A DNA stretch of 64,000 nucleotides from Natrononativus amylolyticus (lineage in GTDB: Archaea; Halobacteriota; Halobacteria; Halobacteriales; Natrialbaceae): assembly GCF_024362525.1 (NCBI RefSeq), contig NZ_CP101458.1, positions 2,418,001-2,482,000 of the forward strand. Reading direction: 5' to 3'. Below are positions 1-64,000 of the stretch, in pieces. Position 1 is the first letter of the stretch. Each line of letters starts with the position of its first letter. The notes beneath the pieces were generated by a model, which had not been told where the DNA came from, searched no databases, and saw only the letters and a program-made list of their open reading frames with translations. The translations under genes were made by a program, and so were the position numbers.

Positions 1-1
1 C

Positions 2-91
2 TTCTCGGTGGTCGAGTCGTCGCTCGAGGACCTGTTCGTCCGCTACACGAACGAGAGCCAGGAGAACGAGAGCCAGGAGGTCGAGGCATGA
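2..91 (+). CDS. ABC transporter ATP-binding protein, C-terminal end only
   Basis: This is the 3' end of a gene that begins before the window. The last 29 codons read ...SSLEDLFVRYTNES... and end in TGA at 89-91. The stretch SLEDLFVRYT closely matches SLEQLFNSYT at the end of the complete ABC ATPase at 16489-17436. Its stop overlaps the ATG of the permease gene at 88, the same 4-base arrangement seen in the second ABC pair. It is therefore most likely the ATPase partner of that permease. Nothing can be said about the catalytic motifs, which lie outside the window. Confidence 0.8.
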   Translation, partial: FSVVESSLEDLFVRYTNESQENESQEVEA

Positions 92-957
92 CCTGGCTCA
101 CCGTCGCCGCGAAGGACTTCCGGGACGCCGTCCAGTCGCGGGCGCTGTGGGCGCTCGTCGCCGTCTTCGTCGTCCTCTCGATCGTCTCCACGTACGCCTA
201 CCTCGAGGTGCCGGAGATGTTCGGCTCTCCCGAAGGAGCGACGTTCGGCGGGCTGTTGTTCTTCACCGTCGGGCTCGTCGGGCTGTTCGTCCCGCTGGCG
301 GCGATCGTCGTCTGTTACAAGTCCCTCGCGGGCGAGCGCGAACTCGGGAGCATCAAACTGCTGCTCTCGCTGCCGACCACCCGCGGGCAGGTGTTCGCCG
401 GGAAGGTCCTCGGCAGAGCCGCAGTCCTCGCGTTCGGTCTCGGCGTCGGGCTGGTCGTCGGCCTCGGATTCGGCGCCGCGCTGCTCGGCGAGATCGACGC
501 CGTCGCGGTGCTGGCGTTCGTGCTCGTCACGCTCGCGTTCGCGGCCGTCTACGCGACGATCGTCGTCGGCATCTCGGCGACGACGGGGTCGACCTCCCGG
601 GCGACGACGCTGGCGCTCGGCTTCTTCGTCGTCTTCGAGCTCCTCTGGGACGTCGTCCCGATGGGGATTCTCTACGTCGTCGAGGGCTTTTCGTTCCCGG
701 CGACGATCCCCGACTGGGTCTTTACGGTCACCCAGGTGTCTCCGTCGTCGGCGTACTTCTCGACGATCGTCGCGCTGTTGCCCGACCTCGCGGAAACCGT
801 CGGCGCCGATCCGGGGCAGGCGGGCGCCGGTGTCGAGGTGACTGCCGAGGCCGAACCGCTGTACGCGAGCCCCGAGATCGGGATCGTCGTCCTGCTCCTG
901 TGGCTGCTCGTTCCCCTCGCCGTCGGCTACGTGCGGTTCACCGCGTCCGATCTCTGA
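88..957 (+). CDS. ABC-2 type transporter permease
   Basis: A 289-residue membrane protein with about six hydrophobic segments. It starts in an ATGA overlap with the upstream ATPase gene, so the two are translationally coupled and should form one exporter. The motif AGERELGSIKLLLSLP (residues about 80-95) is shared almost exactly with the permease at 17433 (AGERESGSIKYLLSIP), which marks the ABC-2 / NosY-like permease family. It sits in the cytoplasmic membrane. The substrate cannot be read from sequence; haloarchaeal members are usually annotated as multidrug or copper-processing-like exporters. Confidence 0.85.
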   Translation: MTWLTVAAKDFRDAVQSRALWALVAVFVVLSIVSTYAYLEVPEMFGSPEGATFGGLLFFTVGLVGLFVPLAAIVVCYKSLAGERELGSIKLLLSLPTTRGQVFAGKVLGRAAVLAFGLGVGLVVGLGFGAALLGEIDAVAVLAFVLVTLAFAAVYATIVVGISATTGSTSRATTLALGFFVVFELLWDVVPMGILYVVEGFSFPATIPDWVFTVTQVSPSSAYFSTIVALLPDLAETVGADPGQAGAGVEVTAEAEPLYASPEIGIVVLLLWLLVPLAVGYVRFTASDL

Positions 958-1001
958 GTCGAGTCGCCGCCCTTATGGCCGGCCCGACCCAATCGCGCTC
1001 A

Positions 1002-1535
1002 ATGGCCGAGCCCCGCGTACCGGGTGGCGAGGACACCACCCTCGAGCTCCCCTGTGGAATCCGCGTCGACCCCAGAGACGTCGACCTCGGGATGCGCGAG
1101 TACAGCTGTTCCTGCGGGGACACCCACGCCGTCGTGATGGACCTCCACCCGCCCTCGCGGTTCGTCCCCGAGTCGCTCGTCGACGTCCTCCGCGAGACCG
1201 TCGAGACCGACGACGACTTCGATGAGTTCGGCACGCCCCACCTGATGGGGATCGTCCTGGAGGAGTTCCCCGAACAGGTCGCGGTGTACGACGCCTCGGA
1301 GGAAGGCGGCGTCGGCTACACCCTGCTGTGGATGACCGACTTTGACTCGAGGCGCCTCCACGAGATAATCGTCGAGCTCATCGTCGAACTGATGGAACAC
1401 GCGGTGAGCCACGCCGACGACGAGGCGACGATGACCGAGTTCGAGCAGCAGATGCTCGAGTTCGACGTGAGCGAGTTCGTCGAGGAGTACCGGCGGATGC
1501 GCGATTTCGAGAGCGAGCACGACCGGGCGGTGTGA
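1002..1535 (+). CDS. DUF5815 family protein
   Basis: A 177-residue acidic soluble protein starting MAEPRVPGGEDTTLELPCGI. I recognise it as the haloarchaea-restricted DUF5815 family, whose function is unknown. Two cysteines in a short CSCGD motif near residue 35 could bind a metal. The C-terminal half is a run of acidic helices (HEIIVELIVELMEHAVSHAD). The ATG at 1002 was chosen because family members start MAEPRVPGG; an in-frame ATG at 975 would add nine residues of non-conserved sequence. It follows the ABC operon by 44 bases and could be cotranscribed with it. Confidence 0.75.
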   Translation: MAEPRVPGGEDTTLELPCGIRVDPRDVDLGMREYSCSCGDTHAVVMDLHPPSRFVPESLVDVLRETVETDDDFDEFGTPHLMGIVLEEFPEQVAVYDASEEGGVGYTLLWMTDFDSRRLHEIIVELIVELMEHAVSHADDEATMTEFEQQMLEFDVSEFVEEYRRMRDFESEHDRAV

Positions 1536-1609
1536 GGGGCGGGTGCCCCCGCGCCCTCGAGTGAACTGAATGTGGGGCCGAAACGCCGGTCTGCTCGTGC
1601 TAACCCCCG

Positions 1610-1987
1610 TCAGTCGAGGCCGTCCTCGAGGGGGATTCGCTCGCTCGCAACGTCGTCGATCCTGCTGTCCGACGAGATTATCGGACTCGAGTCGGCGTAG
1701 GCGACGTGGTAGGCGTCGAACGCCGTCAGGCCGTCGCTGTCCATGTAGTCGACCGCCTGGAACAGCACGTCCTCGTTCTCGGCGACCTCCGCGATGTCGA
1801 GAACGTGTGCCAGCATCTCCATTCGATCGAACTCGAACCGATCGGAGATCACGAGCAACTCGAGCAGCGTCGCCCTCGAGGTGTAGATCTCCCCGCTGTA
1901 CTCGCGCGCGATCTCGACGGCGTTCTCCTGGAGCCAGTCGTCGTCTTTTGCGAGGGCGATGAAAAAGTCCGTGTCGGCGTAGATCAT
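1610..1987 (-). CDS. PIN-domain ribonuclease, VapC-like toxin
   Basis: A 125-residue PIN-domain protein. The acidic residues expected in the metal site are visible: D5 in MIYADTDFF, the glutamate in TLLELLV, and aspartates in LTAFDAYHVAYADS and SSDSRID. PIN toxins of VapBC systems cleave RNA, often tRNA or rRNA, and are held inactive by the partner antitoxin. The gene begins one base after the stop of the AbrB-type gene upstream, the classical antitoxin-then-toxin order. Full length for the family. That it is an active toxin is inferred from domain and context. Confidence 0.85.
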   Translation of the reverse strand: MIYADTDFFIALAKDDDWLQENAVEIAREYSGEIYTSRATLLELLVISDRFEFDRMEMLAHVLDIAEVAENEDVLFQAVDYMDSDGLTAFDAYHVAYADSSPIISSDSRIDDVASERIPLEDGLD

Positions 1988-1988
1988 C

Positions 1989-2240
1989 CTACTGCGTCTC
2001 GTCGTCTACCGCGTCTTCTCGAGCGGCCTCGCGGGCCTCGCGCTTGATCTCCTCGACGGATCGCCCCTCGAAGGCGCCCCCGACGGCCGCACGAAGACCC
2101 TCGACGGGGTCGTCCTCGAGCGGAATCAGCTCGATCCGATCCCTGAGCTTGACGACGCGGTACCGGTCGCCGAGCTCTTCGCGGATTTCGTACGGGATGA
2201 CGATCCGCCCCCGGTCGTCTGCAACCGCAGTTTTACTCAT
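1989..2240 (-). CDS. AbrB/SpoVT-type antitoxin
   Basis: An 83-residue protein starting MSKTAVADDRGRIVIPYEI, a swapped-hairpin AbrB DNA-binding domain (residues about 1-45), followed by a charged helical tail (EEIKREAREAAREDAVDDET) that would wrap the PIN toxin. Starting at 2240 rather than the upstream in-frame ATG at 2288 gives the normal AbrB N-terminus. It precedes the PIN gene with a one-base gap, so the pair is a VapBC-like operon. Such antitoxins usually repress their own promoter. The upstream region at 2240-2300 holds no obvious long palindrome. Confidence 0.85.
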   Translation of the reverse strand: MSKTAVADDRGRIVIPYEIREELGDRYRVVKLRDRIELIPLEDDPVEGLRAAVGGAFEGRSVEEIKREAREAAREDAVDDETQ

Positions 2241-2501
2241 TGCGTCTACAGTACGTGGGAACGCCCAAAAGTGTTCCCACAGTTTCAAAGGTCAACACCA
2301 CGATTCGAGACCGTTCCCACAACATACGGCCTGGAACCGCCGTGGCTCCCTCGCTACCGACTGCGACGGTGCTGGGACACCCCGAAGGAGTCCGCCGCGG
2401 TGCCGACGAACGGTTGGGTTCGAATTTCGAAACATCCCTTCGGGAATCGTAATAGTTCGTGGGGCTTATTACGATGTACGAACTTCGGACGTACAGGACC
2501 A

Positions 2502-5687
<3,186 letters not shown>

Positions 5688-5790
5688 GTCGCGGCGGCTC
5701 GAGCGACCGCGCGTTTTCACCTCGCAGAGAGTCGGCGAGACGCTCCGGGTATCCGAATAGTCAACACCCGCCGCGCGAATTGCGACAGTC

Positions 5791-7176
5791 ATGTCCCGAC
5801 TTCCGAACGACGTCGTCGGTGAGGCCTACCGCAGCGACGTCGGCTGGCGACTGCTCGAGGAGCTCGTCGACCTGAACAACCGAATGCCCGGCCAGGCGGG
5901 CGAGCACCGCGGCGCCGAGTACGTCCGCGAGCGCTTCGAAGAGAGCGGCCTGGCGGACGTCACCGTCACCGAGTTTCCGATTCCGGGGTGGTGGCGCGGC
6001 GAGTGCTCGCTCGAGTTGCACGGCCGCGATCCGCCACAGCGGTTCGAGCGCTCCCACGAGCTCGTCGAACTCCCCGGCACGCCCGCGGGAGAGGTCACCG
6101 GCGAGATCGTCGACGTCGGCTACGGCGTCCCCGAGGACTTCGAGGACTTGGACCTCACCGGCAAGATCGCGATGGCCTACAGCCTCACCCCCGAGGACTA
6201 CGGACGGTGGGTCCACCGCGGCGAGAAGTACGGCTACGCCGTCGAGGCCGGCGCCGAGGGCTTTCTCTTTCGCAACCACGTCGAAGGCTGTCTGCCGCCG
6301 ACGGGCGACGTCGGGAAGATCGACCGCGAGGGAGAGATCCCCGCCGTCGGCCTCAGCACGGAGGTCGGCGACCGCCTGCTGCGGTACTGCGAGCGCGGGA
6401 ACGTCGAAGCGACGCTGTCCGTCGACTGTCGAACCGAACCCGCGACCTCGCGAAACGTCGAGGCCGCCGTCGGCCCCGACACCGACGAGGAGGTGCTCTT
6501 TACCGCCCACGTCGACGGCCACGACGTCGGCACCGCCGCCAACGACAACGGCGCGGGAACCGCCATCGCCGTCGAGGCCGCCCGCATCCTGAAGCGAGTC
6601 GAGGACGACCTCGAGACCCGCGTCCGGTTCGTCGTCTTCGGCGCCGAGGAGACGGGCCTCTACGGCTCGTACTACTGGTCGCACACCCACGACCTCGAGC
6701 GGGTGAAGTGCGTGGTGAACGTCGACGGCGTGGGCTACTCCCGCGATCTGAAGGTCTACCACCACGGCTTCGAGGAGATCGGCGAGGCGTTCGACGCGGT
6801 CGCCGACGAGTACGGCGTCGAGATCCCGTCCGCGGGGACGATCCGTCCCCACAGCGACCACTGGCCGTTCGCCCAGCGGGGCGTGCCGGCGGCCCAGGGC
6901 GTCTCCGTCCGCGACGACGACGGCCGGGGCTGGGGCCACACCCACGGGGATACGCTCGACAAACTCGACCCGCGGGACCTGCGCGAACTCTCGATTCTCT
7001 GTGCCGCGGGGCTGGCTCGTCTCGCCGAGCGGGACCGACCGGTCGAGCCCGTCGACGAGGCGGAGATCCGCGAGGCGACGGAGGCCGGCGGCTACGACGT
7101 CGGCATGAAGGCCGTCGACAATTGGCCGTGGGGCGACGAACGACCGTGGCCCTGGCGTGACGAACTCGAGCGATAG
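5791..7176 (+). CDS. M28 family zinc metallopeptidase
   Basis: A 461-residue aminopeptidase-like protein. The dizinc ligands of family M28 are in place: HVDGHD near residue 240, NDNGAG near 250, the catalytic GAEETGLYGS near 284, NVDGVG near 310 and RPHSDHWPF near 350. Residues about 90-210 form the inserted PA-type domain. It would remove N-terminal residues from peptides; there is no signal peptide, so it is likely cytoplasmic. It stands alone, 103 bases after carB on the same strand. Substrate specificity is not evident. Confidence 0.88.
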   Translation: MSRLPNDVVGEAYRSDVGWRLLEELVDLNNRMPGQAGEHRGAEYVRERFEESGLADVTVTEFPIPGWWRGECSLELHGRDPPQRFERSHELVELPGTPAGEVTGEIVDVGYGVPEDFEDLDLTGKIAMAYSLTPEDYGRWVHRGEKYGYAVEAGAEGFLFRNHVEGCLPPTGDVGKIDREGEIPAVGLSTEVGDRLLRYCERGNVEATLSVDCRTEPATSRNVEAAVGPDTDEEVLFTAHVDGHDVGTAANDNGAGTAIAVEAARILKRVEDDLETRVRFVVFGAEETGLYGSYYWSHTHDLERVKCVVNVDGVGYSRDLKVYHHGFEEIGEAFDAVADEYGVEIPSAGTIRPHSDHWPFAQRGVPAAQGVSVRDDDGRGWGHTHGDTLDKLDPRDLRELSILCAAGLARLAERDRPVEPVDEAEIREATEAGGYDVGMKAVDNWPWGDERPWPWRDELER

Positions 7177-7273
7177 CCCAGTCCCCGCCGATCGTCGCCG
7201 ACCACCGAAAAATCGTCTCGAGTGCGGCGCCGCGGTGGCACCGACGGTACCCTTCCCAGGTCCTCGAGTGCGG

Positions 7274-7534
7274 TTACGCGCTGTACTCGACGGGGTCGAC
7301 CGCTTCGCCGTCGACTTCGATCGCCGTCTCGCCGTCGAACACCGTGATGTCGGCGATCCGCCCCGAGAACTCGACGCGGAGGTCCGCGCCGTCGACGGTG
7401 CCTTCGATCGACGTTCCGGAGGTGGTCGTCGTCTCCGCGAGCGCGTCGTCCGTGACGATGCCGAGCGCGCCGTCGACCGTGATTTCGAAACTCGAGGGGT
7501 GACCCTGACTACCAATTGCCAATTCGTGTGCCAT
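7274..7534 (-). CDS. small conserved-looking haloarchaeal protein, function unknown
   Basis: An 86-residue acidic protein starting MAHELAIGSQGHPSSFEITV and rich in beta-strand patterns (ITVDGALGIV, TVDGADLRVEF, ITVFDGETAIEV). I cannot place it in a named family. Support for it being real: good haloarchaeal codon use, and a TATA-like GCTTATAC (complement of about 7560-7569) about 28 bases upstream of the ATG, which fits a leaderless transcript. It is convergent with the M28 peptidase gene. Confidence 0.6.
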   Translation of the reverse strand: MAHELAIGSQGHPSSFEITVDGALGIVTDDALAETTTTSGTSIEGTVDGADLRVEFSGRIADITVFDGETAIEVDGEAVDPVEYSA

Positions 7535-7756
7535 ACTGGGAGTACGATTCGAACAAACCAGTATAAGCTTTTCCGAACTCTCATAGGTAAGAAAAGCCGA
7601 AAGTACCGAGAACGGGTATTGCAGCCGTCGAACACGGTCCGTATCTATGTCCTACTCGAGTGGAGCGTTCGGGCTGGCCGCAGGGACGCCGGAGCCGACG
7701 GCGCTCGTTCGAGGCGTCTCCGACACCCTAAAGCGGTCGGACTCAGTGGTTCGGAT

Positions 7757-10192
7757 ATGGAGTACCACGAGGCGGCCGAGACCCTCTTCGGCCTTCGCCG
7801 GTTCCGGCCGAAACCCGGCACCGAGTCGACCGCGGACTTCCTCGACCATCTGGGGAACCCACACGAGGACCTCGACGTCGTGCAGATCGCCGGCTCCAAC
7901 GGGAAGGGGAGCACCGCGCGAATGCTCGAGTCCACCCTGCGGGAAGCCGGCCTCTCCGTCGGCCTCTACACCTCGCCACACCTCGAGGACGTCCGCGAGC
8001 GGATCCGGGTCGACGGACGAAAGATCCCGCGGTCGGCGGTCACCGCGTTCGTCGAGCGCTCGCGGGAGTACGTCACCGAGCGGGCCGCAGACGGTGAGTC
8101 GCCAACCTTCTTCGAGGCGATGACCGCGCTCGCACTGTGGCAGTTCGGCCGGGAGGACGCCGACGTCGCCGTCCTCGAGGTCGGCATCGGCGGCCGCTAC
8201 GACGCGACGAGCGTCGTCGATCCGGTCGCGAGCGCGGTCACGAGCGTCACCCTAGAGCACACGGGGATCATCGGCGACACCGTCGAGGAGATCGCCCGCG
8301 ACAAGGCTCACGTCGTCCCCGAGAGGAAGCCCCTCGTCACCGGCCTCTCGGGGAGCCCGCTCGAGGCCGCCCGCGAGGTCGCCGGCGCGGTCGTCACCGT
8401 CCGTCCCGACGAGGACGCCGACGTCCGGGTCGCCTACGAGGGACGGGCGAACCACACCGAGGCCGCCGTCTCCGTGACGGGCGACGACTGGGAGCTCGAG
8501 GCGCGGATTCCGCTGCTGGGCGAACACCAGGCCGAGAACGCGGGGATCGCCGCGACGCTCGCCCGACAGATCGCCGACGTCTCGCAGGCCGACCTCGAGC
8601 GGGGACTACGAAACGCCCACTGGCCGGGTCGGTTCGAGGTGATGGAAACCGAGCCGCTGGTCGTCCTCGACGGCGCGCACAACCCCGGCGCCTGCGAACG
8701 CCTCGCCGAGACGCTCTCGTCGTTTTCCTACGAGAATCTCCGCCTCGTCGTCGGCGCAATGCACGACAAGGACCACCACGAGATGGCCGCGGCGCTGCCG
8801 ACGCCCGAGACGGTCGTCGCCTGCGAGCCGGACCTCGAGCGCAGCGAGGAAGCGGCGGTTCTCGCGGCGGTGTTCGAGCGCGCCGGCGCCCCCGACGTCC
8901 GGACCGAACCGGCCGTACAGGACGCCCTGGCGTGCACGCTCGAGGCCGCGGGCCCCGACGACTGCGTGCTCGTCACCGGCTCGCTGTTCGCTGTCGCCGA
9001 GGCTCGCGCCCGGTGGACGCGAACGCCCGTTCCGAAGTCGGTTCGCGACCGCGCGGACGCCCGCGCGGTCCTCGAGGGTGCCGACGTGACCGAGGAGACC
9101 CGAGATCGAACCGACGGGGCGGCCGTCCACCGCGTCGTCCGGACGAGCCTGCAGCGCCGCCAGGCCCGGCGAATCGAGCGCGAACTCCTCGCCGCCGGCG
9201 GCGAGTGTGCGCTCTCGGCCCTCGAGGGTGACGACCGCGTCGACGCCGTCCTCATGGGGACCCTGGCACAGTTCGAGACCGCCGTCGCGCGCCTCGAGAG
9301 TGGCTCGAACGGGCTCGACGACGTCGCCCGCGAGCTGTGTGAGCTCCTCGAGATCGAGCCGCCCTCCCCCGAGAGGTCGTACCCGTGGACGGACCGACCC
9401 GCCGTCATGGGCATCCTGAACGTCACGCCGGACAGCTTTCACGACGGCGGCCGCTACGACGGCGTCTGCGACGCCGTCGCGCGCGCCGAGTCGATGCTCG
9501 AGGCGGGCGTGGACGTCATCGACGTCGGCGGGGAGTCGACCAGACCGGGCGCGGAGCCCGTCCCCGTCGAAGCGGAGATCGACCGCGTCGTCCCCGTCGT
9601 CGAGCGCCTCGCCGATCGCGACGCGCTCGTCTCCGTCGACACCCGGAAGGCCGCCGTCGCCGAGGCCGCCCTCGAGGCCGGCGCGGACATCATCAACGAC
9701 GTCTCGGGGCTCGAGGACCCGGAGATGCGCTTCGTCGTCGCCGAGCACGACGCGCCGCTGGTCCTGATGCACAGCATCGACGCGCCCGTCGTTCCCGGCC
9801 GGGAGGTCGACTACGACGACGTCGTCGCCGACGTGCTCGACCAGCTCGCAGAGCGCGTGTTGCTCGCCGAGAAGGCCGGTATCGACCGCGAGGACGTCAT
9901 CGTCGATCCGGGAATCGGGTTCGGAAAGTCGGCCCGCGAGAGCTTCGAACTGCTCGACCGGATCGGCGAGTTCCGCGCGCTCGGCTGTCCGATCCTCGTC
10001 GGTCACTCCCACAAGTCGATGTTCGACCGCGTCGGCGCCGCTGCCGGCGAGCGCCTCGCGCCGACCGTCGCCGCCTCGGCGCTGGCGGCCGACCGCGGTG
10101 TCGATATCGTCCGCGTCCACGACGTGCCCGAGAACGTCGCGGCCGTCCGGACGGCCCTGGCGACGCGCCGGCCCTCGCTGCTCTCCGAGTGA
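7757..10192 (+). CDS. folCP: folylpolyglutamate/dihydrofolate synthase - dihydropteroate synthase fusion
   Basis: An 811-residue bifunctional folate enzyme. Residues 1 to about 400 are FolC: the P-loop GSNGKGSTARML lies near 46-57 and LDGAHNPGA near 305; it adds glutamate to (dihydro)pteroate or folate. Residues about 545-811 are dihydropteroate synthase: ILNVTPDSFHDGG, IDVGGESTRPGAEP, INDVSGLEDP, VDPGIGFGKS and GHSHKSMFD are all present. A linker of about 140 residues joins them. Such FolC-FolP fusions are known in haloarchaea. The ATG at 7757 has a CCCTAAAGC TATA-like box 27 bases upstream, supporting a leaderless start. Confidence 0.93.
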   Translation: MEYHEAAETLFGLRRFRPKPGTESTADFLDHLGNPHEDLDVVQIAGSNGKGSTARMLESTLREAGLSVGLYTSPHLEDVRERIRVDGRKIPRSAVTAFVERSREYVTERAADGESPTFFEAMTALALWQFGREDADVAVLEVGIGGRYDATSVVDPVASAVTSVTLEHTGIIGDTVEEIARDKAHVVPERKPLVTGLSGSPLEAAREVAGAVVTVRPDEDADVRVAYEGRANHTEAAVSVTGDDWELEARIPLLGEHQAENAGIAATLARQIADVSQADLERGLRNAHWPGRFEVMETEPLVVLDGAHNPGACERLAETLSSFSYENLRLVVGAMHDKDHHEMAAALPTPETVVACEPDLERSEEAAVLAAVFERAGAPDVRTEPAVQDALACTLEAAGPDDCVLVTGSLFAVAEARARWTRTPVPKSVRDRADARAVLEGADVTEETRDRTDGAAVHRVVRTSLQRRQARRIERELLAAGGECALSALEGDDRVDAVLMGTLAQFETAVARLESGSNGLDDVARELCELLEIEPPSPERSYPWTDRPAVMGILNVTPDSFHDGGRYDGVCDAVARAESMLEAGVDVIDVGGESTRPGAEPVPVEAEIDRVVPVVERLADRDALVSVDTRKAAVAEAALEAGADIINDVSGLEDPEMRFVVAEHDAPLVLMHSIDAPVVPGREVDYDDVVADVLDQLAERVLLAEKAGIDREDVIVDPGIGFGKSARESFELLDRIGEFRALGCPILVGHSHKSMFDRVGAAAGERLAPTVAASALAADRGVDIVRVHDVPENVAAVRTALATRRPSLLSE

Positions 10193-10202
10193 CGGCCGAG
10201 TT

Positions 10203-11264
10203 CTACAGCAGTTCGGACGCCGCCTGCAGCTCCCGGTAGGCCTCGAGGTAGCGCCGGCTCACCGGGCGCCTGCCGAACGACTCGAACGCCGGCTCGTAGT
10301 CGCGGTGTTCGAGCCGGCCGGCCTCGACGATCGCGCTCGTCAGCTCCTCCTCGCTGGTCGTCCGGAACCCCCGCTCGCGGCCCTCGACGAGTTCGTGTGC
10401 GCTGGAGGCGGCGTGGTACTCGACGACGCCGACGCAGCCGCTCGCGAGCGCCCAGAGCAGTTCCTCCGGAAACACGCAGTGGGTCGCCGTCTGGACGAAC
10501 ACCCGCGCGCTCCGGTAGATCGAGAGACGCTCGTCCCGCGAGACGTCGCCGGCGAACGTCACGCGGTCGGCGAGCCGAAGGTCCTCCGTCAGCTCCTCGT
10601 AGCGCTCGCGCTCGGGTCCGTCGCCGACGACCGTCGCCGTCCACTCGCGCTGGCGCAGTTCCGCGAGCGCCAGCAGCAGACTCTCGAGGTTCGCCTCCTC
10701 GTCGAGGCGTCTGGCGTAGACCACGTCGGTCGCCTCGCCGGGGTCGGTAGCACGGATCCGCTCGAGGTCGATCGGCGTCGGGATCACCGCGACCTGGTCG
10801 TCGCTCGCTCCCCGCTCGCGAATCCAGGTCTCGACGAGCCGCGAGGGTGTGACGATCGTCGGCGACCGGCTGGCCGCGAGGCGGTGCCAGCGGTCGTCGG
10901 GGACGCCGCCGTCGCCGTACCACTCGACGAGCAGCGGCGCGCGTGCGAGCGTGCCGGCCGTACTCGCCGCGAGGACCTGGCCGGGGGGTTCGGCGCGGGC
11001 GTGGATCACGTCCGGACCGAGCCGACGGATCGCGAGCGGAAGCCGCGAGTAAAACGACCGTGGGGACTCGCGGTCGGCCGCGACGCCGTGATAGACGATC
11101 CCGTCTCGCTCGAGCGTCCGTCGCTCGCCGGGCCAGAAGCGGGTACAGAACAGGTGGACGTCGTGGCCGTGATCTCGGAGGAGTTCGAGCACCGTCTGGA
11201 ACCGCTCGTTCGTCTCCGTCGACCGGTGGTGGATCGTGTCGACGGAGACGAACGCGATTCGCAT
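10203..11264 (-). CDS. GT-B fold glycosyltransferase (family 4-like)
   Basis: A 353-residue glycosyltransferase with two Rossmann-like halves. The N-terminal half starts MRIAFVSVDTIHHRSTETNER; the link region contains VTPSRLVETWI and VIPTPIDLERI, typical of GT4 enzymes; the C-terminal half holds DRVTFAGDVSRDE and FPEELLWALASGCVGVVEY, the donor-sugar nucleotide-binding region. It would transfer a sugar from a nucleotide donor to a lipid or glycan acceptor in the cytoplasm. It is convergent with folCP (10-base gap). Donor and acceptor are not evident, and no glycan cluster surrounds it. Confidence 0.85.
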   Translation of the reverse strand: MRIAFVSVDTIHHRSTETNERFQTVLELLRDHGHDVHLFCTRFWPGERRTLERDGIVYHGVAADRESPRSFYSRLPLAIRRLGPDVIHARAEPPGQVLAASTAGTLARAPLLVEWYGDGGVPDDRWHRLAASRSPTIVTPSRLVETWIRERGASDDQVAVIPTPIDLERIRATDPGEATDVVYARRLDEEANLESLLLALAELRQREWTATVVGDGPERERYEELTEDLRLADRVTFAGDVSRDERLSIYRSARVFVQTATHCVFPEELLWALASGCVGVVEYHAASSAHELVEGRERGFRTTSEEELTSAIVEAGRLEHRDYEPAFESFGRRPVSRRYLEAYRELQAASELL

Positions 11265-11557
11265 CTGTGTCGGTACTGTACGTGGAATCGTAAAAATGCT
11301 ATCTGTTTCTACTGGCGTGAGTCCTCGCCTGATGACGGCGGACGCTGGCTCTGTGCGGCCCGTTCGTGGGTCGGACTCGAGTCGCCCTCGAGCGTCCGGA
11401 AACGGAGGTCATCCACTGATCGCAGTGCTGAACGAATCTTCGAGTGTCATAGGAGCGTTCGAAAAAGGGTGTAGCCGATGTCTCGTCCCCCGAACCGGGG
11501 GTAGCCGGATAGGGCGCCGTTACCCGTGATCCGGGCGACTGACACCCGAAGTTCGGA

Positions 11558-13078
11558 TCACTCTTCCGACGGTCCGCCCTGTCGATCTGCCACGTCGCTG
11601 GAGATCTCGTCGATCATCTCGTGCGTCGTGTCGTGGATCTGGTCTCGAAGATCCTGCTGCTGCGTGGAGTCACCGTTCTTCTTCTCGTCCTTCGGTTCCT
11701 CCTTCTTGTCGCGGTCTTTGTCCTTCTTGTCGCGGTCTTTGTCCTTCTTATCCCGATCCTTCTTATCCCGGTCTTTGTCCTTCTTGTCGCGGTCTTTGTC
11801 CTTCTTGTCGCGATCCTTCTTATCTCGGTCCTTCTTATCTCGGTCCTTCTTATCCCGGTCTTTGTCCTTCTTGTCGCGATCCTTCTTATCCCGGTCTTTG
11901 TCCTTCTTGTCGCGATCCTTCTTATCCCGGTCTTTGTCCTTCTTGTCGCGATCCTTCTTATCCCGGTCTTTGTCCTTCTTGTCGCGATCCTTCTTATCCC
12001 GGTCTTTGTCCTTCTGGTCGTGGTCTTTGTCCTTCTTGTCGCGGTCTTTGTCCTTCTTATCCCGGTCTTTGTCCTTCTGGTCGTGGTCTTTGTCCTTCTT
12101 GTCGCGGTCTTTGTCCTTCTTATCCCGGTCCTTCTTGTCGTCCTTCTCCTTCTCGGGTTCTTCTTCAACCTTCTTTTCAGGCTCTTTGGTCGGCTCTTTC
12201 CCAGGTTCTTCGGGTTTCTCCGCTGGTTCTTTCTCAACCTTCTTTTCAGGCTCTTTGACCGGTTCTTTTTCGGGTTCCTCCTCAACCTTCTCTACTGGCT
12301 CCTCGACACGTTCCTTCTCGGGTTCTTCCTCAACCTTCTCTACTGGCTCCTCGACCCGCTCTTTCTCGGGCTCTTCGACCGGCTCTTTCGCAGGCTCTTC
12401 TTCAACCTTCTCTACCGGTTCTTCGACACGTTCCTTCTCGGGCTCTTCGACCGGCTCTTTCGCAGGCTCTTCCTCAACCTTCTCTACCGGCTCCTCAGCC
12501 TTCTTTTCAGGCTCCTCGGCCGGTTCTTTCGCCGGTTCCTTTGCTGGCTTCTCCGCGGGCTTCTCGACACGCTCCTCGTCTTCGAGCTCGAGGGCGACGG
12601 GTTCGCCCTTGTGGTCGGCCGTTAGCACGTACGTACCGTCAGCCAGTCCCTCGAACGTGAACTCGTCGTTGGCCGCGACGATCTCGGTGACGGTCAGCGG
12701 CTCGCCCTCCTCGGTACCGAGTTCGCCGCAGTCGAGCTCGACGGTGAGTTCGTACTGCTCGTCCATCTCGTCGGTATCGTCGGCCATCGTGTCGTCGGCC
12801 GCCGCATCGAGGTCGTCACTCTCGTTTACCGTGACGTTCACGTCGACGTCGTTCGGATTCGTGACGGTGATCTCACCACCCGCGTCCGTACACTCGTAGG
12901 CGACCTGCAACGCCTCGAGGTCGGTCTCGGTCGCGTCGTCGGCCGGTTCGGCGACGCCGGATGCGCCGGCACCCGCCGTCAACCCCACGACGACCATCAG
13001 CGTGAGTAGAACTACTAACCCTGAGTACAGTCGTTTTGAACGCACTATACGCCCCTCTGCTCGTGACTTATCTCTCAT
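11558..13078 (-). CDS. secreted Lys/Asp/Glu/Pro repeat protein of unknown function
   Basis: A 506-residue exported protein. Residues about 15-45 form a signal peptide (KRLYSGLVVLLTLMVVVGLTA). A small beta-rich domain follows (about 45-165), with TVTNPNDVDVNVTVNES and GTYVLTADHKGEPVALEL. Then come about 130 residues of EEPEKERVEEPVEKVEEEP-type repeats and about 175 residues of DKKDKDRDKKDR-type repeats, ending in a 30-residue non-repetitive tail. The strong lysine content is unlike ordinary haloarchaeal proteins, which avoid lysine. It is probably an unfolded, cell-surface or extracellular polyampholyte, but no function is known. The ATG at 13078 puts the signal peptide near the N-terminus. 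Confidence 0.75.
   Translation of the reverse strand: MRDKSRAEGRIVRSKRLYSGLVVLLTLMVVVGLTAGAGASGVAEPADDATETDLEALQVAYECTDAGGEITVTNPNDVDVNVTVNESDDLDAAADDTMADDTDEMDEQYELTVELDCGELGTEEGEPLTVTEIVAANDEFTFEGLADGTYVLTADHKGEPVALELEDEERVEKPAEKPAKEPAKEPAEEPEKKAEEPVEKVEEEPAKEPVEEPEKERVEEPVEKVEEEPAKEPVEEPEKERVEEPVEKVEEEPEKERVEEPVEKVEEEPEKEPVKEPEKKVEKEPAEKPEEPGKEPTKEPEKKVEEEPEKEKDDKKDRDKKDKDRDKKDKDHDQKDKDRDKKDKDRDKKDKDHDQKDKDRDKKDRDKKDKDRDKKDRDKKDKDRDKKDRDKKDKDRDKKDRDKKDKDRDKKDRDKKDRDKKDRDKKDKDRDKKDKDRDKKDRDKKDKDRDKKDKDRDKKEEPKDEKKNGDSTQQQDLRDQIHDTTHEMIDEISSDVADRQGGPSEE
11700..12150. repeat. tandem DNA repeat encoding the Asp/Lys/Arg tract
   Basis: An in-frame array of 12-, 18- and 36-base units based on CTTCTTATCCCGGTCTTTG and CTTCTTGTCGCGATC, encoding DKKDR and DKKDKDR blocks on the minus strand. 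The 36-base unit is nearly exact for several consecutive copies between about 11860 and 12010; further 5' the copies alternate with a DHDQKDK variant. The strict in-frame periodicity and near-identity of copies point to recent expansion by slippage or unequal recombination. Confidence 0.9.
12165..12545. repeat. imperfect tandem repeat encoding the Glu/Pro/Lys/Val tract
   Basis: A second repeat block in the same gene, with units of about 33-69 bases around CTCAACCTTCTCTACTGGCTC and TCGACACGTTCCTTCTCGGG. It encodes EEPVEKVEEEPAKEPVEEP and variants on the minus strand. Copies are more diverged than in the neighbouring Asp/Lys array, so this block is probably older. Confidence 0.85.
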
Positions 13079-13486
13079 TCCTATCGACCGCCGGTAGAAG
13101 CTAACGTATACCCTAATCTTTGTTATGGAGAGCGGACAGCCCGACTGCGGGTCGTCCCGGCTGTCCCTTTTATCCACCCCCAATTAATTCGAATTCAGCC
13201 GAGAGAATATATCCTTTTGTCGCCGATGAATTGGCCCTTTCGGGCGTTCTGAAACCGTTTCACCGCGTTCGGCGCGTAAAACGCGCTTCTCGAGACGACC
13301 CGGGTGCCAGCGGCCGCCGGCAGATCGACGCGCCCGTGTCATCGTGCAGACGGGTGCTAGCGACCATTACTCGAGTTCCACCGACAGCAGCCCCACCTTA
13401 CAGCCGGGGAGAGCGGCTCCGGGCACCCGTCTCGACGGACGTCGGCGAACGAAACAGTTACCGCTTCGAATCGAGATGTGAGGGCC
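13079..13486. other. 408-base divergent intergenic region
   Basis: This lies between the repeat-protein gene (minus) and the S9 peptidase gene (plus). It holds several AT-rich stretches (13110-13125, 13178-13222) that could be promoters for either direction, including AGAATATATCC near 13205. No convincing gene is visible on either strand. The 300 bases nearest the peptidase are GC-rich and featureless to my eye. Confidence 0.5.
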
Positions 13487-15346
13487 ATGGTGACGTACGA
13501 CATCGAGCGCTATCTCAACATCCGCAGCGCGTACGGCGCGTCCGTCGGCCCCGACGGCCAGCGACTCTCGTTTCTGATGGATACGACCGGCGTCCCGCAG
13601 ATCTGGACGCTCGAGGAACCGCGGCGCTGGCCCGAACAGCACACCTTTTACGAGGAGCGGATCACCTTCGCCTCGTGGTCGCCCGAGCGGCCGGAACTGA
13701 TCTTCGGCATGGACGAGGGCGGCAACGAGCGCGCCCAGCTGTTCCGCCTCGAGACGGAGACGGGCGCCGTCGAGAACCTCACCGCGATGCCCGACGCAAA
13801 GCACCGCTGGGGCGGCTGGAGCCACGACGGCGAGCGGTTCGCGTTCGCCTCCAACCGCCGCGACGAGGCCGTCTTCGACGTCTACGTTCAGGAGCGGACG
13901 GAAACGGGCGAGGCGGCCGAACTCGTCCACGAGGGCGACGGCTGGCTGACCGTCGGCGGGTTCAGCCCGGACGACTCGCGGCTGCTCGTCTCGAAGGCGT
14001 ACTCCAACGCCGACCAGGATCTCTACACGCTCGACCTCGAGAGCGGCGAGTTCCGCCACCTGACCCCTCACGAGGGTGACGTGCGCCACCAGAGCCCCTC
14101 CTGGGCGCCCGACGGCGACGGGCTCTACCTGGTCACCGACCGGGAGAGCGACACCCTCGAGCTCGCCTACCTCGACCTGGACAGCCTCGAGTTCGAGCGG
14201 GTCGCCGGCGGCCGGTGGAACGTCGACGGCATCGCACTCGAGACGGATACCGGCCGCTTCGTCTACTCGCGCAACGTGGAGGGGTACACGGAGCTCACCG
14301 TCGGCGAGTTCGACGCGACCGATCCGACCAGCTTCGAGACGTTTCCGGACCCCGATCTACCCGGCGACGTCGCCGGCGGCGTGAGCTTCGGTCCCGACGG
14401 GGCGTCGTTCGCGTGTACGATCACCGGCGACCGGCTGAACGCGAACGTGGTCGTCGTGGAAACCGAAACCGGCGAGACGACCCGCTGGACGAGCGCCCCG
14501 ACGGCGGGGATTCCGTCGGAGACCTTTCGGCGGTCGGAACTGGTTCACGTCGAGAGCTTCGGCGTTGACGGGCGTCGCCCGTCCGCCCGTGGGACTCAGT
14601 CGGAGTCCCACGCTGGCCTCGAGGTGCCCGGCTTCTTCACCCTGCCCGCGGAGTACGAAGCCGGCCAGACCCCCGTCGTGGTCGACATCCACGGCGGCCC
14701 CGAGAGCCAGCGCCGCCCCTCCTTTTCCTCCGTCAAGCAGTACTTCGTGGGGCGCGGGTACGCCTACTTCGAACCGAACGTTCGCGGCTCGTCCGGCTAC
14801 GGTGCCGAGTACAAGAGCCTGGACGACGTCGAAAAGCGGATGGACTCGGTGGCGGATATCGCCGCCTGCGTCGACTGGCTCGCCGAGCACGACGCCGTCG
14901 ATCCCGACCGGATCGCCTGCATGGGCGGCTCCTACGGCGGCTTCATGGTGCTCGCCTCGCTCACCGAGTACCCCGAGCTGTGGGCGGCCGGCGTCGACAT
15001 CGTCGGCATCGCCAACTTCGTCACGTTCCTCGAGAACACCGGCGACTGGCGGCGCTCGCTGCGGGAGGCCGAGTACGGCTCGCTCGCGGAAGATCGGGAG
15101 TTCCTCGAGTCGATCTCGCCGATCAACAACATCGACTCGCTCGCGGCGCCGCTGTTCGTCCTCCACGGCGAGAACGACCCGCGGGTGCCCGTCGGCGAGG
15201 CCGAACAGATCGCAGAGAAAGCCCGCGAGCAGGGCGTACCCGTTCGCACGCTGATCTTCGACGACGAGGGCCACGGCTTCTCGAAGCTCGAGAACCGCAT
15301 CGAAGCCTACTCGGCGATCGCGGCGTTCCTCGACGAACACGTCTGA
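13487..15346 (+). CDS. S9 family (prolyl oligopeptidase-type) serine peptidase
   Basis: A 619-residue protein with an N-terminal beta-propeller (residues about 10-340, recurring FSPDDSRLLV and WAPDGDGLYLV-type blades) and a C-terminal alpha/beta hydrolase. The catalytic serine is in MGGSYGGFMV (about 481), the aspartate in LHGENDPRVP (about 562) and the histidine in DEGHGFSK (about 595). It cleaves short peptides or acyl-peptides. No signal peptide is seen, so it is probably cytoplasmic. ATG 13487 is preferred over a GTG three codons earlier. It stands 72 bases ahead of the flippase-like gene, same strand. Confidence 0.92.
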   Translation: MVTYDIERYLNIRSAYGASVGPDGQRLSFLMDTTGVPQIWTLEEPRRWPEQHTFYEERITFASWSPERPELIFGMDEGGNERAQLFRLETETGAVENLTAMPDAKHRWGGWSHDGERFAFASNRRDEAVFDVYVQERTETGEAAELVHEGDGWLTVGGFSPDDSRLLVSKAYSNADQDLYTLDLESGEFRHLTPHEGDVRHQSPSWAPDGDGLYLVTDRESDTLELAYLDLDSLEFERVAGGRWNVDGIALETDTGRFVYSRNVEGYTELTVGEFDATDPTSFETFPDPDLPGDVAGGVSFGPDGASFACTITGDRLNANVVVVETETGETTRWTSAPTAGIPSETFRRSELVHVESFGVDGRRPSARGTQSESHAGLEVPGFFTLPAEYEAGQTPVVVDIHGGPESQRRPSFSSVKQYFVGRGYAYFEPNVRGSSGYGAEYKSLDDVEKRMDSVADIAACVDWLAEHDAVDPDRIACMGGSYGGFMVLASLTEYPELWAAGVDIVGIANFVTFLENTGDWRRSLREAEYGSLAEDREFLESISPINNIDSLAAPLFVLHGENDPRVPVGEAEQIAEKAREQGVPVRTLIFDDEGHGFSKLENRIEAYSAIAAFLDEHV

Positions 15347-15418
15347 CTCGAGAGCGGGCTGGCGGCATCCGTCTCCGTTTCTGCTGCGTTCAAGAGGCGT
15401 CGGCTCGTTACCGGCGGT

Positions 15419-16435
15419 ATGCAGTATCGACGAGCGGCCATCGGTCTCACCCTCGCACTCGCGGTCGTCGGCCTGCTCGTCTACGGCGTCGGCTGGGAGC
15501 AGGTCCTCGCGAACGTCCGGCAGGCGAACGCCGGCTGGCTCGCGGTCGCGCTCCTCGCCGGCCTCGGAATTCTCGCGCTCCGGGGGCTGCTGGTCGAGCG
15601 ACTGCTCGTGCCGATCGAGGGGGCGGCGACCGGCGTCGCGTTCGTCGCCGCGTTCCTCTCGGGGTACTTCGCGCGCAGCGCGCTGCCGTGGGGGCGCTCG
15701 ACGGGAACGCCGATCACGGCCTACCTGCTCGCGGCCAACTCCGACTCGGAGTTCGAGGACAACCTGGCCGTCGTCGCGACCGCGGAGGTGTTCGGCTTTC
15801 TGGCGAGCGTCGTCGTCGCGCTGGTCGGCCTGGCGGCCTACACCGCGATCGGGGAGACGCCGGCGGATCTGCTCTCGAGTATCGCACTCGCGGGCGGCGC
15901 CGGCGTTCTCGTCGCCGGAACGGTCGTCGCGGTCGCCTACCAGGGGTGGGCGCGGACGGCCTCGTTCGCCCTCGCGCGGCGGTGGGAGCGGGTCGCCGCC
16001 AGGGTGCCGCGGCTGCCGGGGGCCGACGGCGGCGCGACGGATCGCGTCTCGGGGTTTTTCGACACGCTCGAGACCGTCAAAGCGGCCCGGCGAACGCTCG
16101 TGACCGCCTTCGGCGTCGCGCTCGTGAGCTGGGTCGTCAACGCGCTTCCGCTCTACTTCTGCCTGCTCGCGCTCGGGGTCGACGCCCCGATCGTGCTGGC
16201 GCTCGCGCTCGCGCCGCTGGCCTCCTTCGGCGGCGTCCTGCCGCTTCCCGGCGGGACGGGCGGCATCGAAGTCGTTCTCGCCGGACTGCTGGTCACGGTG
16301 GCCGGCCTCACCGGTGACCTCGCAACCGCGACCGCGCTGTTGTACCGGCTCACCACCTACTGGCCGCACCTCGTCGTCGGCGGCATGGGCGCGGTCTACC
16401 TGTCGCTGTCCGGCAGCCGGACCGTCACCGTGTAG
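15419..16435 (+). CDS. flippase-like (LPG synthase TM / UPF0104) membrane protein
   Basis: A 338-residue integral membrane protein with about eight hydrophobic segments. Its arrangement (RGLLVERLLVP, YFARSALPWGRSTGTP near residue 80-100, FGGVLPLPGGTGGIE near 265-280) matches the lysylphosphatidylglycerol-synthetase transmembrane-domain family, related to YbhN/AglD-type proteins. Haloarchaeal members have been linked to lipid or dolichol-linked sugar handling, but this one is not assigned. The PGGTGGIE motif close to the C-terminus is the family hallmark. It could be cotranscribed with the S9 peptidase gene. Confidence 0.8.
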   Translation: MQYRRAAIGLTLALAVVGLLVYGVGWEQVLANVRQANAGWLAVALLAGLGILALRGLLVERLLVPIEGAATGVAFVAAFLSGYFARSALPWGRSTGTPITAYLLAANSDSEFEDNLAVVATAEVFGFLASVVVALVGLAAYTAIGETPADLLSSIALAGGAGVLVAGTVVAVAYQGWARTASFALARRWERVAARVPRLPGADGGATDRVSGFFDTLETVKAARRTLVTAFGVALVSWVVNALPLYFCLLALGVDAPIVLALALAPLASFGGVLPLPGGTGGIEVVLAGLLVTVAGLTGDLATATALLYRLTTYWPHLVVGGMGAVYLSLSGSRTVTV

Positions 16436-16455
16436 GAAGCCGGTACTGGTTGCAA

Positions 16456-16467
16456 AACGTATATATC
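16456..16467 (+). promoter_or_regulatory. TATA box for the ABC transporter operon
   Basis: AACGTATATATC is centred about 27 bases before the GTG at 16489. That is the position at which archaeal TATA boxes place transcription starts on or next to the start codon. It supports a leaderless transcript and the choice of GTG 16489 as the start. Confidence 0.6.
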
Positions 16468-16488
16468 ACTTCGCAGATATCTCTACGT

Positions 16489-17436
16489 GTGACCGCTATT
16501 CAGACGACCGCCCTGACGAAACGCTTCGGCGAGGACGTCCTCGCCGTCGACGACCTCCGCCTCACGGTCGCGACCGGCGAGGTGTTCGGCTTTCTCGGGC
16601 CGAACGGCGCCGGCAAGTCGACGACGATCAACATGTTGCTCGACTTCGTTCGGCCCTCGAGCGGGAGCGCGACGGTGCTCGGCTACGACGCGCAGGCCGA
16701 AGCCGATTCGATCCGCCGGCGCATCGGCGTCCTCCCCGAAGGCGCGAGCGTCTACGACCGCCTCACCGGCCGCGAGCACCTCGAGTGGGTCGTCGACACC
16801 AAGGGAAGCGACGACGACCCCGACGCGATTCTCGAGCGCGTCGGCCTCACGAGCGAGGAGGCCGCCCGTCCCGCCGGCGGCTACTCGAAGGGGATGACCC
16901 AGCGCCTCGGTTTCGGGATGGCGCTGGTCGGCGACCCCGACCTGCTGATCCTCGACGAGCCCTCCTCCGGGCTCGACCCGACCGGGATGCAGGAGATGCG
17001 CGAGATCATCGCCGAGGAGGCCGACCGGGGGACGACGGTGTTCTTCTCGAGTCACATCCTGGGCGAGGTCGAGGCCGTCTGCGACCGCATCGGCATCATG
17101 AACGGCGGCCGACTCGTGACGACCGGCACCATCGACGAACTCAGAGCGGGCCTCGACCTCGGCGCGACGATTACCCTCGAGGTCGACGCCGTCCCCGACG
17201 ACCTCGGGCTCGAGTCCGTGGCGGGCGTCCGGACTGTCGCGATCGACGGAACCAGAATCACCGCGACGTGTGCCGATCCGACGGTGAAGATAGCGGTGAC
17301 CGAACACGTGTCTCGGCGGGCGGACGTCGTCGACATCGTCTCCGAGGACGCCTCGCTCGAGCAACTGTTCAACTCCTACACGGGCGACGAGCGAGCGGCC
17401 GCCGAGGAGCCGGCCGCCGTGGAGGTCCAGCCGTGA
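16489..17436 (+). CDS. ABC transporter ATP-binding protein
   Basis: A 315-residue ATPase. Walker A GPNGAGKST lies near residues 38-46, the signature YSKGMTQRL near 131, Walker B LLILDEPSSGLDP near 155-167, and the H-loop histidine in FFSSHILGE near 190. It powers export with the permease encoded directly downstream (4-base GTGA overlap). The start is GTG at 16489, set by the TATA box 27 bases upstream; longer readings would overlap that promoter. Its C-terminus SLEQLFNSYT matches the partial ATPase at the window start, so the two systems are paralogues. Confidence 0.92.
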   Translation: MTAIQTTALTKRFGEDVLAVDDLRLTVATGEVFGFLGPNGAGKSTTINMLLDFVRPSSGSATVLGYDAQAEADSIRRRIGVLPEGASVYDRLTGREHLEWVVDTKGSDDDPDAILERVGLTSEEAARPAGGYSKGMTQRLGFGMALVGDPDLLILDEPSSGLDPTGMQEMREIIAEEADRGTTVFFSSHILGEVEAVCDRIGIMNGGRLVTTGTIDELRAGLDLGATITLEVDAVPDDLGLESVAGVRTVAIDGTRITATCADPTVKIAVTEHVSRRADVVDIVSEDASLEQLFNSYTGDERAAAEEPAAVEVQP

Positions 17437-18245
17437 GTACGCTCGCGGTCGCCCGCAAGGACTTCCTCGACGTCAGGCGGGCGAAGATCGTCTGGTTCGT
17501 CGGCGGGATCTACGCCCTGTTCATGGTCCTGCTGTTTTACTTCGGCCAGCGGAACGTCTCGAACCCGCAGGTCGAGAGCCAGCTCGGCGCGATGATGGGG
17601 ATCGGCGCGCTCATCATCCCGCTCATCGCGCTCGTCGCCGCCTACCTGGCGATCGCCGGCGAGCGCGAGTCCGGCAGCATCAAGTACCTCCTCTCGATCC
17701 CGAACAACCGCCGGGACGTCGTCCTCGGGAAGTTCCTGAGCCGCGCGGCGATCGTCACGGCGGCGATCCTCGTGGCGTTCGCCCTCGGCGTCGCGATGGC
17801 GCTGGCGTGGTACCCCTCCCTCGAGGCCGAACTGTTCGCGAGAGTCGCCGCGCTGACGGTGCTCTACGCGCTGACGTACGTCGCCGTCGCGATCGGCATC
17901 TCCGCCGCCACCGGCTCGCGGTCGCGGGCGATGGGCGGGGCGATCGGCTTCTTCTTCGTCACCAACGTGTTGACGCTGCTGCCGGTGTTCGAGAACGCAA
18001 TCAGCTACGTCCTCGCCGACCTCCTCGGGATGGAGGTCACCGCGGAGGGGATGAGCTTCGTCCAGGCAGTAGTGAGCCCGACGATCGCCTACACCTACTC
18101 GATGCGCCTCGCGTTTCCCGACGTCGGAATGCCGACCGACGCCTGGTACCTCGAGGGCGAGGTCATGCTGGTGATCCTGTTCGCGTGGGTACTCGTCCCC
18201 GTTCTCGCCGGCCTCTGGCGGTTCCAGCGGGTCGATCTCGGCTGA
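17433..18245 (+). CDS. ABC-2 type transporter permease
   Basis: A 270-residue membrane protein with about six transmembrane segments, starting GTG AGT ACG in a 4-base overlap with the ATPase gene. The conserved AGERESGSIKYLLSIP loop (about residues 72-87) and ISAATGSRSRAMG (about 152) place it in the same family as the permease at 88-957. Together with the ATPase it should form a homodimeric exporter in the cytoplasmic membrane. Substrate unknown. It is convergent with egsA (3-base gap). Confidence 0.88.
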   Translation: MSTLAVARKDFLDVRRAKIVWFVGGIYALFMVLLFYFGQRNVSNPQVESQLGAMMGIGALIIPLIALVAAYLAIAGERESGSIKYLLSIPNNRRDVVLGKFLSRAAIVTAAILVAFALGVAMALAWYPSLEAELFARVAALTVLYALTYVAVAIGISAATGSRSRAMGGAIGFFFVTNVLTLLPVFENAISYVLADLLGMEVTAEGMSFVQAVVSPTIAYTYSMRLAFPDVGMPTDAWYLEGEVMLVILFAWVLVPVLAGLWRFQRVDLG

Positions 18246-18248
18246 TCC

Positions 18249-19310
18249 TCAGCCGATGACGCCCGTTCGCGTCGCGACCTCTCGAGCCGCCCGCTCGTCC
18301 ATCCCGTCGCCGAGGATCGTGTACCGGTCCCGGATCGCGTGGCAGGTCGAAAGCGCCTCGATCACGGTGTCGTCGTCGATGCCGAGATCGGTGGCAGTCG
18401 TCGGCGCGTCGATGCTCTCGAGGGCGGCGCGAATGTCTTTCCAGATTCCGCGGTCGCCGCCGTGGAGGTAGGCGGTCATAATTGAGCCGACGCCGACCTG
18501 GTGGCCGTGGAGGGCCGCGCCGGGTGCGAGCCGGTCTAACTGGTGGGAAAAGAGGTGTTCGGCGCCGCTGGCCGGCCGCGAGGAGCTCGCGATCGACATC
18601 GCGACGCCAGAGGAGACGAGCGCCTTGGTGACGATCCAGGCGGACTCCTCGACGCCGGGGCGGATCAGGTCGGCGTTGTCGACGAGAATTTCGGCGGTCA
18701 TCTCCGAGAGCGCCGCGGCGTACTCGGAGTACTCGACGTTCTTGAGCCGGTGGGCGAGCCGCCAGTCCATCACCGCGGTGTAGTTCGAGATGATGTCGGC
18801 ACAGCCCGCCGTGGTCAGCTCCCAGGGCGCCTCCGCGAGGATCTCGGTGTCGGCGATCACCGCGAGCGGCGGCTCCGCGGCGACGCTGTGTCGGGTGTCC
18901 CCCTCCGGCACCGAGCCGCGGTTGCTGACGATGCCGTCGTGACTCGCCGCCGTCGGCACGGAGAGAAAACCGATCCCGAGGTGGTCACTCGCCATCTTCG
19001 CGATGTCGATGGCCTTCCCGCCGCCCACCCCGACGAGGTAGGAGACGTCCGCTCCCTCCGCCGCGTCGATCACCTCCTCGACGGCGTCGAAGCTCGCCTC
19101 CTCGACGGTGACGGTGACGGGGTCGATCCCCCGCGCCTCGAGGTCGGCGGCGATCGGGTCCGCGGCGAGTTCCTTCGGCGTCGGGCTCGTGACGAACAGC
19201 GGCCGTCCCTCGAGATGGAGGTCGTCGATGGCGTCGACGGCCCGTGAGAGCACGCCGTGCCCGACGAGGACGTTCCGCGGCAGGCGGATCCACGTCGACT
19301 TCTCGAACAT
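18249..19310 (-). CDS. egsA: sn-glycerol-1-phosphate dehydrogenase
   Basis: A 353-residue NAD(P)-dependent enzyme that reduces dihydroxyacetone phosphate to sn-glycerol-1-phosphate, the backbone of archaeal ether lipids. The nucleotide-binding GVGGGKAIDIAK lies near residue 93-104 and VPTAASHDGIVSN near 116-128. Zinc ligands are in AGCADIISN (about 170), EHLFSHQLD (about 250) and ALHGHQ (about 265). Normal length. The ATG at 19310 has CCTTTATATTT 27 bases upstream (minus strand, about 19336-19347), fitting a leaderless transcript. This is the strongest single marker that the genome is archaeal. Confidence 0.95.
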   Translation of the reverse strand: MFEKSTWIRLPRNVLVGHGVLSRAVDAIDDLHLEGRPLFVTSPTPKELAADPIAADLEARGIDPVTVTVEEASFDAVEEVIDAAEGADVSYLVGVGGGKAIDIAKMASDHLGIGFLSVPTAASHDGIVSNRGSVPEGDTRHSVAAEPPLAVIADTEILAEAPWELTTAGCADIISNYTAVMDWRLAHRLKNVEYSEYAAALSEMTAEILVDNADLIRPGVEESAWIVTKALVSSGVAMSIASSSRPASGAEHLFSHQLDRLAPGAALHGHQVGVGSIMTAYLHGGDRGIWKDIRAALESIDAPTTATDLGIDDDTVIEALSTCHAIRDRYTILGDGMDERAAREVATRTGVIG

Positions 19311-19363
19311 GTCTCCACGGAGGCAGACGAAATATAAAGGCGTTCCCTGTCGGCGACTCGTAC

Positions 19364-20905
19364 TCAGTCGTCCGCCGGAGTGTCGACTCCGGACTCTTCT
19401 TCCCACTCGCGGTTGATCGCGTAGGCGAGGTAGCCCTGGATTCGCTCTCGGCGCTCGGCGGGAACGGGGTCGACGAGCAGGCTGATCCCGACGAACAGGA
19501 TCGAGTTCACGATGAAGCCGTAGAAGCCGGGCGTGAAGTTCGGCGCGCCCGCCGGAAGCGAGACGACGCCGAAGGTGAGTACCGCCGCGATCCCCACGCC
19601 GGCTGCGAGACCGACGAACGCGCCCTCGGTCGACGCCCGGTGCCAGTAGAGCGCGCCGAGGGTCATCGGCAGCAGCTGGGTGAGCCCGTCGAAGGCGACG
19701 AGCGTGACCATCACGATGATGTCGACGTCCTGGATGGCGATCACGTAGGAGACCAGCGCCAGGACGAGGACGAGCGCCTGGGCCATTCGGGTCTTTCTCA
19801 CCTCGTCGACCTCGCCGTCGGCCAGCAGGTTCTCGTACCAGTCGCGGGTGATCAGCGAGGCGACGGCGTGGAGCTGGGCGTCCTTCGAACTCATCGAGGC
19901 GGCGATAGCGCCGGCGACGACGACGGAGGCGAACACCGCGGGGGTGAACTCGTACAGTACCACCGGAATCGCCGAGTCGGCGTCGGCGAGCTCGGGGAAG
20001 TGTACCACGGCGCCGAGCGCGAGAAAGGCGAGCGGCAAGTAGAACAGCAGGAGGTAGCCGGTGCCGCCGGCGGCGACCCACTTGATCGTCCGCGGCGACT
20101 TCGCGCTGTAGTAGCGCAGGAAGATGTGCGGCGACATCGCGACGCCGACGCCGGTCACGAAGACGAACGAGACGAAGAATGCGGGCGTCAGCGCGTCGAC
20201 CGGACCCGGGAGAACGAGGTACTCCGCCGCGTTCGCCTGGAGGTCGCTCCAGAACGCCGACGGGCCGCGGTACGCCGAGAAGACGAACAGGGCGCCGGCG
20301 ATCCACATCGCGGCGAACATGAACACGCCCTGGATGGTGTCTGTCCAGGCGATCGAGCGCATCCCGCCGAGCCAGACGTAGATCACGCCGACGACCAGCA
20401 GGAACGCGGCGCCCGCCTCGAAGCTCACGGCGCCGTCAGTGGCCGTCTCGAAGATGATTCCGCTGCCGATCAGCTGGATCGCGACGTACGGGAAGGTGAA
20501 GACGATGAAGACGACGCTCGCGAGCAGTCCCACCGCCTTCGAGTCGTAGAAGTCCTCGAGCAAGTCCGACGGCGTGACGTAGTCGTACTTCTTGCCGAGC
20601 AGCCAGACGCGAGAGCCGACGAGCCAGAGGAGGATCCCCGACAGCGTCACCCAGGCGAATGCGGCCGGAAAGAAGCCGATCCCGTTCTCGTAGACGAAGC
20701 CGGCGGCGCCGAGGAAGGCGAACGAGGAGTGGTACGTCGCCGCGTACGTAAAGAGCAGGACGACGACCCCGAGACTGCGGTCGGCGGTCACCCAGTCCTC
20801 GACGTTGAGCTTCCCGACGCGCCAGCCCTGGTAGCCGAGTGCGAGCACGATCACGGTGTAGACGCCGATCGTCGAGAGCGCGACGAGCGCCTGGGTCGAC
20901 ACCAT
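19364..20905 (-). CDS. sodium:solute symporter family protein
   Basis: A 513-residue SSS-family transporter with about 13 transmembrane segments. Recognisable features are TLSGILLWLVGSRVW, AWTDTIQGVFMFAAMW (the SSS signature region) and SSKDAQLHAVASLITRDWYE near residue 340. It would couple sodium entry to uptake of a small organic solute. It is preceded by a DUF3311 gene that overlaps it by one base (TGATG), the usual arrangement in which the small two-helix protein accompanies PanF/acetate-type symporters. Substrate not evident. It is convergent with egsA. Confidence 0.9.
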   Translation of the reverse strand: MVSTQALVALSTIGVYTVIVLALGYQGWRVGKLNVEDWVTADRSLGVVVLLFTYAATYHSSFAFLGAAGFVYENGIGFFPAAFAWVTLSGILLWLVGSRVWLLGKKYDYVTPSDLLEDFYDSKAVGLLASVVFIVFTFPYVAIQLIGSGIIFETATDGAVSFEAGAAFLLVVGVIYVWLGGMRSIAWTDTIQGVFMFAAMWIAGALFVFSAYRGPSAFWSDLQANAAEYLVLPGPVDALTPAFFVSFVFVTGVGVAMSPHIFLRYYSAKSPRTIKWVAAGGTGYLLLFYLPLAFLALGAVVHFPELADADSAIPVVLYEFTPAVFASVVVAGAIAASMSSKDAQLHAVASLITRDWYENLLADGEVDEVRKTRMAQALVLVLALVSYVIAIQDVDIIVMVTLVAFDGLTQLLPMTLGALYWHRASTEGAFVGLAAGVGIAAVLTFGVVSLPAGAPNFTPGFYGFIVNSILFVGISLLVDPVPAERRERIQGYLAYAINREWEEESGVDTPADD

Positions 20906-21204
20906 CAGGCCTCACCCCGCGTCGGCTCCTCGAGATCGGTCGCCGTCGCGACGTCCTCCTGCTCGCGAAGCTCCGGCGGCACCTGCGATTCGGTGATCGC
21001 GAACGCGTCGGTCCTGGCGGCGTACACGAGCACGAGGATACCGAAGACGCCCCAGACGGCCGACCAGACGTACATGAGCGACTGTCCGAACACCAGCGTC
21101 GACTCGTTGGCGAGCAAGAGCCCCGGCGGCAGCAGCGCGGCGTAGAACACGACGAGCAACCCCGCGGCGACCTTCCCCTCCGTTCGTGTGGGTAGCGGTG
21201 ACAT
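20905..21204 (-). CDS. DUF3311 small membrane protein, symporter partner
   Basis: A 99-residue protein with two hydrophobic segments (GLLVVFYAALLPPGLLL, about 12-30, and LMYVWSAVWGVFGILVLVY, about 42-62) and an acidic tail. This is the DUF3311 layout, commonly encoded directly ahead of an SSS symporter. The ATG at 21204 has GCTATATACG about 28 bases upstream on the minus strand, so it is probably the first, leaderless gene of a two-gene operon. It is likely an accessory subunit; no activity is known. Confidence 0.8.
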   Translation of the reverse strand: MSPLPTRTEGKVAAGLLVVFYAALLPPGLLLANESTLVFGQSLMYVWSAVWGVFGILVLVYAARTDAFAITESQVPPELREQEDVATATDLEEPTRGEA

Positions 21205-21268
21205 AGAACAGGGATTTGGATAGCAGACGTATATAGCTCCGTGAACGTCGCGCAGCGCTGACGAATCG

Positions 21269-22549
21269 GTGTCCGTCGCTCGAGCCCCAGTGGCCGCAAC
21301 GACCCCCTCGTCGCGTCGAACTCGATCCACCACCGGGGTCGCCGGGACAGTGACTGTCTTTATCCTGGCCTGTCTGGTGACGCCCGAACACGACGTGTCC
21401 GGGATCGGTCTGCGCTACGGCCCCCACCTCGCGGCGCTCAGCGTCGGCTACGTCGTCTTCTCCTACGCGGCGATCCCGGGGGTCGTCGTTCGCGAGTTCG
21501 ACGTCGGCTACACCGCCGTCGGGCTGTTGATGAGCGCAGCCTTGCTCGCGTTCGTCGCCGTCCAGGCGGTGGGCGGACGGCTCGTCGACGACAGGGCGAC
21601 GCTCCCGGTCTTGCTCGGCGTCGTCGTCGCCAACGGCGTGCTCGCGGTCGTCGTTGACCTCGCGCCGACGTTCGAGGCGATGCTCGCCCTCCGCGCGCTG
21701 TGGGGGCTGACCGGCGGGCTGACGGTGACCGTCTGTGCGACCCACATTTCGCGGGTCCACACGGGGGCGACGGCGACCTGGCACCAGAGCATCAACGGGG
21801 CGATGTTCACGCTCGGCGGTGCGATCGCGTTCGTGCTCACACCGCAGGTGGTCGCGGTGACCGGCTGGCTCGGCGTCCACGCCGTCGCCGCGCTCGTCGC
21901 CGCCCCCGCCGCCGTCGCGCTCTGGCAGGACCGTCACCTCAGCGATCGGACGCGACCGCCGGCGGCTCGAGACGCCGGCGACGACCGGGGACCGAACTGG
22001 CGCGCCGTCGTTCGCAACCGCGTCGTGCTCCTCGCGGCGGTCTGTAACGTCGCGACCCTCGGCGCCTACATCACCCTCTCGACGTTCGTGACGGCCTACT
22101 TCGACGACGCGGGGATCGTCGGTCCGCTGAACGCGCTCGCGTTGCTCGTCGCGTCGACGGGCCGTCTCGGCGGCGGAATCGCCGTTCTCCGTCCGGAGAT
22201 CGCTGACGGTCGGGTGATCGCCGGCGCGTCGGGTGTCGGAGTGGCCGCGCTCGCGGCGCTGGCGGCGGGCGTCGACGCCGTTGGGCTCGTCGTGGCACTC
22301 ACGCTGCTCGCGCTCGCGGCGGTTTCACTGCCGTTCGGCGCGATATTCAAAACGACCGCGGGGGCGACCCCCCGCGACGGAACCGCGGTCGCGGTCGTCG
22401 TCGCCGCCGGTAACGCCGCCGCGCTCGTGCTCCCGGCGGTGACGGGGTGGATCCGCGACGCGACCGGGGGCTACGACGCGGCGTTCGCGCTGCTCGCGCT
22501 CGCGAACCTCGCCGCCGTCGCGGCGGCGCTCTCGATCGCCCGACGGTGA
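21269..22549 (+). CDS. major facilitator superfamily transporter
   Basis: A 426-residue protein with about twelve hydrophobic segments in two halves separated by a charged loop (RTRPPAARDAGDDRGPN, about residues 225-245). The segment QAVGGRLVDDRATLPVLLG after helix two or three is an MFS motif-A-like loop. A secondary transporter of the cytoplasmic membrane; direction and substrate are not evident. The start is uncertain: GTG 21269 is the longest reading, and a later start would shorten the unconserved N-terminal 20 residues. It is divergent from the symporter operon. Confidence 0.8.
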   Translation: MSVARAPVAATTPSSRRTRSTTGVAGTVTVFILACLVTPEHDVSGIGLRYGPHLAALSVGYVVFSYAAIPGVVVREFDVGYTAVGLLMSAALLAFVAVQAVGGRLVDDRATLPVLLGVVVANGVLAVVVDLAPTFEAMLALRALWGLTGGLTVTVCATHISRVHTGATATWHQSINGAMFTLGGAIAFVLTPQVVAVTGWLGVHAVAALVAAPAAVALWQDRHLSDRTRPPAARDAGDDRGPNWRAVVRNRVVLLAAVCNVATLGAYITLSTFVTAYFDDAGIVGPLNALALLVASTGRLGGGIAVLRPEIADGRVIAGASGVGVAALAALAAGVDAVGLVVALTLLALAAVSLPFGAIFKTTAGATPRDGTAVAVVVAAGNAAALVLPAVTGWIRDATGGYDAAFALLALANLAAVAAALSIARR

Positions 22550-22553
22550 GCGC

Positions 22554-23444
22554 TCACGACTCGGTCAGCCGGCGCAGTCGAGCGAGTATCGAGCCGTCGA
22601 CCGCGTCTCCGGCACGGGCGAGAATCACCGTCCGCTCGGTCCGGTGGACGACGTCTCGAGCGACGGAGCCGACGAGCCGGCGGTGAAACGCCCCCTGGCG
22701 GGTCGCGCCGACGACGAGAACGTCGTGACCGCCCGCCGCCTCGGCGATCGTCTCGAGGACCGGCCCCTCGCGCACTCGAGTCTCGACCGCCACGGCGGGG
22801 CCGGGAAGCTCCGCCAGGAGGTCGCGGGCGCGTTCGGCGGCGCCGCGAGCCGCGTCCTCGTCGAGATCGGGAGCGGCGACCGAGAGCGCGATCACGGTCG
22901 CGTCGTTTCGCGCCGCGATCGCCTTCGCCGCGACGGCCGCGGGTCTGACGTGGGGGCCGCCGGCGACCGGCAGCAGGATCGAGTCGACGCCGTTGGCTTC
23001 CCGACCGATGCGCTCGACGTAGAGGTCACACGGCGCGCGCTCGAGGAGCCTGTCGGCGGTCGTTCCGAAGACGGCGTCCGTCCGTCCGCGTCCGCGCTCC
23101 CACCCGATTACGAGCGCGCTCGCGCCGGCCGCCGCGACCGCACGCAGCACGCCGTCGGCGACCGACCGACCGACGACGATGTCGCGTTCGACCGTGACGT
23201 CGTCGGGCGCGACCGCGGCCGCGGCCTCGAGCAACTCCCGACTGTCGCCCGAAAACCGCTCGACGATCGTCTCGTCGGCGTACACCGAAAACGGCGAGTC
23301 GTGGGACTTTACGACCACCGTCACGATCCGGACGACGCCGTCGCCGACGCGGGCGAGGTCGCCCGCGGTCCGGACGAGCTGTTCGACGTGGGCGGGGCTC
23401 GCGACGGCGACGAGCACCGGTCCGCCCCCGGTCGGCCCCGACAT
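22554..23444 (-). CDS. tandem universal stress protein (two UspA domains)
   Basis: A 296-residue cytoplasmic protein with two Usp domains. The first (about 8-145) ends with LVIGWERGRGRTDAVFGTT, the second (about 155-280) with LVVGATRQGAFHRRLVGSV; both are variants of the ATP-binding G-x2-G-x9-G[ST] motif. The second fits less well (GATRQGAF). The ATG at 23444 (MSGPTGGGPVLVAVA) is chosen because the domain begins immediately after it. It is convergent with the MFS gene (4-base gap). Role probably nucleotide-dependent stress response. Confidence 0.85.
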   Translation of the reverse strand: MSGPTGGGPVLVAVASPAHVEQLVRTAGDLARVGDGVVRIVTVVVKSHDSPFSVYADETIVERFSGDSRELLEAAAAVAPDDVTVERDIVVGRSVADGVLRAVAAAGASALVIGWERGRGRTDAVFGTTADRLLERAPCDLYVERIGREANGVDSILLPVAGGPHVRPAAVAAKAIAARNDATVIALSVAAPDLDEDAARGAAERARDLLAELPGPAVAVETRVREGPVLETIAEAAGGHDVLVVGATRQGAFHRRLVGSVARDVVHRTERTVILARAGDAVDGSILARLRRLTES

Positions 23445-23575
23445 ACCCTTCCTTCGCGGGGAGAGGACGAATACCCACGGGTAGCCGACGCCGCCGGCGA
23501 CCGGAACGTATCGGTCCGGTGACCATCGTCTCCGCCAACCGGAGCTTTTAGACGGTCGCCGCCAACCAGGGTGCC

Positions 23576-25618
23576 ATGAGCGACCAATCCACACGCTGTC
23601 GGATCGGCGTCGACGTCGGCGGCACGTTCACCGACGTCGTTTCTCTCCGCGGCGGCTCCCTCGAGGTCACGAAAACCCCCTCCACCCCGGAAGCCCCCGA
23701 CGAAGGGGTCGTCGACGGCCTCGAGAAGAGCCGCGAGGGTGGCGACTTCGGGGACGTCGACTTCTTCGCCCACGGGACGACCGTCGCGACCAACGCCGTC
23801 TTAGAGCGCGAGTGGGCGAACACGGCGCTGGTGACCACCGAGGGGTTTAGGGACGTCCTCGAGATCGGCCGCCAGGCCCGCCCCGACATCTACGACTTCG
23901 ACGCGACGAAGCCGGCACCGATCGTCGAGCGCGACCGCCGCTACGAGGTGATCGAGCGCCTCGACGAGCGCGGCGCCGTCAGGACGCCACTCGACGAAGA
24001 GAGCGTCCGGGTGGTCGCCGACGAAATCGCCGCCGCGGGCGTCGACAGCGTCGCCGTCTCCCTGCTCTTTTCCTTCGAGAACGACGACCACGAGCGCCGC
24101 GTCGAGGAACGGCTCCGGGAGGCGGGCGTCGAGGCGTCCTACTCGCGCTCGAGCGCGGTCCTTCCCGAGATCCGCGAGTACGAGCGCACCCTGGCGACGG
24201 CGCTCAACGCGGCGCTCAAACCGGTGATGGACTCGTACATCGGCCGCCTCGAGACCAGCGTCGACGACCTGGGCGTTCCCGCCCCGATGCAGATCATGCA
24301 GTCCAACGGCGGGATCATCGACGCCGGACAGGCCCGCGAGCGGCCGATCAACACCCTGCTGTCGGGGCCGGCTGCGGGGGTCCAGGGCGCCGCCCACGTC
24401 GCCGGGCTCGCCGGCACCGAGGACGTGCTCACGATGGACATGGGCGGCACCTCCTGTGACGTCTCGCTGGTCCGCGGGGGCGAGCCGGTCGTCTCGACCG
24501 ACGTCGAAATCGGCGACTACCCCGTCGGCGTCCCGATGATCGCCGTCCACACCATCGGCGCCGGCGGCGGCTCGATCGCCTGGATCGACGCCGGGGGCGC
24601 ACTTCGCGTCGGCCCCCGGTCGGCGGGTGCGGTTCCCGGCCCGGTCTGTTACGGCCGCGGCGGCGAAGAGCCCACCGTCACCGACGCCCAGCTCCTGCTC
24701 GGACGGCTCGACCCCGACGCCTTCCTCTCGGCGGAGCTCGAGGCCGACGTCGATCGGGTCGAGCGCGCCGTCCGCGAGCGGATCGCCGACCCGCTCGGGA
24801 TGGAACTCGAGGAGGCCGCCCAGGGGATCCTCGACGTCGCCAACGCGAACATGGAGCGGGCGCTGCGGGTCGTCAGCGTCGAGCGCGGCCACGACCCACG
24901 GGAGTTCGGGCTGGTCGCCTTCGGCGGCGCCGGCCCGCTGCACGCGAGCGCGCTCGCGGAATCGCTCGACGTCCCCCGCGTGCTCGTCCCGGCGAGCGCG
25001 GGCGTGCTCTCGGCGCTCGGCCTGCTCATCACCGACCTGGTCCACGACTTCAGCACGTCGATGGTCCGTCGCTGGGAGGAGATTTCGCTCGAGGAGCTTG
25101 CGGACGCATTCGAGCGCTTCGAGCGGAAGGGGCGGGAGCGACTCGCGGGCGCAGACGTCGAGATCGAGCGCGCGATCGATCTGCGCTACGTCGGCCAGTC
25201 GTTCGACCTCACGATCGACCTCCCCGACGGCGGCCTCGACGGGGAAACCCTCGAGGCCGCGGCCGAGCGCTTCCACGCCGAGCACGAGCGCCGGTACGGC
25301 CACGCCTCGCCCGAGGAGCCGCTCGAGCTGGTCACCGCCCGGCTACGCGCCCGCGGGCTGGTCGAGACGCCCGATCTCACCGCCGCGGTCGTAGACGGCG
25401 ATCCCGACGACGCCGTCCGCGACGAGCGCACCGTCGTCTACGACGGCACGCCACACGAGACGCGGATCTACGACCGGGGTCGACTCCCGGTCGGCGCCGA
25501 ACTCGAGGGGGCGGCGGTCGTCGAGGGGCCCGAAAGCACGGTCGTCATCCGCCCGGATCAGACGGCGACGGTCGACGAGTACGGCACCATCGCCGTCGAC
25601 ACGGAGGTGACGCGATGA
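23576..25618 (+). CDS. hyuA: hydantoinase/oxoprolinase A subunit (HyuA family)
   Basis: A 680-residue ATP-dependent amidohydrolase subunit. The N-terminal phosphate-binding loop RIGVDVGGTFTDVVS lies at residues about 8-22, LTMDMGGTSCDVSLV near 285 and GAGGGSIAWIDAGG near 325, as in N-methylhydantoinase A and 5-oxoprolinase. With HyuB it would open a cyclic imide or lactam such as hydantoin or 5-oxoproline at the cost of ATP. It overlaps hyuB by 4 bases (ATGA), indicating coupled translation. The exact substrate cannot be decided from sequence. Confidence 0.92.
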   Translation: MSDQSTRCRIGVDVGGTFTDVVSLRGGSLEVTKTPSTPEAPDEGVVDGLEKSREGGDFGDVDFFAHGTTVATNAVLEREWANTALVTTEGFRDVLEIGRQARPDIYDFDATKPAPIVERDRRYEVIERLDERGAVRTPLDEESVRVVADEIAAAGVDSVAVSLLFSFENDDHERRVEERLREAGVEASYSRSSAVLPEIREYERTLATALNAALKPVMDSYIGRLETSVDDLGVPAPMQIMQSNGGIIDAGQARERPINTLLSGPAAGVQGAAHVAGLAGTEDVLTMDMGGTSCDVSLVRGGEPVVSTDVEIGDYPVGVPMIAVHTIGAGGGSIAWIDAGGALRVGPRSAGAVPGPVCYGRGGEEPTVTDAQLLLGRLDPDAFLSAELEADVDRVERAVRERIADPLGMELEEAAQGILDVANANMERALRVVSVERGHDPREFGLVAFGGAGPLHASALAESLDVPRVLVPASAGVLSALGLLITDLVHDFSTSMVRRWEEISLEELADAFERFERKGRERLAGADVEIERAIDLRYVGQSFDLTIDLPDGGLDGETLEAAAERFHAEHERRYGHASPEEPLELVTARLRARGLVETPDLTAAVVDGDPDDAVRDERTVVYDGTPHETRIYDRGRLPVGAELEGAAVVEGPESTVVIRPDQTATVDEYGTIAVDTEVTR

Positions 25619-27333
25619 GCGGCCCCGACGGCCGAAACGCCGGCAGCGCCGATGCCGGTGGCGTCGATCCGGTCACGCTCGAGGTGATCCGAAACGCCTG
25701 TACGGCGATCGCAGAGGAGATGAACGCGAACCTCATCCGGACGGGTTACTCGCCGAACATCAAGGAGCGCCGGGACTGCTCGTGTGCGGTCTTCGACGCC
25801 GACGGCGACATGATCAGCCAGGCCGAGAACATGCCGGTCCACCTCGGCGCGATGCCGTTTTCGGTGGCGGCGGCCCTCGAGCGCTACCCCCCGGCGTCGC
25901 TCTCGCCCGGCGACGCGGTGATGGTCAACGACCCGTTCCGCGGCGGGGCGCACCTGCCGGACTTGACGCTCGTGACGCCCGTCTATCGGGGGGACGAGCT
26001 GATCGCCATCGCGGCCAACCGGGCCCACCACGCCGACGTCGGGGGCTCTCGCGCCGGCAGCGTCGCGGCCGACTCGACGGAAATTTACCAGGAGGGGATC
26101 CGCATTCCGCCGGTGAAACTGTTCGAGGGTGGCGAGGTCGTCGACGACGTGATGGACCTCATCCTCGCGAACGTCCGCACGCCGGACGAGCGCCGCGGCG
26201 ACCTGCGCGCCCAGCAGGCGGCCAACGAGACCGCCCGCGAGCGCTTACAGGACCTCTCGGAGACGTACGGCACGGAGACGCTCGCCGACGCCATCGAGGA
26301 GATTCAGGACTACTCCGAGCGGCGGATGCGGGCGGCGATTTCCGAGTTACCCGACGGCACCTACGAGTTTTCCGATACCCTCGACGACGACGGACAGGGA
26401 ACCGAGGGAATCGAGATCCGGGCGGCGGTCACCATCGACGGCGAGGAGATCACCGTCGACTTCGACGGCACCGCAGACCAGGTCGCGGGGGCGGTCAACG
26501 CCGTCTTCGCCGTCACCGCGTCGGCGACCTACTACGCCGTGCGGTGTCTCACCGACCCCGACATCCCGCCCAACGAGGGCTGTTACCGCCCGATCGAACT
26601 CGAGGCGCCCGAGGGGTCGGTCGTCAACGCCAGCCCGCCCGCCGCCGTCGTCGGCGGCAACCTCGAGGTCTCACAACGCGTGACCGACGTCGTGCTCGGC
26701 GCGCTCGCCGAGGTCGTTCCCGAGCGGGCGATCGGCGCCTGCCAGGGAACGATGAACAACGTCACCTTCGGCGGCACCGATCCGCGGAACGGTCGGCCGT
26801 ACGCCTTCTACGAGACCCAGGGCGGCGGCTTCGGCGGTCGGGCCAGCGGCGACGGAATGGACGGCGTCCACGTCCACATGAGCAACACGATGAACACGCC
26901 CGCGGAGGTCCTCGAGACGGCCTACCCGCTCTCCGTCGAGCGCTACGAGTACCGCCCCGACACCGGCGGCGCGGGCGAGTTCCGAGGGGGCCTCGGCCTC
27001 CGGCGGGACATCCGCGTGCGCGACCACGAGGCGGCGTTCAGCCTGCTCGCCGATCGCCGGAAACGCGGCCCCTACGGGATCGAGGGCGGTTCCGACGGGG
27101 CGCCCGGTGACGACAAACTGCTCCGAAACGGCGAGGAGGAGTCGATCGACGCGAAGACCGCGCGCACTCTCGAGTCCGACGACGTCGTGAGCATCCGGAC
27201 GCCGGGCGGTGGCGGCTACGGCGACCCCGCGGCGCGCGACCGCGCGGCGATCGAGCGGGATCTCGAGTTGGGGAAGCTGTCGCTCGAGGCGGCCAGAGAG
27301 GCGTACGGGTACGTCCCTGAGTCAGAGGAGTAG
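25615..27333 (+). CDS. hyuB: hydantoinase/oxoprolinase B subunit (HyuB family)
   Basis: A 572-residue partner of HyuA. Family motifs include MISQAENMPVHLGAMPFSV (about 64-82), NDPFRGGAHLPDLTLV (about 104-119), NRAHHADVGG (about 139-148) and ETQGGGFGGRASGDGMDG near 400. The subunit provides the second half of the amidohydrolase active site. The C-terminal HDG-like stretch GGGGYGDPAARD is intact. Possible antisense overlap with a small membrane ORF at 27216-27575 is discussed separately. Confidence 0.92.
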   Translation: MSGPDGRNAGSADAGGVDPVTLEVIRNACTAIAEEMNANLIRTGYSPNIKERRDCSCAVFDADGDMISQAENMPVHLGAMPFSVAAALERYPPASLSPGDAVMVNDPFRGGAHLPDLTLVTPVYRGDELIAIAANRAHHADVGGSRAGSVAADSTEIYQEGIRIPPVKLFEGGEVVDDVMDLILANVRTPDERRGDLRAQQAANETARERLQDLSETYGTETLADAIEEIQDYSERRMRAAISELPDGTYEFSDTLDDDGQGTEGIEIRAAVTIDGEEITVDFDGTADQVAGAVNAVFAVTASATYYAVRCLTDPDIPPNEGCYRPIELEAPEGSVVNASPPAAVVGGNLEVSQRVTDVVLGALAEVVPERAIGACQGTMNNVTFGGTDPRNGRPYAFYETQGGGFGGRASGDGMDGVHVHMSNTMNTPAEVLETAYPLSVERYEYRPDTGGAGEFRGGLGLRRDIRVRDHEAAFSLLADRRKRGPYGIEGGSDGAPGDDKLLRNGEEESIDAKTARTLESDDVVSIRTPGGGGYGDPAARDRAAIERDLELGKLSLEAAREAYGYVPESEE

Positions 27334-27575
27334 GGGGAGTCAGTCGGCCTCTGTGCGCTCGAGGAGTGCGAAACGAAGCCTCCCAGAAGGACGCCGCACG
27401 CAGCCGAGACACCGGCTCCCGCGACGAACCACAGTGAAGGGGCGATGAAATACTGTAATACGACAGACCCAACGAACACACCGAGTGCCCCGAAAAGCGG
27501 GAGCACCAGCAGCGTTCGACGTGGGTGGTCCCATGTCTCGAGGTCGGTCGATAACATCTTATTTCGAATGCTCAT
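27216..27575 (-). CDS. possible small membrane protein overlapping hyuB antisense
   Basis: A 119-codon reading frame whose N-terminal half looks real: MLSTDLETWDHPRRTLLVLP followed by two hydrophobic segments (GALGVFVGSVVLQYF and LWFVAGAGVSAACGVLLGG). The last 40 codons run antisense through the end of hyuB and are Ser/Arg-rich, as expected of a non-coding shadow. Either the protein has gained a junk tail by loss of its stop codon, or the frame is a remnant. No family recognised. The start could be 27575 or the ATG six codons later. Confidence 0.4.
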   Translation of the reverse strand: MSIRNKMLSTDLETWDHPRRTLLVLPLFGALGVFVGSVVLQYFIAPSLWFVAGAGVSAACGVLLGGFVSHSSSAQRPTDSPYSSDSGTYPYASLAASSDSFPNSRSRSIAARSRAAGSP

Positions 27576-27632
27576 AGTAGCAACAGGACGGAACCAGGCA
27601 AAACCGTTCTCATCAGCTTTGTCTCATACCAA

Positions 27633-28667
27633 CTATATCGTATCCAGAATCCCGAGCACGCGCTCCTCCGCCTCTCGGCCGGGGTCGTGCTCGCTTCCGT
27701 CGCGGTCGCTCTCGCGGTGTTCTTCGACGGTTCGTTCCATCGCCGCCTCGAGCGGCGTCGACTCCCATCCCAACTCCGCGAGTTTCGCCGTCGAGAGCAC
27801 GTGCGGGTAGTCGCGGTAGAGGATATAGTCGGCCGCGGAGAGGCCGCCGGCCTCGAGTTCCCGCGGGCCGGCGTGGACGACCTCGACGTCCGTTGCTCGC
27901 AGGTCGCTGCGCTCCCCGCTCGAATCTGCCGTGGCGCCACGCGCCACGCGGGCGATCAGCTCGACCATCTCCTCGAGCGTCACCAGTCGGCGATCCCCCA
28001 CGTTGTACACCTCGCCGGGCTCGCCCTCCTCGGCGACGATCCGGAGGGCGCTCGCGACGTCCTCGACGTAGGCGCGGTGCCAGAGGTTGGTGCCGTCGCC
28101 GGGGACGATCACGCGGTCGTACTCGAGGACGCGGTCGATCCAGAAGTCCAGCCGTTCGGTGTAGTCGTGGGGGCCGTAGACGATGCAAGGTCGAACAGAC
28201 ATGGCGTTGACGCCGCGCTCCGCCGCCGCGAAGACGGCGCGGTCGCCCTCCGCCTTCCGGTTGCCGTAGGTGTCGCTCGAGTCGTCGATCGCCTGCTCGC
28301 TCGAGCAGGGGCGCATCGGCGTCTCGTCCTCCCGTTTGGGAATCTCCTCACGGCCGTAGGCGTCGCCGCTCGAGATGTAGACGTAGGCGTCGACGTCGGC
28401 GAAGATTTCGGTGGCCGCGCGGACGTCCCGCGGGTAGTAGGCCACGCAGTCGATGACGATATCGGGGTCTGCCTCGCTCGCGGCCGCCTCGAGCGCCGAG
28501 TCGTTCGTCCGGTCGCCCTCGATCCGGTCGACCCGGTCGTCGTCGGAAAACGGGTTCTCGTGGTTCCCGCGGTTGAAGATCGTGACGTCGTAGTCGTGCT
28601 CGAGCAAGTCGGAAACGAGGTGGCGGCCGATGAACCGAGTGCCGCCGATGACGAGTGCGTCGGTCAT
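27633..28667 (-). CDS. NAD-dependent epimerase/dehydratase family protein
   Basis: A 344-residue extended/atypical short-chain dehydrogenase. The NAD-binding GGTRFIGRHLVSDL lies at residues 8-21, a conserved YISSGDAYG near 103, and the catalytic Tyr and Lys in DTYGNRKAEGD near 137-147. It resembles the isoflavone-reductase-like/CSP41-type proteins often labelled nucleoside-diphosphate-sugar epimerase in haloarchaea. Substrate unknown. The ATG at 28667 (MTDALVIGGTRF) puts the glycine-rich loop in the standard place. It is divergent from a DUF123 gene remnant just upstream. Confidence 0.85.
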   Translation of the reverse strand: MTDALVIGGTRFIGRHLVSDLLEHDYDVTIFNRGNHENPFSDDDRVDRIEGDRTNDSALEAAASEADPDIVIDCVAYYPRDVRAATEIFADVDAYVYISSGDAYGREEIPKREDETPMRPCSSEQAIDDSSDTYGNRKAEGDRAVFAAAERGVNAMSVRPCIVYGPHDYTERLDFWIDRVLEYDRVIVPGDGTNLWHRAYVEDVASALRIVAEEGEPGEVYNVGDRRLVTLEEMVELIARVARGATADSSGERSDLRATDVEVVHAGPRELEAGGLSAADYILYRDYPHVLSTAKLAELGWESTPLEAAMERTVEEHRESDRDGSEHDPGREAEERVLGILDTI

Positions 28668-28679
28668 GGCGGCTACTGA

Positions 28680-29033
28680 GAGGTTCTGCCGGAAAACGCT
28701 GCCGAACCGGGTCGGCGAACGGTTGCCGGAGGAGCGATCGGACCCGGCGGCTTCGCTCGGGTCGACCGCTACCGCACACTCGCCCGCGGCGAACGCGAGG
28801 CCCGACACTGGCACGTCAACTACCTGCTGGGCCACCCGGAATCGGACCTCGAGGCGGTTGCGCTGTTTCCCGGCGCCGACCGCGAGTGCGAACTCGCGAC
28901 CGAACCCCCCGGCGATCCGGTGTTCGGCGTCGGAGCCTCCGACTGCGACTGCGAGGCGCACCTGCTCTCCGTTCCCGATTCCGACTCGCTCCGGGACGCG
29001 CTCGAGTCCAGCGGTGGCGTCCTCGAGGAGTAA
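28680..29033 (+). pseudogene. DUF123 (GIY-YIG-like) nuclease gene, 5' end missing
   Basis: This open frame has no ATG, GTG or TTG in its first 70 codons, but its product from about 28740 is clearly the C-terminal two thirds of the archaeal DUF123/GIY-YIG family: GPGGFARVDRYRTLARGE, HWHVNYLLGHPESDLEAV, ECELA, and GVGASDCDCEAHL, ending in TAA at 29031. The N-terminal beta strands (the YAYVGSA region) are replaced by unrelated sequence (RRTVAGGAI). An in-frame TGA lies at 28677. The 5' part was probably lost when the neighbouring divergent epimerase gene or a deletion joined here. Confidence 0.75.
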
Positions 29034-29044
29034 CACCCGCGGCT

Positions 29045-30052
29045 TCAGTCCGCGGCTCGCTCCTCGGCCTCGAGCGCCGCATCGGGCGCCTCGCCGCGAG
29101 CGCGGTCGACGGCGACCCGCGCGGTGCCGCTCGTTTCGTCGAAGACGAGGTGGGTGTGCGGATAGGCGATCTCCACGTTTGCGCCCTCGAGCTTCTCCCA
29201 GACCGTTTCGTGGATGTTCGAGCGCATCACCCGCGGCAGATAGGGTCGTTCGACCCAGAAGTTGAGGTCGAGGCGGACGCCGTGGTCGGCGAACGACTCG
29301 ACGAACGCCGTCGGCCGGGCGGGATACTTCGTCTTCCCCATCGCGATGTCCGGACCGCCGTCGATGACCCCCTCCGTCTCGGCGGCGGCGTCCTCGAGCA
29401 GTTCGCGCGCCTCCTCGAGGTCGCCCTCGTAGGTGACCAGGAACTCGATGGAGACGCGGGTGCGCTCGTCGTCCGCGGAGAGGTTCACCACGTCCCGCTC
29501 CCGAATCGTCGAGTTCGGGACGACGAGGAAGGTGTTCTCGAGGGTCCGGATCTTCGTGTACCGGAGGGTGACGTCGACGACGTGGCCGCTCTCCTCTCTG
29601 TCGACGAGCTCGATCATGTCGCCGACCTCGTAGGGCCGGTTCGCGAGGACGAAGAAGCCCCCGACGAAGTCGCTCGCGACCGGCGTGAGGATCACGCCGA
29701 CGACCACAGAGAGGATGGTCACCGAGAGCACGAGTTCGGAGAGTTCGACGCCGAAGATGCCGAGGACGACGAGCACCGCGACCGTCACGACCAGCGCCCG
29801 GAACAGCCGCAACAGGATGTCGGCGACCGACTGGCGCTCGAATCGTTCGACGACCGTCGGGCGGCTCGCTCGCGCGAGGAGCTTCGAGCCGTACCACGCG
29901 CCGAGCAGGACGGCTACTGCGAGCGCCCAGTCTGGAACCGCGTCAGCGGGCTCTTCGATGGCGACGGCGCCGGGAACCGCTCGAACAGCACCGGAGGGGG
30001 TCGCCGTTACCGTCTCCGCGGCGAGTTCGAGTAAGGGTAGCGCGAGTATCAT
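29045..30052 (-). CDS. small-conductance mechanosensitive channel family protein (MscS)
   Basis: A 335-residue membrane channel. Four or so hydrophobic segments occupy residues 1-160; the pore helix and following beta domain read VVGVILTPVASDFVGGFFVL and RPYEVGDMIEL, and the interfacial loop NSTIRERDVVNLS is the standard MscS signature. A cytoplasmic alpha/beta domain and a charged tail follow. It would release ions and solutes on osmotic downshock. The ATG at 30052 (MILALPLLEL) starts directly with hydrophobic sequence; in-frame codons upstream give Ser/Arg-rich sequence unlike coding DNA. It lies 12 bases from the end of the DUF123 remnant, tail to tail. Confidence 0.88.
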   Translation of the reverse strand: MILALPLLELAAETVTATPSGAVRAVPGAVAIEEPADAVPDWALAVAVLLGAWYGSKLLARASRPTVVERFERQSVADILLRLFRALVVTVAVLVVLGIFGVELSELVLSVTILSVVVGVILTPVASDFVGGFFVLANRPYEVGDMIELVDREESGHVVDVTLRYTKIRTLENTFLVVPNSTIRERDVVNLSADDERTRVSIEFLVTYEGDLEEARELLEDAAAETEGVIDGGPDIAMGKTKYPARPTAFVESFADHGVRLDLNFWVERPYLPRVMRSNIHETVWEKLEGANVEIAYPHTHLVFDETSGTARVAVDRARGEAPDAALEAEERAAD

Positions 30053-30211
30053 GGGTGTGCACACACCGGCGAGCGGAAAGGGTGTTGGGCTCGAGGAACC
30101 AGCCCGCGCTCCGGAGCGCCGGGAAAACGGAACGTACATCAGCGGTGACACCATCGTGCCGGCGCGCGTGCACCACGACGTTCACCCGGATCGAGCGGGT
30201 CACGGCAGTAA

Positions 30212-30439
30212 TCGCGATACTCTCAGCGGATCGAGGGGGCCGTCTCCTTCGAGTACGATCCGCGACTCGATCGCCTGCTGGCACTCGCACTGGTCGGCGT
30301 GGGTCTCGGCGCGCTGGCCGTCGTCGTCTCGGGCCGGTTCGACGTCCGAAACACCGGTCGGCTGCTGGTCGTCGCCTTGATCGCGCTGAACGGGGCGCTG
30401 ATCGCCTACGCCGCGTCGTACGTGGGGACCGACGACTGA
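30212..30439 (+). pseudogene. two-helix membrane protein frame without a start codon
   Basis: Between TAA at 30209 and TGA at 30437 an open frame encodes two clear hydrophobic helices (LLALALVGVGLGALAVVVSG and LLVVALIALNGALIAYAAS) with good haloarchaeal codon use, preceded by EYDPRLDR. No ATG or TTG is in frame before the first helix; the first GTG lies inside it. It may be a small membrane-protein gene that lost its 5' end, or one using a non-standard start. It is convergent with gltB (21 bases). Family not recognised. Confidence 0.4.
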
Positions 30440-30460
30440 CGCTCCGGGCCGGCGCCCCAC

Positions 30461-33400
30461 TCAGTCGTCGCCCACGGCGTACTCCGCCGCGCTCGCCCCG
30501 GCCGCGGCCTCGGCGCTCTCCGGCAGCCGCTGGCGGACGTCGTTCTGCCCGTCCTCGGTGATCGCGCGGTGGTACGCCTCGGGCATCACCTTCACGAACG
30601 ACTCGAGGCTCCGCTCCCAGCGCTCGAGCAGTTCCTCGCCGCGCGCGGAACCCGTGTACGCGACGTGGTTCTCGACGAGTCGGCGGAGCAGCGCCTCGTC
30701 GGCCTCGTCCAGGTCCTCGTGAAGCGAGACGAGTCCGGTGTTCGCCCGACGCTCGAGGGCGTCCTCGGGATCGAACACGTAGGCGACGCCGCCGGACATC
30801 CCCGCGGCGAAGTTCGTCCCCGTCTCGCCGAGAACGGCGACGACGCCGCCGGTCATGTACTCGCAGCCGTGGTCGCCGACGCCCTCGACGACGGCCGCGG
30901 CACCCGAGTTGCGGACCGCGAACCGTTCGCCGGCGACGCCGTTGACGTAGCACTCCCCGCCGGTCGCCCCGTAGAGGGCGACGTTGCCGATGGCGACGTT
31001 CTGGGTCGGCTCGTAGCCGGCCGCCTCCGGGGTTCGGACGGTGATCTTCCCGCCCGAGAGCCCCTTGCCGACGTGGTCGTTCGCGCCCCCCTCGAGGTGC
31101 AGCGAGAGGCCGCTCGCGAGGAACGCGCCGAAGCTCTGCCCGGCGGTTCCCTCGAGGTCGACCGCGAGCGTGTCGTCGGGGAGACCGGCTTCGCCGTATC
31201 GGCTGGTGACCCGGTTCGAGAGCATCGTCCCGACCGCGCGGTCGACGTTCGAGACGGTCGTCGAGAGCGTCTTCGGGCACCGGTTTTCGATCGCGTCTGC
31301 CCCCGCCCGGAGCAGTTTCCGGTCGAGGTGATCCTCGAGCCCGTGATCCTGCTCGCAGACCTTCGTTCGGACGTCGCCCGCGGGCTCGACGAGCACAGCC
31401 GAGAGGTCGACGCGGCGGGCCTTCGGGTGGTCGACGTCCTCGCGCTGGGCGAGGACCTCGACGCGACCGATCATCTCGTCGACCGTCTCGAACCCTAACT
31501 CGGCCATGATCTCGCGCAGCTCCCGGGCGATGAACGTCATGTAGTTGATGACGTGCTCGGGTTCGCCGGGGAACCGCTTGCGGAGGTCCTCGCGCTGGGT
31601 GGCAACGCCGACCGGGCAGGTGTTCTTGTGACACTGGCGAGCCATGACACAGCCCGAGGTCACGAGCGACGCGGTGCCGAAGACGTACTCTTCCGCACCG
31701 AGGAGGGCGGCGACGGCGACGTCGCGGCCGGTCTTCATCCCGCCGTCGGCGGAGACGCGGATGCGATCCCGGAGCCCGGTCGCACAGAGCATCTGGTTCG
31801 TCTCTGCCAGGCCGAGTTCCCACGGGAGACCCGCGTTCTTGATCGAGGTTCTCGGCGAGGCGCCGGTGCCCCCGGAGTGTCCCGAGACGTGAACCACGTC
31901 GGCGTTCGCCTTCGCGACGCCGGCGGCGATGGTGCCGATCCCGGCCTCGCTGACCAGCTTGACGTTGACGTCGGCCTCCTCGTTGGCCGCCTTCAGGTCG
32001 AAGATTAGCTGCTTGAGGTCCTCGATCGAGTAGATGTCGTGCTGCGGGGGCGGGGAGATGAGGCCGACGCCGGGAGTCGACTTGCGGACGTGGGCGATCA
32101 TCTCGTTGACCTTCTCGCCGGGGAGGTGGCCGCCCTCGCCGGGTTTCGAGCCCTGGGCCATCTTGATCTGGAGCTCGTCGGCGCTCGCGAGGTACGTCGA
32201 GGTGACGCCGAACCGGCCGCTCGCGACCTGTTTGACGGTGCACTCGCGCTCGGTGCCGAACCGCTCGGGCGGCTCGCCGCCCTCGCCGGAGTTCGACTTT
32301 CCGCCCAGGCGGTTCATCGCGATCGAGTTGTTCTCGTGGGCCTCCGGCGACAGCGAGCCGAGGCTCATCGCGGCCGTCGAGAACCGCTCGACGATGTCGG
32401 CGACCGGTTCGACGTCCTCGAGCGGAACCGGCTCCCGATCGGAGTCGAACTCGAGGAGCCCCCGTAGCGTCTGCAGCTCCTGACTCTGGTCGTTGATCAG
32501 CCCGGCGAACTCGAGGTAGCGATCGTACTCGCCCGACCGAACCGCCTGCTGGAGGGTGCCGACGGTCTGGGGGTTCCACTGGTGGGAGAGCCCTCCCGAG
32601 CGGTGTTCGAACTCGCCCTGGCGCTCGAGGCCCGCCTCCTCGTCGCCGAACGCGGTGTCGTGGCGCTCGCGCATGTCTGCCTCGATCTCGAGGAGGCCGA
32701 TCCCCTCCGTGCGGTTCTCGGTCCCCTCGAAGTACTCCTCGACCAGGTCGCTATCGAGCCCGACCGCCTCGAAGATCTGGGCGCCCCGGTAGCTCTCGAC
32801 CGTCGAGATCCCCATCTTCGCCATGACCTTCAGCAGGCCGTCCTCGAGGGCGCCGACGTAGGCGTCGATCGCCTCGTCGGTGTCGGCGCCGTCGGGACCC
32901 GCGACGAGGTCCGCGATCGTCTCGTAGGCGAGGTACGGGTCGACCGCGTCGGCGCCGTAGCCGATCAGCGTGGCCACGTGGTGGACCGTTCGCGGATCGC
33001 CCGACTCGAGGACGAGTCCCGCGTGGTTTCGCAGGCCGTTTCGGACGAGGTGGTGGTGGACCGCACCCGTCGCGAGCAGGCTGGGAACCGCCAGCCGATC
33101 CGCGTCGACGGCGCGGTCCGAGAGGATCACGACGTCGTGGCCGGCCTCGATGGCGGCGACGACGTCCTCGCGGACGCGTTCGATCGCTGCCTCGAGGGCC
33201 GCGCCCGAGGCAGCGACGCCGCCCTCGCTGCCGGTTTCGTAGGTGATGTCGACCGTGGCCGCGGTGATCCCGTTCGCCGTACAGTCGCGGATCCCGGCGA
33301 GTTCGGCGTCGGTCAGGATCGGCGATTCACAGACGAGCTGGCGGGCGTGCGCCGGCGACTCCCCGAGGAGGTTTCGCTGATAGCCCAGGCGGGACTCGAG

Positions 33401-35014
33401 GCTCGTCACGAGCTCCTCGCGGATGTAGTCGATCGGCGGGTTGGTGACCTGGGCGAACAGCTGTTTGAAGTACGAGAACAGCGGTCGGTTGAACGCCGTC
33501 AGGACGGATAGCGGCGTGTCGTCGCCCATCGAGCCGACGGGGTCTTTCCCCTTCCGGGCCATCGGCTCGAGTACGTTGTCGAGTTCGTCGTGGGTGTAGC
33601 CGAAGGCGGCCTGCCGGCTGCGGAGGTCGCCCGTCTCGTGGCGCGGCGGAGCCGCGGGCGTGACGTCCTCGAGGCGGACCTGCTCGCGGGCGACCCACGC
33701 CTCGTAGCGGTCGTCGGCGAGGCCCTCGAACACCTCGTCGTCGGGGATCACTCGTCCCTCGGTCGGGTCGGCCAGGAACAGCTGTCCCGGCTCGAGTCGG
33801 CCGCGCTCGGCGATCCGCTCGGGCGGAATCTCGAGTGCGCCGGCCTCGCTCGCGAGCACGAGGCGGTCGTCGGTCGTCACGTCGTACCGGCAGGGGCGCA
33901 GGCCGTTGCGGTCCAACACCGCGCCGACGCGCTCGCCGTCGGTGGCGGCGACGAGTGCGGGGCCGTCCCAGGGCTCGAGCAGCGAGGCGTGAAAGTCGTA
34001 AAACGCCCGCCGCTCGGGCGGCATCGACTCGTCCTCTCGCCAGGCCTCGGGAACGAGCATCCGCAGCGCGTGCGCCAGGTCGCGGCCGTCCCGTAACAGT
34101 AACTCGAGGGCGTTGTCGACGCTGGCGGTGTCGGACTGGTCGGGGTCGTCGATCACGGGCTTGATCGCCTCGAGATCCGGGAGGACGTCGCTCTCGAGGT
34201 CCGTCTCCCGGGCGCGCATCCAGTTGACGTTCCCGCGGACGGTGTTGAACTCGCCGTTGTGGATGACCGTCCGGTGGGGGTGTGCGAGGTGCCACGCGCC
34301 GAGGGTGTTCGTCGAGAACCGCTCGTGGACCATGACGAACGTCGACTCGACCCGGTCGTCGGTCAGGTCGGGGTAGTACGACGAGAGCTGCTCGCCCGTG
34401 AGCAGCCCCTTGTAGACGACCGTCCGCGAGTCGAGCGAGCAGACGTAGAACCGCTCGGCGTCGACCTCCCGTGTCTCGACTGCGGTCTCGAGCGCCCGGC
34501 GGGCGACGTAGAGCCGCCGGTCGAACGTCTCGCGCGAGGGGTCGTCCGCGGCGGTTACGAAACACTGGCGGACGGCGGGTTCGGACGCGAGCGCCGTCTC
34601 GCCGAGTCCCGCGTCGTTCGTCGGCACCGGGCGCCAGGCGTACACCTCGAGGTCGTAGTCGGCGAGCGTCTCCTCGACGAGCGCGACGAGCCGAGCGCGG
34701 ACGTCGTCGTCACGCGGGAAGAACAGCGAGCCGACCGCGTAGCGGTCGGGAAGCGAGACGTCGAGAACGGCGCGGAAGAAAGCGTCCGGCGTCTGCAGCA
34801 TGATTCCCGCGCCGTCGCCGGTGTTCGGTTCGGCGCCGGTAGTGCCGCGGTGTTCGAGGTTTTCGAGCAGTACGAGGCCGTCGGCGACCACGTCGTGGCC
34901 GCCGTCGCCGCCGAGGTCCATGACGACCCCGACGCCGCAGTTCGATCGCGCGTCCGTGGGGTCCGCGAGTCCACGCTTGCGCTCGAGCGCAGCCTCCTCG
35001 TGTGGCTGTGACAT
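30461..35014 (-). CDS. gltB: glutamate synthase large subunit
   Basis: A 1517-residue glutamine:2-oxoglutarate amidotransferase, full length for the alpha subunit. From MSQPHEEAAL the nucleophile is Cys26 in SNCGVGVVMD, so a 25-residue propeptide should be removed. The class II amidotransferase domain spans about 26-410. The FMN/synthase domain contains SGHSGGTGASP, and the 3Fe-4S site is CVMARQCHKNTCPVG near 1120-1134. The C-terminal GXGXG domain includes GLSGGKITVRTPEA. No small subunit (gltD) is adjacent, suggesting a ferredoxin-dependent type. ATATACGG-like TATA elements lie at about 35070-35090. An ATG at 35032 is also possible. Confidence 0.95.
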   Translation of the reverse strand: MSQPHEEAALERKRGLADPTDARSNCGVGVVMDLGGDGGHDVVADGLVLLENLEHRGTTGAEPNTGDGAGIMLQTPDAFFRAVLDVSLPDRYAVGSLFFPRDDDVRARLVALVEETLADYDLEVYAWRPVPTNDAGLGETALASEPAVRQCFVTAADDPSRETFDRRLYVARRALETAVETREVDAERFYVCSLDSRTVVYKGLLTGEQLSSYYPDLTDDRVESTFVMVHERFSTNTLGAWHLAHPHRTVIHNGEFNTVRGNVNWMRARETDLESDVLPDLEAIKPVIDDPDQSDTASVDNALELLLRDGRDLAHALRMLVPEAWREDESMPPERRAFYDFHASLLEPWDGPALVAATDGERVGAVLDRNGLRPCRYDVTTDDRLVLASEAGALEIPPERIAERGRLEPGQLFLADPTEGRVIPDDEVFEGLADDRYEAWVAREQVRLEDVTPAAPPRHETGDLRSRQAAFGYTHDELDNVLEPMARKGKDPVGSMGDDTPLSVLTAFNRPLFSYFKQLFAQVTNPPIDYIREELVTSLESRLGYQRNLLGESPAHARQLVCESPILTDAELAGIRDCTANGITAATVDITYETGSEGGVAASGAALEAAIERVREDVVAAIEAGHDVVILSDRAVDADRLAVPSLLATGAVHHHLVRNGLRNHAGLVLESGDPRTVHHVATLIGYGADAVDPYLAYETIADLVAGPDGADTDEAIDAYVGALEDGLLKVMAKMGISTVESYRGAQIFEAVGLDSDLVEEYFEGTENRTEGIGLLEIEADMRERHDTAFGDEEAGLERQGEFEHRSGGLSHQWNPQTVGTLQQAVRSGEYDRYLEFAGLINDQSQELQTLRGLLEFDSDREPVPLEDVEPVADIVERFSTAAMSLGSLSPEAHENNSIAMNRLGGKSNSGEGGEPPERFGTERECTVKQVASGRFGVTSTYLASADELQIKMAQGSKPGEGGHLPGEKVNEMIAHVRKSTPGVGLISPPPQHDIYSIEDLKQLIFDLKAANEEADVNVKLVSEAGIGTIAAGVAKANADVVHVSGHSGGTGASPRTSIKNAGLPWELGLAETNQMLCATGLRDRIRVSADGGMKTGRDVAVAALLGAEEYVFGTASLVTSGCVMARQCHKNTCPVGVATQREDLRKRFPGEPEHVINYMTFIARELREIMAELGFETVDEMIGRVEVLAQREDVDHPKARRVDLSAVLVEPAGDVRTKVCEQDHGLEDHLDRKLLRAGADAIENRCPKTLSTTVSNVDRAVGTMLSNRVTSRYGEAGLPDDTLAVDLEGTAGQSFGAFLASGLSLHLEGGANDHVGKGLSGGKITVRTPEAAGYEPTQNVAIGNVALYGATGGECYVNGVAGERFAVRNSGAAAVVEGVGDHGCEYMTGGVVAVLGETGTNFAAGMSGGVAYVFDPEDALERRANTGLVSLHEDLDEADEALLRRLVENHVAYTGSARGEELLERWERSLESFVKVMPEAYHRAITEDGQNDVRQRLPESAEAAAGASAAEYAVGDD

Positions 35015-35276
35015 ACTCACTCGTGGGGCCATCTGGCATAAGAGGATACCCCATAATGACTATGTGTATTATAATCCCATATATACGGATTTAAGGTGCG
35101 CGGAGACGGGGCTCGGCGCCCGAAGCGTCGGTCAGAAAGTGTCAGAGGCACGTAGTGCTCGCCGGCGAGACGAACACCACGTATACTACGTGGGGTACGA
35201 GCGGTAAGCACTCACGGGCTAAACAATTAGGTGAGTCACACAGGAACACGGGGCGGCCCGCCGGTCGCGGTCGCCG

Positions 35277-36761
35277 TCAGTACGACTTCGCGAAGTAGGC
35301 GAGCTGGTCGGCCGACTCGCCACAGACCGTACACTCGGCGCCCTCGTCGGGTCGCTCGGGCGTTCCGGCAGTTCGCCCGCCCTGTTCCTCGAGGGGTTGC
35401 ATGACGATCTCGGCGGCGACTTTCTCCTTGATCGCCTCCTCGCAGGCCTGGTCGCCACACCACGGCACCCGCACGTAGCCGCCGTGTTTGCCGATGGTGC
35501 CCATGATCTCTTCGGGGCTATCGGCGGTCCGAACGTTCTCCTCGAGGCGCTCCGCGGCCGCGTCGTACAGCTTGTCGAAGATCGCCTCGAGGTGGTCGTC
35601 GACGGTGTCGACGATGCCCGAACGATCCTCGAACGACTTCTCGCTGTCGGGACGGTGGACCAGCGTGACCTCCTCGTCGTCGACCTCGTTGGGGCCGATC
35701 TCCAATCGGAGGGGGACGCCGTTGAGCTCGTGTTCGTTGAACTTGAAGCCGGGGTTGCGCTCGTCGCGGTCGTCGAGTTCGACGCGGATACCGGCGTCCT
35801 CGAGTTCCGCGGCGATCTCGCTCGAGTACTGGAGCACCTTCTCTCTCGTCTCGGCCTGCCAGATGGGGACGATGACGACCTGGGTGGGTGCCACGGTCGG
35901 GGGTAAGACGAGCCCCTGGTCGTCGGAGTGGGTCATGATGAGCGCGCCGAGTGCGCGCCAGGAGAGCCCCCACGACGTGGTGTAGGCCGTCTGCTCGTCC
36001 TCGTTCTCGTCGGCGAACGTGATGTCGAACGCCTCCGCGAATGACTGGCCGAGGTGGTGGCTGGTACCCCCCTGTACCGATTTTCCGTCGGGCATCAGCG
36101 CCTCCACGGTGGTCGTCGTGTCCGCGCCGGGGAACTTGTCGTGGTCGGGTTTCTTCCCGCGTAGCACCGGGATCGCGAGCACCTCCTCGTAGACGCGCTC
36201 GTACTGGGAGAGCCGCGTCCAGACCTCCTCCCAGGCGCCCTCGTCGGTCGCGTGGGCGGTGTGGCCCTCCTGCCAGAGGAACTCCTTGGTGCGGAAGAAC
36301 GGCTTCGTCTCGGTGGCCTCCCACCGAACGACCGAACACCACTGGTTGGTCCGCAGCGGCAGGTCGCGGTGGCTGCGCGTCCACTCGGCCATGAACGGCG
36401 CGATGATGGACTCGCTCGTGGGTCGCACGGCGAGGCGCTCCTCGAGTTCCTCGTGGCCGCCCTGGGTGACCCAGGCGACCTCGGGGTCGAACCCCTCGAC
36501 GATGTCCTTCTCGCGCTCTAAGTAGCTCTCGGGGATGAACAGCGGGAAGTAGACGTTGTCGACGCCGGTCTCCTTGAACCAACCGTCGAGGGCGTCCTGG
36601 ATGCGCTCCCACAGGGCGTAGCCACGGGGTTTCGTGACGATGAACCCACCCATGGGGGCGTAGTCGGCCAGTCCCGCCTTCTGTACGACCTCGGCGTACC
36701 ACTCGCCGGGCTTGTGCGATTTGGACTCGGTGATGCCGAGTTCCTGACTCTCCTCGCTCAT
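35277..36761 (-). CDS. proS: proline--tRNA ligase, archaeal/eukaryotic type
   Basis: A 494-residue class II aminoacyl-tRNA synthetase. Motif-2-like RTNQWCSVVRWE and FFRTKEFLWQEGHTAH are present, the anticodon-binding domain follows (VVIVPIW near 295), and the C-terminal zinc domain has cysteines in PWCGDQACEE and ECTVCGES. It ends ...AKSY: a C-terminal Tyr reaching the active site is typical of this type. It charges tRNA-Pro in the cytoplasm. The ATG at 36761 has GTTTAAGAC about 27 bases upstream, so the transcript is probably leaderless. Confidence 0.95.
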   Translation of the reverse strand: MSEESQELGITESKSHKPGEWYAEVVQKAGLADYAPMGGFIVTKPRGYALWERIQDALDGWFKETGVDNVYFPLFIPESYLEREKDIVEGFDPEVAWVTQGGHEELEERLAVRPTSESIIAPFMAEWTRSHRDLPLRTNQWCSVVRWEATETKPFFRTKEFLWQEGHTAHATDEGAWEEVWTRLSQYERVYEEVLAIPVLRGKKPDHDKFPGADTTTTVEALMPDGKSVQGGTSHHLGQSFAEAFDITFADENEDEQTAYTTSWGLSWRALGALIMTHSDDQGLVLPPTVAPTQVVIVPIWQAETREKVLQYSSEIAAELEDAGIRVELDDRDERNPGFKFNEHELNGVPLRLEIGPNEVDDEEVTLVHRPDSEKSFEDRSGIVDTVDDHLEAIFDKLYDAAAERLEENVRTADSPEEIMGTIGKHGGYVRVPWCGDQACEEAIKEKVAAEIVMQPLEEQGGRTAGTPERPDEGAECTVCGESADQLAYFAKSY

Positions 36762-36876
36762 ACTTCGACATGCAGCCAGCGCGGTCTTAAACGATGCGAA
36801 GGTGCGACGACGCATCTCACACGACCGAAACGGTGAAAGCGACCCCGGATCGGGTGTCACCGCTCGAGAGACCCCG

Positions 36877-37359
36877 CTACTGAGGAGTAAACGAGACGTC
36901 CCACTCGAGGTCGTGGTCGACGAACGTCGCCTCGTCGAGCGGCGGACCACCCGCGAACCGAAACTCGCCGCGGACCGTCCGGCCCTCGAGGACGCCCGGC
37001 AGCCACAGCGAGTCGTCGTCCCACATTCGGTCGTAGGGGACGTCCTCGAACGCGACCCACTCCGGTCTGGCCTCCGGCGACGGAGTCGGCTCGCCCGCGA
37101 ACGACCCGGTCCGGTAGACGTGACAGAACGTGTGCGTCTCGCCGTCGAGCGTGAACGTCAACTCGCCCGCCTTCTCGAGGTCGAACACGTCGATTCCGAC
37201 CTCCTCGCGCACTTCCCGGATCGCACACTCCCGGGGCGTTTCGTCCGCCTCGAGCTTCCCGCCGGGACCGTTGTACCACCCCTCGCCGAGCCCGCGTCGC
37301 TTTTCGATCAACAGCACCTCGCCGTCGCGAACGGCGAAACACAGCGTCGCCTCCTGCAT
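36877..37359 (-). CDS. Nudix hydrolase (8-oxo-dGTP diphosphatase-like)
   Basis: A 160-residue Nudix enzyme. The Nudix box GPGGKLEADETPRECAIREV continued by REEVGID occupies residues about 31-57 and fits G-x5-E-x7-R-E-x2-E-E-x-G. It starts MQEATLCFAVRDGEVLLIEK, like the human MTH1-type group, which cleans oxidised or non-canonical nucleotides. Metal-binding glutamates are intact. It stands alone between proS and the helicase operon, on the same strand as both. Actual substrate is inferred only from subgroup resemblance. Confidence 0.88.
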   Translation of the reverse strand: MQEATLCFAVRDGEVLLIEKRRGLGEGWYNGPGGKLEADETPRECAIREVREEVGIDVFDLEKAGELTFTLDGETHTFCHVYRTGSFAGEPTPSPEARPEWVAFEDVPYDRMWDDDSLWLPGVLEGRTVRGEFRFAGGPPLDEATFVDHDLEWDVSFTPQ

Positions 37360-37423
37360 ACTCGAAGATTCGGACGCCGTCGAATAAAACCCGATGACCG
37401 GTGGCCGATCACACCGCGCCCCG

Positions 37424-40400
37424 TCACTCCGTGTCGATCACGTCCTCGAGCACGAACTCCTCCGGTCCGCACCCGAGCGATCGATGGGGGCAGAACCGGC
37501 AGTGCGCGCCGGGCGTCGTCTCCGCGAACGAGGGGTCGTCGACCGCCTCGAGGGTCGTCCGGACCGACTCCCACGACGGGAGGGCGGCCGGGTCGTAGAG
37601 GTCGGCGTGCGGTCCGGCGCCCTCGCCGACGTAGACGTACCCTACCGCCTCGACGGGGTCGTCGAACCGTCGGTCGCAGGCGCGGGCGTACAGCCGCAAC
37701 TGCGTCGCCGCCGCCGGTTCGATCCGCTCCGCCGTCGCCTTGTAGTCGAGCACGACGAGGTCGCCGGCGGGCGTCCGGCGGACCGAGTCGACCGAGCCGA
37801 CCACGGTGCCGTCGACGCCGGGGACGTCCGCGAGCGAGAACGGGAGTTCGGCGGCGAGGGCCTCCCACTCGGCGACCGGCTCGTCGATGCTCGCGGCACG
37901 CGCCTCGAAGTACCGGTCGATGCAGGCGGCGACGGGCTCGCGGTGCTCGAGCAGGCCGCGCGCGGTGAGCTGCCTGCGGGCGGCCTCGTGCCACGCCGCC
38001 GCGGTCTCGTAGCCCCGGTAGAACGCCTCCTCGGCGATGTCGTGGAAGACGGTGCCGACGAGGCGCGCGCTCCCGTCCCCGCCCGGAGACGGGTCGTCGA
38101 TCGCGCGCACGACGTGATCGAGATAGTGCTTGCGGGCGCACGTTTCGTGGGTCCGTACCGCGGTGTAGCTGTGTCGAAGCGCGACCGGGAGCTCCGTCGC
38201 CCGCGCGAGCGTCGTGACGGGAAAGCGGGTCGTCTCCGGCGTGAGCGCGCCGGCGTGGCGGGTGGCCGGCAGGTCGATACCCTCGCTCGTCGCCAGCGCG
38301 TCGGCCGCGTCGGCGGCCGGAAGCAGAATGTCACGGCGGAGCAGCCGGCCGAGTCGGTGGACGGTCGCGATCGCCTCGCGGGTCTCGAGCGGCTCGACCG
38401 GGCGGTCGCCGTAGCCGGCGTAGTAGGTGATCGTACCCGGTGCTCCTCCGGCCGACACCGCGAGCTCGTCGGTGAGATCGGCGACCGTCTCCGGGTACGT
38501 CTCTCGAACCCGATCGACGCTGTCGGTGACGGCGTCCCAGAGGTCCATCCGCTCGCCGGTGACCGACCACTCGATCGCCTCGGCGAGACAGGACTGGGCG
38601 GTCGAAGCCGCGAGTTCGCCCTCGCCGCCGTCGTAGTCGTAGCGCGAGCCGAACAGAAACAGGTGGTTCTCCGCCCGCGTGAGCGCGACGTGAAGGACGC
38701 GCCACTCCTCGCCGACCGTCTCGGCGGCGAGGTCGGCACACAGCGGCGAGTCGATCCCGTCGTCGAGCGCCGCCGAGAGCAGCCGGTAACGGGCTCGCGC
38801 CGCGTAATCGCGCTCGACGCACCACTCCTCGTCCGAGAGGAAGGGGACGAGCACCGTGTCGAACTGGAGCCCCTTCGCCTGGTGGACCGTCATCACGTCC
38901 ACCCGGTCCGCGGAGTTCGACCCGCGGCCGAGTCCCGTTTCATTGCCCCGCAGGGTTCGCTCGAGCGCGTCGACGAACCGCTCGGTGAGCGCGCCGAGGA
39001 CGGTGCCGTCGTCGTAGGCGTCGACGAACCGGTCGACCCGGTCGAGTTCGGTTCGCTCCTCGCTCGTGAGGAACCACTCGAGGCGCGTCAGCTCACGGAA
39101 CCGGCGGAGGAATTCGCCGCGCGGGAGCACGTCCCGCAGTCGCTCGAGCGTCCGCAGGTGCTCTCGGGCCTGTTCGAGCCGGTCGTGAGCGGCGGCCGTC
39201 TCGAGGTCGATCACCTGCAGCGCGTCCCCGAGACTCCCGTCGTGGGCCTGCAGGCGCTCGAGGTCCGCCTCGGGGAGGCGGTACCGGTACAGCAGCATCC
39301 GCCGGAGGTGGGCGTCGGCCGACGGCTCGACCAGCACGCGGAGGTACGACACCAGCGTCTGCATCCCCGGCGAGATCTCCCCCCGTGGCGAGCCCGAGAT
39401 CTCGTGGGGGATCTGCAGCGCCCGCAGTTCGTCGGCGACCGCCTGCGCGTGGCGGTTCGTGCGGACGATGACGGCGATATCGCCCAGCGTCCGGCGGGGA
39501 ACGTTCGCGATCTCGCCGTTGAGCAGCCGCGAGACGGTCGTCGCGACCTGTTCGGGCGTCGACCACTCGAGTTCGTCGCTCTCGACGGTCGCGACGCGAG
39601 TCGGCGGCGCCCGCTCGTCGTACTCGCCGGGCGCCCGACCGTGTTCTCTGAGCGTCTTCGACGTCTGTCGGCCGTACTCGCAGTGGTTCGTCACGTCGAG
39701 GATCTCCTGGCGCGACCGGAAGTTGAGTTCGAGTTCGACGGCCGCGTGGTCGTCGTAGACGCGGGCGAGCCGATCGAGCCCCTCGCGGTCCGTGCCGCGC
39801 CAGCCGTAGATGGCCTGGTCTTTGTCGCCGATCGCGAGCAGGTCCGGGCGATCCTCGCCCGCGGTGAGTTCGGTGATCAGCGCGAACTGCGTCTCGTCGG
39901 TGTCCTGAAACTCGTCGCAGTACACCTGCGTCCACCGGTTCGTGATCTCCTCGGCGACGCCGTCACGCGAGTCGTCAGCGAGCAGCCGCGTCGCCGTCCG
40001 CACGAGTTCGTCGAAATCTAGCTGCCCCTCCCGCTCGAGGTGGGCCCGGTAGTCGGCGTAGACGTCGGTGTAGTGGCGGGCCTGTCGCAGGAACGAGACG
40101 TAGTGGCGCAGCCGGCCGACCGGCGTCTGTTCGATCCGGCTCGTGGCGTTACGGCCGATCTCGTTGCCGAACAGCGCCCGCGGGAGCTGTTTCGTCGTCG
40201 GCTCCTCGAGCGAGAGCGCCTCGACGGTGTGGGTGACACACTCCTGGAGCACGCGGAGGTACGCCTCGACGTCGCGGACGACCGGCTCCTCCCGGACGGC
40301 GGCGGGGGCTTCGGCGATCTTCTCGCGACAGTAGGTGAGCAGCTTCCCGTAGCCGATCAGCGACTCGCGGGCCGCCTCGAGATGCTCCGGCCGGTTGAAG

Positions 40401-41053
40401 TACCGCAGCGCCTCGTTGTCGAAGGAGAGTTCGCGGTCGGCCTCGCGCTCGAGCCAGAGGACGAACTCGCCGAGGAACTCGAGCGTGCGGACGTCGGGGA
40501 GTCCGGCCGCGAGTTCCGCGGGTTCGACGTCCTCACGGCTCATCGCGGCGACGAACCGGTCGACGTCGGCGGCGAGCGCCGTCGGCTCCGCGCCGCCTGC
40601 GGCCTCGTCGGCGAACTCGTACTCGCGGTCTGCGAGCAGCCGTTCGACGAGCCGGCGTCGACCCGACTCGGTGACGACGTCGACGTCCGGGGAGAGCCCG
40701 AGGTAGTAGGCGTACTCCCGGACGAGCCCGTAGCAAAACGAGTGGTAGGTGTAGACGTCGATCTCGGCGGCCGTCGCCGGCTCGAGGCGCTCGGAGACCG
40801 CCGCCCTGATGCTGGCGGCGGCCTCGTTGGCGAACGTCAGCACCAGCACGTCGGCGGGGTCGACCCCGCGCTCGATCGCGTCTTCGATCCGCAGCAACAT
40901 CGTCGTCGTCTTCCCCGTTCCCGCACCCGCGTCGACCGACGTACACGCCGCCCGGCTGTCGATGACCGCCCGCTGGTTTCCCTTCGGCTCGAGCGAGCCG
41001 CCGGTGTCGTCCGTCGCGGCGGGCTCGACCGCCGGCGGGTCGGGCTCAGCCAT
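37424..41053 (-). CDS. UvrD/AddA-like helicase fused to a Cas4-like PD-(D/E)XK nuclease
   Basis: A 1209-residue protein. SF1A helicase motifs are complete: Walker A DAGAGTGKTTT (41-51), DEFQDTDETQF (about 382), GDKDQAIYGWRG (about 410), VMTVHQAKGLQFD (about 720) and VALTRAENHL (about 790). The C-terminal 250 residues form a RecB-family nuclease with LVVLDYKA (about 1097) and QLRLYARAC; four cysteines (TCARKHY near 970 and HCRFCPHRSLGC near 1183) should hold an iron-sulfur cluster, as in Cas4/AddB. It probably resects double-strand breaks. It is last in a three-gene operon, overlapping the gene upstream by 8 bases. Confidence 0.88.
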   Translation of the reverse strand: MAEPDPPAVEPAATDDTGGSLEPKGNQRAVIDSRAACTSVDAGAGTGKTTTMLLRIEDAIERGVDPADVLVLTFANEAAASIRAAVSERLEPATAAEIDVYTYHSFCYGLVREYAYYLGLSPDVDVVTESGRRRLVERLLADREYEFADEAAGGAEPTALAADVDRFVAAMSREDVEPAELAAGLPDVRTLEFLGEFVLWLEREADRELSFDNEALRYFNRPEHLEAARESLIGYGKLLTYCREKIAEAPAAVREEPVVRDVEAYLRVLQECVTHTVEALSLEEPTTKQLPRALFGNEIGRNATSRIEQTPVGRLRHYVSFLRQARHYTDVYADYRAHLEREGQLDFDELVRTATRLLADDSRDGVAEEITNRWTQVYCDEFQDTDETQFALITELTAGEDRPDLLAIGDKDQAIYGWRGTDREGLDRLARVYDDHAAVELELNFRSRQEILDVTNHCEYGRQTSKTLREHGRAPGEYDERAPPTRVATVESDELEWSTPEQVATTVSRLLNGEIANVPRRTLGDIAVIVRTNRHAQAVADELRALQIPHEISGSPRGEISPGMQTLVSYLRVLVEPSADAHLRRMLLYRYRLPEADLERLQAHDGSLGDALQVIDLETAAAHDRLEQAREHLRTLERLRDVLPRGEFLRRFRELTRLEWFLTSEERTELDRVDRFVDAYDDGTVLGALTERFVDALERTLRGNETGLGRGSNSADRVDVMTVHQAKGLQFDTVLVPFLSDEEWCVERDYAARARYRLLSAALDDGIDSPLCADLAAETVGEEWRVLHVALTRAENHLFLFGSRYDYDGGEGELAASTAQSCLAEAIEWSVTGERMDLWDAVTDSVDRVRETYPETVADLTDELAVSAGGAPGTITYYAGYGDRPVEPLETREAIATVHRLGRLLRRDILLPAADAADALATSEGIDLPATRHAGALTPETTRFPVTTLARATELPVALRHSYTAVRTHETCARKHYLDHVVRAIDDPSPGGDGSARLVGTVFHDIAEEAFYRGYETAAAWHEAARRQLTARGLLEHREPVAACIDRYFEARAASIDEPVAEWEALAAELPFSLADVPGVDGTVVGSVDSVRRTPAGDLVVLDYKATAERIEPAAATQLRLYARACDRRFDDPVEAVGYVYVGEGAGPHADLYDPAALPSWESVRTTLEAVDDPSFAETTPGAHCRFCPHRSLGCGPEEFVLEDVIDTE

Positions 41054-42065
41054 CGAATCGCACCTCCGCCGCGACGCGGGGGCCACAGCAGACCGCGTAG
41101 GCGCAGTCCGGACAGGCGTGCTCGGCGATGGTCTCCCACCGGCTCGCCGGGTCGAACGCCCCGCGTGCGATCGCCGAGACGGTGTCCGCGAGTCGGGACT
41201 CGACGGCGCCGTTTCGGTGCTGGTGGGTCATGCCGAACGTCTGGTGGTCGAGGAAGACGTCGGTGAGGTCGCAGGGCTCGAGGCTCGCCTCGACGGCGTC
41301 TCGCATCCAGTTGACGGTGACCCGGGAGCGGTCGGCGAGCGGTATCTGGACGTAACGACACGTCCGGTAGCCCGTCAGGTCCAGCTCGTCTCGAAGCGCT
41401 CGCAGCCCCTCGAGGGCGACGGACGTCTCGAACAGCCCCCCGACGAGTCCCGGCGCGAACTCGTCGCGCTCCGGATCGAAGTGCGCCGCGAACAGGTCGG
41501 CGACGTCGCCCTCCCAGCGGTCGCGATACCGGAGCAGCCCGAGCGGGCGGAGCGTCGGCACGAACCGCACCCCGACGAGCGACGAGCCGTCGGCGGAGAC
41601 GTAGTCGACCGGCGCCTCGATCGACGCCCGCGCCTCCCGCTCCGGCAGCGCGACCGAGCCGGTGAGCGGCAGGTGTGGCCCCACGAACTCGGCCGCCGGT
41701 GCGTCCGATCCGAGCGCGTCGATCCCCGCGGCGTGCGTTGCGCCGACGGCCTCGACGTACGCCCGGGCCGTCGCCTCGAGCACCCGGCGCTCGTGTCGGC
41801 GCTGGGTCCGGGAGTGGAGCCGCTCGTCGTGGTCGGCCCAGAGTTCGCCGAGGCGCTCGAGTATCGCCGTCTCGAGTGCGTCAGCGTCGGAGTCGGCCCG
41901 GAGTCCGTCGCAGATCGCCCGCCGGAGCACCTCGAGTCGGCCCTCGGTCGTCGGGTCGTCCGCCTCGCCCTCGAGGCCGTCGACGTGGGCGAACTCGTAC
42001 CGGCGCGGACAGCGGAGGTAGCTCCGTATGCCGTCGACGGAGAGCGCCAGCGTTCGGTCACTCAC
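41046..42065 (-). CDS. Fe-S RecB/Cas4-like nuclease-fold protein, probably AddB C-terminal half
   Basis: A 339-residue protein beginning with GTG. The N-terminal SYLRCPRRYEF (Cys19) and the C-terminal ACPDCAYAVCC together give the four-cysteine iron-sulfur cage found at the ends of Cas4 and AddB nuclease domains. Where an active enzyme would have an IDYK-type motif, this protein reads SSLVGVRFVPTLRP, so the D/E-x-K catalytic pair seems absent. It overlaps both neighbours by 8 bases, so the three are coupled. I interpret it as a structural, possibly DNA-end-binding subunit. Confidence 0.75.
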   Translation of the reverse strand: MSDRTLALSVDGIRSYLRCPRRYEFAHVDGLEGEADDPTTEGRLEVLRRAICDGLRADSDADALETAILERLGELWADHDERLHSRTQRRHERRVLEATARAYVEAVGATHAAGIDALGSDAPAAEFVGPHLPLTGSVALPEREARASIEAPVDYVSADGSSLVGVRFVPTLRPLGLLRYRDRWEGDVADLFAAHFDPERDEFAPGLVGGLFETSVALEGLRALRDELDLTGYRTCRYVQIPLADRSRVTVNWMRDAVEASLEPCDLTDVFLDHQTFGMTHQHRNGAVESRLADTVSAIARGAFDPASRWETIAEHACPDCAYAVCCGPRVAAEVRFDG

Positions 42066-44193
42066 GGCGAATCACCTCGCCGGCGGCGAACTCGAACTGG
42101 GACCGGACCGCCTCGACGAGGTCGTCGTCGACGTCACCCTCGGCGAGCAGGACGGCGATCTCCTCGAACAGCGCCTCCGTCTCGGCGAGATCGGCCTCCC
42201 CGCCGGTGCTCGCCTCCCGAAGCACCCGCTCGAGTTCGCCCCGCGGCTCCTCGAGCACCGCCACGAGGGCGTTCGCCTCGCCGTAGATGGCGGCCCGAGC
42301 GTGGGTCTCGACGTCCTCGAGGGAGAGCCCCGGCGCCGCCTCGAGCGCCCGGAGGTAGCGCGACTCCTCGTGGGTGCGCCGCAGGCCGCCGTCGTCGCGC
42401 TCGTACGAACAGCAGTAGAGAGCCGTCCGCGCCGCCCGCGAGCCGATCGCGAGCCGGCGACGAGACCGCTGGGCGTGGTAGTGTTCGAACGGGTCGCCGA
42501 CGTCCTCGAGATCGGCGACCGGGGCGAACGTGTCGACGACGTCGGCCGCCGAGGGGTTCGTGACGGCGGGGTACGCCGGCATCGCCTTCAGCCACGCCGT
42601 GGGAAACAGCTGAGTGAGAAACTGCTCGCCCGGGTAGTTGTCGTCGGTCAGGTCGAGCAGGAACACCGCCTCCCTGGAGTCGTACTTCAGGTCGTCGATC
42701 GGACAGACCGCGACGCCGCCGGCCGGAGCGTCGGTCTCGACGGCGTGGACGTACGGCGCGTCGTACTCGATAGTGTTCCGGAGCATCCGCGCCAGCCCCT
42801 GCCAGTCGGGGGCGACGAGGTCCGTCCGCTCGACGAACCGGGCGATCTCGAGGATTCGACGGACGCTCTCGAACTGTTCCCGGGCGTCGACCCAGTCGGC
42901 GTCGGCGGCGATCCGTCCCTTCAGGTCGGTGCGAACGATCCAGCGCTGGAGCGACCGCGAGACGCTCGCGTCGGCACACTCCTCCAGCAGCGCCGGCGAG
43001 AACCCCGGGACGCGCGCCTCGAGGCGGCGACGAGCGATTTCGATCTCGGGGTCGTCCGCGCGGCGCTCGCAGTTGAGAACGACGAACGCGTAGAGCTCGT
43101 TTACCGCCGGGTCCTCCGCGAGGGAGGTGGTGCCGACCGCTGCCGTCGGGAGCCCGGCCTCGCGAAGCCGCTTGCGAACCTCGGGAACGCGTTCGATACG
43201 CGCCACCGCCACCGCGACGTCGTCGTAGCGCCAGTCGTGCTCGTCCCGCAGCGACTGGATCTCGGTCACCACCCGTCGGCTCTGCTCGCGGGCCGTTCGA
43301 GCCCGGATCCGGCGGATGGCGCGAGCCGGTTCGGCGCGGGTTTCGAGCCCGGAGGACTCGCCGGTCGCGAGAAATCGGGTGAGCGGCTGTCGAGACGCCG
43401 CGTCGGCCCGGTCGAGGACCTCGACCGTCAGCCCGTCCGCGAGGTCGTCGAGGCGGCCGGGCTCGACGCGCGTGCGCTCGACGCTCGCGTGGCGTTCGCC
43501 GAGACAGACGAGTTCCGCCCCGCCGGCGAGCGCCGCGAGGTACCGCCGGTCGAGTTCGCGAAACTCCTCGAACTCGAGGGCGAGGACGGCGTCGAACGAC
43601 GAGCACACCCGGCTCCGGACCCCGTCGGTGTCGGCCTCGAGCAGGTCGACCGCGCGCGGAACGACGTCGGCTCGTTCGACGAACCCGCGGTCGGCGATCT
43701 CGGCGTGAAACCGCTCGTTGATCGCGTACAGGTAGTCGAGACACGGGTGTGGCTCCTCGAGGTCGTCCCGCCGAAGCCGCTGACGGGTCACCTCGAGTAA
43801 CAGCTGTCCCACGTCGCGGGCGAACGACTCCTGGCGTCTGGCTCGCTCGAGATACCGCGGCCGGTCGCGTTTCGCCCCGTCGATCACCAGCGAGATGAGT
43901 TCGATCCGTTCTTCGTACTCGAGCCGTTCGAGGGTCGGATCGTACTCCTCGAGCACCTTCGAGGCGTGTTCTGGCAGCGACTCGAGGCGGGGCGCGCCGG
44001 TCGGACCGGCCGCGGACGCAAGCGCGGCCTGCACGCGCTCGAGTCCGGCCGGGTGGCGTTTCACCACGAGCACGTTGCGCGCGCCGTACGCCTCGGCGAG
44101 CGTCGCGTACTCCGCCGAGACGAGCGAGAGCAGTTCCGGGTGTGGCACCGGACAGAGCTTGAGCGTGCCCTCGAGCGGCGGCGGTTCGGTCAT
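42058..44193 (-). CDS. AddB/RecC-like inactivated helicase
   Basis: A 711-residue protein with the overall look of a UvrD-fold half-molecule but no Walker A: the position that should carry GxxGxGKT reads LKLCPVPHPELLSLV. C-terminal helicase-like motifs remain, notably VAVCPIDDLKYDSREAVFLL and DLTDDNYPGEQFL, as in AddB where the corresponding segment ends in a zinc- or Chi-reading fold. In AddB the Fe-S nuclease follows on the same chain; here it is the next gene. First gene of the operon; the ATG at 44193 follows a TATA-like TTTAAA at 44219-44224. Confidence 0.7.
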   Translation of the reverse strand: MTEPPPLEGTLKLCPVPHPELLSLVSAEYATLAEAYGARNVLVVKRHPAGLERVQAALASAAGPTGAPRLESLPEHASKVLEEYDPTLERLEYEERIELISLVIDGAKRDRPRYLERARRQESFARDVGQLLLEVTRQRLRRDDLEEPHPCLDYLYAINERFHAEIADRGFVERADVVPRAVDLLEADTDGVRSRVCSSFDAVLALEFEEFRELDRRYLAALAGGAELVCLGERHASVERTRVEPGRLDDLADGLTVEVLDRADAASRQPLTRFLATGESSGLETRAEPARAIRRIRARTAREQSRRVVTEIQSLRDEHDWRYDDVAVAVARIERVPEVRKRLREAGLPTAAVGTTSLAEDPAVNELYAFVVLNCERRADDPEIEIARRRLEARVPGFSPALLEECADASVSRSLQRWIVRTDLKGRIAADADWVDAREQFESVRRILEIARFVERTDLVAPDWQGLARMLRNTIEYDAPYVHAVETDAPAGGVAVCPIDDLKYDSREAVFLLDLTDDNYPGEQFLTQLFPTAWLKAMPAYPAVTNPSAADVVDTFAPVADLEDVGDPFEHYHAQRSRRRLAIGSRAARTALYCCSYERDDGGLRRTHEESRYLRALEAAPGLSLEDVETHARAAIYGEANALVAVLEEPRGELERVLREASTGGEADLAETEALFEEIAVLLAEGDVDDDLVEAVRSQFEFAAGEVIRRE

Positions 44194-44616
44194 CTGTCAC
44201 GGAGTAGTGACTGTCTCGTATTTAAAGGTGTGGACGGAACGAGGTGGGGTCGACCGCGGGCGTTCGCCGCCATCAGTGCAGTTGTGGGGACCCGAGAGAG
44301 AGAGAGTGGAAGGACGGTGGAAGACGGCGAAAAGGACTACCACGTCCGTCAGGTGCTGCACGTACTCGAGACCACCGACGGAACCAGCTGAGCGACCGGC
44401 GTCTCGGCGAGACGGGTATCGGAACAACTGAAACGGGTTACACTCTGCTCGCACGCGACGCCCGAAATCGGGCGCGGTGGGGCCGGCTTCGGGCGAGCCT
44501 GCGCGAGCAGGTGTGTACTGAGTTTCAGTGGCTACTATCGCTATCCGGGGCTGAAGAGTCCAGTTACACGTCAGCTCACCCCGGTACTTAACCCGTTCAG
44601 GCCGAACCCATAAGGT
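44194..44616. other. 423-base divergent intergenic region
   Basis: Upstream of both the recombination operon (minus) and the first HTH regulator (plus). The minus-strand promoter candidate is TATTTAAAGG near 44218-44227; the plus-strand candidate is TACTTAACCC near 44584-44593, about 28 bases before ATG 44617. Short frames on both strands in between lack haloarchaeal coding character, and I see no gene. Confidence 0.5.
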
Positions 44617-45279
44617 ATGAGTGTCGTCGCCGAGTTTTCCGTTGCAGCGGACGATTTCGCGCTGTATCACTCCCTGACGGCGGCGCCGGATATGATCGTC
44701 GAGATCGAACGCGTCGTCGCCACACTCGAGGACCGAGTGATGCCGTATTTCTGGGTTAGCGGCGGCGATCAGGCGGGGTTCGAAGACGCGTTTCACGAGG
44801 ATTCGTCCGTCCACAACATCTCCGATATCGACGAGGTCGAGGGGGCCAGACTGTACCGTGCCGAGTGGACCGAAAACGTCGAGTCGATCGTCTACGCGTA
44901 CACCGAGATCGGTGCAACGATCCTTCGAGCGATCGGCCGAGACGAAAGCTGGGAACTGCGAATGCGGTTCGACGATCACGAATCGCTCGGCGATTTCCAG
45001 GGGTACTGCGAAGAACGGGAGATTTCGTTCGAACTCAAGAGCCTCAAAGAACAGGAACAGCCGATGGCGAGCGCCCAGTACGATCTCACGCCGAAGCAGC
45101 GCGAAACGCTGGTCACGGCACTCGAGGCGGGATACTACGAGGTTCCACAGAAGGTGACGATGAGCGAGTTAGCCGACGAGCTGGGGGTTTCACAACAGGC
45201 GCTTTCCAAACGGTTTCACGCCGGCCACAGGAACCTCATCACGAGTACGCTGACGATCAGTCACCCCGAAGACACGTAG
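44617..45279 (+). CDS. Bat-type HTH_10 transcriptional regulator
   Basis: A 220-residue DNA-binding regulator of the bacterio-opsin-activator group. The C-terminal HTH_10 domain reads LTPKQRETLVTALEAGYYEV (about 155-174) followed by MSELADELGVSQQALSKRF (about 180-198). The N-terminal 145 residues form the Bat-associated alpha/beta sensor-like region without a PAS or GAF domain. It is likely a local activator or repressor with an unknown signal. A close homologue follows 92 bases downstream. A TATA-like TACTTAACC about 28 bases before the ATG suggests a leaderless transcript. Confidence 0.85.
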   Translation: MSVVAEFSVAADDFALYHSLTAAPDMIVEIERVVATLEDRVMPYFWVSGGDQAGFEDAFHEDSSVHNISDIDEVEGARLYRAEWTENVESIVYAYTEIGATILRAIGRDESWELRMRFDDHESLGDFQGYCEEREISFELKSLKEQEQPMASAQYDLTPKQRETLVTALEAGYYEVPQKVTMSELADELGVSQQALSKRFHAGHRNLITSTLTISHPEDT

Positions 45280-45371
45280 CGGTTCTGCAGGGCACCCGGA
45301 ATCGTCAAAGGGGGTAGTGAATACAACCCTCACGGGTATTCGTGCGGGTGTAGTACCGAACAGGCGTCACC

Positions 45372-46067
45372 ATGACACTCGTAGTAGAGTTTCGTGTTCC
45401 GGCGCACGAAACCGCCCTCGGAGCGACGTTTGAGCGGATTCCGGAACTGAGATGTGAGATGGAACAGGCCATCACGGATCCGATTCCCGGGTTCTGGTTT
45501 CAGGGGCCGACACGGACCGCACTCGAGGCAACGTTCGATAGCGATCCAACCGTCGAAGCCTATTCGCGGGTCGTCTCCGACGAGCACAGATCGTTGTACG
45601 ACCTGGAGTTCACCGACGACGTGTGCGAGCTGGTGTCCATCGTCCTCGAGGATGGCGTCGTGCTCGACCTCTCAGCGGTACGGGGAACGTGGTCGTTCCA
45701 CGGTCGATACCCGTCCCACGAGAGCGCGAGTCGAACGTACGATCGGCTCGTCGAATACGGTACTGCGGTCGACGTCGCCAAATTACGAGGGATCGAACAC
45801 TCGAACGATGGACACACGCTGACGGAGGAGCAGCAAAAAACGCTCCAGACCGCTATCGAACACGGCTTCTTCGAAATTCCGCGGGGAATCACGATGGAAG
45901 AGCTAGCGGCGCGACTCGATATTTCACACCAGGCGGTCTCCGAGCGACTCCGGCGGGCCTACAAAGCGATGGCTACGGATCAACTGGGCCAGAACGGGAA
46001 GCGGGATACTGACTCCGCCACGTCTGTCCGCGCTGTCACGACGGAAGTCGAAGCCTCCGACTGCTGA
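45372..46067 (+). CDS. Bat-type HTH_10 transcriptional regulator (paralogue)
   Basis: A 231-residue regulator with the same architecture as its upstream neighbour: a sensor-like N-terminal region starting MTLVVEFRVPAHETALG and a C-terminal HTH_10 domain (LTEEQQKTLQTAIEHGFFEI, then MEELAARLDISHQAVSERL near 175-193). A weakly conserved tail follows. The two genes look like an old tandem duplication. Sequence identity is moderate, so their targets may differ. Confidence 0.85.
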   Translation: MTLVVEFRVPAHETALGATFERIPELRCEMEQAITDPIPGFWFQGPTRTALEATFDSDPTVEAYSRVVSDEHRSLYDLEFTDDVCELVSIVLEDGVVLDLSAVRGTWSFHGRYPSHESASRTYDRLVEYGTAVDVAKLRGIEHSNDGHTLTEEQQKTLQTAIEHGFFEIPRGITMEELAARLDISHQAVSERLRRAYKAMATDQLGQNGKRDTDSATSVRAVTTEVEASDC

Positions 46068-46187
46068 GGGCGGCGGCTACAGCACCGCGGGCGTCCAGCG
46101 GGCTTACGCCAGCGCCGTCGGACGACCACTACCCTCGAACCGTGGTACGACGAGAACCGCGCGTGGCGTGCGACTGCGTCTCCGAGG

Positions 46188-46793
46188 CTACCCGCCGAGC
46201 AGGTCGGCCCCCGTCCCGTCCGAATCGAACGTTTCGGTGGACCTGTTCCCGTTGGTGAACGTTACACGCACCGTCTCGGGGGACCACGAGTCGCGAACTC
46301 GAATCAATCGCGCCTGTGGAGCCCACACGTTGTCGAACCCGACCCGGCGAATACAGACGTAACAGTGAACCGATCGGCCTTCTCGAACGACGTGTGTGAC
46401 TCGGGGGTCCGAAGACTGGCTGGCCGAGCCGACGAGAACGCCGACGAGGATCGAGTCGTCGAAATCGGTCGTCTCGATGAACGCACGCTCGGCGGAGGTG
46501 AGTTCGATGTCCTCGTAAAACCGGCGGCCGTCCGAGGAGAGTTCTTCATCCCGGTGCGTTTCGACGTCGTCGGGGGTCGGCGGTTCGAGCCGCTCGACGT
46601 GAGCCGCCTCCGTCGCCAGCACCGTTCCCCGGTAACTGTACCAGCGTTTCACCGACGAAAACTCGAGCGTGTCGAAATCGAGCCGATCGGCGCGAAACGA
46701 CGGTCGGGAACAGAGCGTCGGCAGTCCGGCACACCCCGAGACGGCCATCGCTCCGGCGGCGGCGAGGAGAGCGCGTCGTCGTATACGTGACAT
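46188..46793 (-). CDS. Tat-exported lipoprotein, function unknown
   Basis: A 201-residue protein. The N-terminus MSRIRRRALLAAAGAMAVSG contains a twin-arginine run and a hydrophobic core, followed by the lipobox cysteine in SGCAGLP (Cys21); haloarchaeal lipoproteins are exported this way. The mature part is acidic and holds two further cysteines in HCYVCIRRVGFDN, which could form a disulfide. No family recognised. Same strand as the next lipoprotein gene upstream (28-base gap), so the two are probably cotranscribed. Confidence 0.7.
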   Translation of the reverse strand: MSRIRRRALLAAAGAMAVSGCAGLPTLCSRPSFRADRLDFDTLEFSSVKRWYSYRGTVLATEAAHVERLEPPTPDDVETHRDEELSSDGRRFYEDIELTSAERAFIETTDFDDSILVGVLVGSASQSSDPRVTHVVREGRSVHCYVCIRRVGFDNVWAPQARLIRVRDSWSPETVRVTFTNGNRSTETFDSDGTGADLLGG

Positions 46794-46821
46794 GGTATGT
46801 CGTGGTGTGTTTCGTCTGCGT

Positions 46822-47451
46822 TCACTCCTCTCGAGCGAGCGCCCGCTGGCCGGGCAGCGTCCGGACCATCGAATCCTCGATTTCGTACTCTCGACCGACG
46901 AACCCCTCCGATACGAACGTCGCCTCGAGATCGACGTGGAGGTCGAACGACTCGTCGTCGTAAACGGCGAGCAGCAGTTCGAACCCGACCGAACCCTGGC
47001 CCTGAAAGCCCACGTCAGGGACCGCTAACACCGTCGTTTCGTGGTCCTCCCCTCGAGAGAACTGAATCGGCTCCCAGGGGTAGCCGCCGGGTCGCTCGAG
47101 GTAGAACTCGGGTGCGGTACGGACGGCGTCGGGGCGAAACGTGTACTCGAGACTCTCGAGTACGAGCCCCTCGCCGTGCCAGATATTGGTCCGGATCGGA
47201 TACCGGTACTCGTCGGCGGCGTGTCTCGAGAAGTCGGAGAGGGATACGGAGATCACGCGGTCGTCCCCGTCGTAGTAGGTGTGGGAGGTCGCGTGCGCTT
47301 CGTCGTCGACGGCCGGATCGCGAAGCGTCCGACTGCGAAGGTCGGCACACCCCGCAAGCGCTGCCGTGCAGCCACTCCCCGTAACCGCTAACAGGTGCCG
47401 CCGAGAGACGGTAGGATCGGAGGACTCGAGTATCCGGTTTCGGGATACCAT
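46822..47451 (-). CDS. Tat-exported lipoprotein, function unknown
   Basis: A 209-residue protein. The signal region TVSRRHLLAVTGSGCTAALA (twin Arg at about 17-18) leads to the lipobox LAGCADLRS (Cys about 35). The mature domain is beta-rich, with paired strands such as RVISVSLSDF and VGFELLLAVYDDESFDLHVD, suggesting an immunoglobulin-like fold. It resembles haloarchaeal DUF8121-type lipoproteins, though that assignment is from memory. First of a two-gene lipoprotein operon. Confidence 0.7.
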   Translation of the reverse strand: MVSRNRILESSDPTVSRRHLLAVTGSGCTAALAGCADLRSRTLRDPAVDDEAHATSHTYYDGDDRVISVSLSDFSRHAADEYRYPIRTNIWHGEGLVLESLEYTFRPDAVRTAPEFYLERPGGYPWEPIQFSRGEDHETTVLAVPDVGFQGQGSVGFELLLAVYDDESFDLHVDLEATFVSEGFVGREYEIEDSMVRTLPGQRALAREE

Positions 47452-47481
47452 CGCTACCTCTGTTTTCTTACTGTTTTCTAA

Positions 47482-47847
47482 TCACTCTTTCTACAGATTC
47501 GGTGGTCGAGGGACGCCACGTCCGCCACGAATCGGACTCTCGAGCGGGCGAGCTGGCACGATGCCCGCTTTGGGAGCGGAACGCCGGTCGAAATCAAGAG
47601 TACGATGCTCGAGCACTCGGACGGCCAGCCGGGGAATTTTAAGGTGTACAGGGCGTATCACGACCGACTCCGGCGAGCGGACGGCTGGTACTGCTTCGTC
47701 GTCTATCGCCCACACGGTCGTTCCGGCTGTACGGTTCTGAAAGACCGGATGTGCAAAGCCTCGAGACTCCCGTTACTTCGCTGGCATGGTGGTGGCGATC
47801 ACCGGGAGACTCAACAGGCAAAGATAGTGATCACGGATATTTTCTAG
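47482..47847 (+). pseudogene. fragment of a virus/plasmid-type PD-(D/E)XK-like protein
   Basis: An open frame from the TAA at 47479 to TAG at 47845 with no start codon before ATG 47605. The residues before that ATG are clearly part of the protein: ASWHDARFGSGTPVEIKSTM, then DGQPGNFKVYRAYHDRLR, WYCFVVYRPHGR and LRWHGGGDHRETQQAKI. The VEIKS motif has the E-x-K of PD-(D/E)XK nucleases, and similar proteins occur in haloarchaeal viruses and plasmids. The N-terminal half is missing, so I call it a remnant. It lies just outside the integrated element. Confidence 0.6.
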
Positions 47848-48307
47848 CGGTTATATCCACTGGTACACTCAGGTTTAATACAAATCACGCTGAGTATTCT
47901 GGTGCCGTTGCGCGTGTGTTCCCCCACCACACCTACTTCGGCACCCCACACCTCACTCCCCCCCTTTCGGTCGCTTTTGGTAGTCGTCCCCCTTTCTCGT
48001 GAGTGAGTTTCGACGTCGAAGGTCACGGCTCGAGTGCTCACCGTCTCGGCGATCTCCCGGCGCTGCCGTTCGGTGAGGTCGTCGCGCTCGAGGACGCAGC
48101 GAGCTGTACGAAGTAGTGCGGATTGATCGCCTCGTCTCGCTCGGCGCTGCGACTGGTAGGGCTTCAAATCCAGCATTGACGATAATTTGCGTCGCTCACG
48201 AGTTGTTCACGACGCAGAATTATGGACTCGCTGGGACTGAGCAATCCCTCTGGGATTGCGATGTACAGCGAGTCCACGACTGAACGAGCGAAGCGATGTG
48301 AAGAAGT
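47848..48307. other. 460 bases of degenerate accessory DNA before attL
   Basis: No intact gene. A minus-strand frame (47844-48176) has a helical-looking stretch (LLRTARCVLERDDLTERQRR) but a poor C-terminal half, and may be the remnant of a gene. The right end contains the nested palindrome at 48223-48276. The stretch is probably a scar of earlier integrations at the same tRNA. Confidence 0.45.
48223..48276. repeat. nested perfect inverted repeat made from att sequence
   Basis: Outer arms TGGACTCGCTG (48223-48233) and CAGCGAGTCCA (48266-48276) are perfectly complementary, and the left arm equals the first bases of the tRNA-Ala att core. Inner arms GCAATCCC (48241-48248) and GGGATTGC (48252-48259) are also perfect, with a 3-base loop. 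The whole forms a 54-base hairpin with one internal loop, 31 bases left of attL. Confidence 0.9.
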
Positions 48308-48325
48308 GGACTCGCTGGGATTTGG
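48308..48325. other. attL, 18-base copy of the tRNA-Ala 3' end
   Basis: TGGACTCGCTGGGATTTG is identical to 56535-56552, the discriminator, acceptor 3' strand and part of the T arm of the tRNA-Ala gene (read from its 3' side). Identity stops after this point. The integrase gene begins 124-148 bases to the right, as expected for an element that integrates into a tRNA 3' end. Confidence 0.88.
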
Positions 48326-48448
48326 AACGCCTCGGCGCTACGCACCTCGGCAACCGCAAAAGGGGCCTTCCGCCTCCGCTTCGCTCCGGCGCAACAGCAA
48401 ATCAAGCGTTTCGGTGATCCACTGACCCGGACTCTCTCTCCCTTCCCG

Positions 48449-49480
48449 ATGAGTAGCTATCAAACAGCAACCATGACAGACCTTGACTCACTCCGACCGG
48501 AGAAGGCAGTTGAGATGTACCTGACGAATAGAGAAGACGAACTCACCAAGAAGTCCCTACAAAATAACCAATCCGACCTGAGAGTTCTCAAAGAGTGGAC
48601 AACCGAGCGCGGAATTGACAACATGAACGACGTTGACGGAAGGGCGCTCGTTGACTTCCGGAATTGGCGAGCGGAACAGGTGAAACTGATCACTCTCAAG
48701 CACAATCTCTGGACGATTAAGAAGTTTATCCGATTCTGTGAGAAGATTGACGCTGTAGCTGAGGGAACGAGTGAGAAAGTCGTGATCCCCAAAACTGACG
48801 ATTCTCACGAAGTCAACAACTCGTTCATAGAATCCGGAAGGGCGACGGATATACTCGAGTTTCTCGGAAAATTCGAGTACGCTTCCCTGCGGCATACGGT
48901 GTTCTTTACGCTATGGCACACTGGCATCCGCAGTAGTTCGCTCCTTGCACTTGATCTCAAAGACTTCCACCCCGAAGAGAACAAGCTTTGCATCCGTCAC
49001 CGCCCTGAGAAGGGAACCGCGCTCAAGAACAAGGAACGCGGAGAGCGGAACGTATTCATCAAAGACGAACTCGTGGAAGTGATCAGCGATTACGTCAACG
49101 AAAACCGCGCTACCGTGTTGGACGATCACGGACGGGAGCCGCTCTTCGCTTCAACAGACACTCGAGTATCTCGGACCACCGTTCAACGGATGGTATACAC
49201 TGCCACACGCCCATGTCACATAGGTAATGAGTGTCCGCATGACGAGAATCCGGAGACGTGTGAGGCTAACTCATACAACGGAGCTTCCAAATGTCCGTCA
49301 TCACTCTCACCGCATCCGCTCCGGAAAGGGTCAATCACTCACACGCTCAACCAGGACACTCCGAAAGACGTGATCAGCGACCGCATGGACGTAAGCAAAG
49401 AGATTCTGGATAAACATTACAACAAGCAGACCAAAGACGAACAAATGGAAACGCGAAAGCAATATCTCGAGGGAATTTAA
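48449..49480 (+). CDS. tyrosine recombinase / integrase
   Basis: A 343-residue site-specific recombinase. An N-terminal SAM-like core-binding domain spans about 10-115. Catalytic residues: Arg in WHTGIRSSSLLAL (about 155), HPLRKGSITHTL (His-x-x-Arg, about 291) and the nucleophile Tyr in DKHYNKQ (about 323). Between the two arginine motifs is a cysteine-rich insert (CHIGNECPHDENPETCEA and SKCPSS) typical of haloarchaeal integrases and probably zinc-binding. It would integrate and excise the surrounding element at tRNA-Ala. An ATG at 48473 (MTDLDSLRPEK) is an equally good start. Confidence 0.93.
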   Translation: MSSYQTATMTDLDSLRPEKAVEMYLTNREDELTKKSLQNNQSDLRVLKEWTTERGIDNMNDVDGRALVDFRNWRAEQVKLITLKHNLWTIKKFIRFCEKIDAVAEGTSEKVVIPKTDDSHEVNNSFIESGRATDILEFLGKFEYASLRHTVFFTLWHTGIRSSSLLALDLKDFHPEENKLCIRHRPEKGTALKNKERGERNVFIKDELVEVISDYVNENRATVLDDHGREPLFASTDTRVSRTTVQRMVYTATRPCHIGNECPHDENPETCEANSYNGASKCPSSLSPHPLRKGSITHTLNQDTPKDVISDRMDVSKEILDKHYNKQTKDEQMETRKQYLEGI

Positions 49481-49570
49481 CCGACCGCGAGAGTTGCTCT
49501 TCGGGAAGGGGAAGCGCCCATGTCCCGCAGAGTTCCGTTGAGCGCGTCAGTTTGGAGCGTGAGCCGTTTC

Positions 49571-49683
49571 GGTGATCGGTGAGACATGCGCCCCGCCTTC
49601 TCGCGTAACCGCTCAAAGAGAGTGGTATCTTCGTGACGCAATCCCCAGGTCAACACCTCGAGAATCCACCTCCGCAGTGAGCC
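49571..49683. repeat. diverged intergenic repeat modules, left copy
   Basis: Two blocks, each with a counterpart at 50470-50655. Block 1 (49571-49623) contains GATCGGT, CGCCTTCTCGCGTAACCGCTC and AGAGAGT. Block 2 (49619-49683) contains AGTGGTATCTTC and AGAATCCACCTCCGCAGTGA. No coding potential is apparent. The two copies flank the small-membrane-protein cassette. Confidence 0.7.
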
Positions 49684-49755
49684 AAGGTTCCGGAAGGCGA
49701 CGAAGCAATTCCCATATGCACGCAAATTTATACTGTTGTAGAATAACATCTCACT

Positions 49756-49980
49756 ATGGGGATATTCAACTACATCGTCAGTTCGGGAAAATTCTTCATC
49801 GGCATGGGGATCGCGCTCGTGTTCATCATGGTCGGCGTAATGTCGGTCTTCGTCGCCATGTGGGGCGGTGGAGCGGTTGCCGGAGTGATCGGCCTTGTTC
49901 TCATTGTCGTTGGCGGTGGACTTGCTATGTGGGCCGAAGACAGCCGACGAAGCGCCTTCCGGACCCAAGCACGCTACTGA
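49756..49980 (+). CDS. small two-helix membrane protein of the element
   Basis: A 74-residue protein with two strong hydrophobic helices (FFIGMGIALVFIMVGVMSVF, about 13-32, and GAVAGVIGLVLIVVGGGLA, about 39-57) and a short basic tail ending TQARY. No signal peptide cleavage site is evident, so it should stay in the membrane. An AT-rich ACGCAAATTTATACTG at 49718-49733 is a TATA candidate about 28 bases upstream. It is tail-to-tail with another small membrane gene, the stops overlapping by 7 bases. Family unknown. Confidence 0.7.
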   Translation: MGIFNYIVSSGKFFIGMGIALVFIMVGVMSVFVAMWGGGAVAGVIGLVLIVVGGGLAMWAEDSRRSAFRTQARY

Positions 49981-50210
49981 GACGCGATCAGTAGATAAGC
50001 CAGCATAGCAAACGCGAGAATCCCTGCTATCGGGAATAGAACCATCGGGTTTTGTACGAAATATCCGAAGAACCACTCTAAGGCCGTAATCTCATACGTG
50101 GCAGAGAGCAGAACGCCGATAACATACGCACAGACTACGAATACGAGTAGGTACGTGAAATACCGTATCGTCCGTATCCCCTCGAAAGCATCTAACGCGT
50201 CATCTACCAT
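49974..50210 (-). CDS. small two-helix membrane protein of the element
   Basis: A 78-residue protein: a cytoplasmic N-terminus (MVDDALDAFEGIRTIRYF), then helices YLLVFVVCAYVIGVLLSAT (about 20-38) and MVLFPIAGILAFAMLAYLLI (about 56-75). It ends 7 bases inside the 3' end of the convergent membrane gene. The upstream region (50215-50260) is strongly AT-rich and could serve as promoter. No family recognised. Pairing with its neighbour suggests a joint membrane role such as superinfection exclusion or egress, which is only a guess. Confidence 0.65.
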   Translation of the reverse strand: MVDDALDAFEGIRTIRYFTYLLVFVVCAYVIGVLLSATYEITALEWFFGYFVQNPMVLFPIAGILAFAMLAYLLIASQ

Positions 50211-50731
50211 GATCTAATTATGAATACAATGAATTGTGTATTAATAGTATAGATCATGGTGAAAGTATTACTTTCCAACTATTGCGTTCCTATCCCGCAG
50301 TAATCGGTCAGTCACGAAGGGGAGAGTCTCACAACCCGCAAAGTATCGTCAGATTCCGCCGTGAGTCGGTTCGGAGCTTGACGGGAGTATTCGCCCGCCC
50401 TTCCGGAATAACAGCTTGAGCGACCGCAGGGAGCTTTAGAGAGGAATCCGCCCATATACAGACCCGTGGAGTGGTGTCTTCCGGTCGCAACCCCCACCCC
50501 CTGGGCGGTTAGAATCCACTTCCGCAGTGAGCTATTAGTCACGAAGGCGAAGGCGAGCGTCAGTGAGCCGTGAGAGCCGTCAGATTGGTTCGTGTGTAGT
50601 TCCGGGGATCGGTTGGATAGTGCGCTCGCCCTTCTCGCGTGATCGCTCAGAGAGTCGTTAGCTCCCTCAGAATTGAAAATGAAAAAATCCCCGCGTTCCA
50701 GCATAGCGCCGGAGGCGGGGAGGGCTTTCAA
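50211..50731. other. 521-base non-coding region with repeat modules
   Basis: The left part (50211-50280) is AT-rich promoter-like DNA. The remainder is GC-richer and composed of repeat modules shared with other non-coding parts of the element (see 50470-50655). Frames on the minus strand here contain phrases such as SLRKWIL that also appear in the 49480-49690 shadow frame; I read this as DNA-level repetition rather than genes. Confidence 0.5.
50470..50655. repeat. diverged intergenic repeat modules, right copy
   Basis: Block 2 counterpart at 50470-50533 (GAGTGGTGTCTTC ... AGAATCCACTTCCGCAGTGA) and block 1 counterpart at 50604-50655 (GATCGGTTGGATAG ... CGCCCTTCTCGCGTGATCGC). The order of the blocks is reversed relative to 49571-49683. 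A weaker third relative of block 1 lies near 53560-53620. Confidence 0.65.
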
Positions 50732-51184
50732 TTAATCAGCTTCAGCGTGGATAGCAACGTGTTCAGCGGGACTTACAACCTGAAGATTATCCAGGGTATT
50801 CAACCAAGGTACGTTTTGCCGATGGTGAACGTGTTTGCCGTCAAGCTCGGATATATCATCTACAAGCAACGTCGCCATGAGCCGGTGTTCGTAGAACCTT
50901 TTCTGGGATTCACCGTCATTATGCCGGAAACGAACGTAGCCGTCCCGCATAACACGACGATTCGGCGGTTTGTCCAGAACAGACTTGACAGTTTCAAGTT
51001 CCGCAGCTTCCTTTGCTTGATTCCACGAACCGAACCGCTCCCTAATCGCCATATGGCTTGGAGAGTCCGCCTCAGTATCACGTCTCCACGTTTGGTATTC
51101 CCTCCGAACAGGCGACTTTCCGAGATATTCCGCGCAACGTCGGAGAGTCTCAATGCAACGCGCTTCCGTCCATCGGACTGTCAT
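50732..51184 (-). CDS. HNH endonuclease
   Basis: A 150-residue protein. The N-terminal half has two helical motifs (CAEYLGKSPVRREYQTW and MAIRERFGSWNQAKEAAEL) typical of the DNA-binding region of phage HNH proteins. The C-terminal half is an HNH core: HRLMATLLVDD, then GKHVHHRQNVPWLNTLDNLQ and SPAEHVAIH, giving the His-His-Asn-His metal and catalytic set. It would nick or cut DNA, either as a homing-type or a packaging-type nuclease. Its ATG overlaps the stop of the cold-shock-like gene by 4 bases, so the two are translated together. Confidence 0.82.
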   Translation of the reverse strand: MTVRWTEARCIETLRRCAEYLGKSPVRREYQTWRRDTEADSPSHMAIRERFGSWNQAKEAAELETVKSVLDKPPNRRVMRDGYVRFRHNDGESQKRFYEHRLMATLLVDDISELDGKHVHHRQNVPWLNTLDNLQVVSPAEHVAIHAEAD

Positions 51185-51456
51185 TGACCTTCGCTCCCGT
51201 CAGAGACGATCTCAACGTCAGTAGCGGCCCAACCTTCCGCCTCAAGTCGAGCGTCAAGCCGAACCGTTGCACCTGGAACAAATTCGGATTCATGAGCGTC
51301 AGGAATATCCGAGAGGTGACAGAAAACGTCCTTCCAGACTTTTTCTCCGTCAATGTCGAAAACCTGGACGAATCCAAAGTTTCGCTCGCCAAAAGTTTGT
51401 TTTACTTCTCCGATAACGCCTTTTACTTGTCCTTCGTCAATTTCGCTTACAGTCAT
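51181..51456 (-). CDS. cold-shock-domain-like OB-fold protein
   Basis: A 91-residue acidic protein. GVIGEVKQTFGERNFGFVQV, followed by WKDVFCHLSDI, follows the cold-shock domain pattern (G.I..F....FGFI ... DVF.H.S.I), including the aromatic RNP1-like and RNP2-like strands, although the first strand lacks the usual tryptophan. It should bind single-stranded RNA or DNA. It is coupled to the HNH gene by a 4-base ATGA overlap. The leader of this transcript contains the two tRNA-like folds described at 51517 and 51723. Confidence 0.75.
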   Translation of the reverse strand: MTVSEIDEGQVKGVIGEVKQTFGERNFGFVQVFDIDGEKVWKDVFCHLSDIPDAHESEFVPGATVRLDARLEAEGWAATDVEIVSDGSEGQ

Positions 51457-51516
51457 TGTAGAACTTAGCTGTCGCTCATTTCCTTACGAACTCGAAACCG
51501 CAGGAAGGCGACGAAG

Positions 51517-51563
51517 GGCTACCCTCGAGAATCGAACTCAGGCGAGGTTACCAAACAGTAGCC
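51517..51563 (-). ncRNA. tRNA-like mini-fold 1 (acceptor plus T-arm)
   Basis: On the minus strand the outer arms GGCTACT and GGTAGCC pair over 7 bases (one G-U). Directly stacked on the 3' arm is a T-arm-like hairpin with the loop GAGTTCGATTCTC, which matches the tRNA T-loop consensus (G-TTC-R-A-NN-C). Only 15 bases, including TTGGTA, replace the D and anticodon arms. The lower T stem has one mismatch. There is no anticodon arm, so it is not a normal tRNA. Confidence 0.45.
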
Positions 51564-51869
51564 AGAACACAAATTTTGGTACGGAGTCTCTCACTTTTTC
51601 ACGGCGGACCAAGCCGGAAAAAGATCATTGAGAAGCCTTCGGCAAACTCTGACATTTACCAAAGGTGAGAAAACATGACAGAAGACAACAACTGTCTAAA
51701 TTGGGAAGTGATATTTCCCAAGACCCCTGCTCAAGAATCGAACTCGAGTAATACCAATCAGGGGCAAGGTAGATTCTACTAACAGAATTTTCTTTAAGCG
51801 ATTTGGGGTTATTCAACCGCTGTTGTTTAGTAGTGAGCCTCGCGTATTTCACGGTCATCGGCAATTAAA
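51564..51869. other. non-coding leader region of the HNH operon
   Basis: AT-rich DNA between the small-gene string and the cold-shock-like gene. No gene on either strand looks convincing. It holds tRNA-like fold 2 and a 7-base-pair hairpin (51701-51721), and AT-rich promoter-like tracts at 51775-51800. Confidence 0.45.
51723..51765 (-). ncRNA. tRNA-like mini-fold 2 (acceptor plus T-arm)
   Basis: On the minus strand GCCCCTG pairs with CAGGGGT (7 bases, one G-U). It encloses a 6-base-pair T arm CTCGAG-TTCGATT-CTTGAG, with ATTGGTATTA in place of the D and anticodon arms. The T loop is identical to that of fold 1 at 51517-51563. A separate perfect hairpin TTGGGAA-N7-TTCCCAA (51701-51721) follows directly on the 3' side. 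Confidence 0.5.
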
Positions 51870-52034
51870 TCAAATCCGCTCGAAGTATCCGAGATGGTCG
51901 CAAAGGTGCCGGGCGCTCGAGTTACTCACCGTTGCTTCCCGTGGTGTCACGTCAAATTCGGTATCAAGCATTTTTCCGCTTACCTCGTAACGATCAGGGA
52001 CCCCCTCTCCGTCTTTTAGCCTAATTCTCGTCAT
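51870..52034 (-). CDS. 54-residue element protein, unknown
   Basis: A small protein starting MTRIRLKDGEGVPDRYEVSG and ending ARHLCDHLGYFERI. The length and layout (a strand pair, then a helix ending in a G-x-FE motif) resemble small haloarchaeal virus proteins, but I cannot name a family. It starts 14 bases inside the end of the preceding 54-residue gene, so translation is probably coupled. An upstream in-frame ATG at 52094 would add 20 residues antagonistic to that gene and is less likely. Confidence 0.55.
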   Translation of the reverse strand: MTRIRLKDGEGVPDRYEVSGKMLDTEFDVTPREATVSNSSARHLCDHLGYFERI

Positions 52035-52185
52035 TATCGTTTTCGTCCGTTTCGCTCTCGAGCGGATACCTCTCAAGTTTCTCTTCGTCAACATAACTTG
52101 CCTCGAGTTCTTCTTGAATCCGAATCGCCTCCCGCATATCTTCCTCGTTCCGGCTCCGAATTTTATCTAAAAGCGGGTTACTCAT
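52021..52185 (-). CDS. 54-residue acidic helical element protein
   Basis: A short gene starting MSNPLLDKIRSRNEEDMREA and ending SETDENDNDEN. It is predicted to be one long amphipathic helix with an acidic disordered tail. ATG at 52185; TAG at 52021. It overlaps the next gene by 14 bases. Reading-frame choice is supported by the absence of alternative frames here and by the tight packing with its neighbours. Family unknown. Confidence 0.6.
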   Translation of the reverse strand: MSNPLLDKIRSRNEEDMREAIRIQEELEASYVDEEKLERYPLESETDENDNDEN

Positions 52186-52254
52186 GCGATTCTCACCGGC
52201 TTGAGTAACGAGTCAGGAAGGCGACGGTAGCACAACCCGCAATAGTGATCAACA

Positions 52255-52572
52255 TTAGCGCGGATCGAACAGGCTCTTAGCTGCGTCACTGTTAGAGGCT
52301 TTGTGAGGCTCGTCAGAGAGTTTGTAAGACGGAACGCCCGAGGCATCCGCAACTACGAGGCTTGCCGTCAGAATCCGCTTAGCTCGCTCTGCTTGGCGCT
52401 GAGTGTCGCTCTTCTCGAGATTAACCCGAGTGTCTCCCGCAAAGAACTTCTCCCGCTGAGCGCGACTCTCGGGCGTCTCTTCGGTTCTGTGTCCAACGTC
52501 AAGCTCTTCCGCCGCAAGCTCGAGATTCTCTTCCGCAGCCTTGAGTTCCTCGTGCATAGTATGTTCAGCCAT
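52255..52572 (-). CDS. 105-residue acidic element protein
   Basis: Starts MAEHTMHEELKAAEENLELA; the first 40 residues form a helical, Glu-rich region, followed by a mixed-charge segment (QRQAERAKRILTASLVV) and a polar tail ending AAKSLFDPR. It begins one base after the stop of the coiled-coil gene upstream. No family recognised. Likely part of the same operon as 53043-52574. Confidence 0.6.
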   Translation of the reverse strand: MAEHTMHEELKAAEENLELAAEELDVGHRTEETPESRAQREKFFAGDTRVNLEKSDTQRQAERAKRILTASLVVADASGVPSYKLSDEPHKASNSDAAKSLFDPR

Positions 52573-52573
52573 C

Positions 52574-52909
52574 TTATCGGTCCTCGTACGGATTCTCAGT
52601 CATGTAACGATTCTCCGGGCGGCGAGATTCGGGAGTGAAAAATTTCACTTCGTCAGTGAGTTCCAGCATACCCTTCTCCGTTTCGCGCTCGTCGCCTTCC
52701 CGAAGGTCAACTCCGGACTGTTTAGCAACCTGTTCAAGTCGCTCCTGGAGGCGCTCAATCTCTTCCGCGTTCTCACGTCGCTTGCGGAGTTTACGAGCCT
52801 TCATTTTACGTTTCGTCCGTTTGTACTCTTCGAGAGCCTCAATCGCCTCAGCAAGCCGAATAAGGTCATGGCGGTTCTTGCGAATTTGCTCTTCTCGCGT
52901 TAGCGTCAT
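52574..52909 (-). CDS. 111-residue coiled-coil element protein
   Basis: Starts MTLTREEQIRKNRHDLIRLA. Residues about 5-70 are a continuous, strongly basic then acidic coiled coil (EEYKRTKRKMKARKLRKRRE, then AEEIERLQERLEQVAKQSG), followed by a polar tail ending MTENPYEDR. The basic stretch could bind nucleic acid. It overlaps the preceding 45-codon gene by 4 bases (ATGA). No family recognised. Confidence 0.6.
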   Translation of the reverse strand: MTLTREEQIRKNRHDLIRLAEAIEALEEYKRTKRKMKARKLRKRRENAEEIERLQERLEQVAKQSGVDLREGDERETEKGMLELTDEVKFFTPESRRPENRYMTENPYEDR

Positions 52910-53043
52910 TGGTCACCCTCCGCGCTCTGTGCAAGCCGCATTAGGAATCCGTTCCACGTCTCAAACTCACTACGCTCTTCGTCCAGTTTCTCGAAGACTT
53001 CTTGTGCGATACTGATTGAAATTCGGTCGTTGTCGTTACTCAT
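52906..53043 (-). CDS. 45-residue ribbon-helix-helix-like protein
   Basis: Starts MSNDNDRISISIAQEVFEKL and ends NGFLMRLAQSAEGDQ. The beta strand RISISI followed by two helices (AQEVFEKLDEERS and TWNGFLMRLAQ) fits the ribbon-helix-helix fold of CopG-like or DUF7557-like small repressors. First gene of the tiny-gene operon, with 4-base overlap to the next. The perfect 19-base palindrome at 53312-53330 and its relative at 53126 are natural candidate operators. Function as a self-repressor is inferred. Confidence 0.6.
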   Translation of the reverse strand: MSNDNDRISISIAQEVFEKLDEERSEFETWNGFLMRLAQSAEGDQ

Positions 53044-53121
53044 TGTTGTAATTTTCTCCGTAGGCAGCGAACAAGCGTCCAGGCTCTCCGCGCTCCCTCT
53101 ATCACATTGTAAAGGTAACGA

Positions 53122-53236
53122 AGGTTATAAACTTTATATGCCTGGCGAATGAATTGACATATCAACTTTTGGCGTTGTGGAAGTAGAGAGTTCCTTACTC
53201 AATCCGTGAGCGCGTAAGAATGCAATTTGAATCTCG
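53122..53236. promoter_or_regulatory. tandem promoter-like repeat, copy 1
   Basis: Contains TATAAACTTTATATGC (53126-53141), AATTGACATATC (53152-53163), the 18-base block GTTCCTTACTCAATCCGT (53190-53207), GTAAGAATG and TCTCGC. The same series recurs exactly 189 bases to the right. The TATA part is close to symmetrical, so transcription in both directions is possible; the minus direction leads to the tiny-gene operon. Confidence 0.65.
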
Positions 53237-53310
53237 CGCGCATTTCTGTTGAAACTCAATTGAACCTGGATTGCCTTCCCCACTGCCTCTACTAAATAAG
53301 TAATACGCGA

Positions 53311-53425
53311 AGCATATAAACTTTATATGCACGGCAAATGGATTGACATATCCCGTCATACGAAACCCACAGTAGAGGGTTCCTTACTCAATCCGTAGGA
53401 GTGTAAGAATGAAATCCCGATCTCG
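53311..53425. promoter_or_regulatory. tandem promoter-like repeat, copy 2
   Basis: Second copy at 189-base spacing: TATAAACTTTATATGC (53315-53330), ATTGACATATC, GTTCCTTACTCAATCCGT (53379-53396), then GTAAGAATG. Between the copies the conserved blocks are separated by diverged sequence of conserved length. CTTACTC and GAGTGTAAG around the 18-base block can form an imperfect hairpin in this copy. Confidence 0.65.
53312..53330. promoter_or_regulatory. perfect 19-base palindromic TATA element
   Basis: GCATATAAACTTTATATGC is a perfect inverted repeat of nine bases around a central C. It contains a TATA box in each direction, so it could be a bidirectional promoter, a repressor operator, or both. 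Confidence 0.75.
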
Positions 53426-53740
53426 CCCGCGTTTCGCCTGTCGGCTCACTTCCGCATGAAACGATAACCGCATTGGATCACTCGGCTCCGCCTCAGCAAG
53501 TGATCGGAAACCTACCGCCTAACTCGGCTCTTCGAGAAGGCGGAGGGGAATCCATCCGACCGATCACCGGAACCGTGAGAAGCTCGCCCGCTTCCCGACT
53601 GACCGATCACTGCGAAATTCGTAATTTTACCACAATCCACGCTCGAGAAAACAACCCCCATATCAGGTTCGAGATATGTTCTGCATGAGTCCAAACAGGA
53701 GAGTTTAAGTAGGTATAGCCTATGACGCGTTGCTCTCTCT

Positions 53741-54311
53741 CTCAGCGAATCCTTAACGGTTCCTAATGTTCTGAGCGTATCGAAGTGATCCAGCGAACCC
53801 TCGAGTTTCACGCTCAGATTAGACCCCCCTCAGATTCGGCAAGCTCAGTATACTCAAACCCCTGAGAATCGGGGGCAAAATTCGTTTTCACAAAACTCCA
53901 GGGGTCGCGGATACCATGAACCATTTTAGATTGTGAAATAAACCCTAATTCCAACGCCGTACTGCGGTTTTCGGAGGAAACGTTCTATAATGGCAGATGG
54001 TACTGATTCACACGCTCCCTGAACGGTCGCAAAAGCCGCTGAGACGAGCGTAGCGAATAATCGCAAGAGGGAGTCGATCTTCTTTGAGAGCCGCTGAGCG
54101 GACGCTGAGACAATTTCTTTGGACCGGTACGACAAAACCCCTCCCGGAAACATACGGAATCCGCTGAGCGTCCAGCCAGGGCGCTTAGAATCGAAACGTG
54201 TGGGTCGTCACAGCCCTATATCGACCCTCGAACTGAGTTGGGGGTCTTCTGAGGCTCCCTGCGGTCGCTCAGCGGATCGTCAGTGAGTGGTCGCTGAGAC
54301 GAGCGTAGCGA
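53741..54311. other. iteron-like repeat cluster, candidate replication origin
   Basis: CCGCTGAGCG occurs at 54091-54100 and 54161-54170 and inverted at 54266-54275. CGCTGAGAC occurs at 54037-54045, 54103-54111 and 54292-54300, two of these as a 20-base repeat CGCTGAGACGAGCGTAGCGA (54037-54056, 54292-54311). Shorter CTGAG/CTCAG copies lie at 53741, 53771, 53811, 53842 and 53862. No gene spans the cluster. It is flanked on the right by T-rich DNA. Confidence 0.55.
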
Positions 54312-54349
54312 GTTCCCCGACGCCGTCTTGTGATTTAGGGGAGGAAACC

Positions 54350-54430
54350 AAGAAGGAAGAACTTGTTTTGGTTTTCTTTTTGGGTACGTAGTACCTTTTT
54401 CTTTTGTTTTTCTTGAGTTGGTTATTCGGG
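54350..54430. other. T-rich tract with short palindrome
   Basis: A pyrimidine-rich tract (TTTTGGTTTTCTTTTTG ... CCTTTTTCTTTTGTTTTTC) interrupted by GGTACGTAGTACC, a 5-base inverted repeat around GTA. Next to the iteron-like cluster, it would make a natural duplex-unwinding element. Confidence 0.45.
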
Positions 54431-55540
54431 AAGGAGGGGTTGCTGTATACAGCGTTAGTAGTAATTATAAACTCAAGAGTATAACCCTCTCTATAAGTTT
54501 AACATCAGGAAGGGGGAAGCTCAAGACAGGTTTAGACGCATAAGTTGATGCTCAGTAAGTTGATTCTCTATGAGTTTCATCTAAAGGGTGCATCTATTAG
54601 GTTACGCCTTCGCTGACATATCACTCGAAAATCGCAACACAGCGGGCGACCTCTCGCTTCTCTTAGGAATCCATGTTACTACGGTAGCACGGGAAGAACC
54701 ATGATAGATACCAGATGGTGACCCCATTGGAACCTTAAAGGCTTCGGTTTGGAGCCGCAAGGCAGTGATACCATACTAGAAATGATATTGTTGAACATAC
54801 AATCGAGACTCGTTCGGATTGCGGATTCCGTAATCTGTCTGTTGCGGATAGTGTCTGCCTTCGCTTCCTGACCGACAGCTCTCAAATTTCACACATGGTA
54901 TTTTTTCTCGAACGGGGTTTCAAAAATTTACCCCCTTCGCCAGCCCGATAGGGCGCTCACTGTAAAAATTTGGTAGCTGCCAGTCGCTCAGAAAAACACT
55001 TTTTCGCTTAGAGAAATGAAGCCCACTCGAGTTCCAGCGGATGGATAGCGGCTCCCGCTTCCGGATCGGCTACTCGAGGCCGAAGGCAGAAACTATTGCC
55101 TGGAAATATGAGAGTGGGACCGTCAGTTGAGATTAGGTCAGTTAGCCGAATTGAGGGCCATGAAGTTTGGCAAGTCTTTCCGGTTGATAGTACCACGCTT
55201 TCGCATAGATCGCTTTCCTTCGGAGAGGTGACTGAATTAACGCCGGATGGGAGCGCAAGCAAGATTGTTAATAACACTGTAGAGAGTCTTAATAACTCCA
55301 TGCGGCCACCCTATTCGCTCAGCGAGAAAATCAGTCGGTGAGGCGCTCTCCCCTTTCAAATCGACGTCTGTTTATAAGCGGGACCCACACTGACGCGGCT
55401 ACTTCTATCAATTATCAATTGTGTTGGTAGAGCCGTGCTGAATACAGGGCGCGAATGTGGCACTCAGTAGAGCGCGATCTGCGTGAAAGGCCGAACGCTC
55501 AGTACAGGTACGTCATATAAATCTGATATACACTGTAGAG
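54431..55540. other. 1.1 kb of the element without a convincing gene
   Basis: Short frames exist on both strands (for example 55096-55341 plus, and 55008-55301 minus) but none shows start signals, codon bias or a recognisable fold. The plus frame contains EIRSVSRIEGHEVWQVFPVD and could be a small or decayed gene. AT-rich stretches occur at 54455-54520 and 54890-55015. I see no RNA gene. Confidence 0.4.
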
Positions 55541-56014
55541 CTATGGTTCGGTTTTCTCAAATTGATAATCATCACCGTACTCATTTGCTTCGATAGTAGC
55601 GGGGATGCTTTTGTCAAATTCCAATATCACACGATACGCTTCTTCCACTATATCAGCATGGCAATCATCGGCAGTAGAGATGGGTTCAATGCTTACAGTT
55701 ACAGTAAGGGCTCCTTCGGTAGCGTCATAATCTGTTTCACTAAGGGAAACCTCATTGCAATTACTTCCACCATAGGACGTTTTTCCTTCAATTATCACTT
55801 GAGAATTTGATTCTTTGGTAGTAATTGCTGGTGGCTCATCTAACTCCGGAACCGTGTCCCAATCACTGCGCTCAAGAATTTGCAACTCTTCGGCTATGAG
55901 TTCCGAGGGTGGTTCTTTATCATCCTCCAGAGTAGCGGAGCCACTGTCAAGACATCCAGCAGCAGATGGTGAGAGAGCAATTCCCGCCCCTATGAGGACT
56001 GTACGCCGGTTCAT
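55541..56014 (-). CDS. element-encoded lipoprotein, unknown
   Basis: A 157-residue protein. MNRRTVLIGAGIALSPSAAG is a short Tat-like signal followed by the lipobox cysteine in AAGCLDSGS (Cys21). The mature part has two Cys in SNCNEVSL and DDCHADI that may form a disulfide, and strands such as GALTVTVSIEPIS and YRVILEFDK. The ATG at 56014 is preferred over the earlier in-frame start because it places the signal at the N-terminus. It reads toward the element's interior; a surface protein carried by a mobile element often affects host recognition, which is inference. Confidence 0.7.
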   Translation of the reverse strand: MNRRTVLIGAGIALSPSAAGCLDSGSATLEDDKEPPSELIAEELQILERSDWDTVPELDEPPAITTKESNSQVIIEGKTSYGGSNCNEVSLSETDYDATEGALTVTVSIEPISTADDCHADIVEEAYRVILEFDKSIPATIEANEYGDDYQFEKTEP

Positions 56015-56534
56015 GTTCGGAAATATACAATACCTGCATAAATACTTTCTCCGAAGGCATACTGCCATTTGACCAAACTGCACGTTCAGTTCGCAGGTTC
56101 TATACCGGGTAGTTCACGACAGCATGGCTGAAATAAATCGAGTCAGCGTGCTGCACTCATCCTCTGTATTCAGCACGCAGCTTCTGACAGATCCATGGGT
56201 ACCCTCACGCTTTCAGAACCATCTTCCACGGTTCCCTATGAGTTGACTGTTCCGGAAGGGAGAGCCGCGCAAGCCGGGTTGAGTAGATCACGGCTCCGGG
56301 TCAGTGTCCTTCGCCCTCGCCTTCCCGAAGCGTAGCTCACGGCGGAAGGACTAAGTTCAGAAAGGTTAGAGATAATTGTAGCTACCACGGGACGGGACGC
56401 ATGACGGAACACAAAACGATTCAATTGGAAACGGAAGCTGTTGCCGCCAAGTCCCAACGATGGACGAATTTGTACTTAAACGAGAGTGCAAAATCGTACG
56501 CCGTGTTGCGATTGTTGCCGGAGCGCAACGCGCA
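56015..56534. other. right-end region of the element before attR
   Basis: 520 bases with no convincing gene. The part from 56240 to 56360 is GC-richer and shares the style of the other intergenic repeats. Immediately beside the tRNA 3' end lies the inverted repeat GTTGCG (56505-56510) / CGCAAC (56524-56529), a possible terminator for the tRNA transcript. Confidence 0.45.
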
Positions 56535-56606
56535 TGGACTCGCTGGGATTTGAACCCAGGGCCTCTTCCTTGCGAAGGAAGCGATCTGCCACTGATCTAC
56601 GAGCCC
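56535..56606 (-). tRNA. tRNA-Ala (anticodon CGC)
   Basis: Read on the minus strand: acceptor GGGCTCG pairs with CGAGTCC, with the G3-U70 pair that identifies alanine tRNAs. The D-arm region is TAGATCAGTGGCAGATC; the anticodon stem CTTCC-TTCGCAA-GGAAG gives anticodon CGC; the T arm is CTGGG-TTCAAAT-CCCAG. The discriminator is A at 56535; CCA is not encoded. 72 bases. Its 3' end (56535-56552) is the attR repeat, so the gene has been kept intact by the integrated element. Confidence 0.95.
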
Positions 56607-56687
56607 TCGACAGTTTCTATCCGCGGTTTCTATTTGTAGCTTGTGTTTCGCGGGGAGCCTGTGGTGTCCTCACGCACCCCGACGTCC

Positions 56688-57329
56688 TCAGATCGAGCGC
56701 TGGCCGGCTCGTTGCCGACGCCGTTCCGGCTCGAGCACGCCCGCGCGCCCGGCGAGCAAGCCGACGAGGAAGCCGGCGAAGTGGGCGATCAGCGCGACGC
56801 CCGGGGCACCCGTCGCGATGGTGACGACCGCGGCCAGGATCAGGAAGACCAGCAGCGTCATCCACCAGGGAACCTCGATCCGGGCGGCGATCCCGTCCGA
56901 GAGCCGGTTGCCGGCGATCAGGTACCCCATCAGCGCGAACACCGCGCCGCTGGCCCCGAGGACGCCGGGGGTCTGGCCGCCGCCGGAGAGGGTGAGCAGG
57001 AACTCGGTGACGAGAATGTGCGTCACGCCCGCGAACGCGCCGGTGAGGATGAAGAAGGTGTGAAACCGGAGCCGGGTCGTCGCTCGAGCGATCGGCCAGC
57101 CGAAGACGATGAGGCCGATGCTGTTCGAAATCAGGTGGCCGATTCCGCTGTGGGCGTAGACGCTCGTCACGATCGTCCACGGGCTGTGATCGAGCGGCGG
57201 CGAGAGGACGAACAGTCCGGTCATCAGCGCCGCGGCACCGATGACGTACGCGACCGCCTGCAGGACGAAAACGAGCACGAACAGACCGAGCGTCTCCAGA
57301 ATGGGGTTCCCCCCGGAACCATCGGACAT
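56688..57329 (-). CDS. rhomboid family intramembrane serine protease
   Basis: A 213-residue protein with about six transmembrane helices. The catalytic serine is in VLGASGAVFALMG (about residue 123) and the histidine in LIAHFAGFLVGLL (about 180). The loop between helices one and two contains SVYAHSGIGHLISNS, the equivalent of the conserved WR/H-x-x-HN region. It cuts transmembrane substrates in the membrane. ATG 57329 (MSDGSGGNP) is preferred to an upstream start that lacks conserved sequence. Confidence 0.9.
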   Translation of the reverse strand: MSDGSGGNPILETLGLFVLVFVLQAVAYVIGAAALMTGLFVLSPPLDHSPWTIVTSVYAHSGIGHLISNSIGLIVFGWPIARATTRLRFHTFFILTGAFAGVTHILVTEFLLTLSGGGQTPGVLGASGAVFALMGYLIAGNRLSDGIAARIEVPWWMTLLVFLILAAVVTIATGAPGVALIAHFAGFLVGLLAGRAGVLEPERRRQRAGQRSI

Positions 57330-57408
57330 GACAGTTCGTACGACGGGATGGTACAAAAGCGCTGACTCCGACGCAGCCGCTACCGGCTCGAAAACAGGTG
57401 AACGGAGA

Positions 57409-57717
57409 TCAGTCCTCGAGGACGATCTCGATCGAAACGTCGTTCGGCACCTGAATGCGCATGAGCTGGCGGAGTGCGCGTTCGTCGGCGTCCAGGTCGA
57501 TCAGGCGCTTGTGGACGCGCATCTCCCAGTGCTCCCACGTGGCGGTGCCCTCGCCGTCGGGGGACTTCCGCGTCGGGATCTCGAGCGTCTTCGTCGGCAG
57601 CGGGATCGGGCCGCTGAGGTTGACGCCGGTGTTGTTCGCAATCTCGCGGACGTCGTCGCAGATGTCGTCCAGGTCCTGTGGGCTCGTACCCGCGAGTCGA
57701 ACGCGTGCCTGCTGCAT
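57409..57717 (-). CDS. rpsJ: 30S ribosomal protein S10
   Basis: A 102-residue protein of normal archaeal uS10 length, starting [20 protein letters not shown] and containing [20 protein letters not shown] and [18 protein letters not shown]. It is part of the small-subunit head. It starts directly after the EF-1alpha stop codon, the conserved archaeal tuf-rpsJ arrangement. Confidence 0.97.
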
Positions 57718-58986
57718 CTATTTCTCGTCGACGCTCAGGACCTTGCCGGCCGCGATGGTCTGACCCATGTCGCGGATGGCGAAGCTCCCGAGTTCGGGGA
57801 TCTCGCTGGACGGCTCGATGCTGAGCGGCTTCTGTGGGCGGATGGTGACGACCGCGGCGTCACCGGCCTGGATGAAGTCGGGGTTCTCCTCGGCGACCTC
57901 GCCGCTTGCGGGGTCCATCTTCTTGTCGATGGACTCGATCGTACAGGCGACCTGAGCCGTGTGGGCGTGGAAGACCGGCGTGTAGCCGGCGGTGACGACC
58001 GACGGGTGCTGCATGACGACGATCTGGGCCTGGAACGTCTCGGCGACGCTCGGCGGGTCGTCGGCGGGGCCACAGACGTCACCGCGGCGGATGTCGTCCT
58101 TGCCGATGCCGCGGACGTTGAAGCCGACGTTGTCGCCGGGGCCGGCGGATGGAACCTCCTCGTGGTGCATCTCGATCGTCTTCACTTCGCCGCCCACGTC
58201 GCTGGGCTGGAAGGAGACGTTGTCGCCGACGTTCATGGTACCGGTCTCGAGGCGTCCGACGGGGACGGTCCCGATGCCGGAGATGGTGTACACGTCCTGG
58301 ATCGGCAGGCGAAGCGGCGCGTCCGTCGGCGGCTCCGTCTCCGGCAGGTCGTTCAGGGCCTCGAGCAGGGTACGGCCGTCGTACCACGAGGTGTTGTCGG
58401 AGGCCTCGGCGATGTTGTCGCCCTCGAACGCCGAGATCGGGATGAACGAGGCGTCGTCAACCTTGAACTGGACCTGGTTGAGCAGCTGGTTGACCTCGTC
58501 GACGACCTCGTTGAAGGAGTCCTCGGAGTAGTCGACGACGTCCATCTTGTTGACGCCGATGATGAGTTCGTTGATACCGAGCGTGCGGGCCAGGAAGACG
58601 TGCTCCTGGGTCTGCGGTGCGACGCCGTCGTCGGCGGCGACGACGAGGACCGCGTTGTCGGCCTGGCTCGCGCCAGTGATCATGTTCTTGACGAAGTCGC
58701 GGTGACCCGGACAGTCGACGATGGTGAAGTAGTACTTGTCCGTGTCGAACTCCTGGTGGGCGATGTCGATGGTGACACCGCGCTCTCGCTCCTCGGCGAG
58801 GTTGTCCATGACGTAGGCGAACTCGAATCCGCCCTTGCCCTTCTCTTCGGCTTCTTCTCGGTGCTGTTCGATGACGTGCTCCGGAACGCTCCCTGTCTCG
58901 AAGAGGAGTCGTCCCACGAGCGTACTCTTCCCGTGGTCGACGTGACCGATGATGGCCAGGTTCTGGTGGGGTTTGTCTTCGCTCAT
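57718..58986 (-). CDS. tef1A: translation elongation factor EF-1alpha
   Basis: A 422-residue GTPase that delivers aminoacyl-tRNA to the ribosome. G1 [19 protein letters not shown] (about 14-32), G3 [12 protein letters not shown] (about 91), G4 GVNKMD (about 146) and the domain 2/3 blocks [13 protein letters not shown] and [17 protein letters not shown] are all present. Followed by rpsJ with no gap. A TATA-like CCGATATAAG lies about 27-36 bases upstream (minus strand, 59011-59020). Confidence 0.98.
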
Positions 58987-59180
58987 TGTTGTAGCTCACG
59001 CGCAGAGGCGCTTATATCGGTCTCTTTTGCCCGTTGCGGTTAAAACCATTTCGAAACCACATTCCGGTGACCCCCGCGCCGGCTTGCGGTTTGTGTTTCA
59101 GTCACACGGTTCAGATCTGAGTCGGGACCCGGCCCCGGACTCGCGGACGCCGGGCCGGCGACCGTACGCAGTCGGCCCGG

Positions 59181-60128
59181 TCACAGCGGCGGGAGTCGAC
59201 CGACGTCCGACAGCACCGCCGTCGCCGTCTCCGGTCCGCCAGCGCCGCGGCCGCTCGAGTGCAACGCCCCCGCGTGTCGCGTCTCGATCTGGACGATGTT
59301 TCTGGTGCCCGAAACGGCCATCGCGCCGTGTTCGGGCACCAGGCGGGGGGCGACGCGTACGCGCTCACGGGTCGCCTCGCCGACGAGGCGGACCGTCCGG
59401 CCGTCCTCGGCGGCGACCTCGAGCGCGCTCGGCGGAATCTCCTCGATTCCGGTGACGTCGGCGTCCGCGAGCGAGAAGCCGCCGTCGGCGAGGACGTTCG
59501 CGAGGATGACACACTTGAGCGCGGCGTCGGTGCCGTCGACGTCGAACGTCGGGTCGGCCTCCGCGACGCCGAGGTCCTGGGCCTCCCCGAGGACGTGCTC
59601 GTAGCCGAGACCCTCGGCGGCCATCCGCGTCAGGATGAAGTTCGCCGTCCCGTTGAGGACGCCGCGAACCGCCGTGACGGCCGCGGGCGTGCAGTCTTCG
59701 ATCGTCGACAGCACGGGAATCGCGCCGGCGACGGTCGCCTCGAACCTGACCGCGCCCGCGCTGTCGGCCTCGAGGCCCCGCAACTCCTCGTAGCGCTCGG
59801 CGACGGGGCCCTTGTTCGCGAGCACGACGTGGCGGTCGGCCTCGAGCGCCCGCCGCGCGTGCGTAAAACCCGGTTCGGCGTCGTCGAGGGTCGTCGGCGT
59901 CGCCTCGACGAGGACGTCGTACGCCGTCTCGAAGAGCGCCTCGGGGGCGGCCGAACCGACCGCCTCGCCGCTGGCTTTGCGCTCGAGCGCGCTCGCGGTG
60001 TCGACGCCGTCGGCGTCGATCGCGGCGCTCGTCGAGTCGGCCAGTGCGACGACCTCGTGGCCGTACTCCCCCGCGAGGTCGGCGACGGCGCTCCCGACGG
60101 CGCCCGCACCGGCGATCGCGAGGCGCAT
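59181..60128 (-). CDS. hom: homoserine dehydrogenase
   Basis: A 315-residue NAD(P)-dependent enzyme reducing aspartate semialdehyde to homoserine for threonine and methionine. The nucleotide-binding AIAGAGAVGSAVADLAGEYG occupies residues 4-23, the catalytic region VVLANKGPVA near 102 and LNGTANFILTRM near 157. The protein lacks the C-terminal ACT domain of bacterial enzymes; an ACT-domain protein is encoded immediately upstream (1-base TGATG overlap) and probably replaces it. It is the last gene of the pair. Confidence 0.92.
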   Translation of the reverse strand: MRLAIAGAGAVGSAVADLAGEYGHEVVALADSTSAAIDADGVDTASALERKASGEAVGSAAPEALFETAYDVLVEATPTTLDDAEPGFTHARRALEADRHVVLANKGPVAERYEELRGLEADSAGAVRFEATVAGAIPVLSTIEDCTPAAVTAVRGVLNGTANFILTRMAAEGLGYEHVLGEAQDLGVAEADPTFDVDGTDAALKCVILANVLADGGFSLADADVTGIEEIPPSALEVAAEDGRTVRLVGEATRERVRVAPRLVPEHGAMAVSGTRNIVQIETRHAGALHSSGRGAGGPETATAVLSDVGRLPPL

Positions 60129-60718
60129 CAGGCTTCACCTCCGGGCAGCGGCTCGACGAAACGGAGGTCCTTCTCGTCGGCGAGGGTCCGGATCGCCGCG
60201 AACGCCTCGTCGGCCCGCCCCGAGTCGACGGCGAGCCGGATCCGCGCGCTCGAGACGGCGTCCATCCCGTCGGGTGCGGCGAGCGAGAGATCGACGATCG
60301 CCGCGTCCGCGTCGGTTTCGATCGCAGAGAGCGTCTCGGAGAGGTCGGTTTCGACCAGGTGGCCGACGAGGACGATGCTGTGTTCCTCGCCGTAGCGCTC
60401 CGCACCCGCCTGGATGACGTTGATCCCGGCCTCGCGGAGGCCGTCGACCACGTCGTCGAACCGTTCGGGCGCACACTCGAGGTCGACCTCGACCGGGATG
60501 TGCCCGCGCGGGGTGATGTTCCCCCGCTCGTGGTGAATGCTCAGGAGGTTCCCGCCGTTGTCGGCGATCGGCGCGAGCGCCCGGAGCAACTCGCCGGGCT
60601 CGTCGACGAGTTCGAGGCGAACGGTGTGTGCCTGAACGCCGCCGTCGGCCTCGATGCCGCCGTTCGCGTCGGTGTCCGTCGGTGGTGTCGCCTCGCCACG
60701 AACGTCGCGGTCAGTCAT
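60128..60718 (-). CDS. ACT-domain amino-acid-binding regulator of homoserine dehydrogenase
   Basis: A 196-residue protein. The first 25 residues are a variable acidic leader; an ACT domain follows (HTVRLELVDEPGELLRALAP and NLLSIHHERGN, about 27-105), then a second ACT-like region with EHSIVLVGHLVETDLSETL. It shares a one-base stop/start overlap with hom. ACT domains bind amino acids; here the likely ligand is threonine or a related end product. ATG 60718 (MTDRDVRGE) is chosen over an upstream frame extension without conserved sequence. Confidence 0.85.
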   Translation of the reverse strand: MTDRDVRGEATPPTDTDANGGIEADGGVQAHTVRLELVDEPGELLRALAPIADNGGNLLSIHHERGNITPRGHIPVEVDLECAPERFDDVVDGLREAGINVIQAGAERYGEEHSIVLVGHLVETDLSETLSAIETDADAAIVDLSLAAPDGMDAVSSARIRLAVDSGRADEAFAAIRTLADEKDLRFVEPLPGGEA

Positions 60719-60917
60719 CGACAGCACCCCCGACCTGCGGGAAGCCACACGTCGTCATGTACTACGGTTGCGTATCGGGCGGGTAAAAGCGTATAGGCGT
60801 TCCCAAAACTGTCCGTCCCTGTCAACGCGGGGCACTCAGACGGGGTGCGGTCCCGCGTTACCGGCGCACCCGCAGGCGGGTCGCGGGTGTACCGGAACTG
60901 ACGGACAGGTGTCCGTC

Positions 60918-61280
60918 TCAGAAGTGGTCCTTGCCGGGGTTCGAGGATCCCCAGTCGCCGCGGCCGCCCTCGGTGCGGTCGATCCCCATGATCGACTCGG
61001 CCTGCTCCGGGCCCCCGAGGCTGTCCCGCGGGTCGGGAACCCGAACCGTCACCTCGTCGATCTCGGGCCACTGGATCAGCGCAGCCTCGATGTTCCCCGT
61101 GGTGACGTCGCTGATCGAACAGCCGCTGCAGCCGCCGCCGAGTTCGATGACGACCTCGCCCGTCTCGGGGTCTGCCTCGCGAACCGCGCTCGTCCCGCCG
61201 TGCATCTGGATGATCGGCATCTCGCGCGCGAGCCAGCGCTCGACGCGCTCTTTGAGGGGATCGGCGTCGGAGTCGGTCAT
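60918..61280 (-). CDS. NifU-like C-terminal domain protein
   Basis: A 120-residue protein consisting of the NifU/Nfu C-terminal domain. GGGCSGCSISDVTT (Cys about 50 and 53) is the C-x2-C site that holds a transient iron-sulfur cluster, preceded by EWLAREMPIIQMHGG-like sequence (RWLAREMPIIQMHGG). It acts as an Fe-S carrier in the cytoplasm. The last 30 residues, ending RTEGGRGDWGSSNPGKDHF, are a haloarchaeal extension. Confidence 0.9.
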   Translation of the reverse strand: MTDSDADPLKERVERWLAREMPIIQMHGGTSAVREADPETGEVVIELGGGCSGCSISDVTTGNIEAALIQWPEIDEVTVRVPDPRDSLGGPEQAESIMGIDRTEGGRGDWGSSNPGKDHF

Positions 61281-61360
61281 CGTCGGGGCTAGGGTCTCGA
61301 GCGGGGAATAGTGTTTGGTTCCGGAGAGCCGGTCGGGAGCGATCGCGGACCGGTCGGCGC

Positions 61361-62338
61361 TCAGTGTCGAAGCAGGCGCCGGTCGCCGGTCCCTTCGGTG
61401 AGCGCGCTCGCCAGCGCCCCCTCGACGACGACGTCGTCGCCGAGGTCGGTCACCGTGATCTCGGGGACGTTCGTCATCACCAGCTCGGTGACCCGCTCGC
61501 GGATGGGGTCGACGACTAACTCCTCGTTGTGGAGGGCAACCGCGCCGCCGAAGGAGACGACGATAGGGGCGAACGAGTGGACGACGTTCGTGACGCCGAT
61601 GGCGTTCCAGTGGGCGACCTGCTCGATCACGTGGTCGGCGAGGTCGTCCTCGCCGGCGAACTCGAAGACGGTCTTCGCCGTGAAGTCGGGGTCCTCGAGC
61701 GGGAGCGCGGTGTCGATCGACGGGTCTTCGTCGGCGAGCGACCGGGCGTACTCGGGTATGCTGTTGCCCGAGCAGTAGGCCTCCCAGTGGCCGTCGTGGC
61801 CACAGCCGCAGGTCATCATCCCTTGCGGATCGACGATGCAGTGGCCGACCTCGCCGGCGTTGCCGTCCCAGCCGTCGAGGATGTCGCCGTCACAGCAGAC
61901 CCCCGCGCCGATCCCCGAGGAGATGGTTACGTACACCATGTCGTCGGGGTTGCGATCGGAGTGAAAGCGCTCGCCGATGACGCCCGCGTTCGTGTCGTTG
62001 TGGAGGTAGACGTCCGCCGTGTCGGCGAGTTTCCCGATCGGCCCGGTGAGCGGGATGCGGTCGATCGTATCCGGCAGGTTCGCCGGATCGATTACCGTCC
62101 CCTCCGCGAGGTCGAACGGGCCGATCGAGCCGATGCCGACGGCGACGATCCGTTCGGGGTCGATCCCGGCGTCGGCGCAGGCCTCGCGCATCGTCTCGAG
62201 GACCTGCTCCGTTACGTCGATACCCGTCGGACCGCGTGGCGTTTCGTTCCGGCTCACGCCGACGATGGTTCCGTCGTCCTCGGCGACGACGGAACGGACG
62301 TTCGTCGCTCCGAGATCGACGCCCGCATAGTAGACCAT
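61361..62338 (-). CDS. ROK family sugar kinase, glucokinase-like
   Basis: A 325-residue protein starting MVYYAGVDLGATNVRSVVAE, with the phosphate-1 loop LGATN. GIGSIGPFDLAEG (about 81-93) and TISSGIGAGVCCDG (about 142-155) are ROK motifs. The zinc site reads GEVGHCIVD then MMTCGCGHDGHWEAYCSG, a haloarchaeal variant of C-x-C-x4-C. It probably phosphorylates glucose or an amino sugar with ATP. ATG 62338 is used because the hexokinase-type fold starts there. Confidence 0.88.
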   Translation of the reverse strand: MVYYAGVDLGATNVRSVVAEDDGTIVGVSRNETPRGPTGIDVTEQVLETMREACADAGIDPERIVAVGIGSIGPFDLAEGTVIDPANLPDTIDRIPLTGPIGKLADTADVYLHNDTNAGVIGERFHSDRNPDDMVYVTISSGIGAGVCCDGDILDGWDGNAGEVGHCIVDPQGMMTCGCGHDGHWEAYCSGNSIPEYARSLADEDPSIDTALPLEDPDFTAKTVFEFAGEDDLADHVIEQVAHWNAIGVTNVVHSFAPIVVSFGGAVALHNEELVVDPIRERVTELVMTNVPEITVTDLGDDVVVEGALASALTEGTGDRRLLRH

Positions 62339-62475
62339 TCCTGTCCTAGGGGACAACGGCCACCCCACTTAACTACACACATCCTTACTCGTCTCCGCAT
62401 CCCCATTCAGAACCCGTAGACTGCAGTCCGATCGGTCGGAACGTCGTCTCCTTCGAGAACGTCACGGTTCGGATC

Positions 62476-62517
62476 CAATGATAGTCACTCGGAGAGCAAT
62501 GACAGTCACTCGGAGAG
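62476..62517. repeat. 21-base tandem duplication
   Basis: CAATGATAGTCACTCGGAGAG (62476-62496, the copies differing at one position) is repeated as CAATGACAGTCACTCGGAGAG-type sequence at 62497-62517, between the ROK kinase and Usp genes. It may be a duplicated binding site or simple slippage. Confidence 0.9.
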
Positions 62518-62553
62518 ACTTCTCGCGTGCGTGTCAAAGACGGGGCGAGGGTC

Positions 62554-63009
62554 TCACTCGGCGCCGCGGACGAACGTGACCGGACACGGCGCCGACAGCA
62601 GAACCTCCTGGGCGGTCGAGCCGAACACCGCCTTCCCCGTCGGCGACCGTCGACGACCGCCGACGACGACGCGGTCGGCGTCGACGCTCTCTGCCAGATC
62701 GACGATCGTCGGGCCGTGGTCGCCGACGGCGCCGCGGATCACGTAGTCGACGTCGTCGTCCTCGAGCGTCGCCCGGAGGTCGCGGATCGTCGCGTGCCGG
62801 GAGGCGACCTCGTCGGGGTCGGCCGCCTCGAGTTCGGTGTCGAAGGCCAACCGCTCGAGGACCTCGTCGTACTCCGACTGGGTGAAGACGTGTCCGAGGA
62901 CGACCGTCGACCCCGCCGGTTTCGCGACTTCGACGACCGCCTCCGCCAGTTCGTCCGTCCGGTCGGCGTCGCCGGGGCCGACCGCGAGCAGGATCGTGTC
63001 CAGGGTCAT
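62554..63009 (-). CDS. universal stress protein (single UspA domain)
   Basis: A 151-residue protein starting MTLDTILLAVGPGDADRTDE. The ATP-binding motif is VVVGGRRRSPTGKAVFGSTA (G-x2-G-x9-G-S type, about 113-132), followed by VLLSAPCPVTFVRGAE at the end. It is cytoplasmic, probably dimeric and nucleotide-dependent; the precise stress role is unknown. ATG 63009 places the first strand at the N-terminus. The upstream 125 bases before the divergent SDR gene contain AT-rich CATTCACAGTTTACTC near 63041-63056. Confidence 0.9.
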   Translation of the reverse strand: MTLDTILLAVGPGDADRTDELAEAVVEVAKPAGSTVVLGHVFTQSEYDEVLERLAFDTELEAADPDEVASRHATIRDLRATLEDDDVDYVIRGAVGDHGPTIVDLAESVDADRVVVGGRRRSPTGKAVFGSTAQEVLLSAPCPVTFVRGAE

Positions 63010-63134
63010 ACGCCCACTAGGCCCGCCCATTCACTTAAACATTCACAGTTTACTCATTCTCGAGTAACATTTTGATCGGGGAGGCGGGCCACCGGGGACG
63101 GTAAGGCTAACTCGCCGGCGGCGGAAGCGAGCGT

Positions 63135-63875
63135 ATGAACGACCCGGACCTCTCGGGGCGGACCGTTCTGGTCACCGGCAGTTCGACCGGCATCGGTCGC
63201 GAGGTGTTGCTGGCGACGGCGGCTCGCGGCGCGAAGACCGCCGTCCACTACCACACGAGCGCCGACGCGGCCCGCGACGTCGCGGCGACGGCCGACGAGC
63301 GGGGCGCCGAGGCGACGATGACCGTCCAGGGCGACGTCACGGACCCCGACTCCGTCGACGGGCTCTTCTCGGCGGTCGAGTCCGAACTCGGACCGGTCGA
63401 CGTGCTGGTGAACAACGTCGGGGACTTCGCGCCCGCCCACTGGGCCGACCTCGAGTTCGACACCTGGAATCGCGTGCTCGAGACGAACCTCAACGGCACC
63501 TACCTGTGTTCGAAGCGCGCGCTGCCCGCCATGCGCGAGGCGGACGACGGTCGGATCGTCAACGTCGGCTACGCCTCGAGCGAGAAGGGGCTGGTCAGCC
63601 CGAAGAACTTCCCGTACTTCGTTGCCAAGGCGGGCGTCCTGATGTTCACCCGGATGCTCGCCGCCGACACGAGCGACGACGGGATCACCGTCAACGCCGT
63701 CTCGCCGTACGTCGTCGAGAACTCGGCGGAGTTTCCCGAAGAGTTGCCGCGGGACCGCCCGGCGAGTTTCGACGACGTCGTCGCGCCGGTGCTGTTCTTC
63801 CTCGATGCCGACAGCGGCTACGTTAGCGGGGAAAACATCGAGGTCGACGGCGGCTGGCTGCCCGAGACGGTGTGA
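63135..63875 (+). CDS. short-chain dehydrogenase/reductase (FabG-like)
   Basis: A 246-residue classical SDR. The cofactor loop VTGSSTGIGREV lies at residues 13-24, NNVGDFA near 92, and the catalytic NVGYASSEKG then YFVAKAG (Tyr and Lys near 161 and 165). The C-terminal block SGYVSGENIEVDGGW is standard for 3-oxoacyl-ACP-reductase-like members. NADP(H) oxidoreductase; substrate not evident. Confidence 0.92.
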   Translation: MNDPDLSGRTVLVTGSSTGIGREVLLATAARGAKTAVHYHTSADAARDVAATADERGAEATMTVQGDVTDPDSVDGLFSAVESELGPVDVLVNNVGDFAPAHWADLEFDTWNRVLETNLNGTYLCSKRALPAMREADDGRIVNVGYASSEKGLVSPKNFPYFVAKAGVLMFTRMLAADTSDDGITVNAVSPYVVENSAEFPEELPRDRPASFDDVVAPVLFFLDADSGYVSGENIEVDGGWLPETV

Positions 63876-64000
63876 GCGCGGGACGACCGGCACCTTCCCG
63901 CCCTCGATCCGTGCCGATCTCGAGAGCCGCTCGCCCGGCACGCGACTCCGCAGCAGTGCGCTTCTTGCCGCTCGCGCCCGTACCGTCCACGATGGATACG

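Follow-up and report, generated by a model that had tools for sequence, protein, structure and literature searches.

A probable integrase-driven mobile element of a tRNA-Ala family, without a recognisable replication gene, in Natrononativus amylolyticus

The window analysed here is a 64,000-nucleotide stretch of contig NZ_CP101458.1 of Natrononativus amylolyticus, and towards its right end lies an AT-rich island of 8.2 kb flanked by identical 18-bp repeats (TGGACTCGCTGGGATTTG), the right copy forming the 3′ terminus of an intact tRNA-Ala(CGC) gene with a score of 68.8 bits (Table 1). GC content inside the island is 0.48–0.54, against 0.65–0.74 across most of the window; it is likewise reduced in the left flank (0.59–0.65 from 44 to 48 kb), which suggests earlier insertions at that place. 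An earlier note, made from the sequence alone, had proposed that 18-base repeats bound an AT-richer island of this size, and both points were borne out, with a boundary coordinate that was one base off. Across the 3.99-Mb genome the 18-mer occurs exactly at the two element ends only, once with one mismatch, at the end of the other tRNA-Ala gene (GGC), and four times with three mismatches. The concern that the repeat might be common chromosome-wide, which would have spoken against an insertion, is therefore settled.

Table 1. Features of the island and its borders (window coordinates).
Feature	Position	Strand	Remarks
Tail unit 'A' of tRNA-Ala, chromosomal	48116..48222	-	truncated copy; hairpin and inverted T arm
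Tail unit 'B', chromosomal	48223..48306	-	outside the element; hairpin of a 13-14 bp tRNA 3'-end copy and its inverted copy
Distal att site	48307..48324	.	18-bp copy of the tRNA 3' end; left element boundary
Putative left attP arm	48325..48445	-	degenerate tRNA-Ala mimic, hairpin replacing the anticodon; clearest in L126
SNJ2-family tyrosine integrase (int)	48449..49480	+	one intact frame, 343 aa; likely start 48473
Small membrane protein, 74 aa	49756..49980	+	weak holin-like Pfam match under cut-off
Small membrane protein, 78 aa	49974..50210	-	
HNH endonuclease (hnh)	50732..51184	-	homing-endonuclease-associated repeat; PF18780 E=1.2e-12, HNH PHROG E=3.8e-11
Diverged cold-shock-domain protein (csd)	51181..51456	-	PF00313 E=1.3e-4, under curated cut-off
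Small ORF p74	51870..52094	-	orphan; possible inner start 52034
Small acidic ORF p54	52021..52185	-	orphan
Small ORF p105	52255..52572	-	orphan
Small coiled-coil-like ORF p111	52574..52909	-	orphan
p45, ribbon-helix-helix-like	52906..53043	-	first gene of leftward operon; PF02697 E=0.008, under cut-off
Two-copy direct repeat	53119..53435	-	TATA-like boxes
Region of ~1.9 kb	53436..55380	.	no convincing gene; rich in inverted repeats
Small lipoprotein gene	55541..56014	-	between dispersed repeats 55383-55520 and 56083-56202
Putative right attP arm	56370..56534	.	~165 bp, directly left of the tRNA; conserved in window, L132, L133, L122, partly L106
att site within tRNA gene	56535..56552	.	right element boundary
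tRNA-Ala(CGC)	56535..56606	-	intact; integration target

Comparison with relatives lacking the insertion, a check that had been proposed at the outset, revealed the corresponding empty site. The flanks joined in silico match an uninterrupted tRNA-Ala site in L086 (225 bp, 90.7%), L088 (170 bp, 87%) and L092 (128 bp, 94.5%), with weaker matches in further relatives. Two blocks of the left flank (47540–47850 and 48010–48096) are also found on that side of tRNA-Ala in a number of element-free relatives, and the right-hand context, read from its open reading frames as tRNA-Ala, rhomboid, ribosomal-protein and EF-1alpha genes, is conserved. The locus thus has direct repeats, one of them within an intact tRNA gene, together with an empty site in relatives, as expected of a tRNA-targeted integrative element.

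The integrase was predicted to be intact, and it is encoded by a single uninterrupted frame in which R161, H289 and R292 are conserved in an alignment that includes SNJ2. Sister integrases begin at residue 9 of this frame, hence the likely start given in Table 1. PF00589 (Phage_integrase) was matched above the cut-off and PF02899 just under it. Pleolipovirus integrases are 41–42.5% identical over 96% of the length, the SNJ2 virus integrase itself standing at 42.5%. The SNJ2-type family has been delimited by at least 30% identity over 60% of the length to the SNJ2 integrase, with SAM-like and Phage_integrase domains (PMC8371274), and on this basis the window integrase is a member.

The cargo is probably made up of a regulated leftward operon, comprising the ribbon-helix-helix-like p45, small proteins, the cold-shock protein and the HNH endonuclease, accompanied by the membrane proteins and the lipoprotein. 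The string of tiny overlapping genes that had been described was found again, p45/p111 and hnh/csd overlapping by 4 bp each and p54/p74 overlapping too, and both domains of the proposed HNH/cold-shock pair were confirmed, that of the cold-shock protein under the curated cut-off. The statement that almost none of the small proteins is recognisable holds for most ORFs of the leftward operon, but matches do exist for the HNH, cold-shock, membrane and lipoprotein genes and, weakly, for p45. The 78-aa membrane protein resembles a small protein within a BREX-5 defence locus (43.8% identity over 73 aa), and distant relatives of the lipoprotein are borne on plasmids. The leftward-operon proteins gave two marginal matches (E >0.006) outside their own genome in a search of 391 Halobacteria genomes, and none to plasmids. 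A defence-system scan of the cargo returned HNH, cold-shock and coiled-coil matches that were weak and generic, and nothing more. The idea of a retron, raised by a match of the cold-shock protein to an effector, was rejected, since no reverse transcriptase was recognised and the match was weak and generic. Our guess, a weakly supported one, is that the cargo serves host-benefit or anti-competitor functions.

With its weak antitoxin (VapB) match, p45 is likely to be the regulator of the leftward operon, and the two-copy repeat, with copies of ~126 bp each (53119–53246 and 53308–53435) at a spacing of 189 bp, is its probable duplicated promoter/operator. These copies are what remains of the iteron-like repeats suggested earlier, a weaker feature than was stated; no tandem iterons were found and an iteron array was rejected. 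Next to the repeat, the longest stop-to-stop frames in the ~1.9-kb gene-poor region are ~110 aa. Decayed genes were considered for this region and rejected, the six frames tested giving no Pfam match. GCGAAGC mini-hairpins are not enriched in the window (11 seen against ~14 expected).

Together, the gene-poor, inverted-repeat-rich region and the two-copy repeat nearby leave room for an integrative plasmid, replicating autonomously with an unrecognised initiator among the orphan ORFs and an origin at 53.4–55.4 kb. Precedents for such a plasmid come from Salinibaculum and Halosimplex, whose ~6.5-kb integrative plasmids are similarly laid out at tRNA-Ala and carry an alphapleolipovirus replicase (PMC11431627). 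We nevertheless regard it as unlikely: no match to a replication family was obtained from Pfam, NCBIfam or PHROGs among the window proteins scanned, a replicase of the alphapleolipovirus type included; the largest orphan ORF of the leftward operon is 111 aa; iterons in an array are lacking; and ten cargo proteins of sister elements likewise lack Pfam and PHROGs replication matches. At the DNA level, the element resembles plasmids in short dispersed repeats only, and phages not at all.

Sister elements were sought in GTDB species genomes and in the 391 Halobacteria genomes. Three occupy the same tRNA-Ala and have integrases 77–78% identical to that of the window: L122 (halophilic archaeon LT46, 3.8 kb), L132 (genome G332, 4.5 kb) and L133 (genome G401, 4.4 kb). 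The same att–int end is present on broken contigs in L123 (Halorientalis persicus, 81% identical integrase) and L126 (a Natrialbaceae MAG, 76% identical partial integrase), and a more distant element, L106 (genome G039, 58%), sits at tRNA-Ala(GGC). Some family members are therefore dead, the integrase of L106 containing a stop codon and that of L123 being broken close to the end of its contig, where its translation reads on into what looks like a transposase. Wherever the contig continues, the layout is att, int reading inward, cargo, conserved arm and tRNA-Ala, and remoter integrases (43–47%) show this arrangement at tRNA-Tyr, -Phe, -Val and -Thr (L138, L107, L125 and L147). The window element shares with the tRNA-Ala sisters an orthologous integrase, the att site, the layout and the conserved right arm. 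From sequence comparison, the family is best described as a fixed integration module (att, int and right arm) with interchangeable, mostly unshared cargo. The sharpest example is the pair L133 and L122, whose integrases are 94.6% identical and which have no ORF match outside the integrase region and right arm; cargo exchange can therefore be studied directly in these two members.

One protein, of a halovirus family, is common to L132 and L133, and in HRTV-7 it is located near the integrase. Along with the membership of pleolipovirus integrases in the same family, this points indirectly to a virus satellite packaged into the particles of a helper halovirus, as which the island had also been proposed. 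The protein is, however, absent from the window element; neither the integrase, queried as a single sequence and as an alignment, nor five cargo proteins (cold-shock, p105, HNH, p111 and p74) have a relative in IMG/VR; and spike, VP3-like, ATPase, packaging and capsid genes gave no PHROGs or Pfam match among the window proteins scanned. A satellite is accordingly a distinctly unlikely reading. The same scan weighs on the idea of a decayed pleolipovirus or other provirus that has retained its integrase, for which the integrase family, the size range and the gene-poor stretch could be cited. The spike, VP3-like and ATPase genes that mark a Pleolipoviridae provirus were not recognised, no remnant of a spike, ATPase or replicase was seen in the scanned proteins, and the sister elements are compact, alike in build and largely unrelated in cargo; we consider decay from a provirus very unlikely.

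The 6.5-kb elements of Salinibaculum and Halosimplex are the closest known systems and have the same outer plan as the window element: tRNA-Ala at one end, integrase at the other, a tRNA end that recurs as a short direct repeat, compact size and no spike gene. Compared by description, they differ in having a replicase and an R6 ATPase, neither of which is recognisable here (PMC11431627). SNJ2 and other integrase-bearing pleolipoviruses share the integrase family, a tRNA gene's 3′ end as integration site and a short att, whereas the window element has no recognised spike, ATPase or replicase and, next to its integrase, no recognised counterpart of the two accessory recombination genes neighbouring int in SNJ2. 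IGE1-3 of Haloferax gibbonsii are also tRNA-targeted, with an XerC/D-type integrase and a direct repeat of the 3′ part of the tRNA, but their integrase adjoins the complete tRNA, while that of the window element is at the far end (PMC7921747).

Given the observed layout, empty site, sister elements and conserved arm, it is very likely that the island is an integrated mobile element of a tRNA-Ala family, driven by its integrase and without a recognisable replication gene. Because no such gene is recognisable, an integrase-driven cargo element persisting in the chromosome is the most economical reading. The earlier note's central claim, that an element carrying an intact integrase has integrated at tRNA-Ala and that no replication or virion gene is recognised in it, is thus supported. 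Its suggestion of a new class of integrative plasmid or virus satellite is supported only in part: the integrase belongs to the already known SNJ2 family, small tRNA-Ala elements have been published, and both labels sit poorly with the missing replication gene and the IMG/VR result, respectively. What appears to be new is a family without a recognisable replication gene, built on one integration module with interchangeable cargo.

The SNJ2-type integrase would have recombined tRNA-Ala(CGC), at its 3′ end, with the attP carried on a circle, attP consisting of the conserved right arm, the 18-bp core and, on the left, an arm mimicking a tRNA-Ala gene. Insertion would have restored the tRNA gene and displaced its chromosomal tail to the far side of the element, which would then most likely persist by integration in the host chromosome. 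We infer a circular form, excision and present activity, and transfer by mating, by transformation or by a ride on a virus or plasmid. The tRNA-Ala family would then represent a minimal route for moving cargo in archaea, with one integrase, att arms and a swappable payload.

The tRNA-like folds of the earlier note are real and of two kinds, but only one of them, the tRNA-Ala mimic between att and int, belongs to the element; the tail units at ~48116–48306 lie outside it. The block corresponding to unit 'A' is found beside tRNA-Ala in L077, L085, L087, L089, L101 and L112, and was presumably moved to the far side by the insertion. Unit 'B' recurs at L079, L086, L088, L089, L092 and L096, as well as at the other tRNA-Ala of the host genome (L097). 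The tail is assigned to the chromosome because elements insert between it and the tRNA. In L106 the right boundary of the element lies at a tail copy, one unit away from the tRNA, and a tail copy may therefore act as attB, although a later duplication could look the same.

Tails, defined as a repeat of a tRNA's own 22-nt 3′ end with at least 17 of 22 matches within ~330 bp downstream, follow 18 of 40 tRNA genes in the host genome. The comparison genomes were represented by their 20 highest-scoring tRNAs, so that their rates are samples: 7/20 and 6/20 in Halobacteria of two other families, and 1/20 and 0/20 in two genomes from other classes of the same phylum. A shuffle control reached 17 matches once and otherwise 16 at most, and in 29 of the 31 tails the ends of other tRNAs gave a lower score at that position. 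We tentatively raise the possibility that tails are a maintained, Halobacteria-wide feature rather than debris of lost elements, perhaps serving as spare or decoy attB sites that divert insertions from the tRNA; a structured RNA trailer is an alternative to the decoy role. Tails bear on why haloarchaeal tRNA genes are integration hot spots, and on events downstream of these genes. No published description of the tail unit was found in the open-access literature, which is weak evidence of novelty; the Haloferax gibbonsii account mentions 'partial tRNAs directly adjacent to the full tRNA' in a passage that leaves them unexplained (PMC7921747).

The order within the tail unit is a hairpin, an inverted T arm, a second hairpin and then a repeat, in direct orientation, of the T arm and acceptor strand of the tRNA concerned. 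Folding was pronounced in 25 of the 31 tails (z < −3), with a median z of −4.9 against −0.9 downstream of tRNAs without such an echo. In 22 of the 31, the T arm of the same tRNA recurs in inverted orientation with 9 or more of its 11 bases matching, and in 17 there are tandem G-A mismatches with six or more pairs flanking them, in 15 different stem sequences.

Many tRNA genes are followed on their 3' side by a structured tail in which the gene's own T arm and acceptor strand are repeated, often with an inverted copy of the T arm between the tRNA and this repeat. Common in three Halobacteria genomes, these tails hardly occur in two genomes that belong to other classes. The right boundary of the sister element at tRNA-Ala(GGC), L106, is a tail copy one unit off the tRNA-Ala gene, as if that copy had been used as an attachment site. 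Distant elements of 4.8-10.6 kb at other tRNA genes (L138, L107, L125 and L147) have the same layout as the window element, with integrases 43-47% identical, and extra tRNA-end copies adjoin int in two of the four.

Within the window element, the lipoprotein gene is flanked by two dispersed repeats, each with an inverted GTGCTGAATACAG core, and one or both are present in 75 of 149 related genomes. They perhaps represent a MITE-like or transposon-like unit nested inside the element. A relative of the 78-aa membrane protein is encoded on a Halorubrum ezzemoulense megaplasmid (L148), inside a BREX-5 defence locus, with pglX on one side and a further gene of that locus on the other. Left of the element, GC content is lowered (0.59-0.65) across a region that is possibly an older island.

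Coordinates of the tails, repeats and neighbouring features
Feature	Location	Detail
tRNA tails	window 48116-48306; host tRNA loci L150-L189; L190-L229	L190-L229 in two other families
Sister element	L106, ~12060-16265	reversed locus
Distant elements	L138, L107, L125, L147	tRNA-Tyr, -Phe, -Val, -Thr
Dispersed repeats	window 55383-55520, 56083-56202	
Membrane protein relative	L148, 7998-8249	
Low-GC region	window 44000-48200	
Two adjacent genes	window 46188-46793, 46822-47451	left of element; secreted lipoprotein-like products
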